Assembly: GCA_934591845.1 (NCBI GenBank)
Contig: CAKTPO010000009.1
Location: 19,348-83,347, forward strand
Origin: an uncultured Oscillospiraceae bacterium
GTDB taxonomy: Bacteria > Bacillota > Clostridia > Oscillospirales > Oscillospiraceae
DNA length: 64,000 bases
Direction of reading: 5' to 3'
A model generated the notes under the pieces. The model saw nothing but the letters and a program-made list of their open reading frames with translations. It searched no databases and was not told the origin of the DNA. Below, piece after piece: positions 1 through 64,000 of the stretch (the first letter of the stretch is position 1; each line of letters opens with the position of its first letter). Made by a program: the position numbers and the translations under genes.

Positions 1-351
1 AAAAACGTGATCCTTTTTGATAACGTCCAGGTTCCCCATTATAATTATGTAGGCGACAGCATTCTGGGCTACCGTGCCCACATGGGTGCAGGGAGTCTGA
101 CCTCCAATGTAAAGTCCGACAAGACCCTGGTCACCGTAAAGGCCCCGGGCGGCCCTATTCCCACGGGCCTTAAAAAATTCGGAGCCATGGTGGGTGACTT
201 TGTAGAGGTGGGCTGCAACAGTGTGCTGAATCCCGGCACCGTGGTCTGCCCCCGCAGCAGCATCTATCCCACCTCCTGCGTTCGGGGTGTGATCCCACCG
301 GACAGCATTTTCAAAAACGACGGCACCGTTACCGCCAAACGGAAAGATTAA
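1..351 (+). CDS. left-handed beta-helix sugar-nucleotide transferase, C-terminal part
   Basis: The frame is open from the first base, so this is the 3' end of a gene that begins outside the window. The visible 116 residues carry hexapeptide-type repeats (GYRAHMGAGS, VGDFVEVGCNSVLNPGTVV) typical of the left-handed beta-helix of UDP-N-acetylglucosamine pyrophosphorylase-like and acetyltransferase proteins. The motif VPHYNYVGDSILG is characteristic of the clostridial UDP-GlcNAc pyrophosphorylase-like group. It ends 12 bases before glmM, whose ribosome binding site overlaps this stop codon. The two genes are therefore probably one operon supplying UDP-GlcNAc for peptidoglycan, an inference from context. 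The N-terminal catalytic domain is not visible, so the exact reaction is open. Confidence 0.7.
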   Translation, partial: KNVILFDNVQVPHYNYVGDSILGYRAHMGAGSLTSNVKSDKTLVTVKAPGGPIPTGLKKFGAMVGDFVEVGCNSVLNPGTVVCPRSSIYPTSCVRGVIPPDSIFKNDGTVTAKRKD

Positions 352-363
352 GGAGTACATACC

Positions 364-1749
364 ATGGGTAAATATTTTGGAACCGATGGCTTCCGTGGAG
401 AAGCCAATGTGACTTTGACCTCCGACCACGCTTTCAAAGTAGGCCGGTTTCTCGGCTGGTACTACAGCCAATTAAAACGCCGCTCCGGCTCCGATGAACC
501 GGCAAAAATCGTCATTGGCAAAGATACCCGCCGGTCCAGCTATATGTTTGAATACAGCCTGGTAGGCGGCCTGGTGGCCTCCGGGGCAGATGCGTACCTG
601 CTCCACGTGACCACCACCCCCTCTGTGGCGTTTGTTGCCCGGACGGACGGCTTTGACTGCGGCATTATGATTTCCGCCAGCCACAACCCCTACTATGACA
701 ACGGTATCAAACTCATCAACGGCTCCGGTGAAAAAATGGACGAATCCGTCATTGCCCTGGTAGAGCAATATCTGGACGGGTGTCTTGAATGCTTCGGCCG
801 GAAATGGGAGACTCTGCCCGCCGCCAAGAGGGAGCAGATCGGCCGAACCGTAGACTATGTTTCCGGCCGGAACCGGTACATCGGCTACCTCATCAGCCTG
901 GGGCTGTACTCCTTCAAGGGCCTGCGGATCGGTCTGGACTGCGCCAACGGCAGCGCCTGGAACATTGCCAAGTCCGTCTTTGATGCCCTGGGGGCCAAGA
1001 CCTATGTGATCAACGCCCAGCCTGACGGCTTCAACATCAATAAAGATGCCGGCTCCACCCACATAGAGGGTCTGCGACAGCTGGTGATTGAAAACGGCCT
1101 GGATGCAGGCTTTGCCTTTGACGGCGATGCGGACCGCTGCCTGTGCGTAGACGAAAAGGGCGAAATCGTCACCGGTGACCACATTCTCTACCTCTGCGGC
1201 AAATATATGCAGCAGGAGGGCCAGCTTATGGGCAACACCGTTGTGACCACCGTGATGAGCAACTTTGGCCTTTACAAAGCCTTTGACGAATGCGGCATCC
1301 GCTACGAAAAGACCAAAGTGGGCGACAAGTACGTCTACGAAAACATGATGATGAACAGCTACCGCCTGGGCGGCGAGCAAAGCGGCCATATTATTTTCTC
1401 CCGCTACGCCTCCACCGGTGACGGTCTGCTCACCAGCCTGAAAGTCATGGAGACCATGCTGGCCCAGAAGAAGACCCTGAGCCAGCTGTGCGAGGGCTTT
1501 ACCTTCTATCCCCAGGTGCTGGAAAACGTCCGGGTAGACGACAAGGCCGCCGCCCAGGCTGACCCCGCCGTACAAAAAGCCATTGCGGAAGTCACCGCCC
1601 AGCTTGGCACCACCGGCCGCATCCTGGTCCGGGAGTCCGGCACCGAGCCGGTGATCCGGGTCATGGTAGAAGCCGAAAGCAAAGTCCTCTGCCAGGAACT
1701 GGTGGACCGGGTGGTAGCCGTGATCCGTGCCACGGGGCACGGGGTTTGA
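364..1749 (+). CDS. glmM: phosphoglucosamine mutase
   Basis: Interconverts glucosamine-6-phosphate and glucosamine-1-phosphate in the cytoplasm, feeding UDP-GlcNAc synthesis. The 461-residue length is close to the family's usual 445-450. The N-terminus MGKYFGTDGFRGEAN is the GlmM signature. The phosphoserine loop ISASHNPYYDNGIK lies near residue 100, the metal-binding DGDADR near residue 255, and the sugar-phosphate loop RESGTEPVIRV near residue 425. The ATG follows an AAGGAG site that overlaps the previous stop. A phosphomannomutase is the alternative, but the N-terminal signature and the upstream UDP-GlcNAc-type gene favour GlmM. Confidence 0.85.
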   Translation: MGKYFGTDGFRGEANVTLTSDHAFKVGRFLGWYYSQLKRRSGSDEPAKIVIGKDTRRSSYMFEYSLVGGLVASGADAYLLHVTTTPSVAFVARTDGFDCGIMISASHNPYYDNGIKLINGSGEKMDESVIALVEQYLDGCLECFGRKWETLPAAKREQIGRTVDYVSGRNRYIGYLISLGLYSFKGLRIGLDCANGSAWNIAKSVFDALGAKTYVINAQPDGFNINKDAGSTHIEGLRQLVIENGLDAGFAFDGDADRCLCVDEKGEIVTGDHILYLCGKYMQQEGQLMGNTVVTTVMSNFGLYKAFDECGIRYEKTKVGDKYVYENMMMNSYRLGGEQSGHIIFSRYASTGDGLLTSLKVMETMLAQKKTLSQLCEGFTFYPQVLENVRVDDKAAAQADPAVQKAIAEVTAQLGTTGRILVRESGTEPVIRVMVEAESKVLCQELVDRVVAVIRATGHGV

Positions 1750-2540
1750 GTTGACAGTTTACAGTTGACAGTTGACAGTTTTTTCTAATTGACAATGGAC
1801 AATTGACAATTGACAATTTTTTGGGGGGACGAAAGTTCCCCCATTTTTGCAAACGCAACCACAATATAACGTCCTTAGAGTTCCTCGGTTGAAAGGTACC
1901 CCAATCAGCGAAACCGTAGGGAACGGCCTATGTGCCGTTCCGCACCCGAAAAGGCGGAACCGTTGCCGATAACCTCCGCACCCCAAAGCACGGTACAAGA
2001 GCTTCCCCTGGGGGAAGCTGGCAGGACGCAGCCCTGACTGATGAGGCTGCGGGGCAACCTGAAACATTCAAGAAGCAAAGGGCGAATCCGTACAAACGTC
2101 CCCCCGTTATGTCATTCCGACCGTAGCGCAAGCGGAGTGGAGGAATCCACCACGTGGGATGAAGAACCACCACAAGATAAAACAGGCTACTTGGGAAGAT
2201 TCCTCGACTCACTGCGTTCGCTCGGAATGACATGTCGGGGGGGTGGTTCCGGGTTGCTTGCACGGGTTATAATTGCAACGTCCCGGAACGGCACATAGGC
2301 CGTTCCCTACGGTGAGACTCGGTTTGATTCCCTCTGCGCCTGTTGTTCTTACAATAGAAAACGCCGCCCCGCCCCTCATCCACCGCCTGCGGGCGGTCCC
2401 CCTTCCCCGTTGGGGAAGGTTTTTTTGGAGCTTTCCTGGGCCGTTCCCTACATACTTGAACGAACGGAGTGAAATGAACAACGTTGGTTCCCCAATAATT
2501 GTCAATTGTCCATTGTCAATTGTCAATTTACAACGCCGTT
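1750..2540. repeat. composite intergenic repeat block with nested inverted repeats
   Basis: No convincing gene lies between glmM and the NUDIX gene. The outer arms are runs built from TTGACAAT/TTGACAGT units (1752-1819) and their reverse complement (2498-2528). An inner inverted pair contains GAACGGCCTATGTGCCGTTC (about 1921-1940) and GAACGGCACATAGGCCGTTC (about 2286-2305). Between them lie a MITE-like unit (2111-2236) and two short hairpins of the type seen in dispersed repeats: GCTTCCCCTGGGGGAAGC near 2002, and CCTTCCCCGTTGGGGAAGG near 2401 followed by a T-run that could act as a terminator. Much of the block recurs at 28,108-28,390. Confidence 0.75.
2111..2236. repeat. MITE-like element, copy 1
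   Basis: An element of about 126 bases whose ends are imperfect inverted repeats of roughly 35 bases. The left arm runs from GTCATTCCGACC to GGAGGAATC, and the right arm read in reverse runs from GTCATTCCGAGC to CGAGGAATC. It has no coding capacity. A second copy sits at 28,108-28,226. Confidence 0.75.
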
Positions 2541-2615
2541 TTCTGGCACTTGCTTTTCTGTTCCGTGGATGGTATGATAAAGTGTCCATAAAAACAACGA
2601 TAAGGAGGCCCGGTT

Positions 2616-3218
2616 ATGTCTCAGGTGGGGAAAATCCAAAAGCTTGCGGGAAGCAGGTTTTTAAGTCTTTATGAGTTGGAGGCCCGGCGGCGGGATGGGG
2701 CGGCGTTTGACTACTATATGGCCTCCCGGAACGGCAACCCAGAAACGCTGAAAGCCGTCACCGGGGAGAACCCTGCGGACGGGGTGGTGATTTTTGCCCT
2801 GGATGAACAAGACCGGGTGGTGCTGATCCGGCAGTACCGGTATCCCATCGGGGGCTACGTCTACGAACTGCCTGCGGGGCTGGTGGAGCCGGGAGAGGAA
2901 CCCCGGGCAGCGGCCATTCGGGAGCTCTACGAGGAGACCGGCCTGACCCTGAACCCGGTGGAAGATCACGGCCTAGGCCGCCCTTTCTTTACAAGCGTGG
3001 GCATGACCGACGAAAGCTGCGCCACGGTTTATGGCCGCTGCACCGGTACCCCCACCTGCTGCCACCAGGAGGCCACCGAGGAGATCCAGGTGGTGCTGGC
3101 AGACCGGCAGGAGGCACGGCGGATTCTGGAGCAGGAGCCTCTGGCCATTATGTGTGCCTATCAGTTGATGCGCTATATCGCCACCCCAGGGGATCCCCTG
3201 GAATTTCTGAACAGATAA
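2616..3218 (+). CDS. NUDIX hydrolase, ADP-ribose pyrophosphatase type
   Basis: Probably hydrolyses ADP-ribose or a similar nucleoside diphosphate derivative in the cytoplasm. The 200-residue protein carries a full Nudix box (GX5EX7REUXEEXGU): G of GLVEPGEE, then RELYEETGL, around residues 89-111. The preceding FALDEQDRVVLIRQYRYP and VYELPAGLVE are typical of the ADP-ribose pyrophosphatase group. The ATG follows ATAAGGAGG at good spacing. It ends 10 bases before mnmE, so co-transcription is likely. The exact substrate cannot be read from sequence. Confidence 0.85.
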   Translation: MSQVGKIQKLAGSRFLSLYELEARRRDGAAFDYYMASRNGNPETLKAVTGENPADGVVIFALDEQDRVVLIRQYRYPIGGYVYELPAGLVEPGEEPRAAAIRELYEETGLTLNPVEDHGLGRPFFTSVGMTDESCATVYGRCTGTPTCCHQEATEEIQVVLADRQEARRILEQEPLAIMCAYQLMRYIATPGDPLEFLNR

Positions 3219-3228
3219 GGAGAAAACC

Positions 3229-4578
3229 ATGTCTCATGTAATCGCCGCCGTTTCCACAGGCACCCAGGTTTCCGCCATCGGCATCCTGCGCCTGTCGGGA
3301 GACGGGTGCATTGATGTGGCCCAGCAGCTTTTCAGCGGAGATCTGCACCGGGCCGAAAACCGGAAGCTGACCCTGGGTACCCTGCGAGACTCTCAGGGCC
3401 GGGTGTTGGACCAGGCCATGGCCGTGGTATCCCGGGCACCCCACAGCTACACCGGCGAGGATACGGTGGAATTCCACTGCCACGGCTCCCCGGCCGTGCT
3501 GTCTTCCCTGCTGCAAAGCCTGTATCTGGCCGGGGCCAGACCCGCCGGACGGGGGGAATTTACCAAGCGGGCCTTTTTGAACGGCAAGCTGGCACTGACC
3601 CAGGCCGAGGCCGTCATTGACCTCATCGAAGCGGAAACCGCCGATGCCGCCGCCAATGCCGCAGGGCAGGTAGAGGGACGGCTGCAAAAGGTCATCACCC
3701 CGATTTATGACCATTTGACGGACCTGTGCAGCCATTTCCACGCAGTTCTGGACTATCCCGATGAGGATATTGCGGACTTTGGTCTACAGAACTATGCCCA
3801 GTCTCTGCGGCAGGATGCCAAGGGACTGTACAACCTTTTGAGCACCTACGGCCAGGGCCGCATTCTGCGGCAGGGGGTGCAGACCGCCATTGTAGGCAGG
3901 CCCAATGTGGGCAAGTCCAGCCTGCTCAACGCCCTGGCGGGGTTTGACCGGGCCATCGTCACCGCCATCCCCGGCACCACCCGGGACACGGTGGAGGAAT
4001 CCGTACTGGCAGGCTCTACCCGTCTGCGGCTCATTGACACCGCCGGGATCCGGGACACCCAGGACACCGTAGAGGCCATGGGCGTAGACCGTTCCAGAAA
4101 GGCTCTGGCAGAATCGGATCTGGCCCTGTTCGTCTGCGACGGCAGCCAGCCCCTGACCCAGGAGGATCAGGAAATCATAGAGCTGTGCCTGGATGCCCCG
4201 GCGGCCATTGCCCTGATCAACAAGGGGGATCTGCCCCAGGTGGTAGAACCGGCCCAGCTTCCTTTCATGCACATCATCCCCATTTGCGCCGCCACCGGTG
4301 CGGGGCTGGATCTTCTTAAAAACTGCATCGATGACCTGTTCGCCGGGGAAGCCCCCTGCGACGGCTCCATCCTCACAAACCCCAGACAGTATGATGCCTG
4401 TCGCCGGGCCTACGAAAGCCTGCTGCGGGCCCTACAAGGTCTCAAACTGGGCCAGACCCCGGATGCGCTGCTGCTGGATGTAGAGGAGGCCATGGAGGCC
4501 ATGGGCGAGGTCACCGGCGCCACCGTCCGGGAGGACATTACCGCCAGAATTTTTGAACGCTTCTGCGTTGGAAAGTAA
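3229..4578 (+). CDS. mnmE: tRNA-5-carboxymethylaminomethyluridine GTPase MnmE
   Basis: GTPase that, with MnmG, modifies the wobble uridine of certain tRNAs. The 449-residue length is normal for the family. The N-terminal tetrahydrofolate-binding domain contains GEFTKRAFLNGKLALTQAEAV. The inserted G domain has the P-loop GRPNVGKSS near residue 223, the switch region IPGTTRDTVEE, DTAGIR, and NKGD. The C-terminus ends FCVGK, the family's catalytic CxGK motif. AAGGAG lies 8 bases before the ATG. The cysteine desulfurase gene starts 8 bases downstream. Desulfurases feed tRNA thiolation at the same nucleoside, so the pairing may be functional (inference). Confidence 0.95.
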   Translation: MSHVIAAVSTGTQVSAIGILRLSGDGCIDVAQQLFSGDLHRAENRKLTLGTLRDSQGRVLDQAMAVVSRAPHSYTGEDTVEFHCHGSPAVLSSLLQSLYLAGARPAGRGEFTKRAFLNGKLALTQAEAVIDLIEAETADAAANAAGQVEGRLQKVITPIYDHLTDLCSHFHAVLDYPDEDIADFGLQNYAQSLRQDAKGLYNLLSTYGQGRILRQGVQTAIVGRPNVGKSSLLNALAGFDRAIVTAIPGTTRDTVEESVLAGSTRLRLIDTAGIRDTQDTVEAMGVDRSRKALAESDLALFVCDGSQPLTQEDQEIIELCLDAPAAIALINKGDLPQVVEPAQLPFMHIIPICAATGAGLDLLKNCIDDLFAGEAPCDGSILTNPRQYDACRRAYESLLRALQGLKLGQTPDALLLDVEEAMEAMGEVTGATVREDITARIFERFCVGK

Positions 4579-4586
4579 GGATCAAC

Positions 4587-5711
4587 ATGATTTATTTGGA
4601 CAATTCCGCCACCACCAGGCCCTGTGACGATGCGGTGGAGGCCATGACCCGGGCCCTAACCCAGGATTGGGGGAACCCCTCGGCCCTGTATGACTTTGGC
4701 ATCAACGCCGCCCGACAGCTGCGCATTGCCCGACATCAGGTAGCCGCCGCCCTGGGGGCAGAACCCGACCGGGTATTTTTCACCTCCTGCGGCACCGAAG
4801 CCGACAACTGGGCCATTTACGGCACGGTGAAGCGGCTGGGCAAACGGGGCAAGCACATCATCACCACCGCCATGGAACACCACGCCATTTTGAACTGCAT
4901 GAAAGATCTGGAGGCCCAGGGCTATGAGGTGACCTATTTGCAGCCGGATACCATGGGCAACATTTCCATGGAGGATTTGAAAGCCGCCCTGCGGAAAGAC
5001 ACCATTCTGGTCTCCGTTATGATGGTCAACAATGAGGTAGGCTCTGTGCAGCCCATTGGCCAGATGGCCCGGCTCACCCACCGGCTTTGCCCCGATGCTC
5101 TGTTTCACACCGATGCGGTGCAGGGCTTCCTGAAAATCCCCTTTCAGGCCAAAACCCTGGGGGCAGACCTGATTTCCGTTTCCAGCCACAAAATCCACGG
5201 GCCCAAGGGGGCGGGGGCCCTGTACATCAGCCCCAAGCTCAAATCCTTCCCGGCCCTGATTTTAGGCGGTGGTCAGGAGGGGGGCTACCGCAGCGGCACC
5301 GAGGCCACCCCGGCCATTTTTGGCTTTGCCGCCGCCGCAGAGGCGGGACGGCAGACCTTCCGGCAGGACATCCAGCGGGAAAAAGATTTGTTGCAGAGCC
5401 TGTGCGAAAAGCTTTCTGCCCTGCCCGGGGTGAAGCTCAACGGTGCCCATGAGGCCCCCCACATTCTCAATGTGGCCATTCCCGGGCTGCCCACCCAGAA
5501 TTCCATCAACCTGTTGCAGGACCGGGGTATCTGCGTTTCCGCCGGTTCCGCCTGCGCCAAGGGCCACCGGAGCCATGTACTCAGCGCCATGGGCATTGAG
5601 GGAGAGACCATCGATGCCTCTTTCCGCATCTCTCTGAGCCGGGAGACCCGGCAGGAGGATATAGACAGTCTAGCCCAGGCCGTTGAAGAAGCCCTGCTCC
5701 CCCGGATTTGA
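4587..5711 (+). CDS. cysteine desulfurase (NifS/IscS family)
   Basis: PLP enzyme that takes sulfur from cysteine and passes it on as a persulfide. The 374-residue protein begins MIYLDNSATTRP, as in the family. The PLP-binding lysine lies in SSHKIHGPKG near residue 201, and the catalytic cysteine in SAGSACAKGHRS near residue 323. The short loop before this cysteine fits NifS/IscS-type rather than SufS-type enzymes, though the subgroup call is tentative. No scaffold gene (iscU/nifU) is adjacent. It follows mnmE closely, suggesting sulfur supply for tRNA modification or general Fe-S use. Confidence 0.88.
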   Translation: MIYLDNSATTRPCDDAVEAMTRALTQDWGNPSALYDFGINAARQLRIARHQVAAALGAEPDRVFFTSCGTEADNWAIYGTVKRLGKRGKHIITTAMEHHAILNCMKDLEAQGYEVTYLQPDTMGNISMEDLKAALRKDTILVSVMMVNNEVGSVQPIGQMARLTHRLCPDALFHTDAVQGFLKIPFQAKTLGADLISVSSHKIHGPKGAGALYISPKLKSFPALILGGGQEGGYRSGTEATPAIFGFAAAAEAGRQTFRQDIQREKDLLQSLCEKLSALPGVKLNGAHEAPHILNVAIPGLPTQNSINLLQDRGICVSAGSACAKGHRSHVLSAMGIEGETIDASFRISLSRETRQEDIDSLAQAVEEALLPRI

Positions 5712-5815
5712 CAGATTTTATTTGTCAACATCCATAATCCCCCGGTATATCCCGGCACGTGTCCGGTCAAATGGTCAATTTTTGCAAGACAGAAAAAATA
5801 AATTGCGAAAAGTAG

Positions 5816-5844
5816 TTGAAAACCTCCGGGATTTCTGCTACAAT
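5816..5844 (+). promoter_or_regulatory. sigma-A-type promoter for glutamate dehydrogenase
   Basis: TTGAAA (5816-5821) and TACAAT (5839-5844) with a 17-base spacer, 38 bases before the chosen ATG. Confidence 0.65.
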
Positions 5845-5846
5845 AG

Positions 5847-7217
<1,371 letters not shown>

Positions 7218-7230
7218 AATGTATTTCAAA

Positions 7231-7265
7231 AGCACCGGGTATTTTCAGGTACCCGGTGCTTTTTC
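7231..7265 (+). terminator. rho-independent terminator after gdhA
   Basis: Perfect 11-base stem AGCACCGGGTA/TACCCGGTGCT with an 8-base loop, followed by TTTTTC. Confidence 0.9.
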
Positions 7266-7266
7266 G

Positions 7267-7294
7267 TTGCGTTTTAGAAAAATTCTGCTATAAT
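7267..7294 (+). promoter_or_regulatory. promoter for folC
   Basis: TTGCGT (7267-7272), a 16-base gap and TATAAT (7289-7294), just after the gdhA terminator and 33 bases before the folC start. Confidence 0.55.
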
Positions 7295-7326
7295 CCAGAG
7301 AGAACGCAGCAAAGGAATGAAACGCC

Positions 7327-8601
7327 ATGACTTATGATGAAGCTCTTAGCTATATTCACAGCACCAACCGAAAGGGTGCGGCCCCGGGGCTGGGGCGCAT
7401 CCGGGAACTGATGGAGCGACTGGGAAACCCCCAGCGACAGCTTTCCTATGTCCACATTACCGGCACCAACGGCAAAGGCTCCACCGCCGCCATGACCGCC
7501 TCGGTGCTGCGGAGTGCAGGCTACCGGGTGGGGTTGTATACCTCCCCCTTTCTCTGGCGGTTCAACGAGCGGATGAATGTGGATGGCCGGGACATTGCAG
7601 ACGAGGAGCTGGCCCAGGTCACGGAACTGGTAAAGCCCGCCGCCCAGGCCCTTGCAGACCCGCCTACGGAGTTTGAACTGGTGACGGCCATTGCGCTATG
7701 CTGGTTTGACCGGAAGCAATGCGACATTGTGGTGCTGGAAGTGGGCATGGGCGGCAAGAACGATGCCACCAATGTGATTCCCACCCCGGAAGTGGCGGTA
7801 CTGTGCAACATCGGCCTGGATCACACCGCCCAGTTGGGTACCACCTTAGAAGCCATCGCCCAGAACAAATCCGGCATTCTGAAACCCGGGTGTCAGGGGG
7901 TGCTCTACCCCAACAGCCCGGATGTGGAGGCCGTGGTCACGGCGGTTTGCCAAGAGCGGGGTATCCCTCTGCGCATTGCAGATTTCTCCCAGATTCATGA
8001 GAAAAGCAGGGATTTTTCCGGCCAGATTCTGGACTACAAAGGCTATTCCGGTCTCCACCTTCCCCTGCTGGGCAGCCATCAAGCCCGGAACTGCGCCGTG
8101 GTTCTGGAAACCCTGGAAGCCTTGCGGCAGCAGGGATGGAACATCCCGGAGAATGCCGTTTACAAGGGGATCGCCAACACGGTCTGGCCCGGACGGTTTG
8201 AACTGTTACGGCGGGATCCAATATTTATTGTAGACGGGGGCCACAATCCCCAGTGTCTGGCGGCATTGGCGGAGAATGTAAAAGCCTATTTAGCCGGTCG
8301 GAAAATCACCGCCCTGACGGGGGTCATGGCTGACAAGGACTATCTGGAGATGTACAAGGGTCTGGTTCCCCTTGTCTCCCAATTCGTCACGGTCACGCCG
8401 GACAATCCCCGGTCCTTAGATGCCGAAAGTCTGGCAGACTACCTCAGGCTCCTGGGAAAGCCCGCCCAGGCGGCGGGTTCCGTAGAGGAAGGGGTTCAGA
8501 AAGCTCTGGCCCTGGCCGGAACAGACGGCACGGTTCTGGCCTTTGGCAGCCTTTACATGACCGGGCCTATCAGACAGACCGTAAAAAACTTGGTGTCATA
8601 A
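7327..8601 (+). CDS. folC: folylpolyglutamate synthase / dihydrofolate synthase
   Basis: Adds glutamate to folates using ATP, keeping them in the cell. It may also make dihydrofolate from dihydropteroate. The protein is 424 residues. It contains the Mur-ligase-type P-loop HITGTNGKGSTAAM near residue 43, followed by SPFLWRFNERMNVDG, LEVGMGGKNDATNV with the conserved acidic and glycine residues, and NIGLDHTAQLG. The C-terminal Mur ligase part has VDGGHNPQ. A small membrane protein gene starts 10 bases downstream and shares the transcript. Confidence 0.92.
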   Translation: MTYDEALSYIHSTNRKGAAPGLGRIRELMERLGNPQRQLSYVHITGTNGKGSTAAMTASVLRSAGYRVGLYTSPFLWRFNERMNVDGRDIADEELAQVTELVKPAAQALADPPTEFELVTAIALCWFDRKQCDIVVLEVGMGGKNDATNVIPTPEVAVLCNIGLDHTAQLGTTLEAIAQNKSGILKPGCQGVLYPNSPDVEAVVTAVCQERGIPLRIADFSQIHEKSRDFSGQILDYKGYSGLHLPLLGSHQARNCAVVLETLEALRQQGWNIPENAVYKGIANTVWPGRFELLRRDPIFIVDGGHNPQCLAALAENVKAYLAGRKITALTGVMADKDYLEMYKGLVPLVSQFVTVTPDNPRSLDAESLADYLRLLGKPAQAAGSVEEGVQKALALAGTDGTVLAFGSLYMTGPIRQTVKNLVS

Positions 8602-8611
8602 GGAGATCCAC

Positions 8612-8806
8612 ATGAACAAAGGAAAAATCTTTTTGGGGATAGGCTGTTTAATGGTCGTGGTGGCAATCGGGTTTTTAATTTTTGCATTGAATCACCCCGA
8701 AATGTCATTCCCGTGGTCTAATAGCATTACTTATGTGATTTATGCAGTATATTTAGTCATTACATTTTTTATGTTTTCTATTTCAAAAAGAATGGCAAAG
8801 AAATAA
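8612..8806 (+). CDS. small two-helix membrane protein
   Basis: A 64-residue product with two predicted membrane helices (about residues 8-27 and 40-58) joined by a short polar loop containing NHPEMSFPWSN, and a basic tail SKRMAKK. AAGGAG precedes the ATG at 6 bases. It lies directly behind folC and ahead of a terminator. Function unknown. Its base composition is lower in GC than its neighbours. Confidence 0.6.
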   Translation: MNKGKIFLGIGCLMVVVAIGFLIFALNHPEMSFPWSNSITYVIYAVYLVITFFMFSISKRMAKK

Positions 8807-8818
8807 GAACAATTACTC

Positions 8819-8857
8819 AAAAAGGCATCGAACGTTCCTGTCCGATGCCTTTTTCTC
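8819..8857. terminator. bidirectional terminator between folC unit and antiporter gene
   Basis: Stem GGCATCG/CGATGCC within AAAAAGGCATCG...CGATGCCTTTTT. Both strands end in T-runs, so it can serve the plus-strand folC unit and the minus-strand antiporter gene that ends at 8887. Confidence 0.85.
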
Positions 8858-8886
8858 ATATACTCCTGCACAAGTCCCACGGAAGA

Positions 8887-10167
8887 TCAGCTTTCCCCCT
8901 GGGGCATGGCACCACGGCTGGTTTTGGTTTTCTCCGTGATTTCCCCGGCGGCAGACAGGGCCATCTTGGTCAGGATGGGGCCTACCAGCTCATAAATCAG
9001 CACGGAAAACAACACAATATTGCGGATGATTGCCCCCTCGGCTCCAAAGTCCGCCGCCACAGAGGCAGACATGCCCAGGGCCACACCGGCCTGAGGCAGC
9101 AGGGTGATGCCCAGATATTTGCACACCTGACCGGGACACTGCATAAACCGGGAGCTGACCCCTGCACCAATGATTTTTCCTGCGGAGCGCATGAGAATAT
9201 ACACAAGGCCCACGCAGACCACCGCACCGCTGGCAAAGACCCGCAAATCCAGTTCCACACCGGAGAGGACGAAGAACAATACATACAGCGGGGCCGTCCA
9301 CCGGTCACAGCGGTACATGATTTCCTCGGAGAAGTCACAGAGGTTGCAGAAAATGGTGCCGCACATCATGCACACCAGCAGCGGGCTAAAGCCGATGGCC
9401 ACACCGGAAGAAAAGGTTCTCTCTACTTTTGAAAAGGCGGTACACAGGAACACAAAGGCCACCGCCAGACTCAGCCGTTTGGAGCGGGAATTGAAGAACT
9501 TTTCCACCACGCTGAACAGCCACCCCAGGGCCGCACCCAAAGCCAAAGATGCCACGATTTCAATGGCGGGGTTGACCAAGACGGAAACCAGGTTTACAGA
9601 GCCGGAAGTCAGGGCCTTGGCAATGCCCGTAGACACCGCAAAGACCACCAGGCCCACCGCATCGTCCAGGGCCACAATGGGAAGCAAAAGACTTGTCAGG
9701 GGGCCTTTGGCCTTATACTGATTCACCACCATAATGGTGGCGGCAGGGGCCGTAGCCGCACCGATGGCACCCAGAATGATGCAGGTGGAAACCGGCAGGC
9801 TGTCCCCCAGCAGCAGATGCAGGGCCAGAAGCCCCAAATCCACAAAGAGGGTCGCAGATAGGGCCTGGAAAATGGCGATCACCGTGGCCTGACGGCCAAT
9901 GTGTTTGAGCTCCTCCAGGCGGAACTCCGGGCCGATGGAGAACGCAATAAAGCCCAGGGCCATGTCGCTGATGAGGCTCAGGCGGTCCACAAACTCAAAG
10001 GACGGAATGCCTAAATGGGGAATGCCCAGGGCCCCCAGGCACAGCGGACCCACCAGAATGCCCGCAACCAGGTAGCTGGTCACATCCGGCAAATTAAACC
10101 GGGAGCTGAGCCGTGACAAAAAGAGTCCGGCAAACATGGCAACACCAATGGCCAATAAATATTCCAT
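8887..10167 (-). CDS. monovalent cation:proton antiporter, CPA2/Kef type
   Basis: Integral membrane exchanger of Na+ or K+ for protons. From the ATG at 10167 (MEYLLAIGVAMFAGLFLSRL) the product is 426 residues with about 11-12 hydrophobic segments and no C-terminal TrkA-type regulatory domain. A 26-residue upstream extension is possible, but GGAAAG lies before the 10167 start and the extension is not hydrophobic. Motifs include LPDVTSYLVAGILVGP near the start, IGAATAPAATIMVV and ALDDAVGLVVFAV, the last holding the paired acidic residues expected for ion binding. Ion specificity is not determined. Confidence 0.85.
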   Translation of the reverse strand: MEYLLAIGVAMFAGLFLSRLSSRFNLPDVTSYLVAGILVGPLCLGALGIPHLGIPSFEFVDRLSLISDMALGFIAFSIGPEFRLEELKHIGRQATVIAIFQALSATLFVDLGLLALHLLLGDSLPVSTCIILGAIGAATAPAATIMVVNQYKAKGPLTSLLLPIVALDDAVGLVVFAVSTGIAKALTSGSVNLVSVLVNPAIEIVASLALGAALGWLFSVVEKFFNSRSKRLSLAVAFVFLCTAFSKVERTFSSGVAIGFSPLLVCMMCGTIFCNLCDFSEEIMYRCDRWTAPLYVLFFVLSGVELDLRVFASGAVVCVGLVYILMRSAGKIIGAGVSSRFMQCPGQVCKYLGITLLPQAGVALGMSASVAADFGAEGAIIRNIVLFSVLIYELVGPILTKMALSAAGEITEKTKTSRGAMPQGES

Positions 10168-10286
10168 GGAAAATCGTCTCTTTCCTTTTGTAGGTTTGTC
10201 CCAATTATAGCATTCCGGATTTTGAAAACAAGAGCCATTTCCCACAAGGTTGCATTATTTTAGGGCCACTTTCTTGTGAAAATTTG

Positions 10287-10320
10287 AAAGGCCCTCCGCA
10301 TGGGACCGGAGGGCTTTTTC
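10287..10320 (-). terminator. terminator after the pilin-like gene
   Basis: GCCCTCCG/CGGAGGGC hairpin. Reading the minus strand it directly follows the pilin-like frame that ends at 10324. The plus-strand side also has a TTTTT run. Confidence 0.7.
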
Positions 10321-10323
10321 TAT

Positions 10324-11238
10324 TTACTTTGGCAGCGTATTCTGATACTGGGAAAACTTCTTTTCGGAATTCAGCAGTTCTTCATAGGCCCGGTAGGCTT
10401 CTTCCAGGGAGTTGTACTTGGTTCCTGTTGTATACTTAGAAAATCCATTATAGTTGGATATATGATCCGTGATTGCCACATATTCTACGCCTTTATTGGT
10501 TTTTCTTGTGGCCGTTTCCGTTTCTGAGATGTAGTATCCCCCGTCTTTTTTGCTGACGATCACGGGAATGGTCTGTCCGGCACCGACTTTGTTTGTATCC
10601 ACACTGGTCCAGAACAAGTAGGCACGGCTATTCTTGTTATCTGCCAGATAGGCCCATGTTCCATGTTTCAGCAGGCTGTTTTTATCAAGAGATTCCACCA
10701 CTTTCGACACCATGATAGAGCCGGGGCTTTTGGAATCGATTTCAAATTGGGTGCTGGTGGGGTACTGTGCCAGAAGCTCCTGTACCTGGGTCTTTGTGTG
10801 GATGTCCTCTTTGAAATTAATGTTGGGCCCAACCGTCTGTCCGCCCCCTGTTCAATCAAGACACACGCCTACGGACTCCTCATAGGTCACTTTACATTCC
10901 CCACCGGCGGTAGGGTTCCCTATCCAGTTGTCCGTATTCCCCTCATTTTTATAGTGGGTGATGCCGCCGATGTTCACAGGATCTATAGACTGCCAGTTGT
11001 CCTGCCGCTGTTTGAGCGGAACGACCTTGACCGTCTCCTCCGTCTGCCCCAGCATGGAGGCCGTAAGCACATCTGCATAGGCCGAGCGGACATTGGCCAA
11101 ATCCACCGCCTCCCGGCTTTTTTCCAGTTGGTTTCCCAAAATGGGAATGGCAACTGACACCAAAACGCCGATGATAGCCACAACGATGAGCATTTCCATC
11201 AGCGTAAATCCTTGATAGTTCCGCAAAAAAGGTCTCAT
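10324..11238 (-). pseudogene. type IV pilin-like protein split by an in-frame TGA
   Basis: The first part (11238-10852, 128 codons) begins with a prepilin signal: a short basic leader, then G/FTLMEMLIVVAIIGVLVSVAIP, where the G-F junction is the expected prepilin peptidase site and the E at +5 is present. The frame stops at TGA (10854-10852). The same frame stays open for another 175 codons after the TGA, to a stop at 10324, with protein-like composition. A reinitiating ATG exists at 10713. A normal product would be about 304 residues, a major or minor pseudopilin secreted to the surface. TGG-to-TGA (Trp lost) or CGA-to-TGA are single-base explanations. No pilus assembly genes are nearby. Confidence 0.75.
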
Positions 11239-11646
11239 ACTACACTCACTTCCAAAAGAAAACGACCTGTGGGATTACAGCAACATACGGCTTTCCGCCA
11301 TCAGAAAAAATCACCTACGAAAGAACGCACATGGCTTTCTTCCGGAACCACCAGGCCAAAGGGGGGACCAAAGGATCTATCAGGAACCTTTCTAATTTAG
11401 GCAGACGCAACCATCGTATATAACAGATTGGCGACTTATTATAACATTATATTCACGAATATGCAAGTATTTTTATGAATCATCCTAAAAGAATTCATTT
11501 TTTATCCATTCCATTTTCTTTTAAGATATTCTTATTTTTCCTGTTTTTTCATTTTTTCACTGGATTTATTCACATTCCTTTGATAGAATACAGAAGTTGC
11601 CCATGGAGAACTCCGGCGGCAAACACCAAATAGGGAGGAACCCCCA
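11239..11646. other. AT-rich intergenic region without a gene
   Basis: About 400 bases between the divergent pilin-like gene and the CXXC mini-protein. The right part (11,430-11,580) is very AT-rich and presumably holds promoters for both directions. I saw no RNA gene and could not fit a cyclic-di-GMP riboswitch to the pilin side. Confidence 0.4.
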
Positions 11647-11790
11647 ATGACGCGATACAAAACCGCCGCCCAATGGCTGCTCCTGCTGACCGGGTGCCTG
11701 ATGATTTTCTTTGGGGCCTGGCGTGGAGAGGCCGCCACCGTTTTTACAAAGGCAATTCGACTGTGTATGGAGTGTGTGGGCATTGGATAA
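11647..11790 (+). CDS. CD1871A-type CXXC mini-protein
   Basis: A 47-residue protein too small for most gene finders. It has one membrane helix (AAQWLLLLTGCLMIFFGAW), the family-typical RGEAATVFTKAIRLCMECVGIG end, and a CMEC motif. It resembles the clostridial CD1871A family of CXXC proteins, which sit directly before a membrane 4Fe-4S protein and a thioredoxin-like lipoprotein, as here. The ATG follows AGGGAGGAAC. Its end overlaps the presumed TTG start of the ferredoxin gene by 8 bases. Role unknown, probably in membrane-associated thiol or electron transfer. Confidence 0.75.
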   Translation: MTRYKTAAQWLLLLTGCLMIFFGAWRGEAATVFTKAIRLCMECVGIG

Positions 11791-12676
11791 GAAAAAGTTA
11801 CCGTTTCTGGCCCGGTTCCGGGGGGCCTTGCAAGCCGGGGCCACGCTGCTGACCAACCCCCATTTGCTGAACTTCCGAAAAGGCACCCTTTACCAGGGAG
11901 CCGCCAAACACGCCTGCGTGCCGGGACTCAACTGTTACTCCTGCCCAGGGGCCACGGGGGCCTGTCCCATCGGGGCGTTTCAGGCGGTGGTGGGGTCATC
12001 TAAATTCCGGTTTTCCTACTACATCACCGGAACGCTGATCCTTTTGGGGGTGCTTCTGGGGCGGTTTATCTGCGGCTTTCTCTGCCCCTTTGGCTTTTTC
12101 CAGGAGTTGCTCCACAAAATACCCGGCAAAAAGTTTTCCACCAAAAAGCTCAAGCCCCTGCGGTACCTGAAATACGGCATTCTTCTGGTCTTTGTCATGC
12201 TGCTGCCGGTGGTGGCCGCAAATGAGCTGGGCATGGGGGACCCCTACTTCTGCAAGTACCTCTGCCCCCAAGGCGTTTTGGAGGGGGCCATCCCGTTGTC
12301 CATTGCAAACAGCGGCATCCGGGCCGCCCTGGGAAAACTCTTTTCCTGGAAACTGGGCATTCTTCTGACGGTGAGCATCGGAAGCATCCTGTTCTACCGG
12401 CCTTTCTGCAAATGGCTCTGCCCTCTGGGCGCGGTCTATGCCCTGCTCAACAAAGTCTCCCTGTTCCAGATGCAGGTGGACAAGGAAAAGTGCGTATCCT
12501 GCGGGGCCTGTGCCAGAAGCTGCAAAATGGATGTGGATATTACCAAAAGCCCCAACCACACCGAGTGTATCCGCTGCGGCATGTGCATCAAAGCATGTCC
12601 CACCTCCGCCATCCGTTACAAATACGGCTTTGGCGATGCCAACAAACAAACAAACAACCAAAAAGGAGACAACAAC
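11783..12676 (+). CDS. membrane-bound 4Fe-4S protein (NapH-like), no stop codon before the next gene
   Basis: A polytopic membrane protein with repeated cysteine motifs. CYSCPGATGACPIG comes near the N-terminus, then CGFLCPFGFFQEL, YLCPQG and CKWLCPLGAVY at helix ends, and two classic ferredoxin clusters CVSCGACARSCK and CIRCGMCIKACP. The start is taken as TTG at 11783, overlapping the mini-protein, because upstream in-frame codons are antisense-like and an ATGGAG site lies before it. There is no stop codon. The frame passes through a Q/N-rich linker (ANKQTNNQKGDNN) straight into the start of the lipoprotein gene at 12677. Probably transfers electrons across or along the membrane to the thioredoxin-like partner (inference). 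Confidence 0.8.
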
Positions 12677-13495
12677 ATGAAATTTACCCGTATTCTTGCC
12701 CTGGTGCTGTGCCTGGTCATGGCCCTTTCCCTGGCCGCCTGTGGCGAAAAGACCCAGCCCGCTAAAACCATTGACGAACTGATGAGCGATGAAAACCAGA
12801 TCCTCTCTGCCCACCAGGAGCTGTGGGACAAGGTGTTCCTGTCCATGGACAAAAACGTCACCGAAAGCATCCTCAGCAGCAACTACGGCGACTTCCTGGC
12901 CGCCGCTCTGGAAAACGTAAAGACCCAGTTCTCCGACAAGGACTATGCCGCCCTGAAAGAGGATGCCGCAAAAATCCGGGACATTGAGGAGCAGATTTCC
13001 AAACTGCCTCAGGATTCCACCGGAACTGCCGCCAACACCGCCGAAGCCTTCCCCCAGTTCCAGGGCAAGACCCTGGATGGAGAGGACGTAGACAGCAGTC
13101 TCTTTGCCAACAACGCCTTTACCGTCATCAACTTCTGGTTCAATGAGTGCAAGCCCTGCGTGGCCGAGCTGGGCGACCTGGATGCCCTGAACAAAAAGGT
13201 GGCAGAGCAGGGCGGCGAGGTCATCGGCATCAACGTGGGTACCCTGGACGGCAACCAGCAGGGCATTGAAAACGCCAAGAAGCTGCTGGAAGCCAAGGGT
13301 GCCACCTACCGCTGCATCTACTTTGACTCCACCAGTGAGGCCGGCACCTTTGCCCTGAACATCCAGGCGTTCCCCACCACCATCGTGGTAGACCGGAACG
13401 GCAACCTGGTAGGCGCCCCCGTCCTGGGCGGCATCGATAACGAAAGCAACCTGGCCCTCGTCCAGGCCAACATCGACCAGGCCCTGGCCGGGTGA
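12677..13495 (+). CDS. TlpA/ResA-like thioredoxin lipoprotein
   Basis: A 272-residue product from its own ATG, preceded by AAAAAGGAG. It has a lipoprotein signal peptide (MKFTRILALVLCLVMALSLAAC) with the lipobox cysteine at residue 22. A helical linker follows, then a thioredoxin domain with NFWFNECKPCVAEL, where CKPC is the redox pair, and the cis-proline loop AFPTTIVVD. It should act outside the membrane as a thiol-disulfide protein. The upstream ferredoxin frame runs into it without a stop, so a fused 570-residue product is possible besides the free lipoprotein. A terminator follows. Confidence 0.88.
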   Translation: MKFTRILALVLCLVMALSLAACGEKTQPAKTIDELMSDENQILSAHQELWDKVFLSMDKNVTESILSSNYGDFLAAALENVKTQFSDKDYAALKEDAAKIRDIEEQISKLPQDSTGTAANTAEAFPQFQGKTLDGEDVDSSLFANNAFTVINFWFNECKPCVAELGDLDALNKKVAEQGGEVIGINVGTLDGNQQGIENAKKLLEAKGATYRCIYFDSTSEAGTFALNIQAFPTTIVVDRNGNLVGAPVLGGIDNESNLALVQANIDQALAG

Positions 13496-13511
13496 TGTAA
13501 AAATCTCTTAT

Positions 13512-13548
13512 AAAAAATGGCTGTCTCATCGGGGGGCAGCCGTTTTTG
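13512..13548 (+). terminator. terminator after the TlpA-like gene
   Basis: Short stem GGCTG/CAGCC flanked by A-run and T-run (GCCGTTTTTGT). Confidence 0.7.
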
Positions 13549-13751
13549 TCTTATCCGTGTAAAATTTATAGGAGTTCTTTGGTTTTTCTCGCAAGATACA
13601 GGGGAAGATTTGTCTTCGCCGCTTTTGGCTTCTAACACATTTTTCCAAAACAGCAAGTAGCCCTTCGTGTTGAACATGCGTATTGTCGGAATTTCACGCT
13701 GTTGTAAACCTGCGTATTGCCGCAAAATGCCACTGGCATTTTGCATTGAAA

Positions 13752-13773
13752 TGGGTTCGAGTCCCACCACATC
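13752..13773 (+). repeat. inverted partial copy of the tRNA-Leu 3' arm
   Basis: GGGTTCGAGTCCCACCAC on the plus strand equals the T-arm and start of the acceptor 3' strand of the adjacent minus-strand tRNA-Leu. The homology continues into the terminator sequence that separates them. No D-arm or anticodon arm is present upstream, so it is a fragment and not a tRNA gene. Confidence 0.7.
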
Positions 13774-13775
13774 AC

Positions 13776-13811
13776 AAAAAAGAAGGATGCAGCTTTGCAT
13801 CCTTCTTTTTT
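13776..13811. terminator. terminator of the tRNA-Leu gene, bidirectional
   Basis: Perfect 16-base stem (AAAAAAGAAGGATGCA and its complement) with a GCTT loop. It gives a T-run on both strands. Confidence 0.9.
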
Positions 13812-13812
13812 G

Positions 13813-13898
13813 TGGTGCCGGTGGTGGGACTCGAACCCACACGGTATCTCTACCAAAGGATTTTGAGTCCTCCTCGTCTACCATTCCAACACACCGGC
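13813..13898 (-). tRNA. tRNA-Leu (anticodon CAA)
   Basis: The acceptor stem GCCGGTG pairs with CACCGGC, followed by discriminator A and an encoded CCA. The anticodon arm is GAGGA-CTCAAAA-TCCTT, giving anticodon CAA for UUG codons. A long variable arm (GGTAGAGATACC), as in class II tRNAs, precedes the T-arm TGGGTTCGAGTCCCA. A perfect terminator hairpin follows. Confidence 0.95.
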
Positions 13899-14135
13899 GT
13901 ATGAACATCCGATAACAGGATGTTATCTGGGTCTTGGGAACTGCCTTTGATTTGGGGGCGTCCCATCGACTCGTATAGGATAGCACACTTGGAGCAAAAA
14001 AGCAAGAAAAAAGTTTTGGGCAAAGTTTGTATAGGTTCCCCGCCGGAAATGCCTTGACTTCTTGGGGGGAAGCCTCCATAATAGGAGGTGGTTACATAAT
14101 ACTTTTCGGTATCGGGAAGGTTGGGGGACGGACAC

Positions 14136-15761
14136 ATGAAGACCAGAAAACGGATGGGAGCGGTACTGGCCATGGCGGCGGTGGTTCTGGGGGTGCTTGG
14201 GGCCATGGGCGGGTATTTCTTTTGCAGGAATTACCGGGTGCTGGCCGGGAAGCCCTATTTGAAAACTGCGGAGGTGCTGAACCTTTCCGGGGTGCAGGGG
14301 GTGGAATTTGACCGGCTGCGGGACTTTCCCCAACTGAAAATGCTGGATGCCCGGGGTACGGGGATGGATGTGGCTTCTTACCGGATGCTGCGGGAAGCAA
14401 ACCCCGATTGCAAAATCACCTGGGATATTCCCTTTCAGGGGCGGTTTCTGCCTGAGGATACCCAGGAAGTGACGGTTGCCACCCTGACTGCGGAGGAGGC
14501 CCAGGCCCTGGCCCTGGTGCCGGGGCTTTTACAGGTGGACGGCCTGGAATGCCGGGATTACGATGCCCTGGAACTGCTGGCTGGTTTGCGGCCGGACTGC
14601 CAGGTCAACTACCGGGTGGATCTGGGGAGCCTTCGCTGGGGGCCGGGGGTACGGTCTATCGAGCTTCAAGAAGCAGATGCGCAGGAGCTGGCAACGAATC
14701 TGCCCCATCTTCCCCAGGTGGAGACCATTCTGCTTAAAACAGCCCTTCCTGACCCGGAACTGGTTTCCTGGCTTCACCGGGCGTTCCCCCAAATCGGGCT
14801 GTTTTACGCCCTGGCAGATCGGGATGTGCCTCTGGATGCTAAAACGACCATGCTGTCCCTGAACCAGTGCCCCCTGACCCTGGAACTGGCGCAGAAGCTG
14901 ATACAGTGCTACCCGGAATTGCAGGAAGCGGAGCTTCTGGAATGCGGTCTGGAAGAAAAAGAACTGCGGCAGCTTTGCGACGACTACCCCCAGGTGTTTT
15001 TCCTCTGGGAGGGCAGCTTTGGGCCTGTGCGGTTGCGGACGGATGCCGTGGATGCGGACTTGTCCGGCATGGCTGTGACGGATTTGGAGGAACTTGAGCA
15101 GGCCCTCCCCTACTACCCCAAACTTCAAAAGGTGGATTTGTCCGACTGCGGCCTGGAGAATGAAGAACTGGATGCGCTGAACAAACGACACCAGGACGTT
15201 CGCTTTGTATGGACGGTAAGCGTCGGCAAGGTCCGGGTGCGGACGGACAGTTTGTTCTTTGCCCCGGTGAAAACCGGTCAGACGGTTTATGAGGGGCAGC
15301 TGGACAACCTGCGCTACTGCCCGGATGTGATTGCCGTAGACGTGGGGCACATGCCCCTGAAAACCTGCGACTGGGTGCGGTATTTTCCAAAACTTCAATA
15401 CCTGATCATTGCAGACACGGGCATTTCTGACATTACCCCTCTGGCAAACTGTGAAAACCTGATTTTCCTGGAAATGTTTCTGACCCTCTGCCGGGACTAC
15501 AGCCCCTTGCAGCAGTGCAAAAATCTGGAAGATCTGAACCTATGCTATACCTACGGCCCGGCAGACCCGGTGCGGGAGATGACCTGGCTGAAACGGCTTT
15601 GGTGGGACGGCATCCGGTATAATGACAAGGACATTGCCGATAGCCTGCCCAATACGGAAGTCAACCTGGACTCCGGCTCCTCCACCGGCGGCGGCTGGCG
15701 GGAGGGGGCCCACTACCGGGAGCAGCGGGACATTCTGGGCATGGCCTATCTCCATGGATAA
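14136..15761 (+). CDS. membrane-anchored leucine-rich-repeat-like surface protein
   Basis: From the ATG at 14136 the product is 541 residues; a TTG 15 bases earlier is in frame but less likely. Residues 8-27 form one uncleaved hydrophobic helix that should anchor it, with the rest outside. The body has irregular repeats of the type YPKLQKVDLSDCGLENEELDAL and a better LRR stretch near the C-terminus (FPKLQYLIIADTGISDITPL, then NLIFLEMF and NLEDLNLCY), suggesting a solenoid for protein binding. No LPXTG-like sorting signal is seen at the C-terminus. It lies upstream of the sortase gene, but that gene has its own promoter. Function unknown. Confidence 0.65.
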   Translation: MKTRKRMGAVLAMAAVVLGVLGAMGGYFFCRNYRVLAGKPYLKTAEVLNLSGVQGVEFDRLRDFPQLKMLDARGTGMDVASYRMLREANPDCKITWDIPFQGRFLPEDTQEVTVATLTAEEAQALALVPGLLQVDGLECRDYDALELLAGLRPDCQVNYRVDLGSLRWGPGVRSIELQEADAQELATNLPHLPQVETILLKTALPDPELVSWLHRAFPQIGLFYALADRDVPLDAKTTMLSLNQCPLTLELAQKLIQCYPELQEAELLECGLEEKELRQLCDDYPQVFFLWEGSFGPVRLRTDAVDADLSGMAVTDLEELEQALPYYPKLQKVDLSDCGLENEELDALNKRHQDVRFVWTVSVGKVRVRTDSLFFAPVKTGQTVYEGQLDNLRYCPDVIAVDVGHMPLKTCDWVRYFPKLQYLIIADTGISDITPLANCENLIFLEMFLTLCRDYSPLQQCKNLEDLNLCYTYGPADPVREMTWLKRLWWDGIRYNDKDIADSLPNTEVNLDSGSSTGGGWREGAHYREQRDILGMAYLHG

Positions 15762-15803
15762 ATTTCCTTAATGAAAGGTTAATACAATACCCATGCGATG
15801 TGC

Positions 15804-15832
15804 TTGACAGAAGCCCGGCGGTGGATTATAAT
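15804..15832 (+). promoter_or_regulatory. consensus promoter of sortase B gene
   Basis: TTGACA (15804-15809), 17-base spacer, TATAAT (15827-15832). The -35 flank GCTTGACAGAAGCCC is repeated exactly at the nrdG promoter (23,976-23,990). Confidence 0.85.
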
Positions 15833-15899
15833 AAGTTACAGATGGTTACATTTTGGCAAAGGAATTTTCTTCCATTCCTTGCCGTGAGGAGGATACAAC

Positions 15900-16733
15900 A
15901 TGAAAAAAGGTCTTTACATCGCCATTATCGTGGTGCTGGCTGTGGCTTTGGTGGGCAGTGCCGTGTACTTAGGCTCCTATTTCTGGGAGGGCAAGAAGTC
16001 TGAGGACGAATACGACAAACTCCGTCAGGATACCCTGGCTTCCACCCCCGCCACCACGGAAGCTTCCAACGACACCACAGAAGATTATGTCCCCGACCCC
16101 AAAGAATTGGAGGAGCCCGAGGAGACCTTCCCCCTGAACCGGGACTACAAGGCGTTCTACGAAAAGAACAACAACAAGGATTTTGTGGGCTGGCTGCGCA
16201 TTGACGGCACCAAGCTGGACTACCCTGTGATGCAGAGCCCGGTCAGCGAGGCCAACTACTACCTCTACCGGGATTATAACGGCGATAACAGCACCCGTGG
16301 CAGCATCTACGCCCGGGAGGAATGCGATGTCTTTACCCCCGGCGACAACGTGACCATGTACGGCCACAACATGAAGGACGGCTCCATGTTTGCGGCCCTC
16401 AATGCCTATGTAAACAAGTCCGCCTGGGACAACAACAGCCTGGTCTTCTTTGACACTTTCAACCACGAAACCGGCGAGGTGCAATACCACGTCTACAAGA
16501 TTTTCTCCGTCTTCAAGACCACTGCCAACTTAGGCGAGGGCTTTACCTACCAGCGTTTTGAAAATGCCGCCAACCAGCAGGAGTTTGACGAGTTCGTCTC
16601 CAACTGCAAGAAGCTGAGCTTCTATGACACCGGCATTACCCCCCAGTACGGCGACAAGATGATCTGCCTGTCCACCTGTGAATACACCCTGGACAATGGC
16701 CGTCTGGTGGTCGCCGCCGTCCGCATCAGCTGA
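15900..16733 (+). CDS. srtB: class B sortase
   Basis: Membrane-anchored cysteine transpeptidase that attaches proteins to the wall or to each other. The 277-residue protein has an N-terminal membrane helix (residues 5-27), an acidic linker rich in T, E and D, and the sortase domain. The catalytic His is in MYGHNMKDG near residue 155, the Cys in LSTCEY near 259, and the Arg in NGRLVV near 267. WLRIDGTKLDYPVMQS is typical of class B. The ATG follows GAGGAGG. Substrates are not evident nearby; the LRR protein lacks a sorting motif. Confidence 0.9.
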   Translation: MKKGLYIAIIVVLAVALVGSAVYLGSYFWEGKKSEDEYDKLRQDTLASTPATTEASNDTTEDYVPDPKELEEPEETFPLNRDYKAFYEKNNNKDFVGWLRIDGTKLDYPVMQSPVSEANYYLYRDYNGDNSTRGSIYAREECDVFTPGDNVTMYGHNMKDGSMFAALNAYVNKSAWDNNSLVFFDTFNHETGEVQYHVYKIFSVFKTTANLGEGFTYQRFENAANQQEFDEFVSNCKKLSFYDTGITPQYGDKMICLSTCEYTLDNGRLVVAAVRIS

Positions 16734-16746
16734 TTTTTGACCCAAA

Positions 16747-16782
16747 CCCCCGGAGCGGCGGTGGCCGTTCCGGGGCTTTTTT
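16747..16782 (+). terminator. terminator after sortase B
   Basis: Stem CCCCGGAGCGG/CCGTTCCGGGG (one mismatch) then CTTTTTT. Confidence 0.88.
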
Positions 16783-16814
16783 CAGGCTGTCAAAAATTAT
16801 TCATCGTTTATCTC

Positions 16815-16843
16815 TTTACATTATGGCTAAAAAAGGCTATAAT
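16815..16843 (+). promoter_or_regulatory. promoter of the SEDS gene
   Basis: TTTACA (16815-16820), 17-base spacer, TATAAT (16838-16843). It overlaps the first codons of the longest open frame, which argues that translation begins further downstream at 16865. Confidence 0.7.
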
Positions 16844-16864
16844 GCCCCCAAAGGAGCTGATTCT

Positions 16865-18049
16865 GTGCATCGTTTTTTTGAAGAATTAAAGGATTTCAAA
16901 ATAAAAGGCGACTGGGTATTGCTGACCCTGGCCCTGGTCACCTCCGGCTTTGGCGTGATCGTCATGGCCAGTGCCACCAACGCCTCCAAATTCGGCACCA
17001 ACAACATCAAATACATCATCATTCAGCTGGCCGCTGTGGCCATTGGCGTGATGATGTATGCCATTGTATCCTCTATTGATGCCGATACCATGTCCGAAAA
17101 CCGAGTGCTACTCACGGCGTTCAACCTGTGTTTGCTGCTGCTGCTGATCCCTTTCGGTACGGACAACAATACCGGTAACAGAAGCTGGCTGAATATCCCC
17201 CTGCTGCCCTTTATGATCCAGCCTGCCGAGATTTGTAAAATCGGCTATATTCTGGTCATGGCCTCGGTGATGTCGTCACACCAAAATGACATCTCCTCCA
17301 TTCCGGCGGTCATGCAGATGGTGTTCCACTTGGGTCTAATCGTGGGACTCAACATGGTGCTGTCGGGAGACGCGGGTGTTTCCCTGATTTTCGTATTCAT
17401 CTTTATCGGCATGGCCTTTGCCGGTGGTGTCGGCATGGGTTGGTTCGCCATTGCCATTGCGGCCATGGTGCCTTTGGGCTTTATCGCCTGGCCCCTGCTT
17501 GGTACTTACCAGCAGCAGCGTATTTTGGTACTGGTAGACCCCAGCTTTGATGCCGATGGCCTGGGGGCCCGGTACCACAGTAAGATCAACCTCATGTCCC
17601 TGACCGGCGGCGGCCTGACAGGCCAGGGTCTGTTCAACGGCAACCGTACCCAGGCGGGTATGCTCTTTGCCCAGCATACGGACTACATCTTTTCCTCCGT
17701 AGGCGAGGAACTGGGCTTCTTCGGCTGCTGTGCCATTCTGATTCTGGAACTGCTGATCATTGCCCGGTGCATCCAGGTGGGCATTCGCTCCCAGGAATAT
17801 ATGCGGCGGCTGATCTGCTTCGGTGCCGCCTCCGCTCTGATGTTCCAGCTGATCATTAATGTGGGCATGTGCATCGGTGTTATGCCCGTTATCGGCCTGA
17901 CCCTGCCCCTGATCAGCTACGGCGGCTCCTCCACCGTTACCATTTACGCCATGCTGGGCCTGGTCTCCGGCGTTCACGCCCGACCCCAACCTCTTAGCCA
18001 CGAACGCTACATTCAGCCTTTCCGCTCCTACGGATTGGCCAAACACTAA
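16865..18049 (+). CDS. RodA/FtsW-family (SEDS) peptidoglycan glycosyltransferase
   Basis: Polytopic membrane protein that polymerises lipid II with a partner class B PBP. From GTG 16865, behind AAAGGAG, the product is 394 residues with about ten membrane segments. The open frame extends 14 codons upstream to an ATG, but a promoter overlies that extension. SEDS motifs seen are GNRSWLNI, QPAEICKIGYI, the conserved D region GARYHSKI, GEELGFFG and GLTLPLISYGGSS. RodA and FtsW cannot be told apart safely here. No PBP gene is adjacent. Confidence 0.88.
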   Translation: MHRFFEELKDFKIKGDWVLLTLALVTSGFGVIVMASATNASKFGTNNIKYIIIQLAAVAIGVMMYAIVSSIDADTMSENRVLLTAFNLCLLLLLIPFGTDNNTGNRSWLNIPLLPFMIQPAEICKIGYILVMASVMSSHQNDISSIPAVMQMVFHLGLIVGLNMVLSGDAGVSLIFVFIFIGMAFAGGVGMGWFAIAIAAMVPLGFIAWPLLGTYQQQRILVLVDPSFDADGLGARYHSKINLMSLTGGGLTGQGLFNGNRTQAGMLFAQHTDYIFSSVGEELGFFGCCAILILELLIIARCIQVGIRSQEYMRRLICFGAASALMFQLIINVGMCIGVMPVIGLTLPLISYGGSSTVTIYAMLGLVSGVHARPQPLSHERYIQPFRSYGLAKH

Positions 18050-18056
18050 AAGTTTT

Positions 18057-18124
18057 CCCGCTGCTGATACAACCATTGGCAGCGGGTTTTTGCATGGCCC
18101 CCAGGGGGTTTCCGGGGGCTTTTT
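18057..18124 (+). terminator. two tandem terminators after the SEDS gene
   Basis: First CCCGCTGC/GCAGCGGG then TTTTT (18057-18091). Second GCCCCC/GGGGGC then TTTTT (18097-18124). Between here and 18,339 are further C/G-rich hairpin pieces (CCCCCCAGGGGG near 18,221, CCCCCCGGGGGG near 18,258) of unknown role. Confidence 0.8.
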
Positions 18125-18339
18125 GTAGGGTCTGACAAAATTGTGGCCCATACCGGGGGTTTTGCGCCCCAAAAAGGAGCCTGGGCCTTGATTTTCTTGT
18201 GTATCTTTTACAAAAACATCCCCCCAGGGGGTTGGGAAGTCCAAGAAAAGCCCATCCCCCCGGGGGGCTTCCGAAAGGGAATAGAATGTGATAAACTGTT
18301 GTGGCAATGAAAAAAGACACGCACGAAAGGATTTAGAAC

Positions 18340-19944
18340 ATGAAAAAGATGAAGACCCTGCTCTGTGCCTTGCTGGCACTGGCAATGGTTCTGAGCATGG
18401 CTGCCTGCGGCGGCTCCTCTGCTCCCATGGCTACCCAGGCCCCCAACGGCGAAACCACCGCCGCCCAGCCTACGGAAACCACTGCCGAACCCACCACCGT
18501 GGTTTACGGCTCCAACGACTACACCCGCATCAACCCCGCCATGGATGAACACTGCGAGATCAACGTGCTGCTCTTTGACGGCCTGACCGACCACGACGGC
18601 GACAACAACATCATCCCCCGTCTGGCCAAGTCCTGGGAGTTTGACAAGGAAGCCGACACCTACACCTTCCACCTGGAAGAAAACGTCAAGTGGCACGACG
18701 GCGAGCCTTTCACTGCCGAGGACGTGAAGTTCACCATTGAAGCCATTATGGACCCCGAAAACGGTGCGGAAAACGCCCCCAACTACGAGGACGTAGAGGA
18801 GATCACCATCGTAGACCCCTACACCATCACCTTTAAGCTGGCAGAACCCAACTACGCCTTCCTGGAATACATGACCATGGCCATCCTGCCCAAGCACCTG
18901 CTGGAGGGTGAAAACATGCAGGAGTCTGATTACTTCCGCAAACCCATTGGCACCGGCCCCTACATGATCACCGAATGGGACGAGGGCCAGGCCATTGTCA
19001 TGGACCGGAATCCCGACTACTTTGCAGGCCCTGCCAAAATTGACCGCATCATCTTCAAAATCGTTCCCGATGACAACGCCAAGGCCCTGCAGCTGCAGTC
19101 CGGCGAGCTGACCCTGTCCCAGGTGACCCCCAAGGATGCCCAGCTGTTCAAGAACGACCCCACCCACACCGTTTACGACGAGACCACCTCGGACTACCGG
19201 GGCATCCTGTACAACTTCTGGAACGAATACTGGCAGAAGAACGCCGACCTGATTCCCGCCATCAACTATGCCATTGACCGTCAGGCCATTCTGGATGCGG
19301 TGGTTCTGGGCTGCGGTGAAATCGCCTACGGACCCCTGCAGAGAAATGTATACAACGACGCCGACGTCGAACACTATGACTACAACCCCGCCAAGGCCGC
19401 AGAAATGCTTGAAAAGGCCGGCTGCACCAAGGATGCCCAGGGTTACTGGACCCGTAACGGAGAACGCATCGGCTTCGTCATCAACGCCACCCCCGGCGAC
19501 CAGGTTCGTATCGATATGGCCCAGGTGGCTGCCCAGCAGCTTCAGGCCATCGGTCTGGATGTGACCGCTGCCGTCCCCGCCGGTGGCATTGACTGGGGCG
19601 GACAGGAGTGCTGCATCATCGGCTGGGGTTCTCCCTTTGATGCCGATGACCACACCTACAAGGTATTCGGCACCGACAAGGGGGCCAACTACTCCGGCTA
19701 TTCCAACCCCCTGATCGACGAGTACCTGACCCAGGCCCGTCAGACCGATGTTCCTGAGGAGCGGGCAGCAGCTTACGCCAAGTTCCAGACCGAACTGGCC
19801 AACACCCCGGCTTTCACATTCTTCTGTTACATTGATGCCATGTATGTGGCTGACAGCAACATTCAGGGCATTGCCACCGACACGGTTCTGGGCCACCACG
19901 GCGTGGGCATCTTCTGGAATGTCTGCGACTGGACCATCGCGTAA
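18340..19944 (+). CDS. peptide ABC transporter substrate-binding lipoprotein (SBP family 5)
   Basis: Extracellular lipid-anchored receptor that captures peptides or similar ligands for the transporter encoded downstream. The 534-residue protein starts with a lipoprotein signal peptide ending LSMAACGG (lipobox Cys near residue 23), then a low-complexity T/A/P linker. The family 5 core follows: LAKSWEFDKEADTYTFHLEENVKWHDGEPFTAEDV contains the usual KWHDG signature, and later come RPIGTGPY-like KPIGTGPYM and AINYAIDRQAIL. An AAAGG site precedes the ATG. Ligand class (oligopeptide, dipeptide or nickel-type) is not resolved. Confidence 0.9.
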   Translation: MKKMKTLLCALLALAMVLSMAACGGSSAPMATQAPNGETTAAQPTETTAEPTTVVYGSNDYTRINPAMDEHCEINVLLFDGLTDHDGDNNIIPRLAKSWEFDKEADTYTFHLEENVKWHDGEPFTAEDVKFTIEAIMDPENGAENAPNYEDVEEITIVDPYTITFKLAEPNYAFLEYMTMAILPKHLLEGENMQESDYFRKPIGTGPYMITEWDEGQAIVMDRNPDYFAGPAKIDRIIFKIVPDDNAKALQLQSGELTLSQVTPKDAQLFKNDPTHTVYDETTSDYRGILYNFWNEYWQKNADLIPAINYAIDRQAILDAVVLGCGEIAYGPLQRNVYNDADVEHYDYNPAKAAEMLEKAGCTKDAQGYWTRNGERIGFVINATPGDQVRIDMAQVAAQQLQAIGLDVTAAVPAGGIDWGGQECCIIGWGSPFDADDHTYKVFGTDKGANYSGYSNPLIDEYLTQARQTDVPEERAAAYAKFQTELANTPAFTFFCYIDAMYVADSNIQGIATDTVLGHHGVGIFWNVCDWTIA

Positions 19945-20006
19945 ATTCTAATTTTTGTAAGGGGCTGGCAACAGCCCCTTGCTTCTGTGCTGAGGGGAAC
20001 CGACCT

Positions 20007-21020
20007 ATGAATGAATTATTGACCGTTAAAGACCTGCACGTATCCATCAACAGCCCCCAGGGCAAGGTGGAGGCGGTGCGGGGCGTGAATTTAGAGCTCC
20101 ACCCCGGGGAAGTGCTGGCCATTGTCGGCGAGTCCGGCTGCGGAAAAAGCATGCTCTGCAAGAGCATGATGAAGCTGCTGCCCAAAAACGCCTATATTGA
20201 AAGGGGCTCCATCCTGGCAAATGGCGTGGACATTACGGACTATAAGGAGCGGGACATGGCAAAGCTCCGTGGCAGGCTCTTTTCCATGGTGTTTCAAGAC
20301 CCCATGACCTCCCTGGACCCCACCATGCCCGTAGGGGCCCAAATCGCCGAGGCGGTGCTGCTGCACAATCCCAAAATGTCCAAGGAAGAGGCCTACCGGC
20401 GGGTAATCCAGCTCATGGAGCTGGTGGGCATCCCCAGGCCCCAGGAGCGTTACAAACTCTACCCCTATAATTTTTCCGGCGGTATGCGGCAACGGACGGT
20501 AATGGCCATTGCCCTGGCTGGAAATCCCCAGATTCTTCTGGCTGACGAACCCACCACCGCCCTGGACGTGACCATTCAGGCCCAGATCCTGGATTTGCTG
20601 CGGGACATCCAGCAAAGTTTCAACACCGCCACCATTCTGGTCTCCCACGATTTGGGGGTGGTGGCCCGGGCGGCGGACCGGGTGGCCATTATGTATGCCG
20701 GGCGTATTGTGGAGATCGGCACGGCGGAGGAGGTCTATTATGACCCCCGGCACCCCTACACCTGGGGCCTCATGCGGTCTCTGCCTGCACTGGCCCGGGG
20801 GAAAAAGGCCCTGTATACCATTCCCGGTATGCCCCCCTCCCTCATTGACCCGCCCAAGGGCGATGCTTTCGCCTGTCGGAATGAATACGCCCTGGCGGTG
20901 GACTACGAGGAAGCGCCTCCCATGTTCCGGATTTCGGATACCCACTACGCAGCCACCTGGCTGCTGGATCCCAGAGCGCCAAAAATCGAAAGCCCTCTGA
21001 AAGGAGGCAGCCATGTCTGA
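20007..21020 (+). CDS. peptide ABC transporter ATPase (DppD/OppD type)
   Basis: Cytoplasmic ATPase powering the peptide importer. The 337-residue protein has Walker A GESGCGKSM near residue 43, Q-loop FQDPMTSLDP, signature FSGGMRQR, Walker B ILLADEPTTALDV and the H-loop LVSHDLGVVA. The C-terminal extension with GMPPSLIDPPKGDAFACRNEYA is the typical oligopeptide-transporter tail, which in relatives carries a cysteine motif; only one Cys is evident here. It overlaps the next ATPase gene by 8 bases. Confidence 0.92.
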   Translation: MNELLTVKDLHVSINSPQGKVEAVRGVNLELHPGEVLAIVGESGCGKSMLCKSMMKLLPKNAYIERGSILANGVDITDYKERDMAKLRGRLFSMVFQDPMTSLDPTMPVGAQIAEAVLLHNPKMSKEEAYRRVIQLMELVGIPRPQERYKLYPYNFSGGMRQRTVMAIALAGNPQILLADEPTTALDVTIQAQILDLLRDIQQSFNTATILVSHDLGVVARAADRVAIMYAGRIVEIGTAEEVYYDPRHPYTWGLMRSLPALARGKKALYTIPGMPPSLIDPPKGDAFACRNEYALAVDYEEAPPMFRISDTHYAATWLLDPRAPKIESPLKGGSHV

Positions 21021-21912
21021 ATCCATCGTTGAGGTTCAAAACCTGACCCATCACTTCAAGCTCACCAAAAAAGTCTCTATTAAAGCCGTGGATCATGTTT
21101 CCTTTTCCATTCAAAAAGGAGAGATTTTCGGTCTGGTGGGAGAATCCGGCTCCGGCAAATCCACCGCCGCCCGGTGCATTATGAACATCTACAAGCCCTC
21201 GGAGGGAGAAATTTACTTTGAGGGCGTCAATACGACTGATGCCGCCGACGCCCGGAAAAACAAGCAACTCTTGCAGACCCAGCGGCAGATCATTTTTCAG
21301 GACTCCGCTTCCAGCCTGAACCAGCGGATGACCGTGGCAGAGATCATTGCCGAGCCCATGAAAATCAACCACACCAAGCCCCCCAGAGGAAGCTATCGGG
21401 CAGAAGCCGCCTTTCAGCTGTCCTACGTGGGCCTGGACGAAAGCTACCTGGACAAATACCCCTCGGAAATGTCCGGCGGTCAGCGGCAGCGGGTGGCCAT
21501 TGCTAGGGCTCTGTCCATGGAGCCGGATCTGCTGGTGGCTGACGAACCCATTGCCTCCCTGGATGTTTCCATCCAGGCCCAGATCGTAAACCTTTTTAAG
21601 CATTTGCAGCAGGAACACGGGTTCTCCATTTTGTTCATCGCCCACGATCTGGCAATGGTTGAATACCTGTGTGACCGCATTGGGGTCATGTACCGGGGGT
21701 GCCTGGTGGAGTTGGCGGAGACGGAAGAACTGTTCCGCAATCCCCTGCACCCCTACACCCAGATGCTCCTGTCTGCCATCCCCTACCCCGACCCCATTCG
21801 GGAGCGGAATCGGCCCAAACTCAACACCGAGGAGCTGCATTTTGATACGGAAGGACAGTTTCGAGAGGTTCTGCCCGGCCACTATGTTCTACAGAAGGAG
21901 GATGTCCAATGA
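21013..21912 (+). CDS. peptide ABC transporter ATPase (DppF/OppF type)
   Basis: Second ATPase of the importer, 299 residues. Walker A is GESGSGKST near residue 43, signature MSGGQRQR, Walker B LLVADEPIASLDVS, and H-loop FIAHDLAMVEYL. The start ATG follows AAAGGAGG inside the end of the previous gene, and the stop overlaps the start of the permease gene (ATGA). Such coupling suggests equal production of the subunits. Confidence 0.92.
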   Translation: MSESIVEVQNLTHHFKLTKKVSIKAVDHVSFSIQKGEIFGLVGESGSGKSTAARCIMNIYKPSEGEIYFEGVNTTDAADARKNKQLLQTQRQIIFQDSASSLNQRMTVAEIIAEPMKINHTKPPRGSYRAEAAFQLSYVGLDESYLDKYPSEMSGGQRQRVAIARALSMEPDLLVADEPIASLDVSIQAQIVNLFKHLQQEHGFSILFIAHDLAMVEYLCDRIGVMYRGCLVELAETEELFRNPLHPYTQMLLSAIPYPDPIRERNRPKLNTEELHFDTEGQFREVLPGHYVLQKEDVQ

Positions 21913-22919
21913 ACTTCCAGAAAAACCGCCTGGCCTATTACGGGAAGAAATTGGCCATTTTCCTGGTCAGTGTGTTTTTGGTGTCTCTTTCCGTGTTTGT
22001 CATTTCCCGGCTGACCCCTACGGACCCCTTGCAGGCCTACTACGGGGAGCGGACGGAGAAAATGAGCGTAGAGGAAAAGAACTGGGCCCGGGAAAAGCTG
22101 GGGCTCAACGACCCCATTCCCACCCAGTATGTCCGGTGGCTGCGGAATGCCATGAAAGGCGAGTTTGGCATTTCCTATAAGTACAAGCAGCCCGTGACCC
22201 AGGTCATTGCCAAGCGCATCAACAACACCCTGATCTTAGGCGGCGTGGGCTTCATCCTGATTTTTGTAGGCTCATTGCTTCTGGGCATTCTGTGTGCCTG
22301 GAATGAGGACGGGTGGCTGGATAAGGTTTTGTGCAAAATCGGCACCGTTTCCAGCTGTATCCCGGAATTCTGGTTTGCCCTGGTGCTGATCCTCCTTTTC
22401 TGCGTGCAGCTCAAGTGGCTTCCCAGTTCCGGGGCCTACGCCACCGGCAAGGCCAACGACATTGGAGACCGGATCATCCATCTGATTCTGCCCCTGTTTG
22501 TGGTGATGATCGGCCACCTGTGGTACTACGCCTACATGATCCGCAACAAGCTGCTGGAAGAAATCCGGGCGGACTATGTGCTTTTGTGCAAGGCCAAGGG
22601 CATGAGCAAACGGCAGATCATGTTCCGGCACTGCATCCGCAATATCATGCCCACCTATATTAGCATTATGGCCATTTCCGTCCCCCACATTCTGGGCGGC
22701 ACCTACATTGTGGAAACCGTGTTCTCCTACCCGGGCATTGGCACCCTGTCCTATGAATCCGCCCGGTATGCGGACTACAATATGCTGATGATCCTTTGCA
22801 TGATGACGGGTATCACCGTGATTTTCTGCAATATGATCGGCCAAATCATCAACGAACACATTGACCCCAGAGTAAAGGCCAATGAAACAAATGAGCTGTC
22901 GGAGGTGAGCAAATCATGA
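21909..22919 (+). CDS. peptide ABC transporter permease (DppB/OppB type)
   Basis: Membrane subunit, 336 residues, about six helices. The N-terminal helix KLAIFLVSVFLVSLSVFVIS is followed by the periplasmic-type motif TDPLQAYYG and by LGLNDPIPTQYVRWLRNAMKGEFGISY, both standard in DppB. The EAA loop is seen as DYVLLCKAKGMSKRQIMFRHCIRN. Overlaps both neighbours by 4 bases. Confidence 0.92.
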   Translation: MNFQKNRLAYYGKKLAIFLVSVFLVSLSVFVISRLTPTDPLQAYYGERTEKMSVEEKNWAREKLGLNDPIPTQYVRWLRNAMKGEFGISYKYKQPVTQVIAKRINNTLILGGVGFILIFVGSLLLGILCAWNEDGWLDKVLCKIGTVSSCIPEFWFALVLILLFCVQLKWLPSSGAYATGKANDIGDRIIHLILPLFVVMIGHLWYYAYMIRNKLLEEIRADYVLLCKAKGMSKRQIMFRHCIRNIMPTYISIMAISVPHILGGTYIVETVFSYPGIGTLSYESARYADYNMLMILCMMTGITVIFCNMIGQIINEHIDPRVKANETNELSEVSKS

Positions 22920-23797
22920 CCCAGGAATCCTTTGCCCTGGTGGGCATTCGACCGGAGGAACAGAAAACCCGGAAGGCCCGAAAAAAATCGGATTTTCCCC
23001 TGGTTTCCGGTGTGATTCTGGCGGTGATCGTCCTGGGCTGTCTCTTTGCCGGCATCATTGCCAGGAAAGACCCGGCTTATCTGGACCTTATGAACTACGC
23101 CAAAGCCCCCAACCGGGAGTTCCTGTTCGGCACCGACACCCTGGGCCGGGATATTTTCTCCTGCATCTGGCACGGGGGCCGGGTGTCTCTGGCCATCGGC
23201 TTTCTGGCGACTGCCATTTCCACGGTGATCGCCGTGGTCTTTGGGGCCATCAGCGGAGCGGCCTCGGATGCAGTGGATACCCTGCTCATGCGGCTGACGG
23301 AAATCTTTCTCAGCATTCCGGGGCTGCTGCTGATTTTGTTTTTGCAGGCCATCTGGGGCAAGCCCACGGTGCTGTCCATTTCCGTGATCATCGGCATTAC
23401 CAGCTGGTTTTCCATTGCCAAGGTGGTTCGTACCGAGGTGCGGCAGATCCGGAACTCCGAATATGTCATCGCCTCCCGGTGCATGGGCGGCGGGTTCTTC
23501 CACATTCTGCTTCGGCATCTGGCCCCCAACTTCCTGTCTGCCATTATGTTTATGGTGGTAATGAACGTCCGGGGCGCCATTGTCTCCGAGTCCACTTTGA
23601 GCTTTATGGGCATGGGTCTTCCCCTGGAAGTCATTTCCTGGGGCAGTATGCTCTCCCTTTCCGAGCGGGCCTTGATGACCAAAGCCTGGTGGATGATTCT
23701 GATCCCCGGAGCCTTTCTGGTCACGCTGCTGGTGTGCCTGACAAACATCGGCTCCTGGCTGAGAAAAAGTGCCAACCGGAAAGAAAGCAACCTGTAA
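22916..23797 (+). CDS. peptide ABC transporter permease (DppC/OppC type)
   Basis: Membrane subunit, 293 residues. A charged cytoplasmic start (RPEEQKTRKARKKSDFP) precedes the first helix. FGTDTLGRDIFSCIWHGGRVSLAIGF is the DppC signature, and the EAA loop region is YVIASRCMGGGFFHILLRHLAPN. This is the last gene of the operon and is followed by a terminator. Confidence 0.92.
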   Translation: MTQESFALVGIRPEEQKTRKARKKSDFPLVSGVILAVIVLGCLFAGIIARKDPAYLDLMNYAKAPNREFLFGTDTLGRDIFSCIWHGGRVSLAIGFLATAISTVIAVVFGAISGAASDAVDTLLMRLTEIFLSIPGLLLILFLQAIWGKPTVLSISVIIGITSWFSIAKVVRTEVRQIRNSEYVIASRCMGGGFFHILLRHLAPNFLSAIMFMVVMNVRGAIVSESTLSFMGMGLPLEVISWGSMLSLSERALMTKAWWMILIPGAFLVTLLVCLTNIGSWLRKSANRKESNL

Positions 23798-23860
23798 AAG
23801 GTTCCGAGAAAAGTATGGGCAACTGCCCCGTTTTGGGGCCGCAAAAGCTTTTAATACTAC

Positions 23861-23903
23861 AAAAAACCGGGCTTCCCTTTGATTTGGGGAGGCCCGGTTT
23901 TTT
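23861..23903 (+). terminator. terminator of the peptide transporter operon
   Basis: AAAACCGGGC/GCCCGGTTTT hairpin ending in TTTTTT. Confidence 0.85.
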
Positions 23904-23977
23904 GGGGCTGCAAGGCGTTGAAAACTATATATTGTGGTCAAAATTGAAATCGACCACAACATCTTGTGTTTTAAGGC

Positions 23978-24006
23978 TTGACAGAAGCCCCAGTCTATAC
24001 TATACT
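23978..24006 (+). promoter_or_regulatory. promoter of the nrdG-nrdD-trxB operon
   Basis: TTGACA (23978-23983), 17-base spacer, TATACT (24001-24006). It overlaps the upstream end of the longest nrdG frame, which supports the start at 24039. Its -35 context GCTTGACAGAAGCCC matches the sortase promoter. Confidence 0.8.
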
Positions 24007-24038
24007 TGGTGTCAGAAACGCCGAAGGAGGGACCGCAC

Positions 24039-24728
24039 ATGCGCATTGGCGGACTGCAAAAAATGACCCTGTTGGACTACCCCGGGAAGGTGGCCTGTAC
24101 GGTTTTTTTGACGGGCTGCAACCTGCGCTGCCCCTATTGTCACAACCCCTCCCTGGTGCTGCCGGGCTGCGCTATTCAGGAGCTTTCGGTGGAGGATCTG
24201 CTGGACTTCCTGAAAACCAGAATTAAAAAGCTGGATGGGGTCTGTGTCACCGGCGGGGAACCCACCATTCAGGAAAAACTTCCGGAATTTTTGGAGCAGC
24301 TGCACCGGCTGGGCTTTCTTGTAAAGCTGGATACCAACGGTACAAACCCCAAAATGCTGGAAGCACTTCTTGATGCCGGACTTCTGGACTACGTGGCCAT
24401 GGACATCAAAAACAGCCCCGGCCTGTATGAAAAAACCTGCGGCGGCAGGGATGTTTTCGGGGCGGTGGAGGAAAGTGCCGGACTGCTTTTAAGGGGAAGC
24501 GTTGACTATGAGTTCCGCACCACGGTCTGCGCCCCCCTCCACACCCCCGAAAGCCTGGCAGACATTGGCCGTTGGCTCCAAGGTGCCCGGCGGTATTTCC
24601 TGCAGCCCTTTGAAAATCCTGGGGCCTTGGTTGGCAGCGGTGTCACAGCCCTGTCTGAGGAGGAACTGCTGGGGCTGCGAGAAGCAGTGCTACCATATAT
24701 TCCGAATACACAAATTCGCGGACGATAG
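24039..24728 (+). CDS. nrdG: anaerobic ribonucleotide reductase activating protein (radical SAM)
   Basis: Uses S-adenosylmethionine and a 4Fe-4S cluster to place the glycyl radical on NrdD. From ATG 24039, behind GAAGGAGG, the product is 229 residues. The cluster motif is CNLRCPYC near residue 27 in TGCNLRCPYCHNP. The GGEPT motif (VTGGEPTIQ) and later DTNGTNP and MDIKNSP support the radical SAM fold. The start LLDYPGKVACTVFL is typical of the clostridial NrdG group. The gene lies 15 bases before nrdD. Confidence 0.93.
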   Translation: MRIGGLQKMTLLDYPGKVACTVFLTGCNLRCPYCHNPSLVLPGCAIQELSVEDLLDFLKTRIKKLDGVCVTGGEPTIQEKLPEFLEQLHRLGFLVKLDTNGTNPKMLEALLDAGLLDYVAMDIKNSPGLYEKTCGGRDVFGAVEESAGLLLRGSVDYEFRTTVCAPLHTPESLADIGRWLQGARRYFLQPFENPGALVGSGVTALSEEELLGLREAVLPYIPNTQIRGR

Positions 24729-24743
24729 GAAGGAGAACATTCT

Positions 24744-27125
24744 ATGTATCAGGTGATCAAACGAGACGGACATATTGCCGATTTCAGCCTTAGTCGGATT
24801 TCCCATGCCATTACAAAAGCATTCGATGCCCAAAACACCCCCTACACCCCGGATATTATCAATCTCCTGGCCCTACAGGTCACGGCGGACTTTGCCGGAA
24901 AAATCCAAGACGACTTGATCGGTGTGGAAGCCATTCAGGACAGTGTGGAAGCAGTTCTCCAACGGGCGGGCTATGCCGAGGTGGCAAAAGCCTACATTCT
25001 CTACCGGAAAAACCGGGAGAAGCTGCGGAACATGAGTTCCACCATTCTGGACTACAAGGGCCTGGTAGACGGATACCTGAAAGTCTCCGACTGGCGGGTA
25101 AAAGAAAACTCCACGGTGACCTACTCCGTAGGCGGCCTGATTTTGTCCAATTCCGGTGCCATTACCGCCAACTACTGGCTCAGCGAGATTTACGATGAGG
25201 AAATCGCTGATGCCCACCGGAACGCCGACCTGCACATCCACGACCTGTCCATGCTCACGGGCTACTGCGCCGGTTGGAGCCTGCGGCAGCTATTGCAGGA
25301 GGGCCTGGGGGGCATTCCCGGAAAAATCACCAGTGCCCCGGCCAAGCATCTGGCCAGCCTGTGCAACCAGATGGTAAACTTTCTGGGGATCATGCAGAAC
25401 GAATGGGCCGGTGCCCAGGCTTTTTCCAGCTTTGACACCTACTTAGCCCCCTTTGTCCGCACGGACAAGCTGAGCTACAACGAGGTAAAGCACTGCATAG
25501 AAAGCTTCGTCTTCGGTGTCAACACCCCCAGCCGCTGGGGTACCCAGGCTCCTTTCTCCAACATCACCCTGGACTGGACGGTCCCGGCTGATATGGCAAA
25601 CCAGCCCTGCATCGTCGGCGGCAAACCCATGGACTTTACCTATGGGGATTGTCAGGCAGAAATGGACATGATCAACAAGGCGTTCATTGAAGTGATGATC
25701 GAGGGCGATGCCAACGGACGGGGCTTCCAATACCCCATTCCCACCTACTCCATCACCAAGGACTTTGACTGGTCGGAGCGGGAAAACAACCGTCTGCTCT
25801 TTGAGATGACCGCCAAATACGGAACCCCCTATTTTTCCAATTACATCAACTCCGATATGGAGCCGGGGGACGTGCGCAGCATGTGCTGCCGTCTGCGGCT
25901 GGATTTGCGGGAACTGCGGAAAAAGAGCGGCGGCTTCTTTGGCAGCGGCGAGTCCACCGGTTCTGTAGGAGTGGTCACCATCAATCTGCCCCGGATCGCG
26001 TATCTTGCCAAAAACGAGGCCGATTTCTTCACCCGGCTGGATCGGATGATGGACATTGCCGCCAGAAGTCTGAAAATCAAGCGGGTCACCATCAGCCGTC
26101 TCATGGAAGAAGGGCTCTACCCCTATACCAAGCGGTATCTGGGCAGCTTTGACAACCACTTCTCCACCATTGGCCTCATCGGCATGAACGAAGCGGGGCT
26201 GAACGCCTGCTGGCTGCGGAAGGATTTGACCCACGAGGAGACACAGGACTTTGCCGTCAGGGTGCTGAACCACATGCGCCAGCGGCTCAGCGACTATCAG
26301 GAGCAGTACGGGGACCTATACAACCTGGAAGCCACCCCGGCGGAGTCCACTGCCTACCGGCTTGCCAAGCACGACAAGCAGCGTTACCCGGACATCATCA
26401 CCGCCCACGAGGGTGCCACCCCCTATTACACCAATTCCAGCCACTTGCCCGTGGGCTACACCGAGGATGTATTCGCCGCCCTGGACGTACAGGACAAGCT
26501 GCAAACCCTGTATACCAGCGGCACGGTGTTCCATACCTTCCTTGGAGAAAAACTGCCCAGCTGGCAGTCTGCCGCGGCCCTGGTGCGGAAAATTGCGGAA
26601 AACTATGAACTGCCCTACTACACCATCTCCCCCACCTATTCCGTCTGCGCCGATCACGGGTACCTGGCCGGGGAGCAGAAAACCTGCCCCATCTGCGGAA
26701 AGAAAACCGAGGTTTACAGCCGGATCACCGGTTATTACCGCCCCGTACAGAACTGGAACGACGGCAAGAGCCAGGAGTACCAGGACCGGAAAACCTATCA
26801 GGTAGGTACGTCCAGCCTGTCCCAGGCCGCCCAGCCCATCCAGCCCAATGAGACACCGGTGACTTCTGAGCCAAAGGCACCCCAAGCCGCCACCGGCTGC
26901 ACCCTCTTTGTCACCGCCACCTGCCCCAATTGCAGGGCGATAAAACCCCTGCTTCAAAAGGCGGGCATTGCCTATGAGGAAAAGGATGCCGCCCAGTATG
27001 CCGACGAAGCCAGGGCCCTGGGTCTGCGGCAAGCCCCCACCCTGGTGGTCTGGGGAGAAGAACCCCGCATTTATGCCGGAGCCGGAGAAATCCGCCGGTT
27101 CCTGCGGGAGAATGGCCATGATTGA
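24744..27125 (+). CDS. nrdD: anaerobic (class III) ribonucleoside triphosphate reductase with C-terminal redoxin domain
   Basis: Reduces ribonucleotides for DNA synthesis without oxygen. The 793-residue protein is longer than typical NrdD (about 700). Residues 1-95 form an ATP-cone (MYQVIKRDGHIADFSLSRI). The catalytic core has MCCRLRLDL and GSVGVVTINLPR. The zinc site is CADHG...CPICGKK (about 634-650) and the glycyl radical lies in RITGYYRP (Gly near 663). After a P/Q-rich linker, residues 718-793 form a glutaredoxin/thioredoxin-like domain with CPNC and the cis-proline motif APTLVV. The stop overlaps the thioredoxin reductase start. Together these suggest redoxin rather than formate as reductant (inference). 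Confidence 0.92.
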   Translation: MYQVIKRDGHIADFSLSRISHAITKAFDAQNTPYTPDIINLLALQVTADFAGKIQDDLIGVEAIQDSVEAVLQRAGYAEVAKAYILYRKNREKLRNMSSTILDYKGLVDGYLKVSDWRVKENSTVTYSVGGLILSNSGAITANYWLSEIYDEEIADAHRNADLHIHDLSMLTGYCAGWSLRQLLQEGLGGIPGKITSAPAKHLASLCNQMVNFLGIMQNEWAGAQAFSSFDTYLAPFVRTDKLSYNEVKHCIESFVFGVNTPSRWGTQAPFSNITLDWTVPADMANQPCIVGGKPMDFTYGDCQAEMDMINKAFIEVMIEGDANGRGFQYPIPTYSITKDFDWSERENNRLLFEMTAKYGTPYFSNYINSDMEPGDVRSMCCRLRLDLRELRKKSGGFFGSGESTGSVGVVTINLPRIAYLAKNEADFFTRLDRMMDIAARSLKIKRVTISRLMEEGLYPYTKRYLGSFDNHFSTIGLIGMNEAGLNACWLRKDLTHEETQDFAVRVLNHMRQRLSDYQEQYGDLYNLEATPAESTAYRLAKHDKQRYPDIITAHEGATPYYTNSSHLPVGYTEDVFAALDVQDKLQTLYTSGTVFHTFLGEKLPSWQSAAALVRKIAENYELPYYTISPTYSVCADHGYLAGEQKTCPICGKKTEVYSRITGYYRPVQNWNDGKSQEYQDRKTYQVGTSSLSQAAQPIQPNETPVTSEPKAPQAATGCTLFVTATCPNCRAIKPLLQKAGIAYEEKDAAQYADEARALGLRQAPTLVVWGEEPRIYAGAGEIRRFLRENGHD

Positions 27126-28029
27126 AATTGCGGTGGTTGGCGGTGGCCCAGCGGGGCTTACCGCCGCCCTCTACGCCGCCCGGGCTGGCCGCAGCGTAAC
27201 GGTGTTCGAGGGTAACAGCTTTGGAGGCCAGATCACCCAGTCCCCTTTGGTTGAAAATTATCCCGGGCTGGCAAACATCAGCGGCATGGAGCTGGGCGAC
27301 CGGATGTATGTCCAGGCCGAACAGGCCGGGGCTACCCTGTCCTTTTCCGGTGTGGAAGCCATTCAAAAATCTGCCACCGGCACTTTCCTTTTGACCACAG
27401 AAGATGGCATTGAGGAAGCCCTATCTGTCATCTACGCCGCCGGGGCCGCCCCCCGGCACCTGGAACTGCCCGGGGAGGAAGCACTTGTAGGCCGGGGCAT
27501 CAGCTATTGCGCCCTTTGTGACGGTGCTTTCTTTGCAAACCAGGATGTAGCCGTGGCGGGCGGCGGCAATACGGCCCTGGAAGATGCCCTATACCTTTCA
27601 GAACGCTGCCGCAGCGTGACCCTGATCCACCGCAGGAACACCTTCCGTGCAGAATCCGCCCTGGTAGAGCGGGCAAAGGCCACCGGGAATCTCACCATCA
27701 TCACCCAGGCCCAGATCACGGCACTCCTTGCCCAAGACGGAAATCTCACCGGTCTGCTCCTGCAAAAGCAGGATGGGACGGTCAAAACCCTGGCGGTCTC
27801 CGGCCTGTTCGTAGCCTTTGGCCGGGTACCAGATACGGCCCCTCTATCCGGCCTTGCCGCCCGGGACGAACAGGGTTATGTCCTGACAGACGACCAAATG
27901 CAAACCCCCACCCCCTGCCTTTTCGCCGCCGGCGACTGCCGCCACAAACAAATACGCCAACTGACCACCGCCGTATCCGACGGCACGGTGGCAGCGATTT
28001 CCGCATGTCGGTATCTGGGGAACAGATAA
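27118..28029 (+). CDS. trxB: thioredoxin reductase-like flavoprotein
   Basis: FAD/NADPH protein that reduces a thioredoxin or glutaredoxin-like partner. The product is 303 residues. The N-terminal FAD site is VVGGGPAGLTAALYAARAG, the redox pair CALC lies in SYCALCDGAFF near residue 131, the NADPH site is VAVAGGGNTALEDAL, and the C-terminus has LFAAGDCRHKQIRQLTTAVSDG. The ATG at 27118 lies inside the end of nrdD (8-base overlap) behind GGGAG; an ATG six bases earlier is possible. Overlap with nrdD suggests that the fused redoxin domain is its substrate. Confidence 0.9.
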   Translation: MIEIAVVGGGPAGLTAALYAARAGRSVTVFEGNSFGGQITQSPLVENYPGLANISGMELGDRMYVQAEQAGATLSFSGVEAIQKSATGTFLLTTEDGIEEALSVIYAAGAAPRHLELPGEEALVGRGISYCALCDGAFFANQDVAVAGGGNTALEDALYLSERCRSVTLIHRRNTFRAESALVERAKATGNLTIITQAQITALLAQDGNLTGLLLQKQDGTVKTLAVSGLFVAFGRVPDTAPLSGLAARDEQGYVLTDDQMQTPTPCLFAAGDCRHKQIRQLTTAVSDGTVAAISACRYLGNR

Positions 28030-28084
28030 GGTGCATTGATGCTCCCTGTCCAGAATCCCGGGACGTTCATATCTGCATCGATAA

Positions 28085-28395
28085 AAACCAGACACGCCCC
28101 CCATTCTGTCATTCCGACCGAGCAAAGCAAGCGGAGGAATCCACCACGTGGGATGAGAAATAACCACAAGATTAAACTTGCTGCTTGAGTGGATTCCTCG
28201 GCTCACTGCGTTCGCTCGGAATGACACGTCGGGGAGTGGTTCCGTTTTGTCCACACAGGTTATATTTGCCACGCCCCAGGAACGGCACACAGGCCGTTCC
28301 CTACATACTTTAACGGATGGACTGAAATGAACAACGTTGGTTGCCCCCAATAATTGTCAATTGTCCATTGTCAATTGTCAATTTTCCCGCCGTTC
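28085..28395. repeat. composite intergenic repeat block, copy 2
   Basis: The modules of the 2.1-2.5 kb block recur in the same order and orientation. They are the MITE-like unit, a GTCGGGG-GTGGTTCCG segment, the GAACGGCACACAGGCCGTTC palindrome (about 28,272), the CTGAAATGAACAACGTTGG segment (28,320-28,340) and the AATTGTCAATTGTCCATTG tail (28,352-28,385). No gene is seen between 28,030 and 28,594. Confidence 0.8.
28108..28226. repeat. MITE-like element, copy 2
   Basis: Ends GTCATTCCGACC and CGGAATGACA as in copy 1 at 2,111. The inner sequence is shorter and diverged, but CCACCACGTGGGATGA is shared. Confidence 0.75.
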
Positions 28396-28506
28396 CCTAC
28401 GGTTTCGCTTGGAGTCCGAGCGAGGTGAAAAAATGGATGTTTTCAGGGCGTTTACATGAGTGTTTTACGCTCCAACTTAAAGTCATAAAACATATCCCAG
28501 ATATGC

Positions 28507-28553
28507 AAAAGCCCACACCAGCCGCCCCCTTTCGAGGGCGGTGGTGTGGGCTT
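28507..28553 (-). terminator. terminator of the metF operon
   Basis: Long stem GCCCACACC.../...GGTGTGGGC with an inner CCGCCC/GGGCGG part. Reading the minus strand it is followed by TTTTGC and lies about 40 bases after the metF stop. Confidence 0.85.
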
Positions 28554-28594
28554 TGTTCAGGCGTATGAAGGTCATGCGCCTTTTATGTTTTTGC

Positions 28595-29476
28595 TTACTT
28601 GAGACCGGCCTGTTCCAGCAGAGCGGGGATCTTGGACTCCCAGCCCAGGCTCATGATGTGGACACCCTGGCAGTAGGGCTTGCACTCCCGGATGATCCGG
28701 GCGGCGATCTCCACACCGGTGATACCGGCCTTGGTCTTTTCCTTGTCGGCCTGCAGCTCCTCGATGAGGGCATCGGGGATGTGGACACCGGCTACGTTCT
28801 TGTTCATAAACTTGCACATACCGGCGGACTTGGGGATGATAATGCCCACCTGCACAGGCTTGCCAAACTGCTTGGCCTGCTCCATGAATTTCATGAACTT
28901 TTCAGGCTCAAAAACAGCCTGGGTCTGGAAATACTCGGCACCGGCGGCGACTTTCCGCTCCATCTTCACCAGCTGGGCATCGACGGAGTCAGAGCAGGGA
29001 GACACAACAGCACCCTTGGCAAACTTGGGAGCCTCGCCCACCAGTTCGTTGCCGCCCAGGTCCTTGCCGGTTTCCAGCAGGCTGGCGGTGTGCAGCAGGG
29101 ACACGGAGTCCAGGTCAAAAACGGGCTTGGCCTGGGGATGGTCACCCAGCTTGGTGTGGTCGCCGGTGAGGCACAGAATATTGTCAATGCCCAGCATGGC
29201 GGCACTCAGCAGGTCAGACTGGAGGGCAATGCGGTTCCGGTCACGGCAGGTCAGCTGGAAGATGGGGTTCAGGCCCGCATCTTTCAGCACCTTACAGGTG
29301 GCCAGAGAGCCCAGGCGCATGACGGAGGACTGGTTATCGGTGACGTTGACGAAGTGGACACCGGACAGATACTCCTTGGCCTCCTCTACCATACCGTCAA
29401 TATGAATTCCTTTGGGAGGGCCGACCTCGGCAGTAACTACAAATTCACCGTTATCAAACAGTTCGGTAATTCTCAT
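28595..29476 (-). CDS. metF: methylenetetrahydrofolate reductase, catalytic flavin subunit
   Basis: Reduces methylene-THF to methyl-THF. The 293-residue TIM-barrel protein has TAEVGPPKG at the start, VTDNQSSVMRLGSLA, CRDRNRIALQSDLLSAAMLGI, CLTGDHT and AGAEYFQTQAVFEP, all standard MetF features. It is the third gene of a minus-strand operon behind metV and the MetV-RnfC fusion. This matches the MetF-MetV-RnfC2 enzyme of acetogens such as Acetobacterium woodii. A terminator follows. Confidence 0.93.
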   Translation of the reverse strand: MRITELFDNGEFVVTAEVGPPKGIHIDGMVEEAKEYLSGVHFVNVTDNQSSVMRLGSLATCKVLKDAGLNPIFQLTCRDRNRIALQSDLLSAAMLGIDNILCLTGDHTKLGDHPQAKPVFDLDSVSLLHTASLLETGKDLGGNELVGEAPKFAKGAVVSPCSDSVDAQLVKMERKVAAGAEYFQTQAVFEPEKFMKFMEQAKQFGKPVQVGIIIPKSAGMCKFMNKNVAGVHIPDALIEELQADKEKTKAGITGVEIAARIIRECKPYCQGVHIMSLGWESKIPALLEQAGLK

Positions 29477-29494
29477 AACTCTATACGCTCCTAA

Positions 29495-30130
29495 TTATTC
29501 AGATTCTTTGGCGGCTTTGGTAGCCTCGTCTGTATTAAAGTCGTGGATCTGGGTGGCGCACTTCAGAACATCCAACCGGCCCTGGGCCTTCAGGCGCTGA
29601 ATGATCCGCTCCCAACCGCATTCCATATCGGGGCAAACCTCACATTTGCCGTTCTTGGTGCCGCCGCAGGGGCCGTTGACCAGGCTCTTGGAGCAAGCGG
29701 TAATGGGGCAGATGCCGCCGGTCAGGTTCAGGTAACACTCGCCGCACTGGCCGCAGTCCACTTCCAGAGGGGTAACGCCCTGGAAACCGGGCAGCTCGAT
29801 GGTATCGCAGCAGGCGTAAACGGGCTTGTCTTCCAGCACGGCGGAGATGGTCTGCACGCCCACGCCGCAGGAGAACACCAGAACGGCATCCGCTTCTGCG
29901 ATCTTCTCCATAGGCCCCCGGAGCCGCAGTGCCAGCTCATCGGGATTGCACACATAGTCGGTGGTCAGCTTGCCGACCACCTTGCCGGCATCTTCCAGCT
30001 CTTTCTGGATGGCCTTGGCTTCTTCTTCCGGGAAACCAACTTCCTTACAGCCGTGGCAGTTGATGATAAATACCTTGCCGGAAGCCAGGGAGCTGATAAC
30101 CTCATGGGATTTGAGTTTCGTCATTAACAT
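29495..30130 (-). CDS. metV: MetV-type methylenetetrahydrofolate reductase partner (C-terminal domain family)
   Basis: The 211-residue protein has a cluster of cysteines: INCHGCKEVG near residue 25, CGQCGECYLNLTGGICPITAC near 128-148 and NGPCGGTKNGKCEVCPDMECGW near 157-178. It belongs to the family that partners MetF and binds metal or Fe-S clusters. It lies between the RnfC-fusion gene (15 bases upstream) and metF (18 bases downstream). The ATG at 30130 follows GGGGGACG; an in-frame ATG six bases later is also possible. Confidence 0.88.
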   Translation of the reverse strand: MLMTKLKSHEVISSLASGKVFIINCHGCKEVGFPEEEAKAIQKELEDAGKVVGKLTTDYVCNPDELALRLRGPMEKIAEADAVLVFSCGVGVQTISAVLEDKPVYACCDTIELPGFQGVTPLEVDCGQCGECYLNLTGGICPITACSKSLVNGPCGGTKNGKCEVCPDMECGWERIIQRLKAQGRLDVLKCATQIHDFNTDEATKAAKESE

Positions 30131-30145
30131 AAGTGTTCGTCCCCC

Positions 30146-32119
30146 TTATTTCTTCTTCAGCAAAGGCATTACCAGGCCCTTGGCAGCGTTGATCTTGGAG
30201 ACCAGAGGAATCTTGGAGGAGCAGATGTACTCACAGCACTTGCAGGAGAAGCAGTCCATGACGTTCAGCTTCAGCAGGCCCTCCGCATCGCCCAGCTGGC
30301 CCAGTTTGTAGATTTCCAGGGGTGCCAGTTCCATGGGGCACACATCCACGCAGCGGCCGCACTTGATGCATTCCTTTTCCTCGGTATGGTCGGCGGCAAT
30401 GGCGATAATGCCGTTGGAGCCCTTGATAATGGGCACATTGGTATCCTGAATGGGAGCACCCATCATGGGGCCGCCCATCTTGAGGACCACGTCGTCGCCG
30501 GTGATACCGCCGCAATGGTCAATGATCTCCTGGACGTTGGTGCCCAGCTTGACCATGTAGTTGCCGGGGTTCTTGATGAACTCGCCGGTGACGGAGACCA
30601 CACGCTCTACCAGAGGCATGCCCTTCTGAATGGCATCGGAAACAGCCTTGGCCGTGGAAGTATTGGCGACCACGCAGCCCACGTCGGCGGGCAGCTTGCC
30701 GCTGGGTACATGACGGCCCATGACCTTCTTGATGAGCATCTTTTCAGCACCCTCGGGGTACTGGGTCTTGGCGGCCACCACACGGATATTGTCGTAGGGA
30801 GCAACCTTTTCTTCCATCAGTGCCACGGCATCGGGCTTGTTGTCCTCAATGAGGATCACGCCCTCGGGCGCGGCTACGGCCTTCATCATGGCCCGCAGAC
30901 CGTAAACGATCTCATCGGCGTACTCCAGCAGCACCCGATGGTCAGCAGTCAGGTAGGGCTCACACTCGGAGCCGTTGATCAGCACGGCATCGATGGGCTT
31001 GCCGGGCTTCAACTTGACGTAGGTGGGGAAGGTGGCGCCGCCCATGCCTACAATGCCCTTTTCCTTGACGATCTCCACGATCTCGTCAGGAGTCAGTTCT
31101 TCCAGAGGCTTATTGGGCTTCACGGACTCATCCAGGGTGTTCTTGCCGTCGTTCTTAATGACAACGCTCATCACACCGGGGCCCTTATTGGGATGGGTAT
31201 GGGGCTCTACCGCCAGAACGGTGCCGCTGACACTGGAATGCACAGGTGCGCTGATAAAGCCTGCCTGCTCACCGATCAGCTGGCCCACCTTCACAGTGTC
31301 ACCGGCCTGGACCACAGGGTTGGCGGGAGCGCCAATGTGCATGGCCAGAGGAATGATCACGGTGTCCGGCTCAGGGAACTTCTGCAGTGCCAGATGCTCG
31401 GTGTATTCCTTGTTCTCGGTGGGATGGACACCACCGTAGAAGCCCTCGTAGCGTTTGGCCCGGGCTTCCTCAACGTAAGCCTTAATGGCATCTACATTGA
31501 CCTTGGAGTAATCCCGCAGCTGGATGGGCTGATTCAGGAATTCCTTGGTACGGCCCTGCTTTTCCAGACGCTGGTAGATCTTCTCCCAGGCGCAGTCCTT
31601 CTTGGGGTCGATTTCGCACTTGCCATTCTTGGCACCGCCGCACTGGCCGTTGACCAGGCCCTTGGAGCAATCTACAATGGGGCAGATACCGCCGGTGACG
31701 TTCAGATAGCACTGGGCGCAGGCACCACAGGTCTTCTGGGTCAGGGCCATGCCATGATGGCCGACATAATTCAGGGAATTGGTCGCCGTATGGACAGGCA
31801 GCTGCTCCAACTCCGCCACAGTCTGGACACCCAGACCGCAGGAGATGACCACCACATGCTCTGTCCCCTCAGGGATGATGCCATCCAGCTTCTTCTCCGT
31901 CTGCACCATATTGCAGAGGAAATCCACCTTGGCTTCTCCGGTGATGTGCTTGCCCTGTGCCTGGGCAAGGGCCACAAACTCGCCGCACTCCGGCTCATCG
32001 GTTGTGTTGAACTCTTTGAAGCACTTGTTGCAGGCCACTACGAAGAAGTTGTCCTTCCCCGCAAGCAAACCTTCCAACTCGTCCTTGCTCTTTAACACAT
32101 ACTTGGTATAATCCACCAA
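30146..32119 (-). CDS. MetV domain fused to RnfC-like NADH-oxidising subunit
   Basis: A 657-residue two-part protein. Residues 1 to about 215 resemble the MetV protein encoded next door, with matching cysteines in CNKCFKEF, CGACAQCYLNVTGGICPIVDC and NGQCGGAKNGKCEIDPKKDC. Residues about 235-657 are RnfC-like: an N-terminal lipoyl-like part (PVHSSVSGTVLAVEPHTHP), the NADH/FMN motif GMGGATFPTYVKL, and two ferredoxin clusters (CIKCGRCVDVCP and CFSCKCCEYIC). The gene starts with GTG behind AAGGTGAT. It likely feeds electrons from NADH to MetVF and is soluble, since no Rnf membrane genes are present. Confidence 0.9.
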   Translation of the reverse strand: MVDYTKYVLKSKDELEGLLAGKDNFFVVACNKCFKEFNTTDEPECGEFVALAQAQGKHITGEAKVDFLCNMVQTEKKLDGIIPEGTEHVVVISCGLGVQTVAELEQLPVHTATNSLNYVGHHGMALTQKTCGACAQCYLNVTGGICPIVDCSKGLVNGQCGGAKNGKCEIDPKKDCAWEKIYQRLEKQGRTKEFLNQPIQLRDYSKVNVDAIKAYVEEARAKRYEGFYGGVHPTENKEYTEHLALQKFPEPDTVIIPLAMHIGAPANPVVQAGDTVKVGQLIGEQAGFISAPVHSSVSGTVLAVEPHTHPNKGPGVMSVVIKNDGKNTLDESVKPNKPLEELTPDEIVEIVKEKGIVGMGGATFPTYVKLKPGKPIDAVLINGSECEPYLTADHRVLLEYADEIVYGLRAMMKAVAAPEGVILIEDNKPDAVALMEEKVAPYDNIRVVAAKTQYPEGAEKMLIKKVMGRHVPSGKLPADVGCVVANTSTAKAVSDAIQKGMPLVERVVSVTGEFIKNPGNYMVKLGTNVQEIIDHCGGITGDDVVLKMGGPMMGAPIQDTNVPIIKGSNGIIAIAADHTEEKECIKCGRCVDVCPMELAPLEIYKLGQLGDAEGLLKLNVMDCFSCKCCEYICSSKIPLVSKINAAKGLVMPLLKKK

Positions 32120-32175
32120 ATATCACCTTCTTATCCTTTTTGTTACTCGTTTCGCTCCCAAACGAATATGACAAT

Positions 32176-32205
32176 ATTATATCACATCTACGATAGAATT
32201 GTCCA
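32176..32205 (-). promoter_or_regulatory. promoter of the RnfC-metV-metF operon
   Basis: On the minus strand TGGACA (32205-32200), 18-base spacer, TATAAT (32181-32176), 57 bases before the GTG start. Confidence 0.6.
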
Positions 32206-32264
32206 GAGCTGTCTTTGGCTACAGTATAAAATTGTGGGTAAAAGTTCCCGGGAATTCTCTCCCA

Positions 32265-32299
32265 TAAAAAGCCGCCGCCCCTTGTCAGAGGCAGCGGTC
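32265..32299 (-). terminator. terminator of ilvE
   Basis: On the minus strand ACCGCTGCC/GGCGGCGGC stem followed by TTTTTATGGG, about 65 bases after the ilvE stop. Confidence 0.8.
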
Positions 32300-32363
32300 T
32301 TGTTTCTCTGTTTTCAAACCGTCCCTTTGGAATGGGACTTTTATGTTCTCCGGGGCGCAGCCC

Positions 32364-33383
32364 TCAGTCAATGACCATCAGCCAGCCCTCGGGGGCCTCG
32401 ATGGTACCCATCTGAATGCCGGTCAGGGTGTTGTAGAGTTTTTCGATGACCTGGCCCATACCGGCGTAGGGATATTCCTTGCCGTGGTCCACGATTTTGC
32501 CCACCGGGGAAATAACCGCCGCAGTGCCGCACAGCCCTGCCTCGGCAAAATCCCCCAGTTCCTCCACACCGACTACACGTTCTTCCACATCCAGCCCCAG
32601 ATAGTCCCTCGCCACCTGGATCAGGGAACGGCGGGTGATGGAGGGCAGAATGGTATCCGACTTGGGTACCACCAGCTTGCCCTCTTTTGTGACAAAGAGG
32701 ATGTTGGCACCGCCGGTTTCCTCAATGTGCTGCCGGGTGGCGGAATCCACATACAGGTTCTCATCATAGCCCTGCTCATGGGCATCTACAATATTATACA
32801 GGCTCATGGCATAGTTCAGCCCCGCTTTGATATGTCCCGTCCCCCTGGGAGCCGCCCGGTCCAGATCCGAGACCCGCAGCACAAGCGGACGGACACCGCC
32901 CTTAAAATAAGGGCCAACCGGGGTTCCGAATACCCGGAACTGGAATTCGTGGGCGGGCTTCACCCCAAGGACCGGGTCTATGCCGAACATATAGGGCCGC
33001 AAATACAAACTGGCCCCGGAGCCGTAAGGCGGCACCCAGGCTATATTCGCCTTGACGGTCTGCCGAATGGCATCCAGAAAACGCTCCTTTGGAAAAACCG
33101 GCATCCGCATTCTCTGGCAGGAGTCCATCATCCGCTGGGCATTCATATCCGGGCGGAAACAAACCGTTTGCCCCCCGGCGGTGGTATAGGCTTTCATGCC
33201 CTCAAAAACCGTCTGGGCATATTGCAGCACACAGGCACACTCGTTCATGGTAATGTTGGCATCCTTTGTCAGCCCGCCTTCGTCCCATGCGCCGTCCTTA
33301 AAATTTGCAACATACCGTTCATCCGTTTGCACGTAGCCGAAGCCAATATTGCTCCAGTCTATCTTTTTCTTATCCATGGTCAT
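32364..33383 (-). CDS. ilvE: branched-chain amino acid aminotransferase
   Basis: PLP aminotransferase of fold type IV interconverting leucine, isoleucine and valine with their keto acids. The 339-residue protein has YAQTVFEGMKAY, LYLRPYMFG, the PLP lysine in GHIKAGLNYAMS near residue 197, and EETGGANILFV, TPS-like LPSITRRSLIQVA, and GTAAVISPVG. The first ATG is very close to AGGAG, so the next in-frame ATG at 33377 may be used. It stands alone with its own terminator and marks the right edge of the GC-rich core region. Confidence 0.92.
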   Translation of the reverse strand: MTMDKKKIDWSNIGFGYVQTDERYVANFKDGAWDEGGLTKDANITMNECACVLQYAQTVFEGMKAYTTAGGQTVCFRPDMNAQRMMDSCQRMRMPVFPKERFLDAIRQTVKANIAWVPPYGSGASLYLRPYMFGIDPVLGVKPAHEFQFRVFGTPVGPYFKGGVRPLVLRVSDLDRAAPRGTGHIKAGLNYAMSLYNIVDAHEQGYDENLYVDSATRQHIEETGGANILFVTKEGKLVVPKSDTILPSITRRSLIQVARDYLGLDVEERVVGVEELGDFAEAGLCGTAAVISPVGKIVDHGKEYPYAGMGQVIEKLYNTLTGIQMGTIEAPEGWLMVID

Positions 33384-33399
33384 GCAGCTCCTCTGCTTT

Positions 33400-33942
33400 A
33401 GGATTGCACCATGTTAGCACATTTTGCAAGAAATTACAAGCAAAATTTCATTCACTGCGGACATTTGTCTTTTCGCAGTCATACTCAGCCGGGTCAAAAG
33501 CTGTTCTGTGCGGTAATGATAACTGCCCCTGAAAGAAGGAAAAACAGAATTGCAAATTCCGCTTATATGAATTCTCCTCTTAGCAAAATTTCATTATTGT
33601 GTTATTATTGTATTGCAATAAGATCTGCAAAACAGTAAGAACACACGGGCAGCTGTTTCTCCGCCCGGTTCCGGTGCCCTTTGCTGGTTTTCTGTGCCCT
33701 TATGGCTCTGACCTGCCTATACTGGACCATCGGCGTGATCCGCATGGAGCAATTCCCATTGATGCCTGCTCCGGTTTGGACTTATTTGCTCCATCACCCC
33801 TACGTTTTCAGCCTGTGGTGGGCCGCTGCCGGGGGGGCTGTTTTTTGTGATGTGATAAATGGGTCATACGTGCTGTTTCAACGTTGGCTTGTTCCTGCAG
33901 GATGAAAAGCAAAACCGCCCGGAAATGCCGGACGGTAAATGC
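33400..33942. other. transition from core to accessory DNA, no convincing gene
   Basis: Base composition drops to AT-rich after about 33,410. One open frame (33,681-33,905, plus) could encode a 74-residue protein with two hydrophobic stretches (LVFCALMALTCLYWTIGV and VFSLWWAAAGGAVFC). However, it starts with TTG without a ribosome binding site, so it may be a gene remnant. Confidence 0.35.
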
Positions 33943-34368
33943 CTATACAAATTCATCTTCCAGAGCCTTCAAAAAATCATCCGGAGTGTACACAGGTACA
34001 GGAGATTTCATATAGTCCTTCGTATTCCGGGTGATGATGCAGTCCACCTTGGAACGGATCGCAGTTTCGATCATCACAGCATCCTCAAAATCGGTGGTTT
34101 CCGAGGATAGCGCATGAAATACGTCTACTGCTGTACTGTCCAGCATACTGACGATACTGAGCAGACTACCCAGAATGCTCCGGGCTTTTTCGTCGCTGTG
34201 TGTGCAGCGGTGGGTCAGGTAGTAAATATCCGTAGCGGACTTGGCAGTAATGCACCCGGTAAACTGCTCCCCGGCGGCGGCACGGAAAATTTGGAGTGCG
34301 GCAGGCGCAAACGGTTCTCTTTTTTGCAGAAAGTCGATGACGACACAGGTATCTAAGATTGCTTTCAT
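33943..34368 (-). CDS. PIN-domain toxin (VapC-like)
   Basis: Likely an RNase toxin of a type II toxin-antitoxin pair. The 141-residue protein starts MKAILDTCVVIDFLQKREPF, with the first PIN aspartate at residue 6. Further acidic residues are in TDIYYLTH, FEDAVMIETA and DCIITRNTKDY. The ATG overlaps the antitoxin stop (ATGA), so translation is coupled. Confidence 0.87.
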   Translation of the reverse strand: MKAILDTCVVIDFLQKREPFAPAALQIFRAAAGEQFTGCITAKSATDIYYLTHRCTHSDEKARSILGSLLSIVSMLDSTAVDVFHALSSETTDFEDAVMIETAIRSKVDCIITRNTKDYMKSPVPVYTPDDFLKALEDEFV

Positions 34369-34580
34369 AAGGAATTCAACTGCTCCTCCCGTGCTTCCTC
34401 CAGGGTCATGGAGTCCGGGACGCTGCCAAACAATGTGTCAACGATGTCCACACGATCCTGATATGGAGAAACCAACTTGGCGATGGTTTTTCCGTTGCGG
34501 GTGATATAAATGTCCTGGGTGGCTGCCAGCAGAAGATACTTTCCGAGGTTCAGCTTTAGCTCTGTTGCGGTAATGGACAT
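34365..34580 (-). CDS. Phd/YefM-type antitoxin
   Basis: A 71-residue protein starting MSITATELKLNLGKYLLLAATQDIYITRNGKTIAKLV, the classic Phd/YefM DNA-binding fold. An acidic C-terminal tail (MTLEEAREEQLN) should wrap the PIN toxin. The start is preceded by AGGAGG. It probably represses its own promoter through the repeats noted at 34,609-34,652. Confidence 0.87.
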   Translation of the reverse strand: MSITATELKLNLGKYLLLAATQDIYITRNGKTIAKLVSPYQDRVDIVDTLFGSVPDSMTLEEAREEQLNSL

Positions 34581-34608
34581 AGGTCAAACCTCCTTTCGAT
34601 GTAATCTC

Positions 34609-34652
34609 ATTATACACAAATCGAACGAAAATATCAATAGTAATCGAACGAT
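34609..34652 (-). promoter_or_regulatory. toxin-antitoxin promoter with repeated operator
   Basis: On the minus strand TTGATA (34637-34632), 17-base spacer, TATAAT (34614-34609). Two direct copies of TCGTTCGATT flank the -35 box, one inside the spacer and one upstream, a layout fitting autorepression by the antitoxin. Confidence 0.7.
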
Positions 34653-34655
34653 TTT

Positions 34656-34889
34656 TTATGATAGCCCAATCATTTCCCGCACGACCCTGTCTGCCATTTT
34701 CACGGCCCCTACGAAGATCCGCATATTGAAGATTAGCGCTCCGATATAGCTCCACACCATCGTAGCTGCTGCTTCCGCATCCACCACAGGGGGCGAGGAT
34801 GCAAAGGCGGAGAAAATCACGCAGGCCAGCACAGTGACCGCCCTTTCCAGGCAGACAGAAGCGTAGCTTTTGAGAAAGCTCTTGCCGAT
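34656..34889 (-). pseudogene. 3' fragment of a VirB6/TrbL-like conjugation gene
   Basis: About 230 bases nearly matching the 3' end of the gene at 60,555-61,235, in the same orientation and including the C-terminal coding sequence for VDAxAAATMVWSYIG and a similar REM(M/I)GL end. One codon is missing relative to the longer copy, and the match stops abruptly at 34,889. It is a remnant of another, related ICE. Confidence 0.85.
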
Positions 34890-34918
34890 TTAATCAGAGC
34901 TTCCCTGGCTAGGGTTTA

Positions 34919-35548
34919 TTATTGTATCTCACGCTTTTTATAAAAAGCGATGGCCATACGCCAGGAAAGCGCATATCCTCCGACTCCAACGGCAGCAAGT
35001 ATTGCCAACACCAGGTTGGGTTTAATTTCTATCCCAAGCTGCCCCCTGAAGAAACCGGATGCCAAAACACTTGCACCGCATACAAAACCGATCATCACAT
35101 AGTAAGCAGTCCTTCCTTTTTCCACGCCCAGTTTGAATATAAACGGGAGCGATATGGAGGGCGCAAGCATTGATACGACCAGCATCAACAGCATCAGGAC
35201 GGCAAGCTTTCCAAAGGCAAAACACCCAGTAATCATCATTTTTGTTACTTGTGCAATTCCCGTAAGGAGCAGCACCGTTAGTTGAACAAGTATTCCGATC
35301 AAGTATTTTTCAGAAACGATTTGTTCCTTTGTATAGGGCATTGTCCCGCTGTAGCGCATCCACCCGCTACGTTCATCATATCCAAGCAGGGTAACAGGGA
35401 TCATACCACACAACATACAGAGATAGAATGTAAAAAACAAATTCTCACCATTTGCAAGGGATAACCCAATAAAAACAGCGGTAATGAGAATGTATGCTCT
35501 GCAATACTTCTGCATCATATACCAATCTTTCAATAGAAGTCCCTTCAT
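34919..35548 (-). CDS. ABC-2 type transporter permease
   Basis: A 209-residue membrane protein with about six helices, beginning MKGLLLKDWYMMQKY, the usual start of ABC-2 permeases paired with YtrB-like ATPases. It contains the typical YDERSGWMRYSGTMPYTKEQIV segment. It lies one base after the ATPase gene in a GntR-ATPase-permease operon. The substrate is unknown; related modules are linked to cell-envelope stress. Confidence 0.82.
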   Translation of the reverse strand: MKGLLLKDWYMMQKYCRAYILITAVFIGLSLANGENLFFTFYLCMLCGMIPVTLLGYDERSGWMRYSGTMPYTKEQIVSEKYLIGILVQLTVLLLTGIAQVTKMMITGCFAFGKLAVLMLLMLVVSMLAPSISLPFIFKLGVEKGRTAYYVMIGFVCGASVLASGFFRGQLGIEIKPNLVLAILAAVGVGGYALSWRMAIAFYKKREIQ

Positions 35549-35549
35549 G

Positions 35550-36392
35550 TTATTTCGCCTCCTTCACCATAAATACAAACAGTTCTTCGATGCTGATTGG
35601 GCTGATACGAATATCGGAAGGAACAGCATTTCTCAGCACCATTGCTTCCACGCCGTAAGCATTTTCTTTTTTATACTTAACGGAATTGAATGGAATCGTC
35701 TGAAATTCATCAATGGAACAATGAACAAGACCATATTCTTCCAGTAATAAATCTTTTTCTTCACACAGCAAAAGCTTTCCTTTATGCAAAAATACGATAT
35801 AATCGCAAAGCTTTTCCAAATCAGTAACAATGTGAGAAGACATGAGAATAGAGTGGCTTTCATCTCTTGTGAACTCGTTAAACATCTCAACAACTTCATC
35901 ACGAACCACTGGGTCAAGCCCTGATGTCGCTTCATCCAGAATCAGTAGCTTGCTGTTATGAGACATCGCAATGGCAATTCCCAGCTTCATCTTCATTCCA
36001 CGAGAGAATTCTTTGAACTGCTTTTCGTCCGGCAGCGCAAGTTTCTGCACCAGTCGGGAGAATTCTTCATCGTTCCAATTTTGAAAGGTATGCTTCATTA
36101 CCTTTCCGACCTGAGCAACGGTTAAACATTCAGGGATACCCACCTCGTCCAGCACAACGCCGATATCCTCTTTTGTAAGTTTCATATTGTCCCCGTTGTC
36201 CTTTCCGAGGATGGTAACACTGCCACTGTCTTTGTGAATCATATCAAGAATGAGCTTTATGGTGGTGCTTTTGCCGGCACCATTCTCGCCAACAAGCCCC
36301 ATAATACACCCGCTCGGCAGTGTCAGATTGAAATTGTCCAGCGTAAAGCCGGGGTATGATTTCGTAAGGTTCCTGATTTCAAGTGCGTTCAT
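35550..36392 (-). CDS. ABC transporter ATPase (YtrB-like)
   Basis: A 280-residue ATPase with Walker A GENGAGKST near residue 36, signature FSRGMKMKLG, Walker B LLILDEATSGLDP and H-loop SSHIVTDLEKL. The signature is the divergent SRGM form common in ABC-2 exporters. The start ATG overlaps the GntR stop. Confidence 0.9.
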   Translation of the reverse strand: MNALEIRNLTKSYPGFTLDNFNLTLPSGCIMGLVGENGAGKSTTIKLILDMIHKDSGSVTILGKDNGDNMKLTKEDIGVVLDEVGIPECLTVAQVGKVMKHTFQNWNDEEFSRLVQKLALPDEKQFKEFSRGMKMKLGIAIAMSHNSKLLILDEATSGLDPVVRDEVVEMFNEFTRDESHSILMSSHIVTDLEKLCDYIVFLHKGKLLLCEEKDLLLEEYGLVHCSIDEFQTIPFNSVKYKKENAYGVEAMVLRNAVPSDIRISPISIEELFVFMVKEAK

Positions 36393-36766
36393 GATTGTTC
36401 CTCCAGGCTGAAATTGACCATTTCTATAATTTCCTGTTTGCTTAGATTGCAGGAAACAGCGAGTTTGACAATCTCATCAATATATTCTTCAATCTTTTTC
36501 AGATTTTCTTCTCGCAGCAGTTCTATGTTTTTAGGAGCCACATAGCACCCTTTCGCAGGCAACGTGTAAATAAAGCCTTCCCTTTCCAGTTCTTCATATG
36601 CACGCTTTGTCGTAATAAAGCTTATACGAAGATCTTTCGCAAGGCCTCGTATCGACGGCAGCAATTCGTCCTGCTTTAGTGCGCCGCTGATAATCTGACT
36701 TTTGATCTGAGAATAGATCTGCTCGTAAATCGGTGTTCCACTTTTATTGTCAATCAAAATATTCAC
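36389..36766 (-). CDS. GntR-family regulator (YtrA subfamily)
   Basis: A 125-residue repressor with an N-terminal winged helix (GTPIYEQIYSQIKSQIISGAL, then LPSIRGLAKDLRIS, then TTKRAYEELEREGFIYTLPAKGCYVA) and a short helical C-terminus, as in YtrA. The GTG at 36766 is chosen because AGAGGTGATGG sits directly before it; a longer frame to 36796 would run over that site. It probably controls its own operon. Confidence 0.88.
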   Translation of the reverse strand: MNILIDNKSGTPIYEQIYSQIKSQIISGALKQDELLPSIRGLAKDLRISFITTKRAYEELEREGFIYTLPAKGCYVAPKNIELLREENLKKIEEYIDEIVKLAVSCNLSKQEIIEMVNFSLEEQS

Positions 36767-36785
36767 GCCATCACCTCTGTTAATT

Positions 36786-36826
36786 CTGTATATCACTATT
36801 ATATACAGTTAAAACAGCGTTGTCAA
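36786..36826 (-). promoter_or_regulatory. promoter and palindromic operator of the GntR-ABC operon
   Basis: On the minus strand TTGACA (36826-36821), 17-base spacer, TATAAT (36803-36798). The palindrome CTGTATAT-N7-ATATACAG (36786-36808) covers the -10 box and is the likely GntR site. Confidence 0.8.
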
Positions 36827-36845
36827 TAGCGTTTATAAAAAAGTT

Positions 36846-37052
36846 TCACCGATATGATGAGATCACTTTTTTACGCACTTCGATGATACTCTCAGCTTCA
36901 TGACTTCTTGAATACTTGCCGAAAAAGTCCGGGCAGAAAACTGTTCGGACGTTTCTCATATAGTCCAAAGCTGCGGTAGAATTGTTCACAGGTTTTATGG
37001 TATAATCTGAATACGAAAATTGAGCAACAAATCGGAATTTGAATTTCCTCAA
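36846..37052 (-). pseudogene. remnant of an unidentified mobile-element gene, copy 1
   Basis: A short frame encoding STAALDYMRNVRTVFCPDF, which is repeated almost exactly at 39,700-39,826 (STAALEYMRKSRTAFCPDF) and cut there by the IS66 left end. Neither copy has a ribosome binding site. I do not recognise the parent gene. Confidence 0.45.
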
Positions 37053-37297
37053 ATTATGACCTCTTAACAGAGTTTATAGGTTATCAATAAAATCCTCCAA
37101 AAGCCTTGCAAATAAAGGATTTTTCGCAGTGTGCTCGCCTTATCCCTTTATACGATTTCACTATTGTTTATGCTTCCCTCGTGACCTCATAAGGGAAAAA
37201 TCAAGGGAAAGAAAAACTCGCAACACAATATAACAAAATGTGGTAATCAGGAAACTGTGACATATGTGCGAATATAATATACTGGAGGATTTATTAT

Positions 37298-37675
37298 ATG
37301 GACAAGTACATTTTTGATGAAAGCAACGGCTTGTGGTATGAAATGCAGGGAGATTATTATATCCCTTGCCTGATACTTTCCGAAGAAGAAACACAGCCTA
37401 TCGGCTTATGGGGACAACGCCACAAGCAGTACCTAAAGGAGCATAGGCACATTGTTTACACCACAATGCTGATGGATGGAACACTTAACCGCTATCTTGC
37501 AGATATTAACCAACAGGCGGAGCAAATGTTCCATAGATTGATTGAGGAGATGGCTCAAAAGCAGGGTGTGACAGAACAGTTAAAAGCGGAACAGTCAATG
37601 GAATGGATAGGATTGATGAACAACATACAAGTTTGTGCAAAAGAGATTGTGAACAATGAGATAATTTTTGTATAA
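37298..37675 (+). CDS. tnpV: TnpV-like transposon protein
   Basis: A 125-residue protein starting MDKYIFDESNGLWYEMQGDY and containing PIGLWGQRHKQYLKEHR, matching the TnpV proteins of Tn4451-type and related clostridial elements. GGAGG precedes the ATG. Its function in transposition is not established. A terminator follows at once. It marks transposon-derived DNA along with the relaxase fragment at 38.9 kb. Confidence 0.8.
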   Translation: MDKYIFDESNGLWYEMQGDYYIPCLILSEEETQPIGLWGQRHKQYLKEHRHIVYTTMLMDGTLNRYLADINQQAEQMFHRLIEEMAQKQGVTEQLKAEQSMEWIGLMNNIQVCAKEIVNNEIIFV

Positions 37676-37681
37676 TTAGAT

Positions 37682-37717
37682 AAAGGCGGCAGGGATAATC
37701 TCTGCCGCCTTTTATTT
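37682..37717 (+). terminator. terminator after tnpV
   Basis: AAAGGCGGCAG/CTGCCGCCTTT hairpin followed by TATTT. Confidence 0.85.
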
Positions 37718-37727
37718 CAAAAATTTC

Positions 37728-37782
37728 TTGACAACTACATCGAACCTCGATATAGTATACATAGAGATTCGATATATCGAAG
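37728..37782 (+). promoter_or_regulatory. promoter and operator of the padR gene
   Basis: TTGACA (37728-37733), 17-base spacer, TATAGT (37751-37756). Two TCGA-type inverted elements overlap and follow it (ATCGAACCTCGAT and TCGATATATCGA), suited to binding by the PadR dimer. Confidence 0.75.
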
Positions 37783-37801
37783 TGGAATAGTGAGGATGTC
37801 T

Positions 37802-38125
37802 ATGAATAGTAAAATAAAAAGGATTTATGTACCTATGACAGAAAGCGGTTTTTACATTTTGTTCTGTCTCCAACAACCTCAGCATGGCTACGGAATTAGT
37901 CAACAGGTCAGGCAAATGACAGGTGGAGAGTTAATCATTAGTGCAGGAACAATGTATGGAACGCTTTCTAAAATGGAAAAAGATGGCTTAATTGATTTTG
38001 AGAGTGAAGAGGAAAAAAGAAAGCTTTATCGAATTACCGAACTTGGAAAAGAAATCTTACATCTTGAAATTAAACGTATAGAGCGATTGTATAAGAATAG
38101 CAAAGGAGAGGAAATAAATGAATAA
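37802..38125 (+). CDS. PadR-family transcriptional regulator
   Basis: A 107-residue winged-helix protein with FYILFCLQQPQHGYGISQQV, SAGTMYGTLSKMEKDGLI and KRKLYRITELGKEIL, the standard PadR motifs. The ATG at 37802 is preferred over two earlier in-frame starts because GTGAGG lies just before it. It overlaps the DUF2812 gene by 8 bases, the common PadR-DUF2812 pairing, and probably represses its own promoter. Confidence 0.9.
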   Translation: MNSKIKRIYVPMTESGFYILFCLQQPQHGYGISQQVRQMTGGELIISAGTMYGTLSKMEKDGLIDFESEEEKRKLYRITELGKEILHLEIKRIERLYKNSKGEEINE

Positions 38126-38669
38126 CAAAAAAACTGTAATACGCTTTTTTACCATTGCAGATTATGAAGATGAAGAAATTTGGTTGCATAATCAGCATAT
38201 GAATGGTTGGAAACTGGTAAAAATGATTCCCCCTTGTTTCTATATTTTTGAAAAGTGTACGCCAGCGGAAGTAGCGTACCGACTGGATTATAAAAATAAT
38301 TCGGAAACCAGTAACTATTTCCAAATTTTTAGGGATTACGGTTGGGAATATATTGGCCGTTGTGTTGGATGGCTGTATTTTCGTAAACCGTCAACAGAGA
38401 TGGATTCCGAGCGAGATGGTGAAATATTTTCCGATAATGAATCAAGAATAGAAATGATCGACCATGTGGTAAAAACTCGTTTACTTCCAATTTTAATAAT
38501 CTTTCTATGCTGCGTTCTTCCTAATTTTATAAGAAGCATAGAAACCAATGACCCACTTACAACCGTGTTCACCGTGTTTTTTGCAATCATGACCCTGCTA
38601 TATAGTTATCTGATTGTTTATTGTGGTTTGAAATTGCGAAAATTAAGGAAAAAATATAGAAATGATTAA
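38118..38669 (+). CDS. DUF2812 membrane protein
   Basis: A 183-residue protein. The N-terminal cytoplasmic half (RFFTIADYEDEEIWLHNQHMNGW, then FEKCTPAEVAYRLDY) is typical of DUF2812. The C-terminal half has two membrane helices (LPILIIFLCCVLPNFI and VFTVFFAIMTLLYSYLIVYC). It is translationally coupled to padR. The function of the family is not known. Confidence 0.85.
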   Translation: MNNKKTVIRFFTIADYEDEEIWLHNQHMNGWKLVKMIPPCFYIFEKCTPAEVAYRLDYKNNSETSNYFQIFRDYGWEYIGRCVGWLYFRKPSTEMDSERDGEIFSDNESRIEMIDHVVKTRLLPILIIFLCCVLPNFIRSIETNDPLTTVFTVFFAIMTLLYSYLIVYCGLKLRKLRKKYRND

Positions 38670-38744
38670 ATATATGTTTATAATTTGGGTATCAACAATA
38701 AAACTGGTGGAATTATCAAAGTTGCTCTGAAAACATAGGATATG

Positions 38745-38787
38745 AAGTCTCCTACAAGATTTTTCGTCTCGCAGGAGACTTTCTTAT
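38745..38787 (+). terminator. terminator after the PadR-DUF2812 unit
   Basis: AAGTCTCCT/AGGAGACTT stem with a 19-base loop, followed by TCTTA. Modest T-run. Confidence 0.55.
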
Positions 38788-38852
38788 ATTCTGATATATG
38801 TAATCCCGCAAGGCAAGGATACTGCCCTACGGTGTCGTTTTCGGTGTCAAAA

Positions 38853-39047
38853 CTATCTTTCTCTGTCTTGGGACTTCTTTCGTGTTCTTTGCTGTTTGCC
38901 CTCTGCCTGTAACTGCCTGAGCCTGTCTCGGACACTTTCTTTTTCGGGCGGTCTATTGGGCTTTTCTTTCTCCTTAACCTGCTGTTCCCACTTGGAAAGG
39001 TCACGGTTGTACTGCTCTTCAACACCCTCCATTTTTCGGAAGGTATG
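38853..39047 (-). pseudogene. C-terminal scrap of a mobilisation (relaxase) gene
   Basis: The minus-strand frame reads HTFRKMEGVEEQYNRDLSKW, then EKPNRPPEKESVRDRLRQLQ and a basic tail to TAG at 38853. This highly charged, coiled style is typical of the C-terminal tails of MobA/MobL-type relaxases of clostridial elements. No catalytic part is present. The call is tentative. Confidence 0.4.
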
Positions 39048-39200
39048 GAATTACCTATCGAAGATATGAAACGATTTCTTGACGGAATTCTACATATCTA
39101 CCATGAAGGTCGTACAGCTGTAAAGGTGGGCGATCTCTTCGGGATAGTGACGGAAGCTGAAAAAAGGCTATCCGAAAAGAATAATTCCGTGGCACCTTGA
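39045..39200 (+). CDS. short open frame of unknown function
   Basis: A 51-residue frame (starts MELPIEDMKRFLDGILHIYH, ends KRLSEKNNSVAP) with a reasonable helical pattern but no clear ribosome binding site. It begins exactly where the relaxase scrap ends, so it may be the 3' part of a gene cut at a recombination junction. Confidence 0.3.
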   Translation: MELPIEDMKRFLDGILHIYHEGRTAVKVGDLFGIVTEAEKRLSEKNNSVAP

Positions 39201-39297
39201 CAATTAAAAATGCCGATTGAAACCAATCAGCAGAAGTGACACTATACTTCTTTCCGCCTTGCTTTCATCCATTTTGCGATAGCACATAAAAGAAAAA

Positions 39298-39405
39298 GCC
39301 CTGAAACCTCACGATTTCAGGACTTGGTGGAGATAAGCGGGATCGAACCGCTGACCTCTTGAATGCCATTGGGGCGCTCTCCCAAGCAATACGGAAACGC
39401 ACCCC
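39298..39405 (-). pseudogene. degraded tRNA-Ala (GGC) gene with terminator
   Basis: The 3' half is canonical: GGTCAGCGGTTCGATCCCGC, then TTATCTCCA and CCA at 39,385-39,325, and an intact D-arm-like TTGGGAGAGC. The anticodon stem is mispaired around the ATGGCAT loop, and the 5' acceptor (GGGGTGCG) does not pair with TATCTCC. A terminator hairpin (CCTGAAA/TTTCAGG, then CTTTTTCTTTT) follows. It is best read as an attachment-site relic where an element replaced the 5' half. Confidence 0.6.
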
Positions 39406-39699
39406 AATATTTTGAAAGTTAGGGTGCAGCCGGGTGCTTGGAAGTGGAAAATGTTCACGATTCTCACCTACCGCAAGAAGATTCACAGCTGCCGTTGTGA
39501 TACTTCCGGTTTACAATGGCTCACAGCTTGAATTTATCTATAGAAATGTCGATAAACCCGATTGGCTCATCTTGAAGGAACATTATCATATAGATAGGAA
39601 AATATGTCAGCTTTCCATTCACCTTTATGTTGTCGTTGGTAAAGACATACTCTTGTTTTGACATTTTTCCAAGAGAACAAAGTCACTGTATTGACACTT

Positions 39700-39826
39700 T
39701 TTCCGAACGTCTTGGATTCCTTTGAGCCGGACATAAGCGGAATTGATCGATGATTGAGAGAGGAAGTCCGGGCAGAAAGCTGTTCGGGATTTTCTCATAT
39801 ATTCCAAAGCTGCGGTAGAACTGTTG
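39700..39826 (-). pseudogene. remnant of an unidentified mobile-element gene, copy 2
   Basis: Homologous to 36,860-36,985 over about 70 bases and interrupted at 39,826/39,827 where the IS66 left end GTAAGCGTC begins. It shows the target into which the IS inserted. Confidence 0.5.
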
Positions 39827-39889
39827 TAAGCGTCAAACCTCCCTACATCTTGCCTACCATACCATCTCCGTGAGATAATATTTCAAACT

Positions 39890-39926
39890 CCAAATGTCTC
39901 CCTCAGTCTGCATAGGAGACATTTGG
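39890..39926 (+). promoter_or_regulatory. leader hairpin before IS66 tnpA
   Basis: Perfect 12-base stem CCAAATGTCTCC/GGAGACATTTGG, ending 20 bases before the tnpA ATG. A different perfect hairpin occupies the same place in the relic at 53.5 kb. Confidence 0.65.
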
Positions 39927-39946
39927 CATATAGGGAGATGGTCAAA

Positions 39947-40285
39947 ATGGAACAAAGTCTACAAGCACTGTCCAAGCAGGAACGGCTGGAGCAGTGGAGT
40001 GGAAAAATTGCGGCCTGCCGTGGCAGTGGGATAACGGTTCGGGCGTGGTGTCAGGAACGTGGCATTTCGGAAAAAACGTATTACTACTGGCAGCGGCGGC
40101 TGTTTCAGGAATTAATACGCACACAGGCGCAGGGCAGCGGGTTTGTGGATATAACGCCAGCCAACGTAGGAGGCTCTGGCCAAATCGCCGCAAAGGTCCA
40201 TATCTTAGGTTCGGAGATTGAAATATACAACGGAGCGGACGCAGCGACATTGGAAGCGGTGTTCCGGGGATTGCGGTCATGCTGA
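39947..40285 (+). CDS. tnpA: IS66 TnpA
   Basis: A 112-residue small helix-turn-helix protein required for IS66 transposition. WSGKIAACRGSGITVRAWCQERGISEKTYYYWQRRLF is the family pattern. The ATG at 39947 is chosen over an upstream TTG because AGGGAG precedes it. It overlaps tnpB by 7 bases. Confidence 0.9.
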   Translation: MEQSLQALSKQERLEQWSGKIAACRGSGITVRAWCQERGISEKTYYYWQRRLFQELIRTQAQGSGFVDITPANVGGSGQIAAKVHILGSEIEIYNGADAATLEAVFRGLRSC

Positions 40286-40635
40286 GTGATTTTACAGGAG
40301 CTGACAAGGTCTACCTCGCCTGCGGCTATACGGATCTTCGGCTTGGGATCGACGGACTGGCTGCGCTGGTCAAGCAGCGATTTTCATTGGATCCTTTGGA
40401 GAACTGCCTGTTTCTTTTCTGCGGAAGAAGGCGGGACCGAATCAAGGCCCTATATTGGGAGGGAAACGGCTTTCTTCTCCTCCACAAGCGTTTGGAATCG
40501 GGCATCTTCCAGTGGCCGCGGAAAGAAAGCGAAGCCAAAGCCCTCACCATGCAGCAATACCGCTGGCTGATGGAGGGACTCAGCATTGACCAGCCAAAGG
40601 CGCATAGGCAGATAAGTGGATTGAAAATTGTATAA
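40279..40635 (+). CDS. tnpB: IS66 TnpB (Orf2)
   Basis: A 118-residue IS66 accessory protein with VYLACGYTDLRLGIDGLA, LFLFCGRRRDRIKALYWEGNGF, and WPRKESEA, all diagnostic. It is complete and overlaps tnpA. Confidence 0.93.
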   Translation: MLSDFTGADKVYLACGYTDLRLGIDGLAALVKQRFSLDPLENCLFLFCGRRRDRIKALYWEGNGFLLLHKRLESGIFQWPRKESEAKALTMQQYRWLMEGLSIDQPKAHRQISGLKIV

Positions 40636-40685
40636 AACGGATCATTTTTCTGTACTTTTCTACATTTATATGGTATAATCATTCC

Positions 40686-42287
40686 ATGAAAAAGACAGAT
40701 TCTTTCCAGACAAGCACCCCGGAAACCGTTACTATTTCCCGGGCGGAATATGAGGAACTTCAAGCTCAGAGCAGACGTGTTTCTGAGCTTGAGGGGCGTA
40801 TGAACGTACTCATGGAGGCACTGCGCCTTGCGCAGCGCAAGCGTTTCGGTGCGTCTTCTGAAAAGAGCGAGGACACACTCTCCGAGCAGCTGAGCTTTCT
40901 GTTTAACGAAGCGGAAGTGTTTGCGGAAGAACAGCGGAACAAGGAAGATGTGACCGTTGTAGCTGCCCATAAGCGTCACAAAAAGCATGAATACACGTTG
41001 GACAAAATCCCAGAAGATGTTCCGGTAGAACAAGTTGAGCACCGGCTGGAAGGACAAGAACTGGTCTGCCCCCAATGCGGTGGAGAGCTGACGGAGATTG
41101 GAAAAGAAGTTATCAACAAGATGAAAATCATTCCCGCACGGGTGGTTGTGGAACAGCATATCTACTACAGCTATGCCTGCCAGCACTGTAACAAGGAGAA
41201 TATTACAACACCTGTGGTACGTGCGCCCAGAGAGAATCGTTTCCTGCCTGGCAGTTTTGCTACGCCAGAGGCCGTTGCCCATATTATGACACAAAAATTT
41301 GTCATGGGTATACCCATCTACCGTCAGGAACAAGAGCTGGATCGCCGTGGTATTCAGTTAAGCCGACAGACCATGTCTAACTGGATTCTAAAAGCGGTAG
41401 AAGACTACTTAAAGCCGGTATATGACCGACTGCACCGGGAACTGCTTGTCCGAGAAGTACTCCATGCGGATGAAACGACGCTCCAAGTCCTCCACGAGCC
41501 TGGAAGAGCACCTCAGAGCGACAGCTATATGTGGCTCTACCGCACCAGCGGGGATACGCAAAAGCCCATTGTGCTGTACGAATACCAGCCGGGGCGGGGT
41601 GGAAAACATCCAAAGGAATTTCTGAATAGCTTCCATGGATACCTCCATACAGACGGCTATGCCGGGTATCATAATCTTCCGGAGGAGATAACCGTGGTTG
41701 GCTGCTGGGCTCATGCCCGTAGGAAATTTGACGAGGCGGTAAAATCTCTTCCAAAGGGAAAAGCCAAAGGAAGCTCCGCATCCCAAGGATTGGCGTACTG
41801 CAGTGTGCTGTTTGAAATAGAGCAGAGTCTGGAAGGGACAGCACCGGAAGAACGTTATAAGCAGCGGCTGAAGCAGGCAAAACCTGTTTTAGACGCTTTG
41901 TGGTCGTGGGCAAGTATCCGGAACGCCGCACCGAAATCTGCGCTGGGCAAAGCACTGACTTATCTGAAAGAGCAATGGCCTTACCTGACGAATTATCTGA
42001 AAGACGGCAGGCTGGAGATATCCAATAACCGGGCGGAACGGAGTATCAAGCCCTTTGTCATCGACCTGAAAAATTTCCTGTTTGCCAATACCCCAAAAGG
42101 TGCTGCCGGAAGCGCAGTTATGTTCAGCCTTATACGCACCGCTATGGAATATGGATTGGATCCCTACGAGTATCTTTCTCACACCCTCCGCATGGCAGCT
42201 AGGATGGATTTGACAAAACCTGAAAATGTTGCCGCATTGCTGCCAGAGAACGCTCCGTTGGAATGCAGAATTTCTGCTCCAAAATAA
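40686..42287 (+). CDS. tnpC: IS66 transposase TnpC
   Basis: A 533-residue DDE transposase. An N-terminal coiled coil (residues 15-45) and QRKRFGASSEKSE are followed by a zinc finger starting VCPQCGGELTEIGKE and continuing SYACQHC. The catalytic region has HADETTLQVL, HTDGYAGYHNL and SNNRAERSIKPFVI, giving the D, D and E residues. It appears complete, so the element may be active if its right end is present. Confidence 0.93.
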   Translation: MKKTDSFQTSTPETVTISRAEYEELQAQSRRVSELEGRMNVLMEALRLAQRKRFGASSEKSEDTLSEQLSFLFNEAEVFAEEQRNKEDVTVVAAHKRHKKHEYTLDKIPEDVPVEQVEHRLEGQELVCPQCGGELTEIGKEVINKMKIIPARVVVEQHIYYSYACQHCNKENITTPVVRAPRENRFLPGSFATPEAVAHIMTQKFVMGIPIYRQEQELDRRGIQLSRQTMSNWILKAVEDYLKPVYDRLHRELLVREVLHADETTLQVLHEPGRAPQSDSYMWLYRTSGDTQKPIVLYEYQPGRGGKHPKEFLNSFHGYLHTDGYAGYHNLPEEITVVGCWAHARRKFDEAVKSLPKGKAKGSSASQGLAYCSVLFEIEQSLEGTAPEERYKQRLKQAKPVLDALWSWASIRNAAPKSALGKALTYLKEQWPYLTNYLKDGRLEISNNRAERSIKPFVIDLKNFLFANTPKGAAGSAVMFSLIRTAMEYGLDPYEYLSHTLRMAARMDLTKPENVAALLPENAPLECRISAPK

Positions 42288-42300
42288 AGAAAGGGATGAA

Positions 42301-42706
42301 TATGATGTTGGATCTGAAAAACATGACAGACGAAGAATTCAGTATTCTAGTCACCCCCTCCGCTCCGCAGGCCGCCATGTATGTAAAAATAGAGGAAATA
42401 GGGATTGTACTGCTCAGCAGTAAAGTGGCAGAAAAAATGGCAAAGATGCCCGTCCAGATTCGATTCAACAAGGATTGTACCGCGATCCAGATTTGCGCAG
42501 CAGGAAGTGGGGACAGCGTGACATTTCCAAAGAGCGGCAGAAAAACAGTTCCCAATGCCGCAAAAATCCTCAGAGAGAACAGAATTCAATTTCCAGCAAT
42601 TTTTAACGGCGAGATTTGTGGCGAAAATGTAAAATGGAGAGGAGCACTTCAGGTAAACCCTACTGGCAAGCCCTCGCAAACTATCCGAAGCACAAGGAAG
42701 AAATAG
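42301..42706 (+). CDS. small protein downstream of IS66 tnpC, possibly accessory
   Basis: About 135 residues from the ATG at 42301 (MMLDLKNMTDEEFSILV), preceded by AAAGGGATG. I do not recognise a domain. Its last codons overlap the next small gene. Position directly behind tnpC and an intact frame suggest that it belongs to the element. Confidence 0.5.
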
Positions 42707-43008
42707 ATGCGCTTCCAAGAGAATGTGATATCATTTTCGCCCTGTATCCGTACGAAAATGGTAAATACCTGATGGAGGAAGATGATTTCTTTATGGGGAT
42801 TGTCGTCCATTGCGCAGAAGCAAAGCTTGCAACCGGAGGAACTTTCCTGGAACGGGTCCGCAGAGCAATTGAAGCTGACCTTTATAAGCAGAAACAAGAA
42901 ATGCGCAAGCTCTACAATCCGTATTGCAATCTATACTTGGATAAGTGCTATGGCGAGAGTAAGCGCCCTGCCGTAGATTGGATGGATTTCAGTAAATACA
43001 AAGAATAG
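42634..43008 (+). CDS. second small protein downstream of IS66 tnpC
   Basis: A 124-residue frame from ATG 42634 (MERSTSGKPYWQALANYPKH), containing ECDIIFALYPYENGKYLMEE and AVDWMDFSKYKE. Soluble and unrecognised. It overlaps the preceding gene in another frame by about 70 bases. The hairpin at 43,013-43,041 (ACGGCAGGC/GCCTGCCGT) follows and may terminate the unit, though without a T-run. Confidence 0.5.
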   Translation: MERSTSGKPYWQALANYPKHKEEIDALPRECDIIFALYPYENGKYLMEEDDFFMGIVVHCAEAKLATGGTFLERVRRAIEADLYKQKQEMRKLYNPYCNLYLDKCYGESKRPAVDWMDFSKYKE

Positions 43009-43089
43009 CAGAACGGCAGGCTCACTGGGTGGGCCTGCCGTAAGCATTTACCGAAACGAGTATTTTGGTGGGGTTCGAGTCCCCTCGAC

Positions 43090-43683
43090 TTAACCGAAAT
43101 ATGTAGATGGCCAAAAGATAAGTGCATTTCCGTTCATAAACGCAGTTCCAGACCCGTTATTAATTGACTGGAAGTAAATGGCGTAGTAATTGCCTTGATT
43201 CAGGTTTGAAAAATAAGCATTCTCTGATACCGCATCTGTAAAGGAATAATCGATATAGCTTTCTGCACCCGTAGACATGTTATAAATGCCGACTCTGAGA
43301 TTGCCTGGGCCGCCGTGCGTTGTAAAGACGGTAAAACTTAAATGAAGTTCATTTCTCTCATCCGGAGAAAAGTACGAATTTGTGTACAGCTTGCTATAAG
43401 CAATAGTAACCATTCGAGCATTATAATTTTGAATACTGAGATCACAAAAAGAAGTTGGTAAAGACGTTGATCTGGCATTTCCGTCCAGTATATCAATCTC
43501 CGCTTCTGGGATTCCAGCGAGGACATCCCCGTTTTCTCTGGGGGTTGACGTGAACGAAATTCCCTCTGCCAAATGAAAACTTCAATTGATGATGGGGGGT
43601 GTTCCTGCGGCAGAGGCAGTCATAGTACACCCAAAAATCATACAGAGAACCACAGCTATTGCCACAAATCTGTTAAGTTTCAT
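43090..43683 (-). pseudogene. secreted protein of the agr operon, interrupted by TGA at codon 34
   Basis: A perfect AGGAGG site precedes ATG 43683. The frame begins with a secretion signal (MKLNRFVAIAVVLCMIFGC, then TMTASAAG) and reads TPPIIN before TGA at 43584-43582. The same frame continues open for 164 codons (SFHLAEGISFTSTP to a stop at 43090). Without the TGA the product would be about 197 residues, with a mature part that looks like a beta-rich extracellular domain. TGG (Trp) or CGA (Arg) to TGA would explain the break. It is the last gene of the agrD-agrB operon and may be the exported effector. Confidence 0.7.
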
Positions 43684-43694
43684 TTCATTACCTC

Positions 43695-44057
43695 CTAAAA
43701 TTTTGATTGAAGACTGGGCCAATTCAACTTACGAGCAACCGACAGATGTGCTCCAGGTCCCCAAACAGGTGCTACCATTTTACAGCTTGAACGCTGCCGC
43801 AACACCAGCTTCGGTTTTGACTTTGGGAATCGGTCCCAGGCAAGCTTTTGACCACAGCAGCCGCAGAATGCCATGTATTCTCTTTCCTCACTTATTTTGC
43901 AGCGTGGACATACCGGATAGCTGACGAATTGACTGCCTTTCCGGTATGTCCGGTACTGGGTGACCTGGCGGGGAATTCGGTAGGATACCGCATCCAACAG
44001 CTCCATCCGCCGTCTTGATTTCCTCGACGATGACTTTTTAGCCATACACTGTTGCAT
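43695..44057 (-). CDS. zinc-ribbon-like small protein of the agr operon
   Basis: A 120-residue basic protein. The middle carries CPRC and CGCC spaced like a zinc ribbon (PVCPRCKISEEREYMAFCGCCGQKL). The start is taken at 44057, where GAAGGTGA precedes ATG. It lies 60 bases after agrB and 11 bases before the secreted-protein gene, so it is in the operon. Role unknown. Confidence 0.55.
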   Translation of the reverse strand: MQQCMAKKSSSRKSRRRMELLDAVSYRIPRQVTQYRTYRKGSQFVSYPVCPRCKISEEREYMAFCGCCGQKLAWDRFPKSKPKLVLRQRSSCKMVAPVWGPGAHLSVARKLNWPSLQSKF

Positions 44058-44117
44058 TTCTTCACCTTCATCCACGTTTGCTGTCAAACCGGGACGGATA
44101 GGAACGGATTTTCTTTG

Positions 44118-44684
44118 CTACATATCGGACATTTTTCCAATGCTCAATAAAATCGCTTCCAAACACATGCCACAGATCACAGGATAATATAGCATTGGGA
44201 GCTTCAGATAATATGCCACAGCGACTGTTGCGTCACAAATGAGCAGCAGCCACAGGCAGATTTTTCGGTATCTGCGCTTTTCTTCAGCATCCAGAGGCCT
44301 TTCTCTGCTGTCCAGGGGAGTGAACAGCAAAAGGCATAGATTGCCGAAAAAAAGCAGCGGCAGGGCTTTCCCATTTGAGGCTTCCAGCGTTTTGATAGCA
44401 GCTACAGCAATTCCCATCGCCAATGTGGTCCAGCCAGTGCAGGATGTTTCCGTTTTGGCATGTACCCCTCCCGCATAGCTTCGCAGAAGAATGAACACAA
44501 TATAGAAAATAACACTTTCCCACGGGATTCTCAGGAAGAAGCCAAAAGCAATGGTCACCAGGAAAAAGTAAAAACGTGTAATCAGCAAGAAAAAACCATA
44601 AATGTATAGTTCCCTATCCCCCTCCTCTACGACGGACACCGCAATCAGTTTCCGCACAATGCGTTCTGCAAGCTTGGTTGCCAT
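44118..44684 (-). CDS. agrB: AgrB-like peptide-processing membrane protease
   Basis: Membrane cysteine protease that trims and cyclises the AgrD precursor. The 188-residue protein has four or more hydrophobic helices. The catalytic histidine and cysteine are in RSYAGGVHAKTETSC near residues 68-82, spaced as in the AgrB family. The ATG overlaps the agrD stop (TAATG). Confidence 0.9.
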   Translation of the reverse strand: MATKLAERIVRKLIAVSVVEEGDRELYIYGFFLLITRFYFFLVTIAFGFFLRIPWESVIFYIVFILLRSYAGGVHAKTETSCTGWTTLAMGIAVAAIKTLEASNGKALPLLFFGNLCLLLFTPLDSRERPLDAEEKRRYRKICLWLLLICDATVAVAYYLKLPMLYYPVICGMCLEAILLSIGKMSDM

Positions 44685-44830
44685 TACTTGCTGTTCTTGA
44701 AGCGCTTTAGTGCAGCGGGTGCTTTTGGCTGGTAGATACCCATGCAGGTTGTCCGGTTTGCATCTCGGCGCAGTGCATGCTCCGCAGCCTTTTTAGCAAC
44801 GGTTGCAATCAGGCTTTTTTTGCTCTTCAT
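44684..44830 (-). CDS. agrD: AgrD-like cyclic lactone autoinducer precursor
   Basis: A 48-residue peptide. The N-terminal amphipathic helix (KKSLIATVAKKAAEHALRRD) is followed by the predicted signal core TTCMGIYQPKAP and a charged tail (ALKRFKNSK). Cys29 would form the thiolactone, most simply with Tyr33 to give the five-residue ring CMGIY. GGAGGTGA lies before the ATG. It is too short for standard gene calling, but its overlap with agrB makes the call firm. Confidence 0.9.
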   Translation of the reverse strand: MKSKKSLIATVAKKAAEHALRRDANRTTCMGIYQPKAPAALKRFKNSK

Positions 44831-45047
44831 AGCGTTCACCTCCTTCTGGCGACAAAATAACATGTCTTTTGCAGCTTTTCAATAGCTCAATCAAAAGTGC
44901 GGATTATACGCGCAAAACTGCAAGGATTCATATTATTAGTTGTAGATATCTATAAAATCATCACAAACTAATTGTTTTACAGATATGTTCTATTGCAGTT
45001 TGTTCTCGTTTCCTGAAAAACATGGTATTTTATCCAAGGTGATCAAT

Positions 45048-45359
45048 ATGGATGTTGATAAAAAGCTAATTGGAAAGCGTATTCGGCACCGACGTGAAGT
45101 CGCAGGCCTTTCCCAGGAGCAGCTGGCTGAAAAGTTAGCACTTTCCACCAACCACATTTCCAGTATGGAGTGTGGGAAAAGTCTGCTCACAACAAAACGA
45201 CTGTTGGATTTATGCGATATACTTGGCGGCACACCAAACTACTACCTGCTGGGCGAAATTGGGCCAGAGGCGGACAGGATAACCACCCTTATTCAGAAGC
45301 TGTCCCCCAGAGAGCAGAAAACTCTATGCCACCTTTTAGCAACGTATCTCCTAGAATAA
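45048..45359 (+). CDS. XRE-family helix-turn-helix regulator
   Basis: A 103-residue DNA-binding protein (KKLIGKRIRHRREVAGLSQEQLAEKL, then STNHISSMECGKS). The ATG at 45048 follows AAGGTGAT; a longer frame to 44985 lacks a site. It is divergent from agrD and followed by a strong terminator, so it may regulate the agr operon. Confidence 0.85.
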   Translation: MDVDKKLIGKRIRHRREVAGLSQEQLAEKLALSTNHISSMECGKSLLTTKRLLDLCDILGGTPNYYLLGEIGPEADRITTLIQKLSPREQKTLCHLLATYLLE

Positions 45360-45456
45360 CCCTCCCTGATACTTTTTTGCAAAAATGCAAGGAATCTGTG
45401 CAAAAATGCTGGTTTTTCTATTCTTCGCGGATTTGACGTTGACCTTCAATAATGAT

Positions 45457-45500
45457 AAAATAGGCTTACGATGTTTTGTCGCATCGTAAGCCTATTTTTA
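45457..45500 (+). terminator. strong hairpin between the XRE gene and the response regulator
   Basis: Perfect 17-base stem AAAATAGGCTTACGATG and complement followed by TTTTTAT, 13 bases before the next start. It ends the XRE transcript or attenuates the response regulator gene. Confidence 0.85.
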
Positions 45501-45512
45501 TGAGGTATCTAA

Positions 45513-46211
45513 ATGAAAATTTTGATTTGCGATGATGAACAGGCCTATCTGAACACACTTAGAATTCACATTGAAGAATATATGAAAAATCACCATATTC
45601 CCTGCGCCATCACTGCGGTGGTAGACCCGCTTCAAATTGCCCAGGATGACACCGTATTTGATCTTGCGTTTCTGGATATTCAAATGCCAGGAGTGGATGG
45701 TATCACGTTGGCAAAGGAGCTACGGCAGCGCAATCCCAAGCTGGCGCTGTTCTTTGTAACCAACTATGATTGCTATCAGGATGATGCCATGGACCTCCGG
45801 GCGTTTCGCTTTTTTGAAAAGCCCTTTAACGCTAATCGGCTGTATGCCGGCCTTGACAAAGCTATGGAATACATCGACGGGGCCTATGTGGATCTGTTCC
45901 TTTCTGAAAATGGGGCTATGCAGCGGGTGATTGCGGACGGTATTCTCTATGTGACTCGAGACGGCAGACGAGCGAGTGTCGTCACATTGGGGAAAGTGTA
46001 TTCCACAGCTGACAAATATGATGATCTCTGTGAGAAACTGCCGCAGCTATTCTTCTACCCTGTCCATAAATCTTTTTTCGTCAATCTCCACTATGTAGAC
46101 CGCTACACCTACACAGAACTGCTTCTTTCTGATGGAACCAAAATTCCTATTGCGCCGAGGAGACAATCCGCTTTTCACAAATTCTGGTTTGAATACTTGC
46201 GGAGGAAATGA
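45513..46211 (+). CDS. LytTR-family response regulator (AgrA-like)
   Basis: A 232-residue two-domain protein. The receiver has DDE at residues 8-10, the phosphoacceptor Asp in AFLDIQMPG near residue 55, and FEKPFN with the conserved Lys. The C-terminal LytTR domain includes FYPVHKSFFVNLHYVDRY, and the end is basic. ATGAGG precedes the ATG. The next gene, a GHKL kinase, starts directly after its stop. Confidence 0.9.
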   Translation: MKILICDDEQAYLNTLRIHIEEYMKNHHIPCAITAVVDPLQIAQDDTVFDLAFLDIQMPGVDGITLAKELRQRNPKLALFFVTNYDCYQDDAMDLRAFRFFEKPFNANRLYAGLDKAMEYIDGAYVDLFLSENGAMQRVIADGILYVTRDGRRASVVTLGKVYSTADKYDDLCEKLPQLFFYPVHKSFFVNLHYVDRYTYTELLLSDGTKIPIAPRRQSAFHKFWFEYLRRK

Positions 46212-46212
46212 T

Positions 46213-47481
46213 ATGCTGAATCCCTTATTTTCCCTCTCTGTGTATTTAATTGAAATGATAATCTCCTATATTTTCTTCTCCTCTCTAGGGAAAAGAAGGA
46301 TGGATACTCTAAAAACAATTATAATGGGCACCCTTCTCTTTACCTTTGGCTCTACAGTAAATGTGCTGTTCAAGAATAATGGCCCAATCAATGCGCTTAT
46401 AACATTAATAGTTAATATTGTTTTTGACTGTTTCTGTTTTGACAGCACATTATTCAAAAGCTTTTTCTACGCCTTTATTCTCGACATTCTAAATATAGCT
46501 CTTGAAGTTGCCGTTATTACCCTTAGTTCCTTTGTCATTCGTGATAACTTTTCTAGCTATAACAACAACTTCCTACTTCTTGTTTTCCAGACCATTACAA
46601 TCAAAACTCTGTATTTTCTTATTATTCTTGTCCTTGTTAAAATGATTCGCCCAGGGGACACACAAGATTCGATCCCACTGGATTTCCTTGTGTTTCCAGT
46701 GTTGACCACCGTGTGCCAAGCAATATTCTGGTATATTTGTGCGCAGCTGGACACATTTTACGAAATACAGTTTCTCCTGTCTATTTCCAGCGGTTGTCTC
46801 TTTATTGAGACTGTTCTCCTTTTCTTTACCTATTCTCACCAAGTAAAAAAGGAACGTCAGACAATGCAAATCCAGAGCGAACTGAATAGGCTTCAAACGG
46901 AGCAGTCATACTATCAAATTCTGGATCAGCAAAATCAGCAGTTAATGATTTACGCACATGATGCAAAGAAGCACCTCGCTGCAATTCAGGCCCTGAATGA
47001 AGATCCGGCAATCGGAAGCTATGTAACAAAACTGTCTGAACAGCTAAAGGACTACTCCAAAAGCCACAGCAGCGGAAATAAACTCTTGGATGTTATGCTG
47101 CACAAGTATGATATTGACTGTAAGATGCGGGGGATCACCTTTGAATACGACGTCAAGGTTTGCAATCTTTCTCAATTGGAGGATATTGATCTGGTTGCAA
47201 TCCTTGGTAACCTGCTGGACAATGCGGTCACCGCTTCCGAACAGTCGTCTGAAAAATGCATTTCTCTGACAACTGTATACCGCAACCGTTACAGCGTCAT
47301 CATCGTCAGTAACAGCTGCGATACTCCCCCAAAACAATCTGGACACCGCCTGATCTCCACAAAATCCGGAGCCGGTTTCCACGGCTTTGGCATGAAAAGC
47401 GTTGCTAAGTCCATTAAAAATACGACGGCGATTATGAATGGGATTATGATGCGGAGAGGCAATTGTTTACTGTTACCGTAA
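46213..47481 (+). CDS. AgrC-like GHKL sensor kinase with frameshifted C-terminus
   Basis: Membrane sensor of the agr peptide. The first ~215 residues hold six or so helices. A coiled segment follows with IYAHDAKKHLAAIQAL (His of the H-box) and the ATP-binding part with ILGNLLDNAVTASEQ (N-box) and GFHGFGMKS (G-box). After that the frame becomes unlike the family. One base ahead the other frame reads KYDGDYEWDYDAERQLFTVTVM, the expected GHKL end, stopping at 47501. The shift sits in a run of five A (47416-47420), where six would restore the frame. Either a real mutation or a homopolymer error. GGAGG precedes the ATG. Confidence 0.85.
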   Translation: MLNPLFSLSVYLIEMIISYIFFSSLGKRRMDTLKTIIMGTLLFTFGSTVNVLFKNNGPINALITLIVNIVFDCFCFDSTLFKSFFYAFILDILNIALEVAVITLSSFVIRDNFSSYNNNFLLLVFQTITIKTLYFLIILVLVKMIRPGDTQDSIPLDFLVFPVLTTVCQAIFWYICAQLDTFYEIQFLLSISSGCLFIETVLLFFTYSHQVKKERQTMQIQSELNRLQTEQSYYQILDQQNQQLMIYAHDAKKHLAAIQALNEDPAIGSYVTKLSEQLKDYSKSHSSGNKLLDVMLHKYDIDCKMRGITFEYDVKVCNLSQLEDIDLVAILGNLLDNAVTASEQSSEKCISLTTVYRNRYSVIIVSNSCDTPPKQSGHRLISTKSGAGFHGFGMKSVAKSIKNTTAIMNGIMMRRGNCLLLP

Positions 47482-47629
47482 TGGTTTCTACGCATTTATA
47501 AATAAATACGCCAAAATTTATGAAAGAATATTGGTACCATCGGTGATTAAGTGCTACAACAACATTAGGTGATTTGCCTTTCCCATGTATATTTCATCTA
47601 ACAACGACCAGCGACCATTGAGGATTTTC

Positions 47630-48010
47630 ATGCCTTTTGGTGGGAAACTACTGAAAAATAAACGTTGGGTAAGGCTGGCTTCTATGATGCCATGAAAGCA
47701 TATTGAGCAATCTGGGTGGAGTCCTTCCAGTCAAAAAAGACCGTCCGGCATTATCTTCACGGATTACGTTTGACGTTATTTTTTATCAAGGGGAAATGAT
47801 AATCTGACCGGCGAGAGTACTGCCGATGCCATCGTGGAAAATTCGTACATGCAGCACTTTCTGAGATAGACAGCACTTCTGGCAGGACTATTATTTGCCC
47901 TCTCTATGATGGTGCACTTTCGCAAGCGTTTTCTGGTAGAAGAAGTAGGTAAAATTAACGAGTACATTTTGCACCGGGGTATGGCGGGAATAACATCGTA
48001 ATGTTGACGG
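47630..48010 (+). pseudogene. decayed IS5/IS1182-type transposase
   Basis: Recognisable pieces in different frames: MPFGGKLLKNKRWVRLASMMP, then TGA where the family has Trp; LTGESTADAIVENSYMQHF near 47,800; and SMMVHFRKRFLVEEVGKINEYI near 47,900-47,960. Several stops and shifts break it, and only the N-terminal third is represented. The rest of 47,502-48,394 shows no gene; a direct repeat GTGTAATTTGCAT/GTGTAAATTGCAT lies at about 48,113-48,151. Confidence 0.65.
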
Positions 48011-48394
48011 TAATTGAAAATGTTGAAACCGAGGCAGACCAGATCCTCGTAGTCATTAACGCCGCTCAAACTCTGGGAAATTGGCTTTTGCTTTTTTAGG
48101 AATAAGGTTTGAGGTGTAATTTGCATCTACAAGGGTGTAAATTGCATTTTCAGTAGAGACTAGTTCGTCAATAATTCATATAGGTTAAAAGAAAAAATAT
48201 TGTCATATGTTTTGCTTTTTGAAGTATATGACAAGAAAGATTTCCCACATACAACAGTTGAAAAAATCGCATCTGTCCCAAGGCCAAGTATCCATTAATG
48301 CAAGAAGCCCTAGTATTAATGAAATAACAATGAATCCTGATTCACCCTATTTAATTGGTGTGTTTCCACGAAAAAAGAAAGAGAGTGTGCTTGT

Positions 48395-51300
48395 ATGGCA
48401 GAGATTCGGAGAACGAAGTATATTCTACATGTGTCTGATTTCCATCTTTCGTTGGAAAATGAGGACTTTGCACGGGAATGCCTTAAATTTCTGTGCGACT
48501 CCATAGATGATAAAAATATTACGATTGACTATTTGATCCACACAGGGGATATTATCGATGCACGTAGATCATATTCTACTGCGATAGGTGATTTGGAAAG
48601 AGAAGACTCATCATTAGGATGGATTCGCCAGAAATATTTATCAGATGATGGCCTTGATGAAAATGAATTTATAAAAGATCCCAGGTTGACAGCAGACATT
48701 TTGCAGAGAATGAACAATCATATCTTCGAAAATGCAGAAAATACGTTCACGAACATTGCGGGGACTGTAAAGGAATTTCTGGCGAATATTCGTGTGAGAA
48801 AAAGATATACTTATTTTTGCGTTGGAAATCATGACACAATACGACCAATTTTAACAGAAAGTACAGATATATGTAATAGATTAGAACAAGACGATGGGGA
48901 TGCGCATGAATACCATAAAACCCTTTTAATGTTTGAAAAAAAGCACAAACTATTTGATGCATATACAGTTTTTCTACATGAATTAGGGGTTTGGAATGAT
49001 AAATTGACCGAGACCTGGGATCAAACACCGGATCTTAATCTTGTAATACTCAATACAAATCATCAGAATCCAGCAAGAAGCAAACAGGAGTATCACTGCG
49101 TAGACTGTCAAAGCGCAACGAAGGCTCTCAATCATTTTGGTACAGATCGAGATGACAAGCGTCTTAACGTTGTAATTTCGCACAAACCGATTTATGAAAT
49201 CTGCGAAGCAGTGCGAATGGCGTTTGATAGCTATCACAAAACAGAATTTATGACGGCAATGCAGCGCTTCTTAGGTGAAAATGGTATATATGTTTGTGGT
49301 GATAAGCATACTCGCAGCGTGTCTGATATGACGTTCCATAATGTTCGCCATATTATTGGCGGTGCTCCTTTGCGACCCAAAGGTGGCCAGAGGGTTTTCC
49401 AAGTAGAATATAACTTAATTGAATTAACTGAGGGGAAGATCGGGAATACCCAAAAAATACATATATCTTATGATCAGATTTCTAAGAAATGGTCTTGTAC
49501 CTTTCGACCCGAAGATAGCGTTGTTGAAACACTTTATGAGTTGAGCAAATGCTCTATTATACCGCAATGCCTGTCTGTGCTTTTACTTGATAAAAAAGCA
49601 AATTCGTGGTTTGATATTAGCCGTATCTTTTTTATCGATATGCACAATCCGGCGAAGTGGACCGGGTTAGAAAAAAAGTTAGACACGCTTTCTCATATCA
49701 TCTGCAAATATTGGAAAATGTCCCCCGATACTGCTGCGGGCAGAAATCCATTGATGGAATGGGACAAAAGAAAAAATGAGATGTCAATCTTTCACAATAC
49801 CCGTGATTATCTGATTGAAAAAATGAGAAGCCCTTTCACAAACGACCAGAACAACATCCTTAATATACGGGGAGAGTACAGTGCAGGTAAAAGCACATTC
49901 CTTGGAATTTTATATATTTATTTACTATTTCAGTATAGCGTAGGAAATATTGATTTCATTCCGGCATATTTTAACTTAGAAAATATGGAAATATTAGAAA
50001 AGATCACAGAAAGTACAGATATGCCATATAACAGAGTTGCGGCGAAAGCGTTTGCGCAATTTGTTAGGAAGGTACAAGCAATTTCTGAGAAATCACATCA
50101 AGCCGTTTGCTATATAATTGACGGACTGGATGAGCAAGATGTTTGGAGCTACAGCAGTGAAGACAGTATCGGGAGAGGTATTTTGGATATTATTAATACG
50201 GCTCCAAACTCCAAGAACATAATGTCTTTCAGTCAACACCACTTGCCGCTTTTTAAAAATACTATGCCGGAGCGTAAATACAACGATTATAGCGATGTTA
50301 TGTATTTCAATAATGTGCACACCATTTCTGCTGAATGTGGTAGTGAACGTTTTACTCAGTTTATAACGGCATTTTATTCCTTAAAGGAGGAGCAGAATCG
50401 TTCGGGAATACAGAACGTAGGAACAGCCCCCGAAGATGTGGACCCAAATAGAGTTAACAATATCTGTGAGCTGATTCACAAATTTAGAAGGCTATCAGTC
50501 AATCAAAATTTCTTGTATAAGTTTGGCGGTTATTTTGATGAAAAACTGGATTCGGTTGATTCACCGGAAGTGATAACTGTTGATAGCGTATACCGAAATT
50601 ACATTGACCTACTTCATAAAATGTGTATGGATACGCTCGGATATGGATATGTACATTATGCACCAGCTATGGCGTATTTATTTTCTTATAAGGGATTCAC
50701 TTATGAGCGTTTTAGAAAAATTCCTCTAAATAGTGAAGACCATTGGTATAATGAAATTGCAAAATACTCTGGCTCAGTATATGATGCGTTTATTTTTATA
50801 AAGAAGAACCAAGATATTCGAGAGTATTTAATTGCGATGCACTATAATCGAGAACTTCGATACTACGCAGAAAATCCTGAAATTCCCATATCTGAATCTT
50901 CAATTCTGAACGAGTTTATTCCTAGGAACGTTGCAAGTCTGTCACGAAGAATGTGGAAGAACGACCCTAACAAATTTGTGATCGTGTGTGTAGAGCTCTT
51001 AGAAAAAAGGAGAGATCTTGGACAAAAGCCCCTCTGTAATTGTGCTCTTTCTATGCTAATGTATACTTTGGCGCATCAAGAAAAGATGTATGCTCCCAGC
51101 AATACAAAGCTGGGAAAAATCATCTCCTCTTATGAGACTTCTTCAGGGAGAATTAGCGATACTCCTAATGGCGGTTTTTCCTATACTGCAAAGAAATCTG
51201 ATATTTTGCAGCTTTTTTTGGAATATAGTTTTCATCGTACATATAGGCTGTATAAAGCAGAATTGGAAGGCAACTCCGAGAAACTGGCACTAACTTTGAG

Positions 51301-51754
51301 TGAAGATACAGACTTTGCTCTTTATAATCGACAGTACCTCCTCCTGTATTATGGGGATATTACGATTAGTGGAGAAAACCGAAAAGCAGCGCTTGTTCCG
51401 GGACTGGATATTTGTCAAAAGGGGTTCGACTTTCATAATACATTCAATTTTCTCAGTGAAAAGCTGAATTATGCTGAAAAGGAAGCGTATGCATTGAGAG
51501 CGTATGACTTGTTTTCATTGTGCAATTTAATTGAGAGCAGATTAAATACACACTTAAGTTATCCGCAAAGTAATGGAACTTTTTTTAGCGGGAAAAAGAA
51601 TATTAATACACAAATCGGTGTGCTCGGTAATGCTATTCGCTATATCAACGAATATCCGGAGTCGGAGCATTCTGTTAACAACATCTTTAGGAACATCCTC
51701 TACGATTATAAAAAACAATTCGAGAGGGCAATAGAAGAGCGACTGAAAAACTAA
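48395..51754 (+). CDS. metallophosphoesterase-STAND NTPase fusion, candidate defence protein
   Basis: A 1119-residue cytoplasmic protein. Residues 1 to ~370 form a calcineurin-like metallophosphoesterase with all metal motifs: DFH (15-17), GD (51-52), GNHD (144-147), SHKP near 262 and GDKH near 301. Residues ~455-640 form a P-loop NTPase of STAND/NACHT style: Walker A GEYSAGKST near 492 and Walker B CYIIDGLDEQD near 575. The last ~450 residues are helical and unrecognised, a possible sensor. No membrane segments or signal peptide. Base composition is far more AT-rich than the core. The FRG-domain gene follows 215 bases later in the same direction. The layout, effector-NTPase-sensor, is that of STAND anti-phage proteins, but function here is inferred. 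Confidence 0.75.
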   Translation: MAEIRRTKYILHVSDFHLSLENEDFARECLKFLCDSIDDKNITIDYLIHTGDIIDARRSYSTAIGDLEREDSSLGWIRQKYLSDDGLDENEFIKDPRLTADILQRMNNHIFENAENTFTNIAGTVKEFLANIRVRKRYTYFCVGNHDTIRPILTESTDICNRLEQDDGDAHEYHKTLLMFEKKHKLFDAYTVFLHELGVWNDKLTETWDQTPDLNLVILNTNHQNPARSKQEYHCVDCQSATKALNHFGTDRDDKRLNVVISHKPIYEICEAVRMAFDSYHKTEFMTAMQRFLGENGIYVCGDKHTRSVSDMTFHNVRHIIGGAPLRPKGGQRVFQVEYNLIELTEGKIGNTQKIHISYDQISKKWSCTFRPEDSVVETLYELSKCSIIPQCLSVLLLDKKANSWFDISRIFFIDMHNPAKWTGLEKKLDTLSHIICKYWKMSPDTAAGRNPLMEWDKRKNEMSIFHNTRDYLIEKMRSPFTNDQNNILNIRGEYSAGKSTFLGILYIYLLFQYSVGNIDFIPAYFNLENMEILEKITESTDMPYNRVAAKAFAQFVRKVQAISEKSHQAVCYIIDGLDEQDVWSYSSEDSIGRGILDIINTAPNSKNIMSFSQHHLPLFKNTMPERKYNDYSDVMYFNNVHTISAECGSERFTQFITAFYSLKEEQNRSGIQNVGTAPEDVDPNRVNNICELIHKFRRLSVNQNFLYKFGGYFDEKLDSVDSPEVITVDSVYRNYIDLLHKMCMDTLGYGYVHYAPAMAYLFSYKGFTYERFRKIPLNSEDHWYNEIAKYSGSVYDAFIFIKKNQDIREYLIAMHYNRELRYYAENPEIPISESSILNEFIPRNVASLSRRMWKNDPNKFVIVCVELLEKRRDLGQKPLCNCALSMLMYTLAHQEKMYAPSNTKLGKIISSYETSSGRISDTPNGGFSYTAKKSDILQLFLEYSFHRTYRLYKAELEGNSEKLALTLSEDTDFALYNRQYLLLYYGDITISGENRKAALVPGLDICQKGFDFHNTFNFLSEKLNYAEKEAYALRAYDLFSLCNLIESRLNTHLSYPQSNGTFFSGKKNINTQIGVLGNAIRYINEYPESEHSVNNIFRNILYDYKKQFERAIEERLKN

Positions 51755-51969
51755 GTGATGTATTTCCTTGGGACCGTATAGCTGGCGCAACCTAGACTAT
51801 TTTGTATACTGTTGAGATGTCGTTTGCAACACAGCGAGCTAACCCAATAGATTGTGCCCGATGACAAAACAGCAGAATTAAATGACAAGAATGTTTATAT
51901 GGAAAAATACCACTATCAGATTGACAAAGAGTATAGCTGACAGAAAATGTATGAAAAGGAAGAATTGTA

Positions 51970-52968
51970 ATGGCAGAGATAGCGACAGTATCCAATTTTA
52001 TTGATTTCATTCGAGAAATTCAGGAGTCAATGCATTCTCCCCTGGCATTTCTAAAGGATGCCGAGCAGATAATGAACGTGAAGATTTCTGATATAAGTCC
52101 TGCTACTATTGAGCGCGGAAAAGAGTATGTTGCAGCACTTCTCAGCGAGGAAAGGCATGATAAACCTAAAAATCAGGAACATAGGAGATTTTACCGTGGG
52201 CACTATTCAACACACTATGATTTAGTGCCCAGTGCTTTTCGCGGACACAACTGGGGTAGGGAAGATTATTACTATCATGAAATTGCGGTTCGAAGTCCTG
52301 AGTTTTTCCAAGGAAAAACTCACCTGGACAGGCTTGTTACTATGCAACACTATGAATGTCCAACGCGATTGCTGGATATTACATCAAACCCACTGGTGGC
52401 GCTATTTTTTGCATGTATGAATTATGGATGTAAAAAATGCGATGCATCCACGGAAGGGGTTGTCTATGTATTCGATGAACCTTCTACAAATGTAGTGTAT
52501 GCGGATAGTGACCGTTCGCTAATGCTTGCATGCCTGGCTAGGTTTAGTGAGGCAGATAAAATGAAAATGTATGAGCTTGCAAGTTTAAGAATAGGCGAAG
52601 GTGGGTTTGAGAAGAAAGGCGGGAACGGCGGCTATAAAGACGTTATAATAGAAAAACTATTTCATGAAATTGCTAGGGAGGTACCCGCTTTTAAACGTGA
52701 AATAAAGCCACTGGATTTGCTCAAACCACTTTTTGTACAACCCAATAGAACGAATATGAGAATCACCAAGCAGGATGGAGCGTTTATTTTATCAGGTTTA
52801 TGTAAAAATGCAGCAGAGGCGCAAACAAAACTTGAACTATGCGTTCATAAAAAAATTCACGTAGTTAATCAGGACGGGATTCTACGTGAATTAGAACAAC
52901 TTGGTATACATGAAGCATCGCTGTTTCCAGAGTTGGATAAAGTGGCGCATTATCTGAAGACCAGATAG
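51970..52968 (+). CDS. FRG-domain protein, partner of the STAND gene
   Basis: A 332-residue soluble protein. Residues ~70-180 carry the FRG domain: RRFYRGHYSTHYDLVPSAFR, then TMQHYECPTRLLDITSNPLVALFFACM, both strongly conserved in the family. The C-terminal half (from about residue 185) is unrecognised. AAGGAAG precedes the ATG. Both this and the upstream gene begin MAEI. FRG proteins are common in defence and toxin contexts, but their activity is not established as far as I know. Low GC like its neighbour. Confidence 0.75.
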   Translation: MAEIATVSNFIDFIREIQESMHSPLAFLKDAEQIMNVKISDISPATIERGKEYVAALLSEERHDKPKNQEHRRFYRGHYSTHYDLVPSAFRGHNWGREDYYYHEIAVRSPEFFQGKTHLDRLVTMQHYECPTRLLDITSNPLVALFFACMNYGCKKCDASTEGVVYVFDEPSTNVVYADSDRSLMLACLARFSEADKMKMYELASLRIGEGGFEKKGGNGGYKDVIIEKLFHEIAREVPAFKREIKPLDLLKPLFVQPNRTNMRITKQDGAFILSGLCKNAAEAQTKLELCVHKKIHVVNQDGILRELEQLGIHEASLFPELDKVAHYLKTR

Positions 52969-53011
52969 GGCGGATATATGGAATGTGAGCAGGTTTGGCA
53001 GTAACAGAATG

Positions 53012-53630
53012 GTAAGTACTCAATAACATGCGCCTAGTGTCTCCCCTCCCCCGGTACTATGAGATAATATTTTAAAACTAGAAGAACTTAAGGTAAATTT
53101 TACATCTTTAGGGATATTATCTTGTATGGAATGGTGATATATTATTACATTGCCTGTGGCTATACGGACCTCCGTCTGGGGACTGACGGTCTGGCCGTGC
53201 ATGGCGACCGAATGGAGCGCAGAAGCACCGCTACCACATCCATATCTACGCCGGACGGCAGCTTCAATTTGGCTCCACGATACCGGATTTGAAGTTCCTC
53301 CTCAACAGACGAGTCCGCTTCCAGCGGTACCAGCTCCGGTGCGGAGGCCGCTATTTGCGTGCGAAGTTTCTTCTGCCAGTAATAGAAGCTCTTTTCCGAA
53401 AGCCCATGCCGGATGCAGTACTCCTTGTTCGTCAGCCCTCTGGCCTTGCATTCCTGAATTACCGCTGCCCATTGGATTTGCCAGTATTCATCCCGAACGG
53501 CAAGGATATCTCCCATTTGCTCACCTCATTTTCTAGTTTCTCAAATAGCTGAGGCTCAGCTATTTGAGATTTGGGATATTATCTCATAGATGTGGGGGAA
53601 ATGCTAGGCGGGGGATTATTGAGCACTTAC
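53012..53630. mobile_element. IS66-derived relic with two inverted left ends
   Basis: The two ends are imperfect inverted repeats of about 60 bases, each starting GTAAGT(A/G)CTCAATAA and each containing TATGAGATAATAT, a sequence also found in the left end of the intact IS66 at 39.87 kb. Inside are a plus-strand tnpB start (53,146-53,199, reads YIACGYTDLRLGTDGLAV) and an opposed tnpA. No tnpC. It is a rearranged, presumably non-autonomous remnant. Confidence 0.65.
53160..53516 (-). pseudogene. IS66 tnpA in the relic, 3' end replaced
   Basis: Reads ECKARGLTNKEYCIRHGLSEKSFYYWQKKL, a good TnpA pattern, to about AVLLRSIRS, after which the frame runs into antisense tnpB sequence. A perfect 13-base hairpin (53,540-53,568, CTCAAATAGCTGA and complement) precedes the start. 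Confidence 0.7.
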
Positions 53631-53705
53631 AAAGCTCCCACTACTGCATATCATTACAGAATGCAAGTAACGGGAGCTTTATTTTCCATAAGTCACAACA
53701 ATAAA

Positions 53706-54682
53706 TTAGTTAAAGTCACTCTCCCAAGTATAGACGTAAAAAGACCGTAACGCAATTCCAACAAGCACTCCCAATGCAGCATACTTAAACTGTACAAGTG
53801 AGAGGTTATATGTGCTTATGACTAGGAGAAGAAGAATTGAAATGATCAAGAAGAAAAGTACAAATGCTTCCCCAAGCTGGGTTTTAAATCTATGCAACCA
53901 TTTAGGAACTTTTCCCCAATCAAGCCAAGGAACAAAGCAAGGCTCGCGCAGTACCCGAACAATAAATTCGGATATAATAATCGCAATGAAAGTGTAAACT
54001 ATAGCGATATAATCCATTCTGTCTCTAAGCAAGATATTAGCAAATAAAAACGAGCAAAATATAATTATAACCGATATAAAATATTTTATCACAGATTTTA
54101 TAGTGTCATTTAACCGAAAATCGATATGCCCTACAGCAGCATGAATTGAGTCTAGTTTTTGCTGATTCAGTTCTAGAACAACCTGTGCAGTTTTTAACCG
54201 CTCAAGTATATCTGCGCCATTTATGAGCAAATAATAATTACTTAATATTTTGCTTTTAACGATTTCTGCTAGAAAATAACCGTTGAAAACGCACACGATC
54301 TCATTTGCGTCTATTTGTGTATAATACTTACTCCGAAATGTTTCTGTGTGCCGGATTACCTGGGATATATTTGAGTCAAGTTCTCCCACCTGGAATGAAA
54401 GTTCTTCTATGATTGCAGCTTTATTCCTGTTTGTGGAATAGTATTTTGCGGTTTCACTAAGTGCAGAGTCAATGGCTACTGCATATTCTTCCTCTAATGA
54501 AGAAGAATCAGCCCACTCTTTAATGAAGTGTTCAGGAATAGCGAAAATTGCAGCTGCTGGAACAGGCCAATTGAAAACGATGGTTGCAATTTCAAGAGCA
54601 GGTTTTGAAACATAACATATTCTTTTTAGGCCTTTTTTATCATCTGCTTCCTTTTTGCTTGCCTATTCTTTACGATATTCAT
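53706..54682 (-). pseudogene. membrane protein gene of unknown function with an early frameshift
   Basis: The main frame encodes a long soluble helical part and then four hydrophobic segments near the C-terminus (for example FISVIIIFCSFLFANILL, AIVYTFIAIIISEFIVRV and VLFFLIISILLLLVIS). It is open from about 54,646 down to 53,706 but has no start near its beginning; GTG 54389 is internal. A start ATG with GAGGTG before it lies at 54682 in another frame, reading MNIVKNRQAKRKQMIKKA. Adding one A to the run of six near 54,637 joins them into a ~325-residue protein. The hairpin AAAGCTCCC/GGGAGCTTT (53,631-53,682) follows on the minus strand. It may belong to the defence cluster, but nothing shows that directly. 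Confidence 0.55.
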
Positions 54683-55059
54683 AAATATGCACCTCATGTC
54701 AGTGAGACCAGCAGCCTCATCTTGATTACATACCATCCTTATTCCAAATGTATATTTAACTATCCTATTATTAAAATGCACAGAGGGCCGACATAATAGG
54801 ACTTAGAGGCCGTTTAGAAAGATTTTTGGGAAGATATAAGGAGACAAACGATTCAAAAGTAAGAACCTGCCACTCACCACCTTATTATTCTATACACCAA
54901 TAATCGATGATTGAAAAGGCTAAATATTGCAAAATGTGTTAATGAGGTACGGAATACAAGTTAGATTGGCGAAATTTGAAAGACGTGGTATGCTCTGCAT
55001 TCAATCTGGTGTATGGTGAGTTTGGAACATATAGTCTGCCGATGACCATGTACTTTACA
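54683..55059. other. intergenic region without a gene
   Basis: AT-rich, several short frames without ribosome binding sites. It marks the junction between the defence-type segment and the ICE transfer region. Confidence 0.4.
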
Positions 55060-55092
55060 AAAATACCCAGTAGCTCATTTGAACTACTGGGT
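55060..55092 (-). terminator. terminator of the ICE transfer operon
   Basis: On the minus strand ACCCAGTAG/CTACTGGGT with a 10-base loop followed by ATTTTTGT, just after the lysozyme/CHAP gene. Confidence 0.8.
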
Positions 55093-55115
55093 AAAAGCAT
55101 TGAATGGCGGTGCTG

Positions 55116-56219
55116 TTATACTGCTGGCATCCCATATCCCAAAATCACGCTGCTTCCAAGAGAATACTGTTTTTGTTTGCACATATCCCTGGAATTGCCC
55201 TCTACGGTATAGACCATTCCATTCTCCACCTTTTCCACAATGCCCACATGGTCTGGCACACCGTCCTGGGTGGCCCAATCGAAGAAAATGAGCATCCCCG
55301 GCGCAGGCTCTGCAGAGCCGTCCAGCCAGAGGCCGCGCTGCTGGAACCATTGCATTCCGAAGACGCAGCCGGAGAATTTGGGGTAGGCTCCGCTGTCCAG
55401 GTAGCCGCATTGGTCGGCGCACCAGGTGACGAAGCAGGCGCACCATTCCACATGGTTGGAAAAGCCGTACCAGCTCCAATAGGGCTCGCCGCCCACGTTG
55501 CCCACCTGGGACAGAGCCACATCCACAATAACATCCCCGCCCTCCGGGGTGTAGAACACCTTGCCGATGGGGTAGTACCGCAGAACATGGTGGACATACT
55601 GCTTGTCACCGTAGCTGTTCCAGCCCATCTGTTCTGCCATTTTTAAGGAGAACTCAATGGCGTTTACACGGGAATACTCGCCGTATTTTTGCAAGGCCCA
55701 GGTAATGTAGCCGCTGCCAAAGTTATAGCCTTGGAGGGCCAGCTGAATATGATCCAGGTCAATGGGACTTTCGACTCCGGCTGCCTGCAAGCAGTCCGCA
55801 AGATTCTGGATGCCCACCACAATGGAATACTCCGGGTCTGTAATGCCTCCGGGGGTTCTGGGGTACTGGGTGTTATACCTGCATTCGGAAGCCTGCATGG
55901 GGTCATTCCCTTTGCCGCCGGATTCCTGCATCATAACGGCTTGAATCAGCAGAACATAATCCGGGATGCCATACTGCTTGGCATATTTGCGGATGACCGG
56001 CTCGTAGGCTTCCACCTCCGCACTGAGGGGCAGGGTTTCGGTGGATTCGTCCTGGCTTCCGAAGATGGCGGCACCGCAGCCGATGAGGACAACAATAACG
56101 ATCACCAGAACGGAAGCAACTCCACCAGCGGCAATGGCTGTGTATAGTGCCTTTGCCGCCTCTGCCGCAGACCTGGCCAACTTTGCTGCCAGCTCTGCGG
56201 CTTTCTTTGCGGCAATCAT
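55116..56219 (-). CDS. ICE cell-wall hydrolase (lysozyme-like plus CHAP domain)
   Basis: Opens the peptidoglycan for the conjugation channel. The 367-residue protein has a cytoplasmic A/K-rich start, one membrane helix (about residues 31-52), then a lysozyme-like domain (VLLIQAVMMQESGGKGNDPMQ with the catalytic Glu, and LALQGYNFGSGY) and a C-terminal CHAP/NlpC domain (VEWCACFVTWCADQCGY with the Cys, DHVGIVEKVENG with the His). Two-domain architecture as in CwlT of Tn916. Its ATG overlaps the stop of the upstream gene. Confidence 0.9.
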   Translation of the reverse strand: MIAAKKAAELAAKLARSAAEAAKALYTAIAAGGVASVLVIVIVVLIGCGAAIFGSQDESTETLPLSAEVEAYEPVIRKYAKQYGIPDYVLLIQAVMMQESGGKGNDPMQASECRYNTQYPRTPGGITDPEYSIVVGIQNLADCLQAAGVESPIDLDHIQLALQGYNFGSGYITWALQKYGEYSRVNAIEFSLKMAEQMGWNSYGDKQYVHHVLRYYPIGKVFYTPEGGDVIVDVALSQVGNVGGEPYWSWYGFSNHVEWCACFVTWCADQCGYLDSGAYPKFSGCVFGMQWFQQRGLWLDGSAEPAPGMLIFFDWATQDGVPDHVGIVEKVENGMVYTVEGNSRDMCKQKQYSLGSSVILGYGMPAV

Positions 56220-57127
56220 GGCCTTGTGGCGGTAGCAGCGGCGTGGGCGTTTTTCTGGGCGGCGGCTACGGTGGCCTTTTTCGCTTCCCGGAATGCCTGC
56301 GCTGTTGTGGTATCAGCAGCTTTGGTGGCAGCACCTTCGGGTGTTTTGATGGGTACGGCCCCCTGCCTTGTGCGGATGGGAACACCGGCTTTCTTCTTAA
56401 TAGGGACCTCAACGGATGATGTGGGAACTTCCGGTGCGGAGCCGCCATTGTAGAGGCTTTGTGCCGGAGGTGGCTTCACCACCTTTATATCAGGCGAAAA
56501 TGCTGGAGTGGCGTCCTGAGAAATGCTTTCCGGGATGCCGGTATTCTGCGCCAGTTCGGAACGAAGTGCATTCTTCTGTTCCTGCTTCTGCTTTACAATA
56601 TTTTCCGCAGCGGCCTTGCGGGCAGCCTGCTGCTGGGCGGGTAACAATGGGGCTTCCACCGCAGAGGATACTGCCTCTTGCTGCTCCCTCGTCCGAATGG
56701 GACGAGGGGCTTGTACTACTCTGCTTTGAGGCTCCGGCGGCTCTGTGGCGGTTTGCCTAACTGGATCATGCCAACGAGAAGCCTCTGCAATCTGCCAGCG
56801 AACCGCAGGATTCTCGGAATATTCCATAGCAGCAGAGCCAGCCGGAGAAGAATCGTAGGTTGGTACACTGTCGCCACTTACAGGCGTATCACCCCGTTGC
56901 CGAATTGCCCGAACGCTTTTCCCTGTGAATACCCCCACATCCCGAACGGCATCCTCTGCCGTCCGGGAGATTTTTTCTTCCGCATAATTGCTGGGAGAAT
57001 CCGGCTGCTCCGACTTCCGGTGCGCCGCCTGTTCCGCTTTGCTCCGGACAAAGTTTCGCTGCATCTGCCGTTGAGCCGTATTCACTATCGGCTGCCCTTT
57101 ACGCTGCCTTGTCTTGATTTCCGGCAA
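56216..57127 (-). CDS. ICE protein of unknown function, disordered, upstream of the wall hydrolase
   Basis: A 303-residue hydrophilic protein, rich in A, P, Q, E and R, starting MPEIKTRQRKGQPIVNTAQR. It includes NYAEEKISRTAEDAVRDVG and proline-rich stretches, ending in an A/K-rich tail. In related elements such a segment precedes the lysozyme protein, sometimes in one polypeptide; here the two frames are separate but overlap (ATGA). Probably cytoplasmic part of the transfer apparatus. Confidence 0.65.
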   Translation of the reverse strand: MPEIKTRQRKGQPIVNTAQRQMQRNFVRSKAEQAAHRKSEQPDSPSNYAEEKISRTAEDAVRDVGVFTGKSVRAIRQRGDTPVSGDSVPTYDSSPAGSAAMEYSENPAVRWQIAEASRWHDPVRQTATEPPEPQSRVVQAPRPIRTREQQEAVSSAVEAPLLPAQQQAARKAAAENIVKQKQEQKNALRSELAQNTGIPESISQDATPAFSPDIKVVKPPPAQSLYNGGSAPEVPTSSVEVPIKKKAGVPIRTRQGAVPIKTPEGAATKAADTTTAQAFREAKKATVAAAQKNAHAAATATRP

Positions 57128-57142
57128 TGGCCTCGCCTCCGA

Positions 57143-59479
57143 TCAGGACTGACCGGCGAACCGCCCTTCACCGGGGCGGGTGGTCATAAGCTGGTAGAGC
57201 TTGGTATTTTTTGGAAAACGGTTGATGAAAGGCACCAGGGCACTGCCGTATTTGATAAGGCCGGAACCGGCTTCCACATTGGTGATGTAGTTCATCTGCT
57301 CGTTGGAAATGTTCAGGAGTCTGCCCAGCTTTTCCCGGTCAGATGCCGCCTGATTCAGCATAACAATGAATTCGGAGTTGGAAAGCATGGTGCTGGCCTG
57401 CACAGAATCCAGCAAATATTCCACATTCTGGGTAATTGCTGTGGGAAAAACGTTGCGCTTTCGGAACTGCCGCCATGCGGAATTGAAGAAGGCGGCGGAG
57501 AACTCATTTTCAAAAACCACATGAAATTCGTCAATGAATACATGGGTCCGTTTTCCTTTCTTCCAGTTCAGGGTCACTCGGTTCAGCATGGTGTCCGTAA
57601 TGACCAGCAGGCCGGTGGGCTTCAGCTGCGCACCCAGGCCATGAATGTCAAATACCACCACCCGCTTATCCAGGTCAACATTGCTCTGTTTTCCGAAAAT
57701 ATCCAGAGAGCCGGTGGTGTACAGTTCCAAGGACAGTGCAATCTGTTTTGCTTCCGGCTCCGGCTGCTCCAGCAAGGTGTCCCGCAGGGTGCAGAGGGTG
57801 GGAACCGTCCCTGTATAGGCTGCATTCCGGTAAACCATCGTAATGCACCGGTCAATAATGGATTTGTGCTGGGGACCAACCCCTTTCTTGTCGATCTGCT
57901 CGATCAGGGACATGATGAACTCGGACTTGACCACAATGGGGTTGTTCTCCCCATAGCCGTCCACCATGTACATGGCGTTGAGCCAATCCCGTCCGCCTGC
58001 GGAAACATGGATCACGGAACCCATATCCCCCATAGCCTCCACCAAAGGGGCGTACTCCCCTTCGGGATCGCAGACAAGAATGTCGTCCTCGGTGTTCAGC
58101 ATCAGGAAGGTCATCAGCTCCTTGGCAGAGAAGGACTTGCCGGAGCCGGGAACACCCAGCAGGAACGCGGACTGGTTCAGCAGATTCTCCTTGTTGCACA
58201 TGATAAGGTTGTGGGAGATGGCGTTTTCTCCAAAGTAGATACCGCCTTTGTCCATAATCTCCTGAACCTTAAAGGGCATGAACACCGCAAGGCTTTCTGT
58301 GGTCAGGGTGCGGAAGGCGTTGAGCTTCCGGGTGCCAATGGGCAGGACTGTGTTCAGTCCATCCATCTGCTGATACTTGAGAACCGCCATCTGGCACATG
58401 CGCTTCCGGGCAGTGGAGAGAATGGCATCCGTATCCATATCCAGATGTTCCTTGGTATCCGAGGTAATGACCATGGTCAGGATACCGAAGATCATCCGCT
58501 GGTCACGGGTGGTCAGATCATCCAAAAACTCCTTGCTTTCCTTCCGCTGCAATTCCATGTCATAGGGAACAACAGCGGAGAAATTGTTGTTGCTGTTCTG
58601 GCGGCGCTGCCAGTTGGTGATGTTTGTCTCCACACCGAGAAGCCGGTTTTCCACCTCCCGCACAGCCTCGTCTGTGGGAATGGGTACCATGTCAATGGAG
58701 AGCATCATGTCCCGGTTCAAATCCGTCAACTCGGATACGAAATCATCCTGAATGTAGCTGGCGTAGTCCTTGAGGTACAGTACCCTGGCGTACCGTTCCC
58801 CGATCTGGAGATAGTCGCTGTGCCGTTCCATGGAATCTGGGCAGATGTAGTCCCGAAAGCTGTGACCCTTCCGGGCAGAATCCCGGAGAGAGAAGCGGAA
58901 CTCATTTTCTTCTCCCCTGCGGTAGAAGCGGTGGAGAATTTGCAGCCGCTCCATGGCATTCATGGGTCCGCAGGTGGAGCCAAGGGCAGCGAAGTGAGAG
59001 GACAGGTCTGCTTCCACACGGGCAAAGAAGCTCCGGGCGGCATCCACATCCTTTTTGCGGACGGAAACGGTCAAAAATTTCTCCTGGACAATGCCGTTGC
59101 CATTGGTGGCCTTGTCCAGAAGCATCTGGTTGTATTCCTCCCGGTAGTCGTCCAGGCCGTCCCACTGCATGGGCATGAGGATGGACTTTTCAAAATTGAT
59201 CTGGCTCATCTTATGGTTGAAAATGGTGATTTTGGTGGTAGCTCCGCAATCCAGACTGTTGATAAGGGCAGAGTAGCCCCGGAACATCTTTTCCTTGTCC
59301 GGCTCTGAGGCCACCTGATAATTGATGTCCGTGAAGCGGAAGGTTTTTGCGTACCGTCCACCGGTGAGGGAAATTCCGTCCTCCCAGATTTTCTGAATGG
59401 GGATCACGTCCTGGACACGGCGAGGGATCACGTATTTCTCCTGATCCTGTCGCACTAAAGTACGAATGGATTTCATCAT
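57143..59479 (-). CDS. VirB4-like conjugation ATPase
   Basis: Motor of the type IV secretion channel. The 778-residue protein has Walker A LGVPGSGKSFSAKE near residue 445, and Walker B in THVFIDEFHVVFEN. TAITQNVEYLLDS and FIVMLNQAASDREKL follow in the C-terminal ATPase core. The start overlaps the prgI stop by 4 bases. Complete and intact. Confidence 0.93.
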   Translation of the reverse strand: MMKSIRTLVRQDQEKYVIPRRVQDVIPIQKIWEDGISLTGGRYAKTFRFTDINYQVASEPDKEKMFRGYSALINSLDCGATTKITIFNHKMSQINFEKSILMPMQWDGLDDYREEYNQMLLDKATNGNGIVQEKFLTVSVRKKDVDAARSFFARVEADLSSHFAALGSTCGPMNAMERLQILHRFYRRGEENEFRFSLRDSARKGHSFRDYICPDSMERHSDYLQIGERYARVLYLKDYASYIQDDFVSELTDLNRDMMLSIDMVPIPTDEAVREVENRLLGVETNITNWQRRQNSNNNFSAVVPYDMELQRKESKEFLDDLTTRDQRMIFGILTMVITSDTKEHLDMDTDAILSTARKRMCQMAVLKYQQMDGLNTVLPIGTRKLNAFRTLTTESLAVFMPFKVQEIMDKGGIYFGENAISHNLIMCNKENLLNQSAFLLGVPGSGKSFSAKELMTFLMLNTEDDILVCDPEGEYAPLVEAMGDMGSVIHVSAGGRDWLNAMYMVDGYGENNPIVVKSEFIMSLIEQIDKKGVGPQHKSIIDRCITMVYRNAAYTGTVPTLCTLRDTLLEQPEPEAKQIALSLELYTTGSLDIFGKQSNVDLDKRVVVFDIHGLGAQLKPTGLLVITDTMLNRVTLNWKKGKRTHVFIDEFHVVFENEFSAAFFNSAWRQFRKRNVFPTAITQNVEYLLDSVQASTMLSNSEFIVMLNQAASDREKLGRLLNISNEQMNYITNVEAGSGLIKYGSALVPFINRFPKNTKLYQLMTTRPGEGRFAGQS

Positions 59480-59835
59480 TTCTTATATGCCTCCTTTTCG
59501 TGGTTGGAGATGGTGTCCTCTAACAATTTGTAGTAGAGATCATCCGGTTCTGAAATAAGCCGCTTTGGTTCCAGCAGTTCCGAACGAATCCAGGCCCAGG
59601 CCAGCTGTTCAGCGGTCATGCCGTGGTAGTTTATGAAACCCATAGCCGCAAAGGGTGCGGCTCCCAGAATACACATCCAGCTGACGGTTTCCGTGCCCAC
59701 ATAGGGCTTCAGCAGAAAGTACAGTCCCACGGCAACCAGCATTGCCGCCAGTGAGAAGCCGCACTGCCGCATGGAGAGGCCAAAGAACATGGACTCCCTG
59801 TAGGACTGGATCTCTTTGTTGATTTTTACTTCCAA
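59476..59835 (-). CDS. PrgI-family conjugation membrane protein
   Basis: A 119-residue protein with two helices (FSLAAMLVAVGLYFLL and WMCILGAAPFAAMGFI), in the usual position before virB4. The start MEVKINKEIQSYRESMFFGL is typical of PrgI family proteins in clostridial ICEs. GGAGG precedes the ATG. Confidence 0.9.
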   Translation of the reverse strand: MEVKINKEIQSYRESMFFGLSMRQCGFSLAAMLVAVGLYFLLKPYVGTETVSWMCILGAAPFAAMGFINYHGMTAEQLAWAWIRSELLEPKRLISEPDDLYYKLLEDTISNHEKEAYKK

Positions 59836-59868
59836 TGGTTTCCTCCTTATAATGAATTTGATGTTAAG

Positions 59869-59912
59869 TTTTCGTGCAAACTATTGATTTTTTCGTGCAA
59901 ATAGCGTATACT
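59869..59912 (+). promoter_or_regulatory. promoter of the DinJ/YafQ module with direct repeats
   Basis: TTGATT (59884-59889), 17-base spacer, TATACT (59907-59912). The direct repeat TTTTCGTGCAAA occurs at 59,869 and 59,890 and probably binds the antitoxin. Confidence 0.75.
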
Positions 59913-59942
59913 GATTGTACCAGCTAGAAAGGGGATGATTGT

Positions 59943-60221
59943 ATGGCTGGAGCAACAACGAATATCAGCATTCGCATGGATTCTGATTTGAAAGCACAGG
60001 CCGATGCGCTTTTTGGAGAATTGGGCATGAACCTCAGCACTGCCTTCAACATCTTTGTGCGGCAGGCATTGCGGGAAGGCGGTATCCCGTTTGAAATTTC
60101 TCTGAATCAGCCCAACAAAGAGACGATTGCTGCAATGTTGGAATCGGAAAGGATTGCAAAGGACCCGTCCGTTAAGGGATACAATGATTTGGACGAACTC
60201 TTTGCAGACCTGAAGGCATGA
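59943..60221 (+). CDS. RelB/DinJ-family antitoxin
   Basis: A 92-residue protein starting MAGATTNISIRMDSDLKAQA, the ribbon-helix-helix of DinJ, and containing FGELGMNLSTAFNIFVRQAL and the typical GGIPFEI. AAGGGG precedes the ATG. It overlaps the toxin gene (ATGA). The pair lies on the opposite strand inside the ICE transfer operon. Confidence 0.92.
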   Translation: MAGATTNISIRMDSDLKAQADALFGELGMNLSTAFNIFVRQALREGGIPFEISLNQPNKETIAAMLESERIAKDPSVKGYNDLDELFADLKA

Positions 60222-60508
60222 GAAAGACGAAGTATACGGTCAAGACCACGACCTTGTTCAAAAAGGATTTCAAGCTCGCTATGAAGCGTGGGCTGAATAT
60301 CGAACTATTGGAAAACATAATCGCCCTGCTTTCCATGGGGGAACCGCTTCCTGAAAAGAACAGGGATCATGCGTTGACCGGCAATTGGGTGGGACACCGG
60401 GAATGCCATATTCTCCCGGACTGGCTGCTGATCTACCGTATTGAAGATGATGTTCTTGTCCTGACGTTAGCCAGAACGGGAACGCACAGCGACCTATTCA
60501 ATAAATGA
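60218..60508 (+). CDS. YafQ/RelE-family toxin
   Basis: A 96-residue mRNA interferase-type toxin. It has FKKDFKLAMKRG, LPEKNRDHALTGNWVGHRECHI and PDWLLIYRIEDDVLVLTLARTGTHSDLF, with the family's His, Asp and Arg positions visible (RDHAL, HRECHILPDWLLIY, TGTHSDLF). The pair may stabilise the ICE. Confidence 0.92.
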   Translation: MRKTKYTVKTTTLFKKDFKLAMKRGLNIELLENIIALLSMGEPLPEKNRDHALTGNWVGHRECHILPDWLLIYRIEDDVLVLTLARTGTHSDLFNK

Positions 60509-60554
60509 GCGCAAGGAACGCCGTGTAGGAGGTATCCTCCTATGCGGCGATTTT

Positions 60555-61235
60555 TTACAGCCCCATCATCTCCCGCACGACCCTGTCTGCCATTTTTACA
60601 GAACCTACGAGGATGAGCACATTGAAGATCAGCTCTCCGATATAGCTCCACACCATCGTAGCTGCTGCCGCTCCCGCATCCACCACAGGGGGCGAGGATG
60701 CAAAAGCGGAGAAAATCACGTAGGCCAGAACGATGACGGCTCCTTCCAGGCAGACGGAAGCGTAGCTTTTGAGAAAGCTCTTGCCAATGCTCTGGGTGGG
60801 TTCCCCGGCAAAGGTGGACAGCGGAATGGGGGCAATGGCTGTGTACATATACATTTTGAAAAAGCGCCCGTAGACGCTGAGGATCATCTGAAAAGACAGC
60901 ACCCAGATGAACAGGCCGCCGATCAGCGTGATGGCCCACAACGGGATGGATTCAAAGAACCCGCAGTCCTCAATGGCCGAGACAATTTCGGATGGCAGCA
61001 CCGCGGACTGGGGCTGTCCAAAGCCAGCTGCCTGCATGATGGTGGAGATCACCCCCTGCACAATGTCCAATAGTGCCAGCATCAAATAGATTTTTGCAAC
61101 CAGACACACTTTTCTATTCTTCACATCGCACATGACAAAAAGCATCTGTTTCCTGTTGTGCTGGAAAATGAAATTACAGGGTGTATTTTCTTTTATAATT
61201 GCACATTCTGCGTATTTTGTGAAAAATGATAGCAT
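60555..61235 (-). pseudogene. VirB6/TrbL-like conjugation membrane protein, 5' truncated
   Basis: From about AKIYLMLALLDIVQGVIS to the end (REMMGL) the frame looks like the C-terminal two thirds of a polytopic VirB6/TrbL-type ICE protein, with FFKMYMYTAIAPIPLSTFAG being characteristic. The first ~40 codons (MLSFFTKYAECAIIKENTPC) are unlike the family and come from the palindromic region before the Fic gene. The usual N-terminal helices are missing and are not found beyond the Fic gene. The mating channel is probably incomplete. Confidence 0.75.
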
Positions 61236-61302
61236 AGATATTTCAGAAAAACTTGATTTTCTGAAATATCTATGCTATCATGAACCGTGTAATTTCATTT
61301 TC
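61164..61302. promoter_or_regulatory. nested palindromes and promoter of the Fic gene
   Basis: An inner perfect 25-base inverted repeat (61226-61250 and 61257-61281, 6-base loop) sits inside an outer 15-base pair (GAAAATGAAATTACA at 61164 and complement at 61288). The right inner arm holds TTGATT (61253-61258), 17 bases, TATCAT (61276-61281), a promoter pointing at the Fic gene. Confidence 0.75.
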
Positions 61303-61316
61303 AGAAAGGAGCCGCC

Positions 61317-62462
61317 ATGAATAACAGAGCAGGTTGCTTTATAACCAATCTATCCGGGGAGATGGCTTATCAGTCTTTTCGCCCCAATCCGCTTCCCCCA
61401 GAGCCGCCAATAGAGATGAGCAACGAAATGATTGCCAAGTTGGTGGATGCAAATAGAAAGCTGGCCACGTTGGATGGCCTGTCCTCCCGTATCCCAAATA
61501 TGGACTTGTTTGTTTCCATGTATGTACGGAAGGAAGCATTGCTATCTTCTCAGATTGAAGGAACACAGTGTACACTGGATGATATTCTGAATCCCTTTGC
61601 GGAGGAAAATACCAATCTGAATGTATCTGATGTTGTGAACTATATCCGGGCGGAGGAATTTGCAATTGATCGCCTTCAGACTCTCCCCTTGTGTAATCGT
61701 TTGATTAAGGAGACCCATGCTGTTCTGATGGAAGGTGTCCGGGGTCAAGAAAAGAATCCCGGTGAATTTCGCTATTCTCAGAACTGGATCGGCGGTCAGG
61801 GAAGCACATTAAGAAATGCACGGTATATCCCGCCGAATCCGGAAGATATGATGAATGCCATGTCCGATCTGGAGAAATACATGAATGGGGAGGATTCCCT
61901 TGACCCACTGATCCAGGCAGCATTGATCCATTATCAGTTCGAAACGACCCATCCTTTTTTAGACGGAAATGGCCGGGTTGGGCGGCTCCTGATTACGCTG
62001 TTCCTGATGGAGAAGAAAATACTTTCCACCCCGTCTGTCTATATTTCCTATTTTCTGAAAATGAATCGAATCGAATACTACGACCGGATGACACAGGTGC
62101 GAAAAACTGGGGATTATGAGCAGTGGATTCTATTTTTCCTGCAAGCATTATCTGATTCAGCCGAAGATGCGATTCAAACGATTGATGAACTTACGAAAAT
62201 TCACAATCGGAATGCACAGAAATTTGAAAACATGACAAAGCGGCAACAGGCCAACGCAATGAACTTCCTTATTTATCTGGAAAAGAACCCCATTATCGAT
62301 ATTCAAAAGACTGCGGCAGCCCTGAATCTATCCTATAATACAGTCGCAAAAAGTGTTGCCCTTTTTGTGGATAATGGGATTTTACAGCAAACAGAAAAGT
62401 CAGGAAGATCAAAAATATATTCCTACGTAGATTATCTTGCGGTTTTGAGAAAAGACACTTAA
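61317..62462 (+). CDS. Fic-domain AMP-transferase-type protein with C-terminal winged helix
   Basis: Fic enzymes usually transfer AMP to a target protein. The 381-residue protein has the catalytic motif HPFLDGNGRVGR near residue 212, complete, and the inhibitory helix motif SSQIEGT near residue 79. This single-chain arrangement keeps the enzyme off by default. The C-terminus (FLIYLEKNPIIDIQKTAAALNLSYNTVAKSV) is a winged-helix DNA-binding domain that may act on the palindromes upstream. GAAAGGAG precedes the ATG. The insertion lies on the plus strand within a minus-strand operon. Confidence 0.9.
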   Translation: MNNRAGCFITNLSGEMAYQSFRPNPLPPEPPIEMSNEMIAKLVDANRKLATLDGLSSRIPNMDLFVSMYVRKEALLSSQIEGTQCTLDDILNPFAEENTNLNVSDVVNYIRAEEFAIDRLQTLPLCNRLIKETHAVLMEGVRGQEKNPGEFRYSQNWIGGQGSTLRNARYIPPNPEDMMNAMSDLEKYMNGEDSLDPLIQAALIHYQFETTHPFLDGNGRVGRLLITLFLMEKKILSTPSVYISYFLKMNRIEYYDRMTQVRKTGDYEQWILFFLQALSDSAEDAIQTIDELTKIHNRNAQKFENMTKRQQANAMNFLIYLEKNPIIDIQKTAAALNLSYNTVAKSVALFVDNGILQQTEKSGRSKIYSYVDYLAVLRKDT

Positions 62463-62836
62463 CGCTCCCGATTTTGAGGCTTATAAGGCACAGATTCAAT
62501 GCCGTCTCTTGAACGGAAGAACCGTTCCGGGAGACGGTATTTTTCCAGATACCGCTTCTGCTGCTCCGTGGAAAGGCTGCCGAAGGATTCTCCGCTGCAA
62601 TCGCAGATGAAGAAAGTACCGGCGATAATATCCGCAGTATCTCCGGTATCCGCATCCCGGATGGCCCGGTTCAGGGGCAGACCGTTGATTTTTCCTTCCT
62701 CGTTGCAGACTATACAGACCTGATCCTCGAAAGGGTAATAGGCTTCGATGTCGCCGCCTACGGTCTGCTGCATGGCATCTAATGTGGTGCCGATTTCTGC
62801 AATCCGGGCCAGCTTTCCAGGCTCTACCAGGACCAC
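62459..62836 (-). CDS. DUF3846 protein of the ICE
   Basis: A 125-residue protein with VLVEPGKLARIAEIG, VGGDIEAYYPFEDQVCIVCNEEGKINGLPLNRAIRD, and IIAGTFFICD, all typical of DUF3846 accessory genes of ICEs. GTG 62836 is the shown start; it lies within the end of the upstream YodL gene in another frame. The end overlaps the Fic stop by 4 bases. Confidence 0.85.
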   Translation of the reverse strand: MVLVEPGKLARIAEIGTTLDAMQQTVGGDIEAYYPFEDQVCIVCNEEGKINGLPLNRAIRDADTGDTADIIAGTFFICDCSGESFGSLSTEQQKRYLEKYRLPERFFRSRDGIESVPYKPQNRER

Positions 62837-63189
62837 CCGGATGGTGGGTGCCTGGACAACATCATTGGCAACTCCGGCTGAAAAGGGATCTCCTTGAATC
62901 CAATGCTGTCACAGAAATAAAAGCCCGGTGTGATGCTGGCGGCATCCTCCACCTCCACGACATCCGAAACGGACAAACTGTGGCCCGGAAAGCCCTCCGG
63001 TCTGCCGGATTGAAAGAGGACAAACACATCCTCCAGATTCCGGCATTTCACATCCCCGGAATAGACCTTATCGTATGCGGCGCAATCCGGCTCTGCGGAT
63101 CGCAGCACCTTACGGACAGCATCCAGGCCCATGAATTTGAGCCGCTGGGTGTCCCGGCCCTGGTTGATCTGATAGATATTGATTTTCAA
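62824..63189 (-). CDS. YodL-domain protein of the ICE
   Basis: A 121-residue protein starting MKINIYQINQGRDTQRLKFM with VYSGDVKCRNLEDVFVLFQ, HSLSVSDVVEV and FYFCDSIGFKEI, the YodL/DUF4316-like pattern found in many clostridial ICEs. It overlaps the Toprim gene by 4 bases and the DUF3846 gene by 13. Confidence 0.85.
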   Translation of the reverse strand: MKINIYQINQGRDTQRLKFMGLDAVRKVLRSAEPDCAAYDKVYSGDVKCRNLEDVFVLFQSGRPEGFPGHSLSVSDVVEVEDAASITPGFYFCDSIGFKEIPFQPELPMMLSRHPPSGWSW

Positions 63190-64000
63190 CGACTGTATTC
63201 CTCCTTTCGCTTCAAGCCGACTCTGATTTTCAGCTGGTCATTAACATCCTTGCCCCACCTGGGCGGCTCGTCCCAGATTTCATATCGATCCCGCAGACCG
63301 CCCACGATTCCGGCTGCCGCACCCCGACCAATGGAATCATTATCCAGATGGAGCCGCAGAACCTGGATCTCCGGGTGATCTGCCAGATACCGGGACAGTG
63401 CCACCGGCACCACGTTTTCCCGCTTGGTGACAAACACGCCTGCAAGGGACAGCAAGTGGTCCTCACGCCAATTCCGGCCCTCGAACAACTCCAGGGTGGC
63501 GTAGCTTAGTGCGTCAATGGCAGATTCAAAGACATGGACGGTCTGACTGTTTCCGGGAATGGAGAAGGAATAGTGCTTGTCGCTGCCAGATAGCTCCCCC
63601 TTGTAGTCCCCAACGGTTCCCCGGACATTGCCGTATCGGGGAACGCCGCCCTTGTCATAGCCCAGGAATACGGCACTGTGGTATTTCCTGGATTCAAAGA
63701 GAAGGTCGTTTTCCATGCAGTAGCGGAGAATGACATCATGGATGCCCCGGCCTTTCAGGTAGCGGATGACCGCATCGGCGTTGTCGTTTCGCTCCGGGAG
63801 CAAAAGCCGTTTTGGCTCCTGCTTTGGAGCCGGTGCGGGAATTGCCTTGGGCAGCGGTTTCCCCTGAATGATTTCCATGGCCTCCAAAAAGGAACAGCCC
63901 CTGACCTTTACAAGATAGTCAATGGCTGTTTTGCCGCCAATTTGTCGGGAGAACCAGTGCCATTTCCCGTTGCTGATTTTGAGAGAATCGTGTTCTTTGG
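63186..64000 (-). CDS. DUF3991/Toprim-domain protein, 5' part outside the window
   Basis: The frame is open to the last base of the window, so the N-terminus is missing. Visible are NGKWHWFSRQIGGKTAIDYL (a primase-like zinc/DUF3991 start), VIRYLKGRGIHDVILRYC and YHSAVFLGYDKGGVPRYGNVRG. A Toprim-like part follows: HVFESAIDALSYA, and LRLHLDNDSIGRGAA with the acidic pair. Related to DNA primases and probably used in ICE DNA processing. Confidence 0.85.
   Translation of the reverse strand, partial: KEHDSLKISNGKWHWFSRQIGGKTAIDYLVKVRGCSFLEAMEIIQGKPLPKAIPAPAPKQEPKRLLLPERNDNADAVIRYLKGRGIHDVILRYCMENDLLFESRKYHSAVFLGYDKGGVPRYGNVRGTVGDYKGELSGSDKHYSFSIPGNSQTVHVFESAIDALSYATLELFEGRNWREDHLLSLAGVFVTKRENVVPVALSRYLADHPEIQVLRLHLDNDSIGRGAAAGIVGGLRDRYEIWDEPPRWGKDVNDQLKIRVGLKRKEEYSR

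Follow-up and report, generated by a model that had tools for sequence, protein, structure and literature searches.

The window, which is the whole stretch of 64,000 nucleotides analysed here, harbors two adjacent genes that lie on the plus strand at a distance of 215 bases (Table 1). The first encodes a metallophosphoesterase (MPE) fused to a STAND-type P-loop NTPase, followed by a long region that is helical in the secondary structure of an AF2 model. The second encodes an FRG-domain protein (PF08867, E 3.4e-16). With GC contents of 37.6% and 40.9%, respectively, in comparison to 50.9% across the window, both genes are AT-rich. Fusion, helical C-terminus, the FRG gene in the same direction and the base composition are all as the initial annotation had described them.

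Table 1. Positions of the genes, domains and motifs at the locus, given in window coordinates.
Feature	Position	Strand	Basis or remark
MPE-STAND protein, 1119 aa	48395..51754	+	Intact ORF; MPE, then STAND-type P-loop NTPase, then helical C-terminus
Metallophosphoesterase domain, residues ~1-372	48395..49510	+	
Variant last metal motif, G302-D-K-H305	49298..49309	+	Invariant in 43/43 rows
STAND-type P-loop NTPase, residues ~480-727	49832..50575	+	
Walker A, residues 493-500	49871..49894	+	MPE-STAND family alignment
Walker B, residues 572-582	50108..50140	+	MPE-STAND family alignment
Helical C-terminal region, residues ~728-1119	50576..51751	+	AF2-model secondary structure; sensor role presumed
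FRG protein, 332 aa, PADLOC PDC-S15 family	51970..52968	+	PF08867, PDC-S15 profile; weakly ART-like model
Pfam FRG domain, residues 74-152	52189..52425	+	PF08867
IS66-type accessory ORF, relic	53160..53516	-	HTH_Tnp_1; alignment of 53200-53630 with the IS66-type end of related locus L001

Surroundings of the two genes

Between the two genes no terminator-like site was found and promoter-like sites occur at chance level. The overall counts (20 promoter-like sites against 19.3 expected, 2 terminator-like sites against 4.8 expected) are uninformative.

Downstream, the IS66 relic proposed before is borne out by an ORF whose HTH_Tnp_1 match (E 4.5e-5, 24.0 bits) lies marginally below the Pfam cut-off of 24.1 and which is similar to the frame at 39992-40279, directly before the IS66 transposase at 40686-42287. 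ICE-type genes at 55116-59479 are in line with the nearby ICE noted before. A dead transposase upstream of the MPE-STAND gene, also part of the initial annotation, is unconfirmed. Here, 23 stop-to-stop frames were listed at 47490-48380; no Pfam match was obtained for eight intergenic fragments among them, nor for the ORF at 48207-48506, and a plasmid DNA match sought for the upstream region was not found.

The MPE-STAND protein and its relation to DS-8

Residue conservation was scored over 43 aligned rows of the MPE-STAND family. PF00149 is matched by the window protein above the cut-off (E 1.4e-5) as well as by 43/43 rows. Calcineurin-like metallophosphoesterases carry the metal motifs D-x-H, GD, GNH[DE], H and GHxH. 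The first four are present as D15-x-H17, G51-D52, G144-N145-H146-D147 and H263, invariant in 43/43 rows, whereas the last reads G302-D303-K304-H305 in every row instead of the usual G-H-x-H. The previous statement that every metal motif is complete holds for the first four and has to be amended for the last, which carries a family-wide substitution. Five invariant cysteines are also located within the MPE part. Within the NTPase, both the Walker A and the hhhhD-G-x-D-E Walker B of the STAND/NACHT signature are present; G493, K499, S500, D576 and D579 are found in 43/43 rows and E580 in 40/43. Pfam P-loop NTPase models matched only weakly among the 43 rows (NPHP3_N in 6, KAP in 2, NACHT in 2).

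Comparison with the relative at L001 over 1113 codons revealed 79.8% amino acid identity with a dN of 0.11 and a dS of 0.94, and because of these values the ORF is no chance frame. The dN/dS of about 0.12 reflects purifying selection acting on the MPE-STAND gene. This ratio, the intactness of both window ORFs and the invariant motifs argue against the idea that both genes are non-functional cargo left between IS remnants. IS66 relics do adjoin the pair, and decay is visible among relatives, since L002 is a broken copy split over three frames and the homology of L001 stops 21 bases before the end of the window gene, at an IS66-type element. Nevertheless, for the window itself decayed cargo is very improbable.

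The family comprises at least 133 protein clusters. It was detected in 2/397 genomes of the family of G001, one being a weak match in G348, and in 1/396 genomes of the family of G003, which is G003 itself (E 1e-20). A remote sister family, found in 3/397 genomes (E 1e-60), is related to the window's family in a profile-profile comparison (E 1.1e-9) that spans the MPE plus the P-loop. This sister family matches the NCBIfam model NF053861 (DS-8) in 21/21 rows, although two of its scores, 199 and 181.7 bits, likewise lie below the membership cut-off of 790 bits. The PADLOC candidate PDC-S60 is matched by it as well.

According to the available sections of PMC13092281, DS-8 is a single-protein MPE-NACHT anti-phage system (DefensePredictor), which protects against phage alone and, as tested in E. 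coli, requires both phosphatase and ATPase residues for defence. The window protein shares with DS-8 the order of an N-terminal metallophosphatase and a NACHT-type P-loop NTPase in one protein, an MPE part resembling SMPDL3A (for DS-8 again as given in those sections) and remote homology via the sister family. It differs in its G-D-x-H motif, as opposed to G-H-x-H in the DS-8-matching sister family, in the five invariant cysteines and in a C-terminus that does not align to this sister family. Furthermore, NF053861 gave no match to the window protein at E values up to 1, and the 43 rows together matched 8 families at E values up to 0.01, DS8 not being one of them. The missing model match together with the G-D-x-H motif rules out membership in DS-8.

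DS-9 (NF053862) is matched weakly by 31/43 rows and its MPE domain is akin to that of DS-8; in contrast, it consists of two genes, an MPE and a HAD phosphatase, with no FRG named in the available sections (PMC13092281). PDC-S60, itself an MPE-STAND candidate, is matched by 26/43 rows (E up to 0.01), whereas the window protein shows no match to it (E up to 1). Avs proteins, also called AVAST, follow the order effector, STAND and sensor with known effectors other than an MPE, and the PADLOC library includes Avs models. An AVAST5 chain is among the weak Foldseek matches of the window protein; no PADLOC family matched this protein at E values up to 1.

The initial annotation had set the MPE apart from the effectors of such proteins. 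That it would be new among them is unsupported, since calcineurin-type effectors N-terminal to STAND NTPases are already on record (PMC8195603) and one such protein, DS-8, has been tested (available sections of PMC13092281). The accessible part of PMC7159879 also counts calcineurin-type phosphoesterases among the effectors of conflict systems. Judged by sequence comparison, the window protein appears to add a new branch to the DS-8-like architecture, while the MPE-STAND plan itself is known.

The FRG protein and its linkage to the MPE-STAND gene

The PADLOC profile PDC-S15, which stands for a candidate defence family unrelated to the MPE-STAND protein, covers most of the FRG protein (residues 34-331, E 3.1e-73), and no clear difference separates it from PDC-S15 or Pfam FRG. 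The predicted model resembles ADP-ribosyltransferases (ART) weakly, yet consistently, and an ADP-ribosyltransferase fold is probable despite the weak likeness. Among the matches listed, relatives are 41-94% identical. FRG genes in 4 annotated records span 1335-1704 bases and the FRG ORFs in 62 IMG/VR loci 152-511 amino acids, some of them cut.

Both genes had been proposed to form one system. In such a system, the FRG protein would make or consume an NAD-derived molecule, which the MPE-STAND protein cleaves or by which it is regulated. The common strand, the short gap without a terminator-like site and the shared AT-richness are in line with this, the closest relatives of both proteins show similar identity steps, and DS-9 provides a precedent for two-gene MPE systems (available sections of PMC13092281). 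On the contrary, the FRG gene was found at 0/3 related MPE-STAND loci, all of them cut or broken: L001 ends 683 bases past the MPE-STAND gene inside the IS66-type element, L002 is the broken copy and L003 ends with the gene incomplete. The sister-family loci carry an FRG gene in 0/3 cases, and G001, G002, G003 and G348 gave an FRG match in 0/4 cases in a search without known positive. Likewise, none was found in 398 genomes of the family of G002 at E 1e-40, again without a positive. FRG relatives do occur in 12/397 genomes of the family of G001 (E 1e-20); G001 and G348 are not among these 12, and the best 5 of the 12 genomic contexts revealed no window-family MPE-STAND nearby.

Starting from the FRG side, 0/62 IMG/VR loci contain the window's MPE-STAND (tblastn E 1e-3, too weak for DS-8-like ones), and FRG relatives are present in phage and plasmid records without such an MPE-STAND. 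The longest-contig values of the 120 homologues listed for each protein share one entry, against a mean of 0.575 and a maximum of 4 in 120 shifted lists; this comparison is weak, as the value is apparently that of the cluster representative only, each list stops at 120 and a positive control is lacking. The lone shared value, 6865 (P0107 and P0189), belongs to different sources. An obligate pair is unsupported by these loci and by the FRG relatives occurring elsewhere alone, and a true two-gene system appears unlikely. In the open-licence literature no description of an MPE-STAND and FRG pair was found.

A candidate defence role

The analysis establishes which domains are present, that the metal and P-loop residues are invariant, purifying selection on the MPE-STAND gene, its remote DS-8-like homology and a weak ART likeness of the FRG model. 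Since the DS-8 architecture blocks phage (available sections of PMC13092281) and relatives match defence-candidate models, the effector-STAND-sensor layout with a defence role, as suggested before, is the best reading. By this analogy, the 1119-aa protein would be an immune receptor of the NACHT/STAND type whose effector is the N-terminal MPE. The same precedent and matches, together with the mobile setting of the gene, speak against a role in regulation or stress response that has nothing to do with phage defence. STAND proteins serve in regulation as well, and the rarity of the family would fit; still, we consider such a role quite improbable.

The probable explanation of the locus is a mobile region with two neighbouring candidate anti-phage genes that would act independently of each other. 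Mechanistically, the helical C-terminus of the MPE-STAND protein may sense an infection cue, upon which the NTPase would oligomerise. Brought together in this way, the MPE domains would cleave a phosphodiester, possibly in a nucleotide signal, a cofactor or nucleic acid, and this hydrolysis could stop the phage or the infected cell. The PDC-S15-type FRG protein would act on NAD+ by itself, with a possible effect on phage of its own.

A closer coupling can be imagined for this Clostridia-related clade, in which a DS-8-like receptor and the ART-like FRG enzyme would form a two-enzyme module and the NAD-derived molecule of FRG would be the substrate or trigger of the G-D-x-H phosphoesterase. We give this only a slim chance; a description of an FRG-NAD signalling circuit in STAND immunity was not found in the open-licence literature.

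MPE-STAND immunity, which was tested for DS-8 in E. coli (available sections of PMC13092281), would with these data be extended to a divergent family of at least 133 protein clusters. Its G-D-x-H motif represents a natural metal-site variant, useful for finding out what these effectors act on. Should the FRG protein prove to work with the MPE-STAND protein, NAD+ chemistry would be linked to a STAND phosphoesterase.

The MPE-STAND gene and its mobile setting

The two genes of interest encode a protein combining a metallophosphoesterase (MPE), a STAND-type P-loop NTPase and a helical C-terminus, and an FRG protein; they are separated by 215 bases. In Pfam, Metallophos (PF00149) was matched by the first product at E 1.4e-5; for the other product, the match was to FRG (PF08867) at E 3.4e-16. 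Both are AT-rich, as initially noticed, with a GC content of 37.6% (MPE-STAND) and 40.9% (FRG) vs 50.9% for the window. Furthermore, the IS66 relic was recovered, downstream of the pair, and so were ICE-type genes; the 'dead transposase' upstream was not confirmed. The greatest AT skew in magnitude among 64 one-kilobase steps (0.325) lies at 9001-10000.

Features of the window around the gene pair
Feature	Position	Strand	Remark
PIN_3 domain protein	33943-34368		close to GntR/ABC transporter set
GntR/ABC transporter set	34919-36796		
IS66-type element	39983-42287		frame resembling the relic at 53160, then IS66 transposase
IS66 transposase	40686-42287		apparently complete, 533 aa
agr-type cluster	44118-47481		upstream of pair; AgrB (PF04647), HTH regulator, LytTR response regulator, GHKL histidine kinase
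MPE-STAND ORF	48395-51754	+	1119 codons; ORF reading
FRG ORF	51970-52968	+	332 codons; ORF reading
IS66-type remnants	53011-53140, 53200-53630		two orientations
Membrane-type ORF	53706-54662	-	up to 318 aa; no Pfam match
ICE-type genes	55116-59479		downstream of pair
Lysozyme/CHAP protein	55116-56219		ICE-type
TraG/HerA-type ATPase	57143-59479		ICE-type
Fic/DOC protein	61317-62462		Fic_N domain; near ICE-type genes

A search of 5.8 billion proteins revealed 133 relatives of the MPE-STAND protein among 4003 candidates, with identities from 93% down to 32% among the 120 matches listed, 42 of which were aligned with the window protein (A1, 43 rows). In all 43 rows D15, H17, D52, N145, H146, H263 and H305 are invariant, which upholds the claim of the initial annotation that every metal motif is present, except that the last motif reads G-D-K-H throughout. 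The STAND-type P-loop is likewise confirmed by K499, S500, D576 and D579 (43/43), and C142, C235, C238, C270 and C301 of the MPE part are also invariant. PF00149 was matched by every row, NPHP3_N by six, KAP and NACHT by two each. A single row matched the PADLOC model 'Effector, Endonuclease' (2.3e-11). Compared with its relative at locus L001 (79.8% amino acid identity, 1113 codons), the gene has a dN of 0.11 vs a dS of 0.94, which indicates purifying selection.

Possible association with the FRG gene

A pattern scan of an 84,980-genome collection gave 36 matches, leading to three related MPE-STAND loci, two from MAGs (one Lachnospiraceae, one Clostridia) and one from 'Bacterium 1XD42-1'. The proposed two-gene system found no support here: an FRG gene lies within the available DNA of none of the three, of which L001 stops 683 bases past the MPE-STAND gene inside an IS66-type element, L003 ends with this gene incomplete and L002 carries it split into three frames. 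At the DNA level, the window and L001 are homologous from 28 bases 5' of the ATG to 21 bases short of the window gene's stop. No FRG match was obtained in the genomes of these loci and G348 (0/4, in a search without a positive), nor for genome G001 in a better search of its family. An FRG gene is also absent from the available DNA of three loci of a remote sister family (L092, L095 and L096; L095 comprises 3659 bases), and none of 62 viral FRG loci holds a window-type MPE-STAND gene.

The closest relatives of both proteins show similar identity steps, which leaves co-inheritance within a small clade possible; a weak contig-level comparison of the two homologue lists did not reveal it. The FRG neighbour, a gene of the candidate PADLOC FRG type PDC-S15, most likely acts independently of the MPE-STAND protein.

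The sister family and DS-8

Within 1/397 genomes of the family of G001, a weak match (E 2.5e-7) led to the 1087-aa MPE-STAND protein of L092, for which 147 relatives were found among 7995 candidates scored. Some of these contain Pfam NACHT (PF05729) and PF24406 or PF20720, the latter two being nSTAND-type. At L096, judged from translations only, the sister gene lies between apparent conjugation-type genes and IS66-type ORFs; the three genes following it (11403-14959), the last with a P-loop, look like a multi-gene ATPase system and had no match to NCBIfam.

All rows of an alignment of 21 listed sister-family members (A3) share an invariant G-H-x-H. Comparison of the A1 and A3 profiles (probability 96.4, E 1.1e-9) covered residues 10-610, spanning MPE and P-loop, and placed D303 of A1 opposite the first His of this motif; the C-terminal part of A1 did not align. 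The NCBIfam model DS8_antiphage was matched by 21/21 A3 rows (best E 2.9e-67), near full length wherever ranges were given; both rows with given scores were under the curated cut-off. PDC-S60, the candidate PADLOC MPE-STAND model, was matched by L092 and two listed relatives (1e-103 to 1e-115), one of which, P0241, is the same protein as L092. Among A1 rows, 26/43 matched PDC-S60 (best 9.9e-19) and 31/43 the DS-9 model DS9_1 (best 7.8e-8); the window protein itself matched neither.

According to PMC13092281, DS-8 is a single protein with an SMPDL3A-like metallophosphatase and a NACHT domain, whose defence in E. coli is lost when either site is changed, and DS-9 comprises two genes, MPE plus HAD. 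Calcineurin-type effectors N-terminal to STAND NTPases were listed earlier, in PMC8195603. DS-8 and the family of the window protein have the plan of an MPE and a NACHT-type NTPase in common. The window MPE-STAND protein is a member of a divergent family and most likely works like DS-8.
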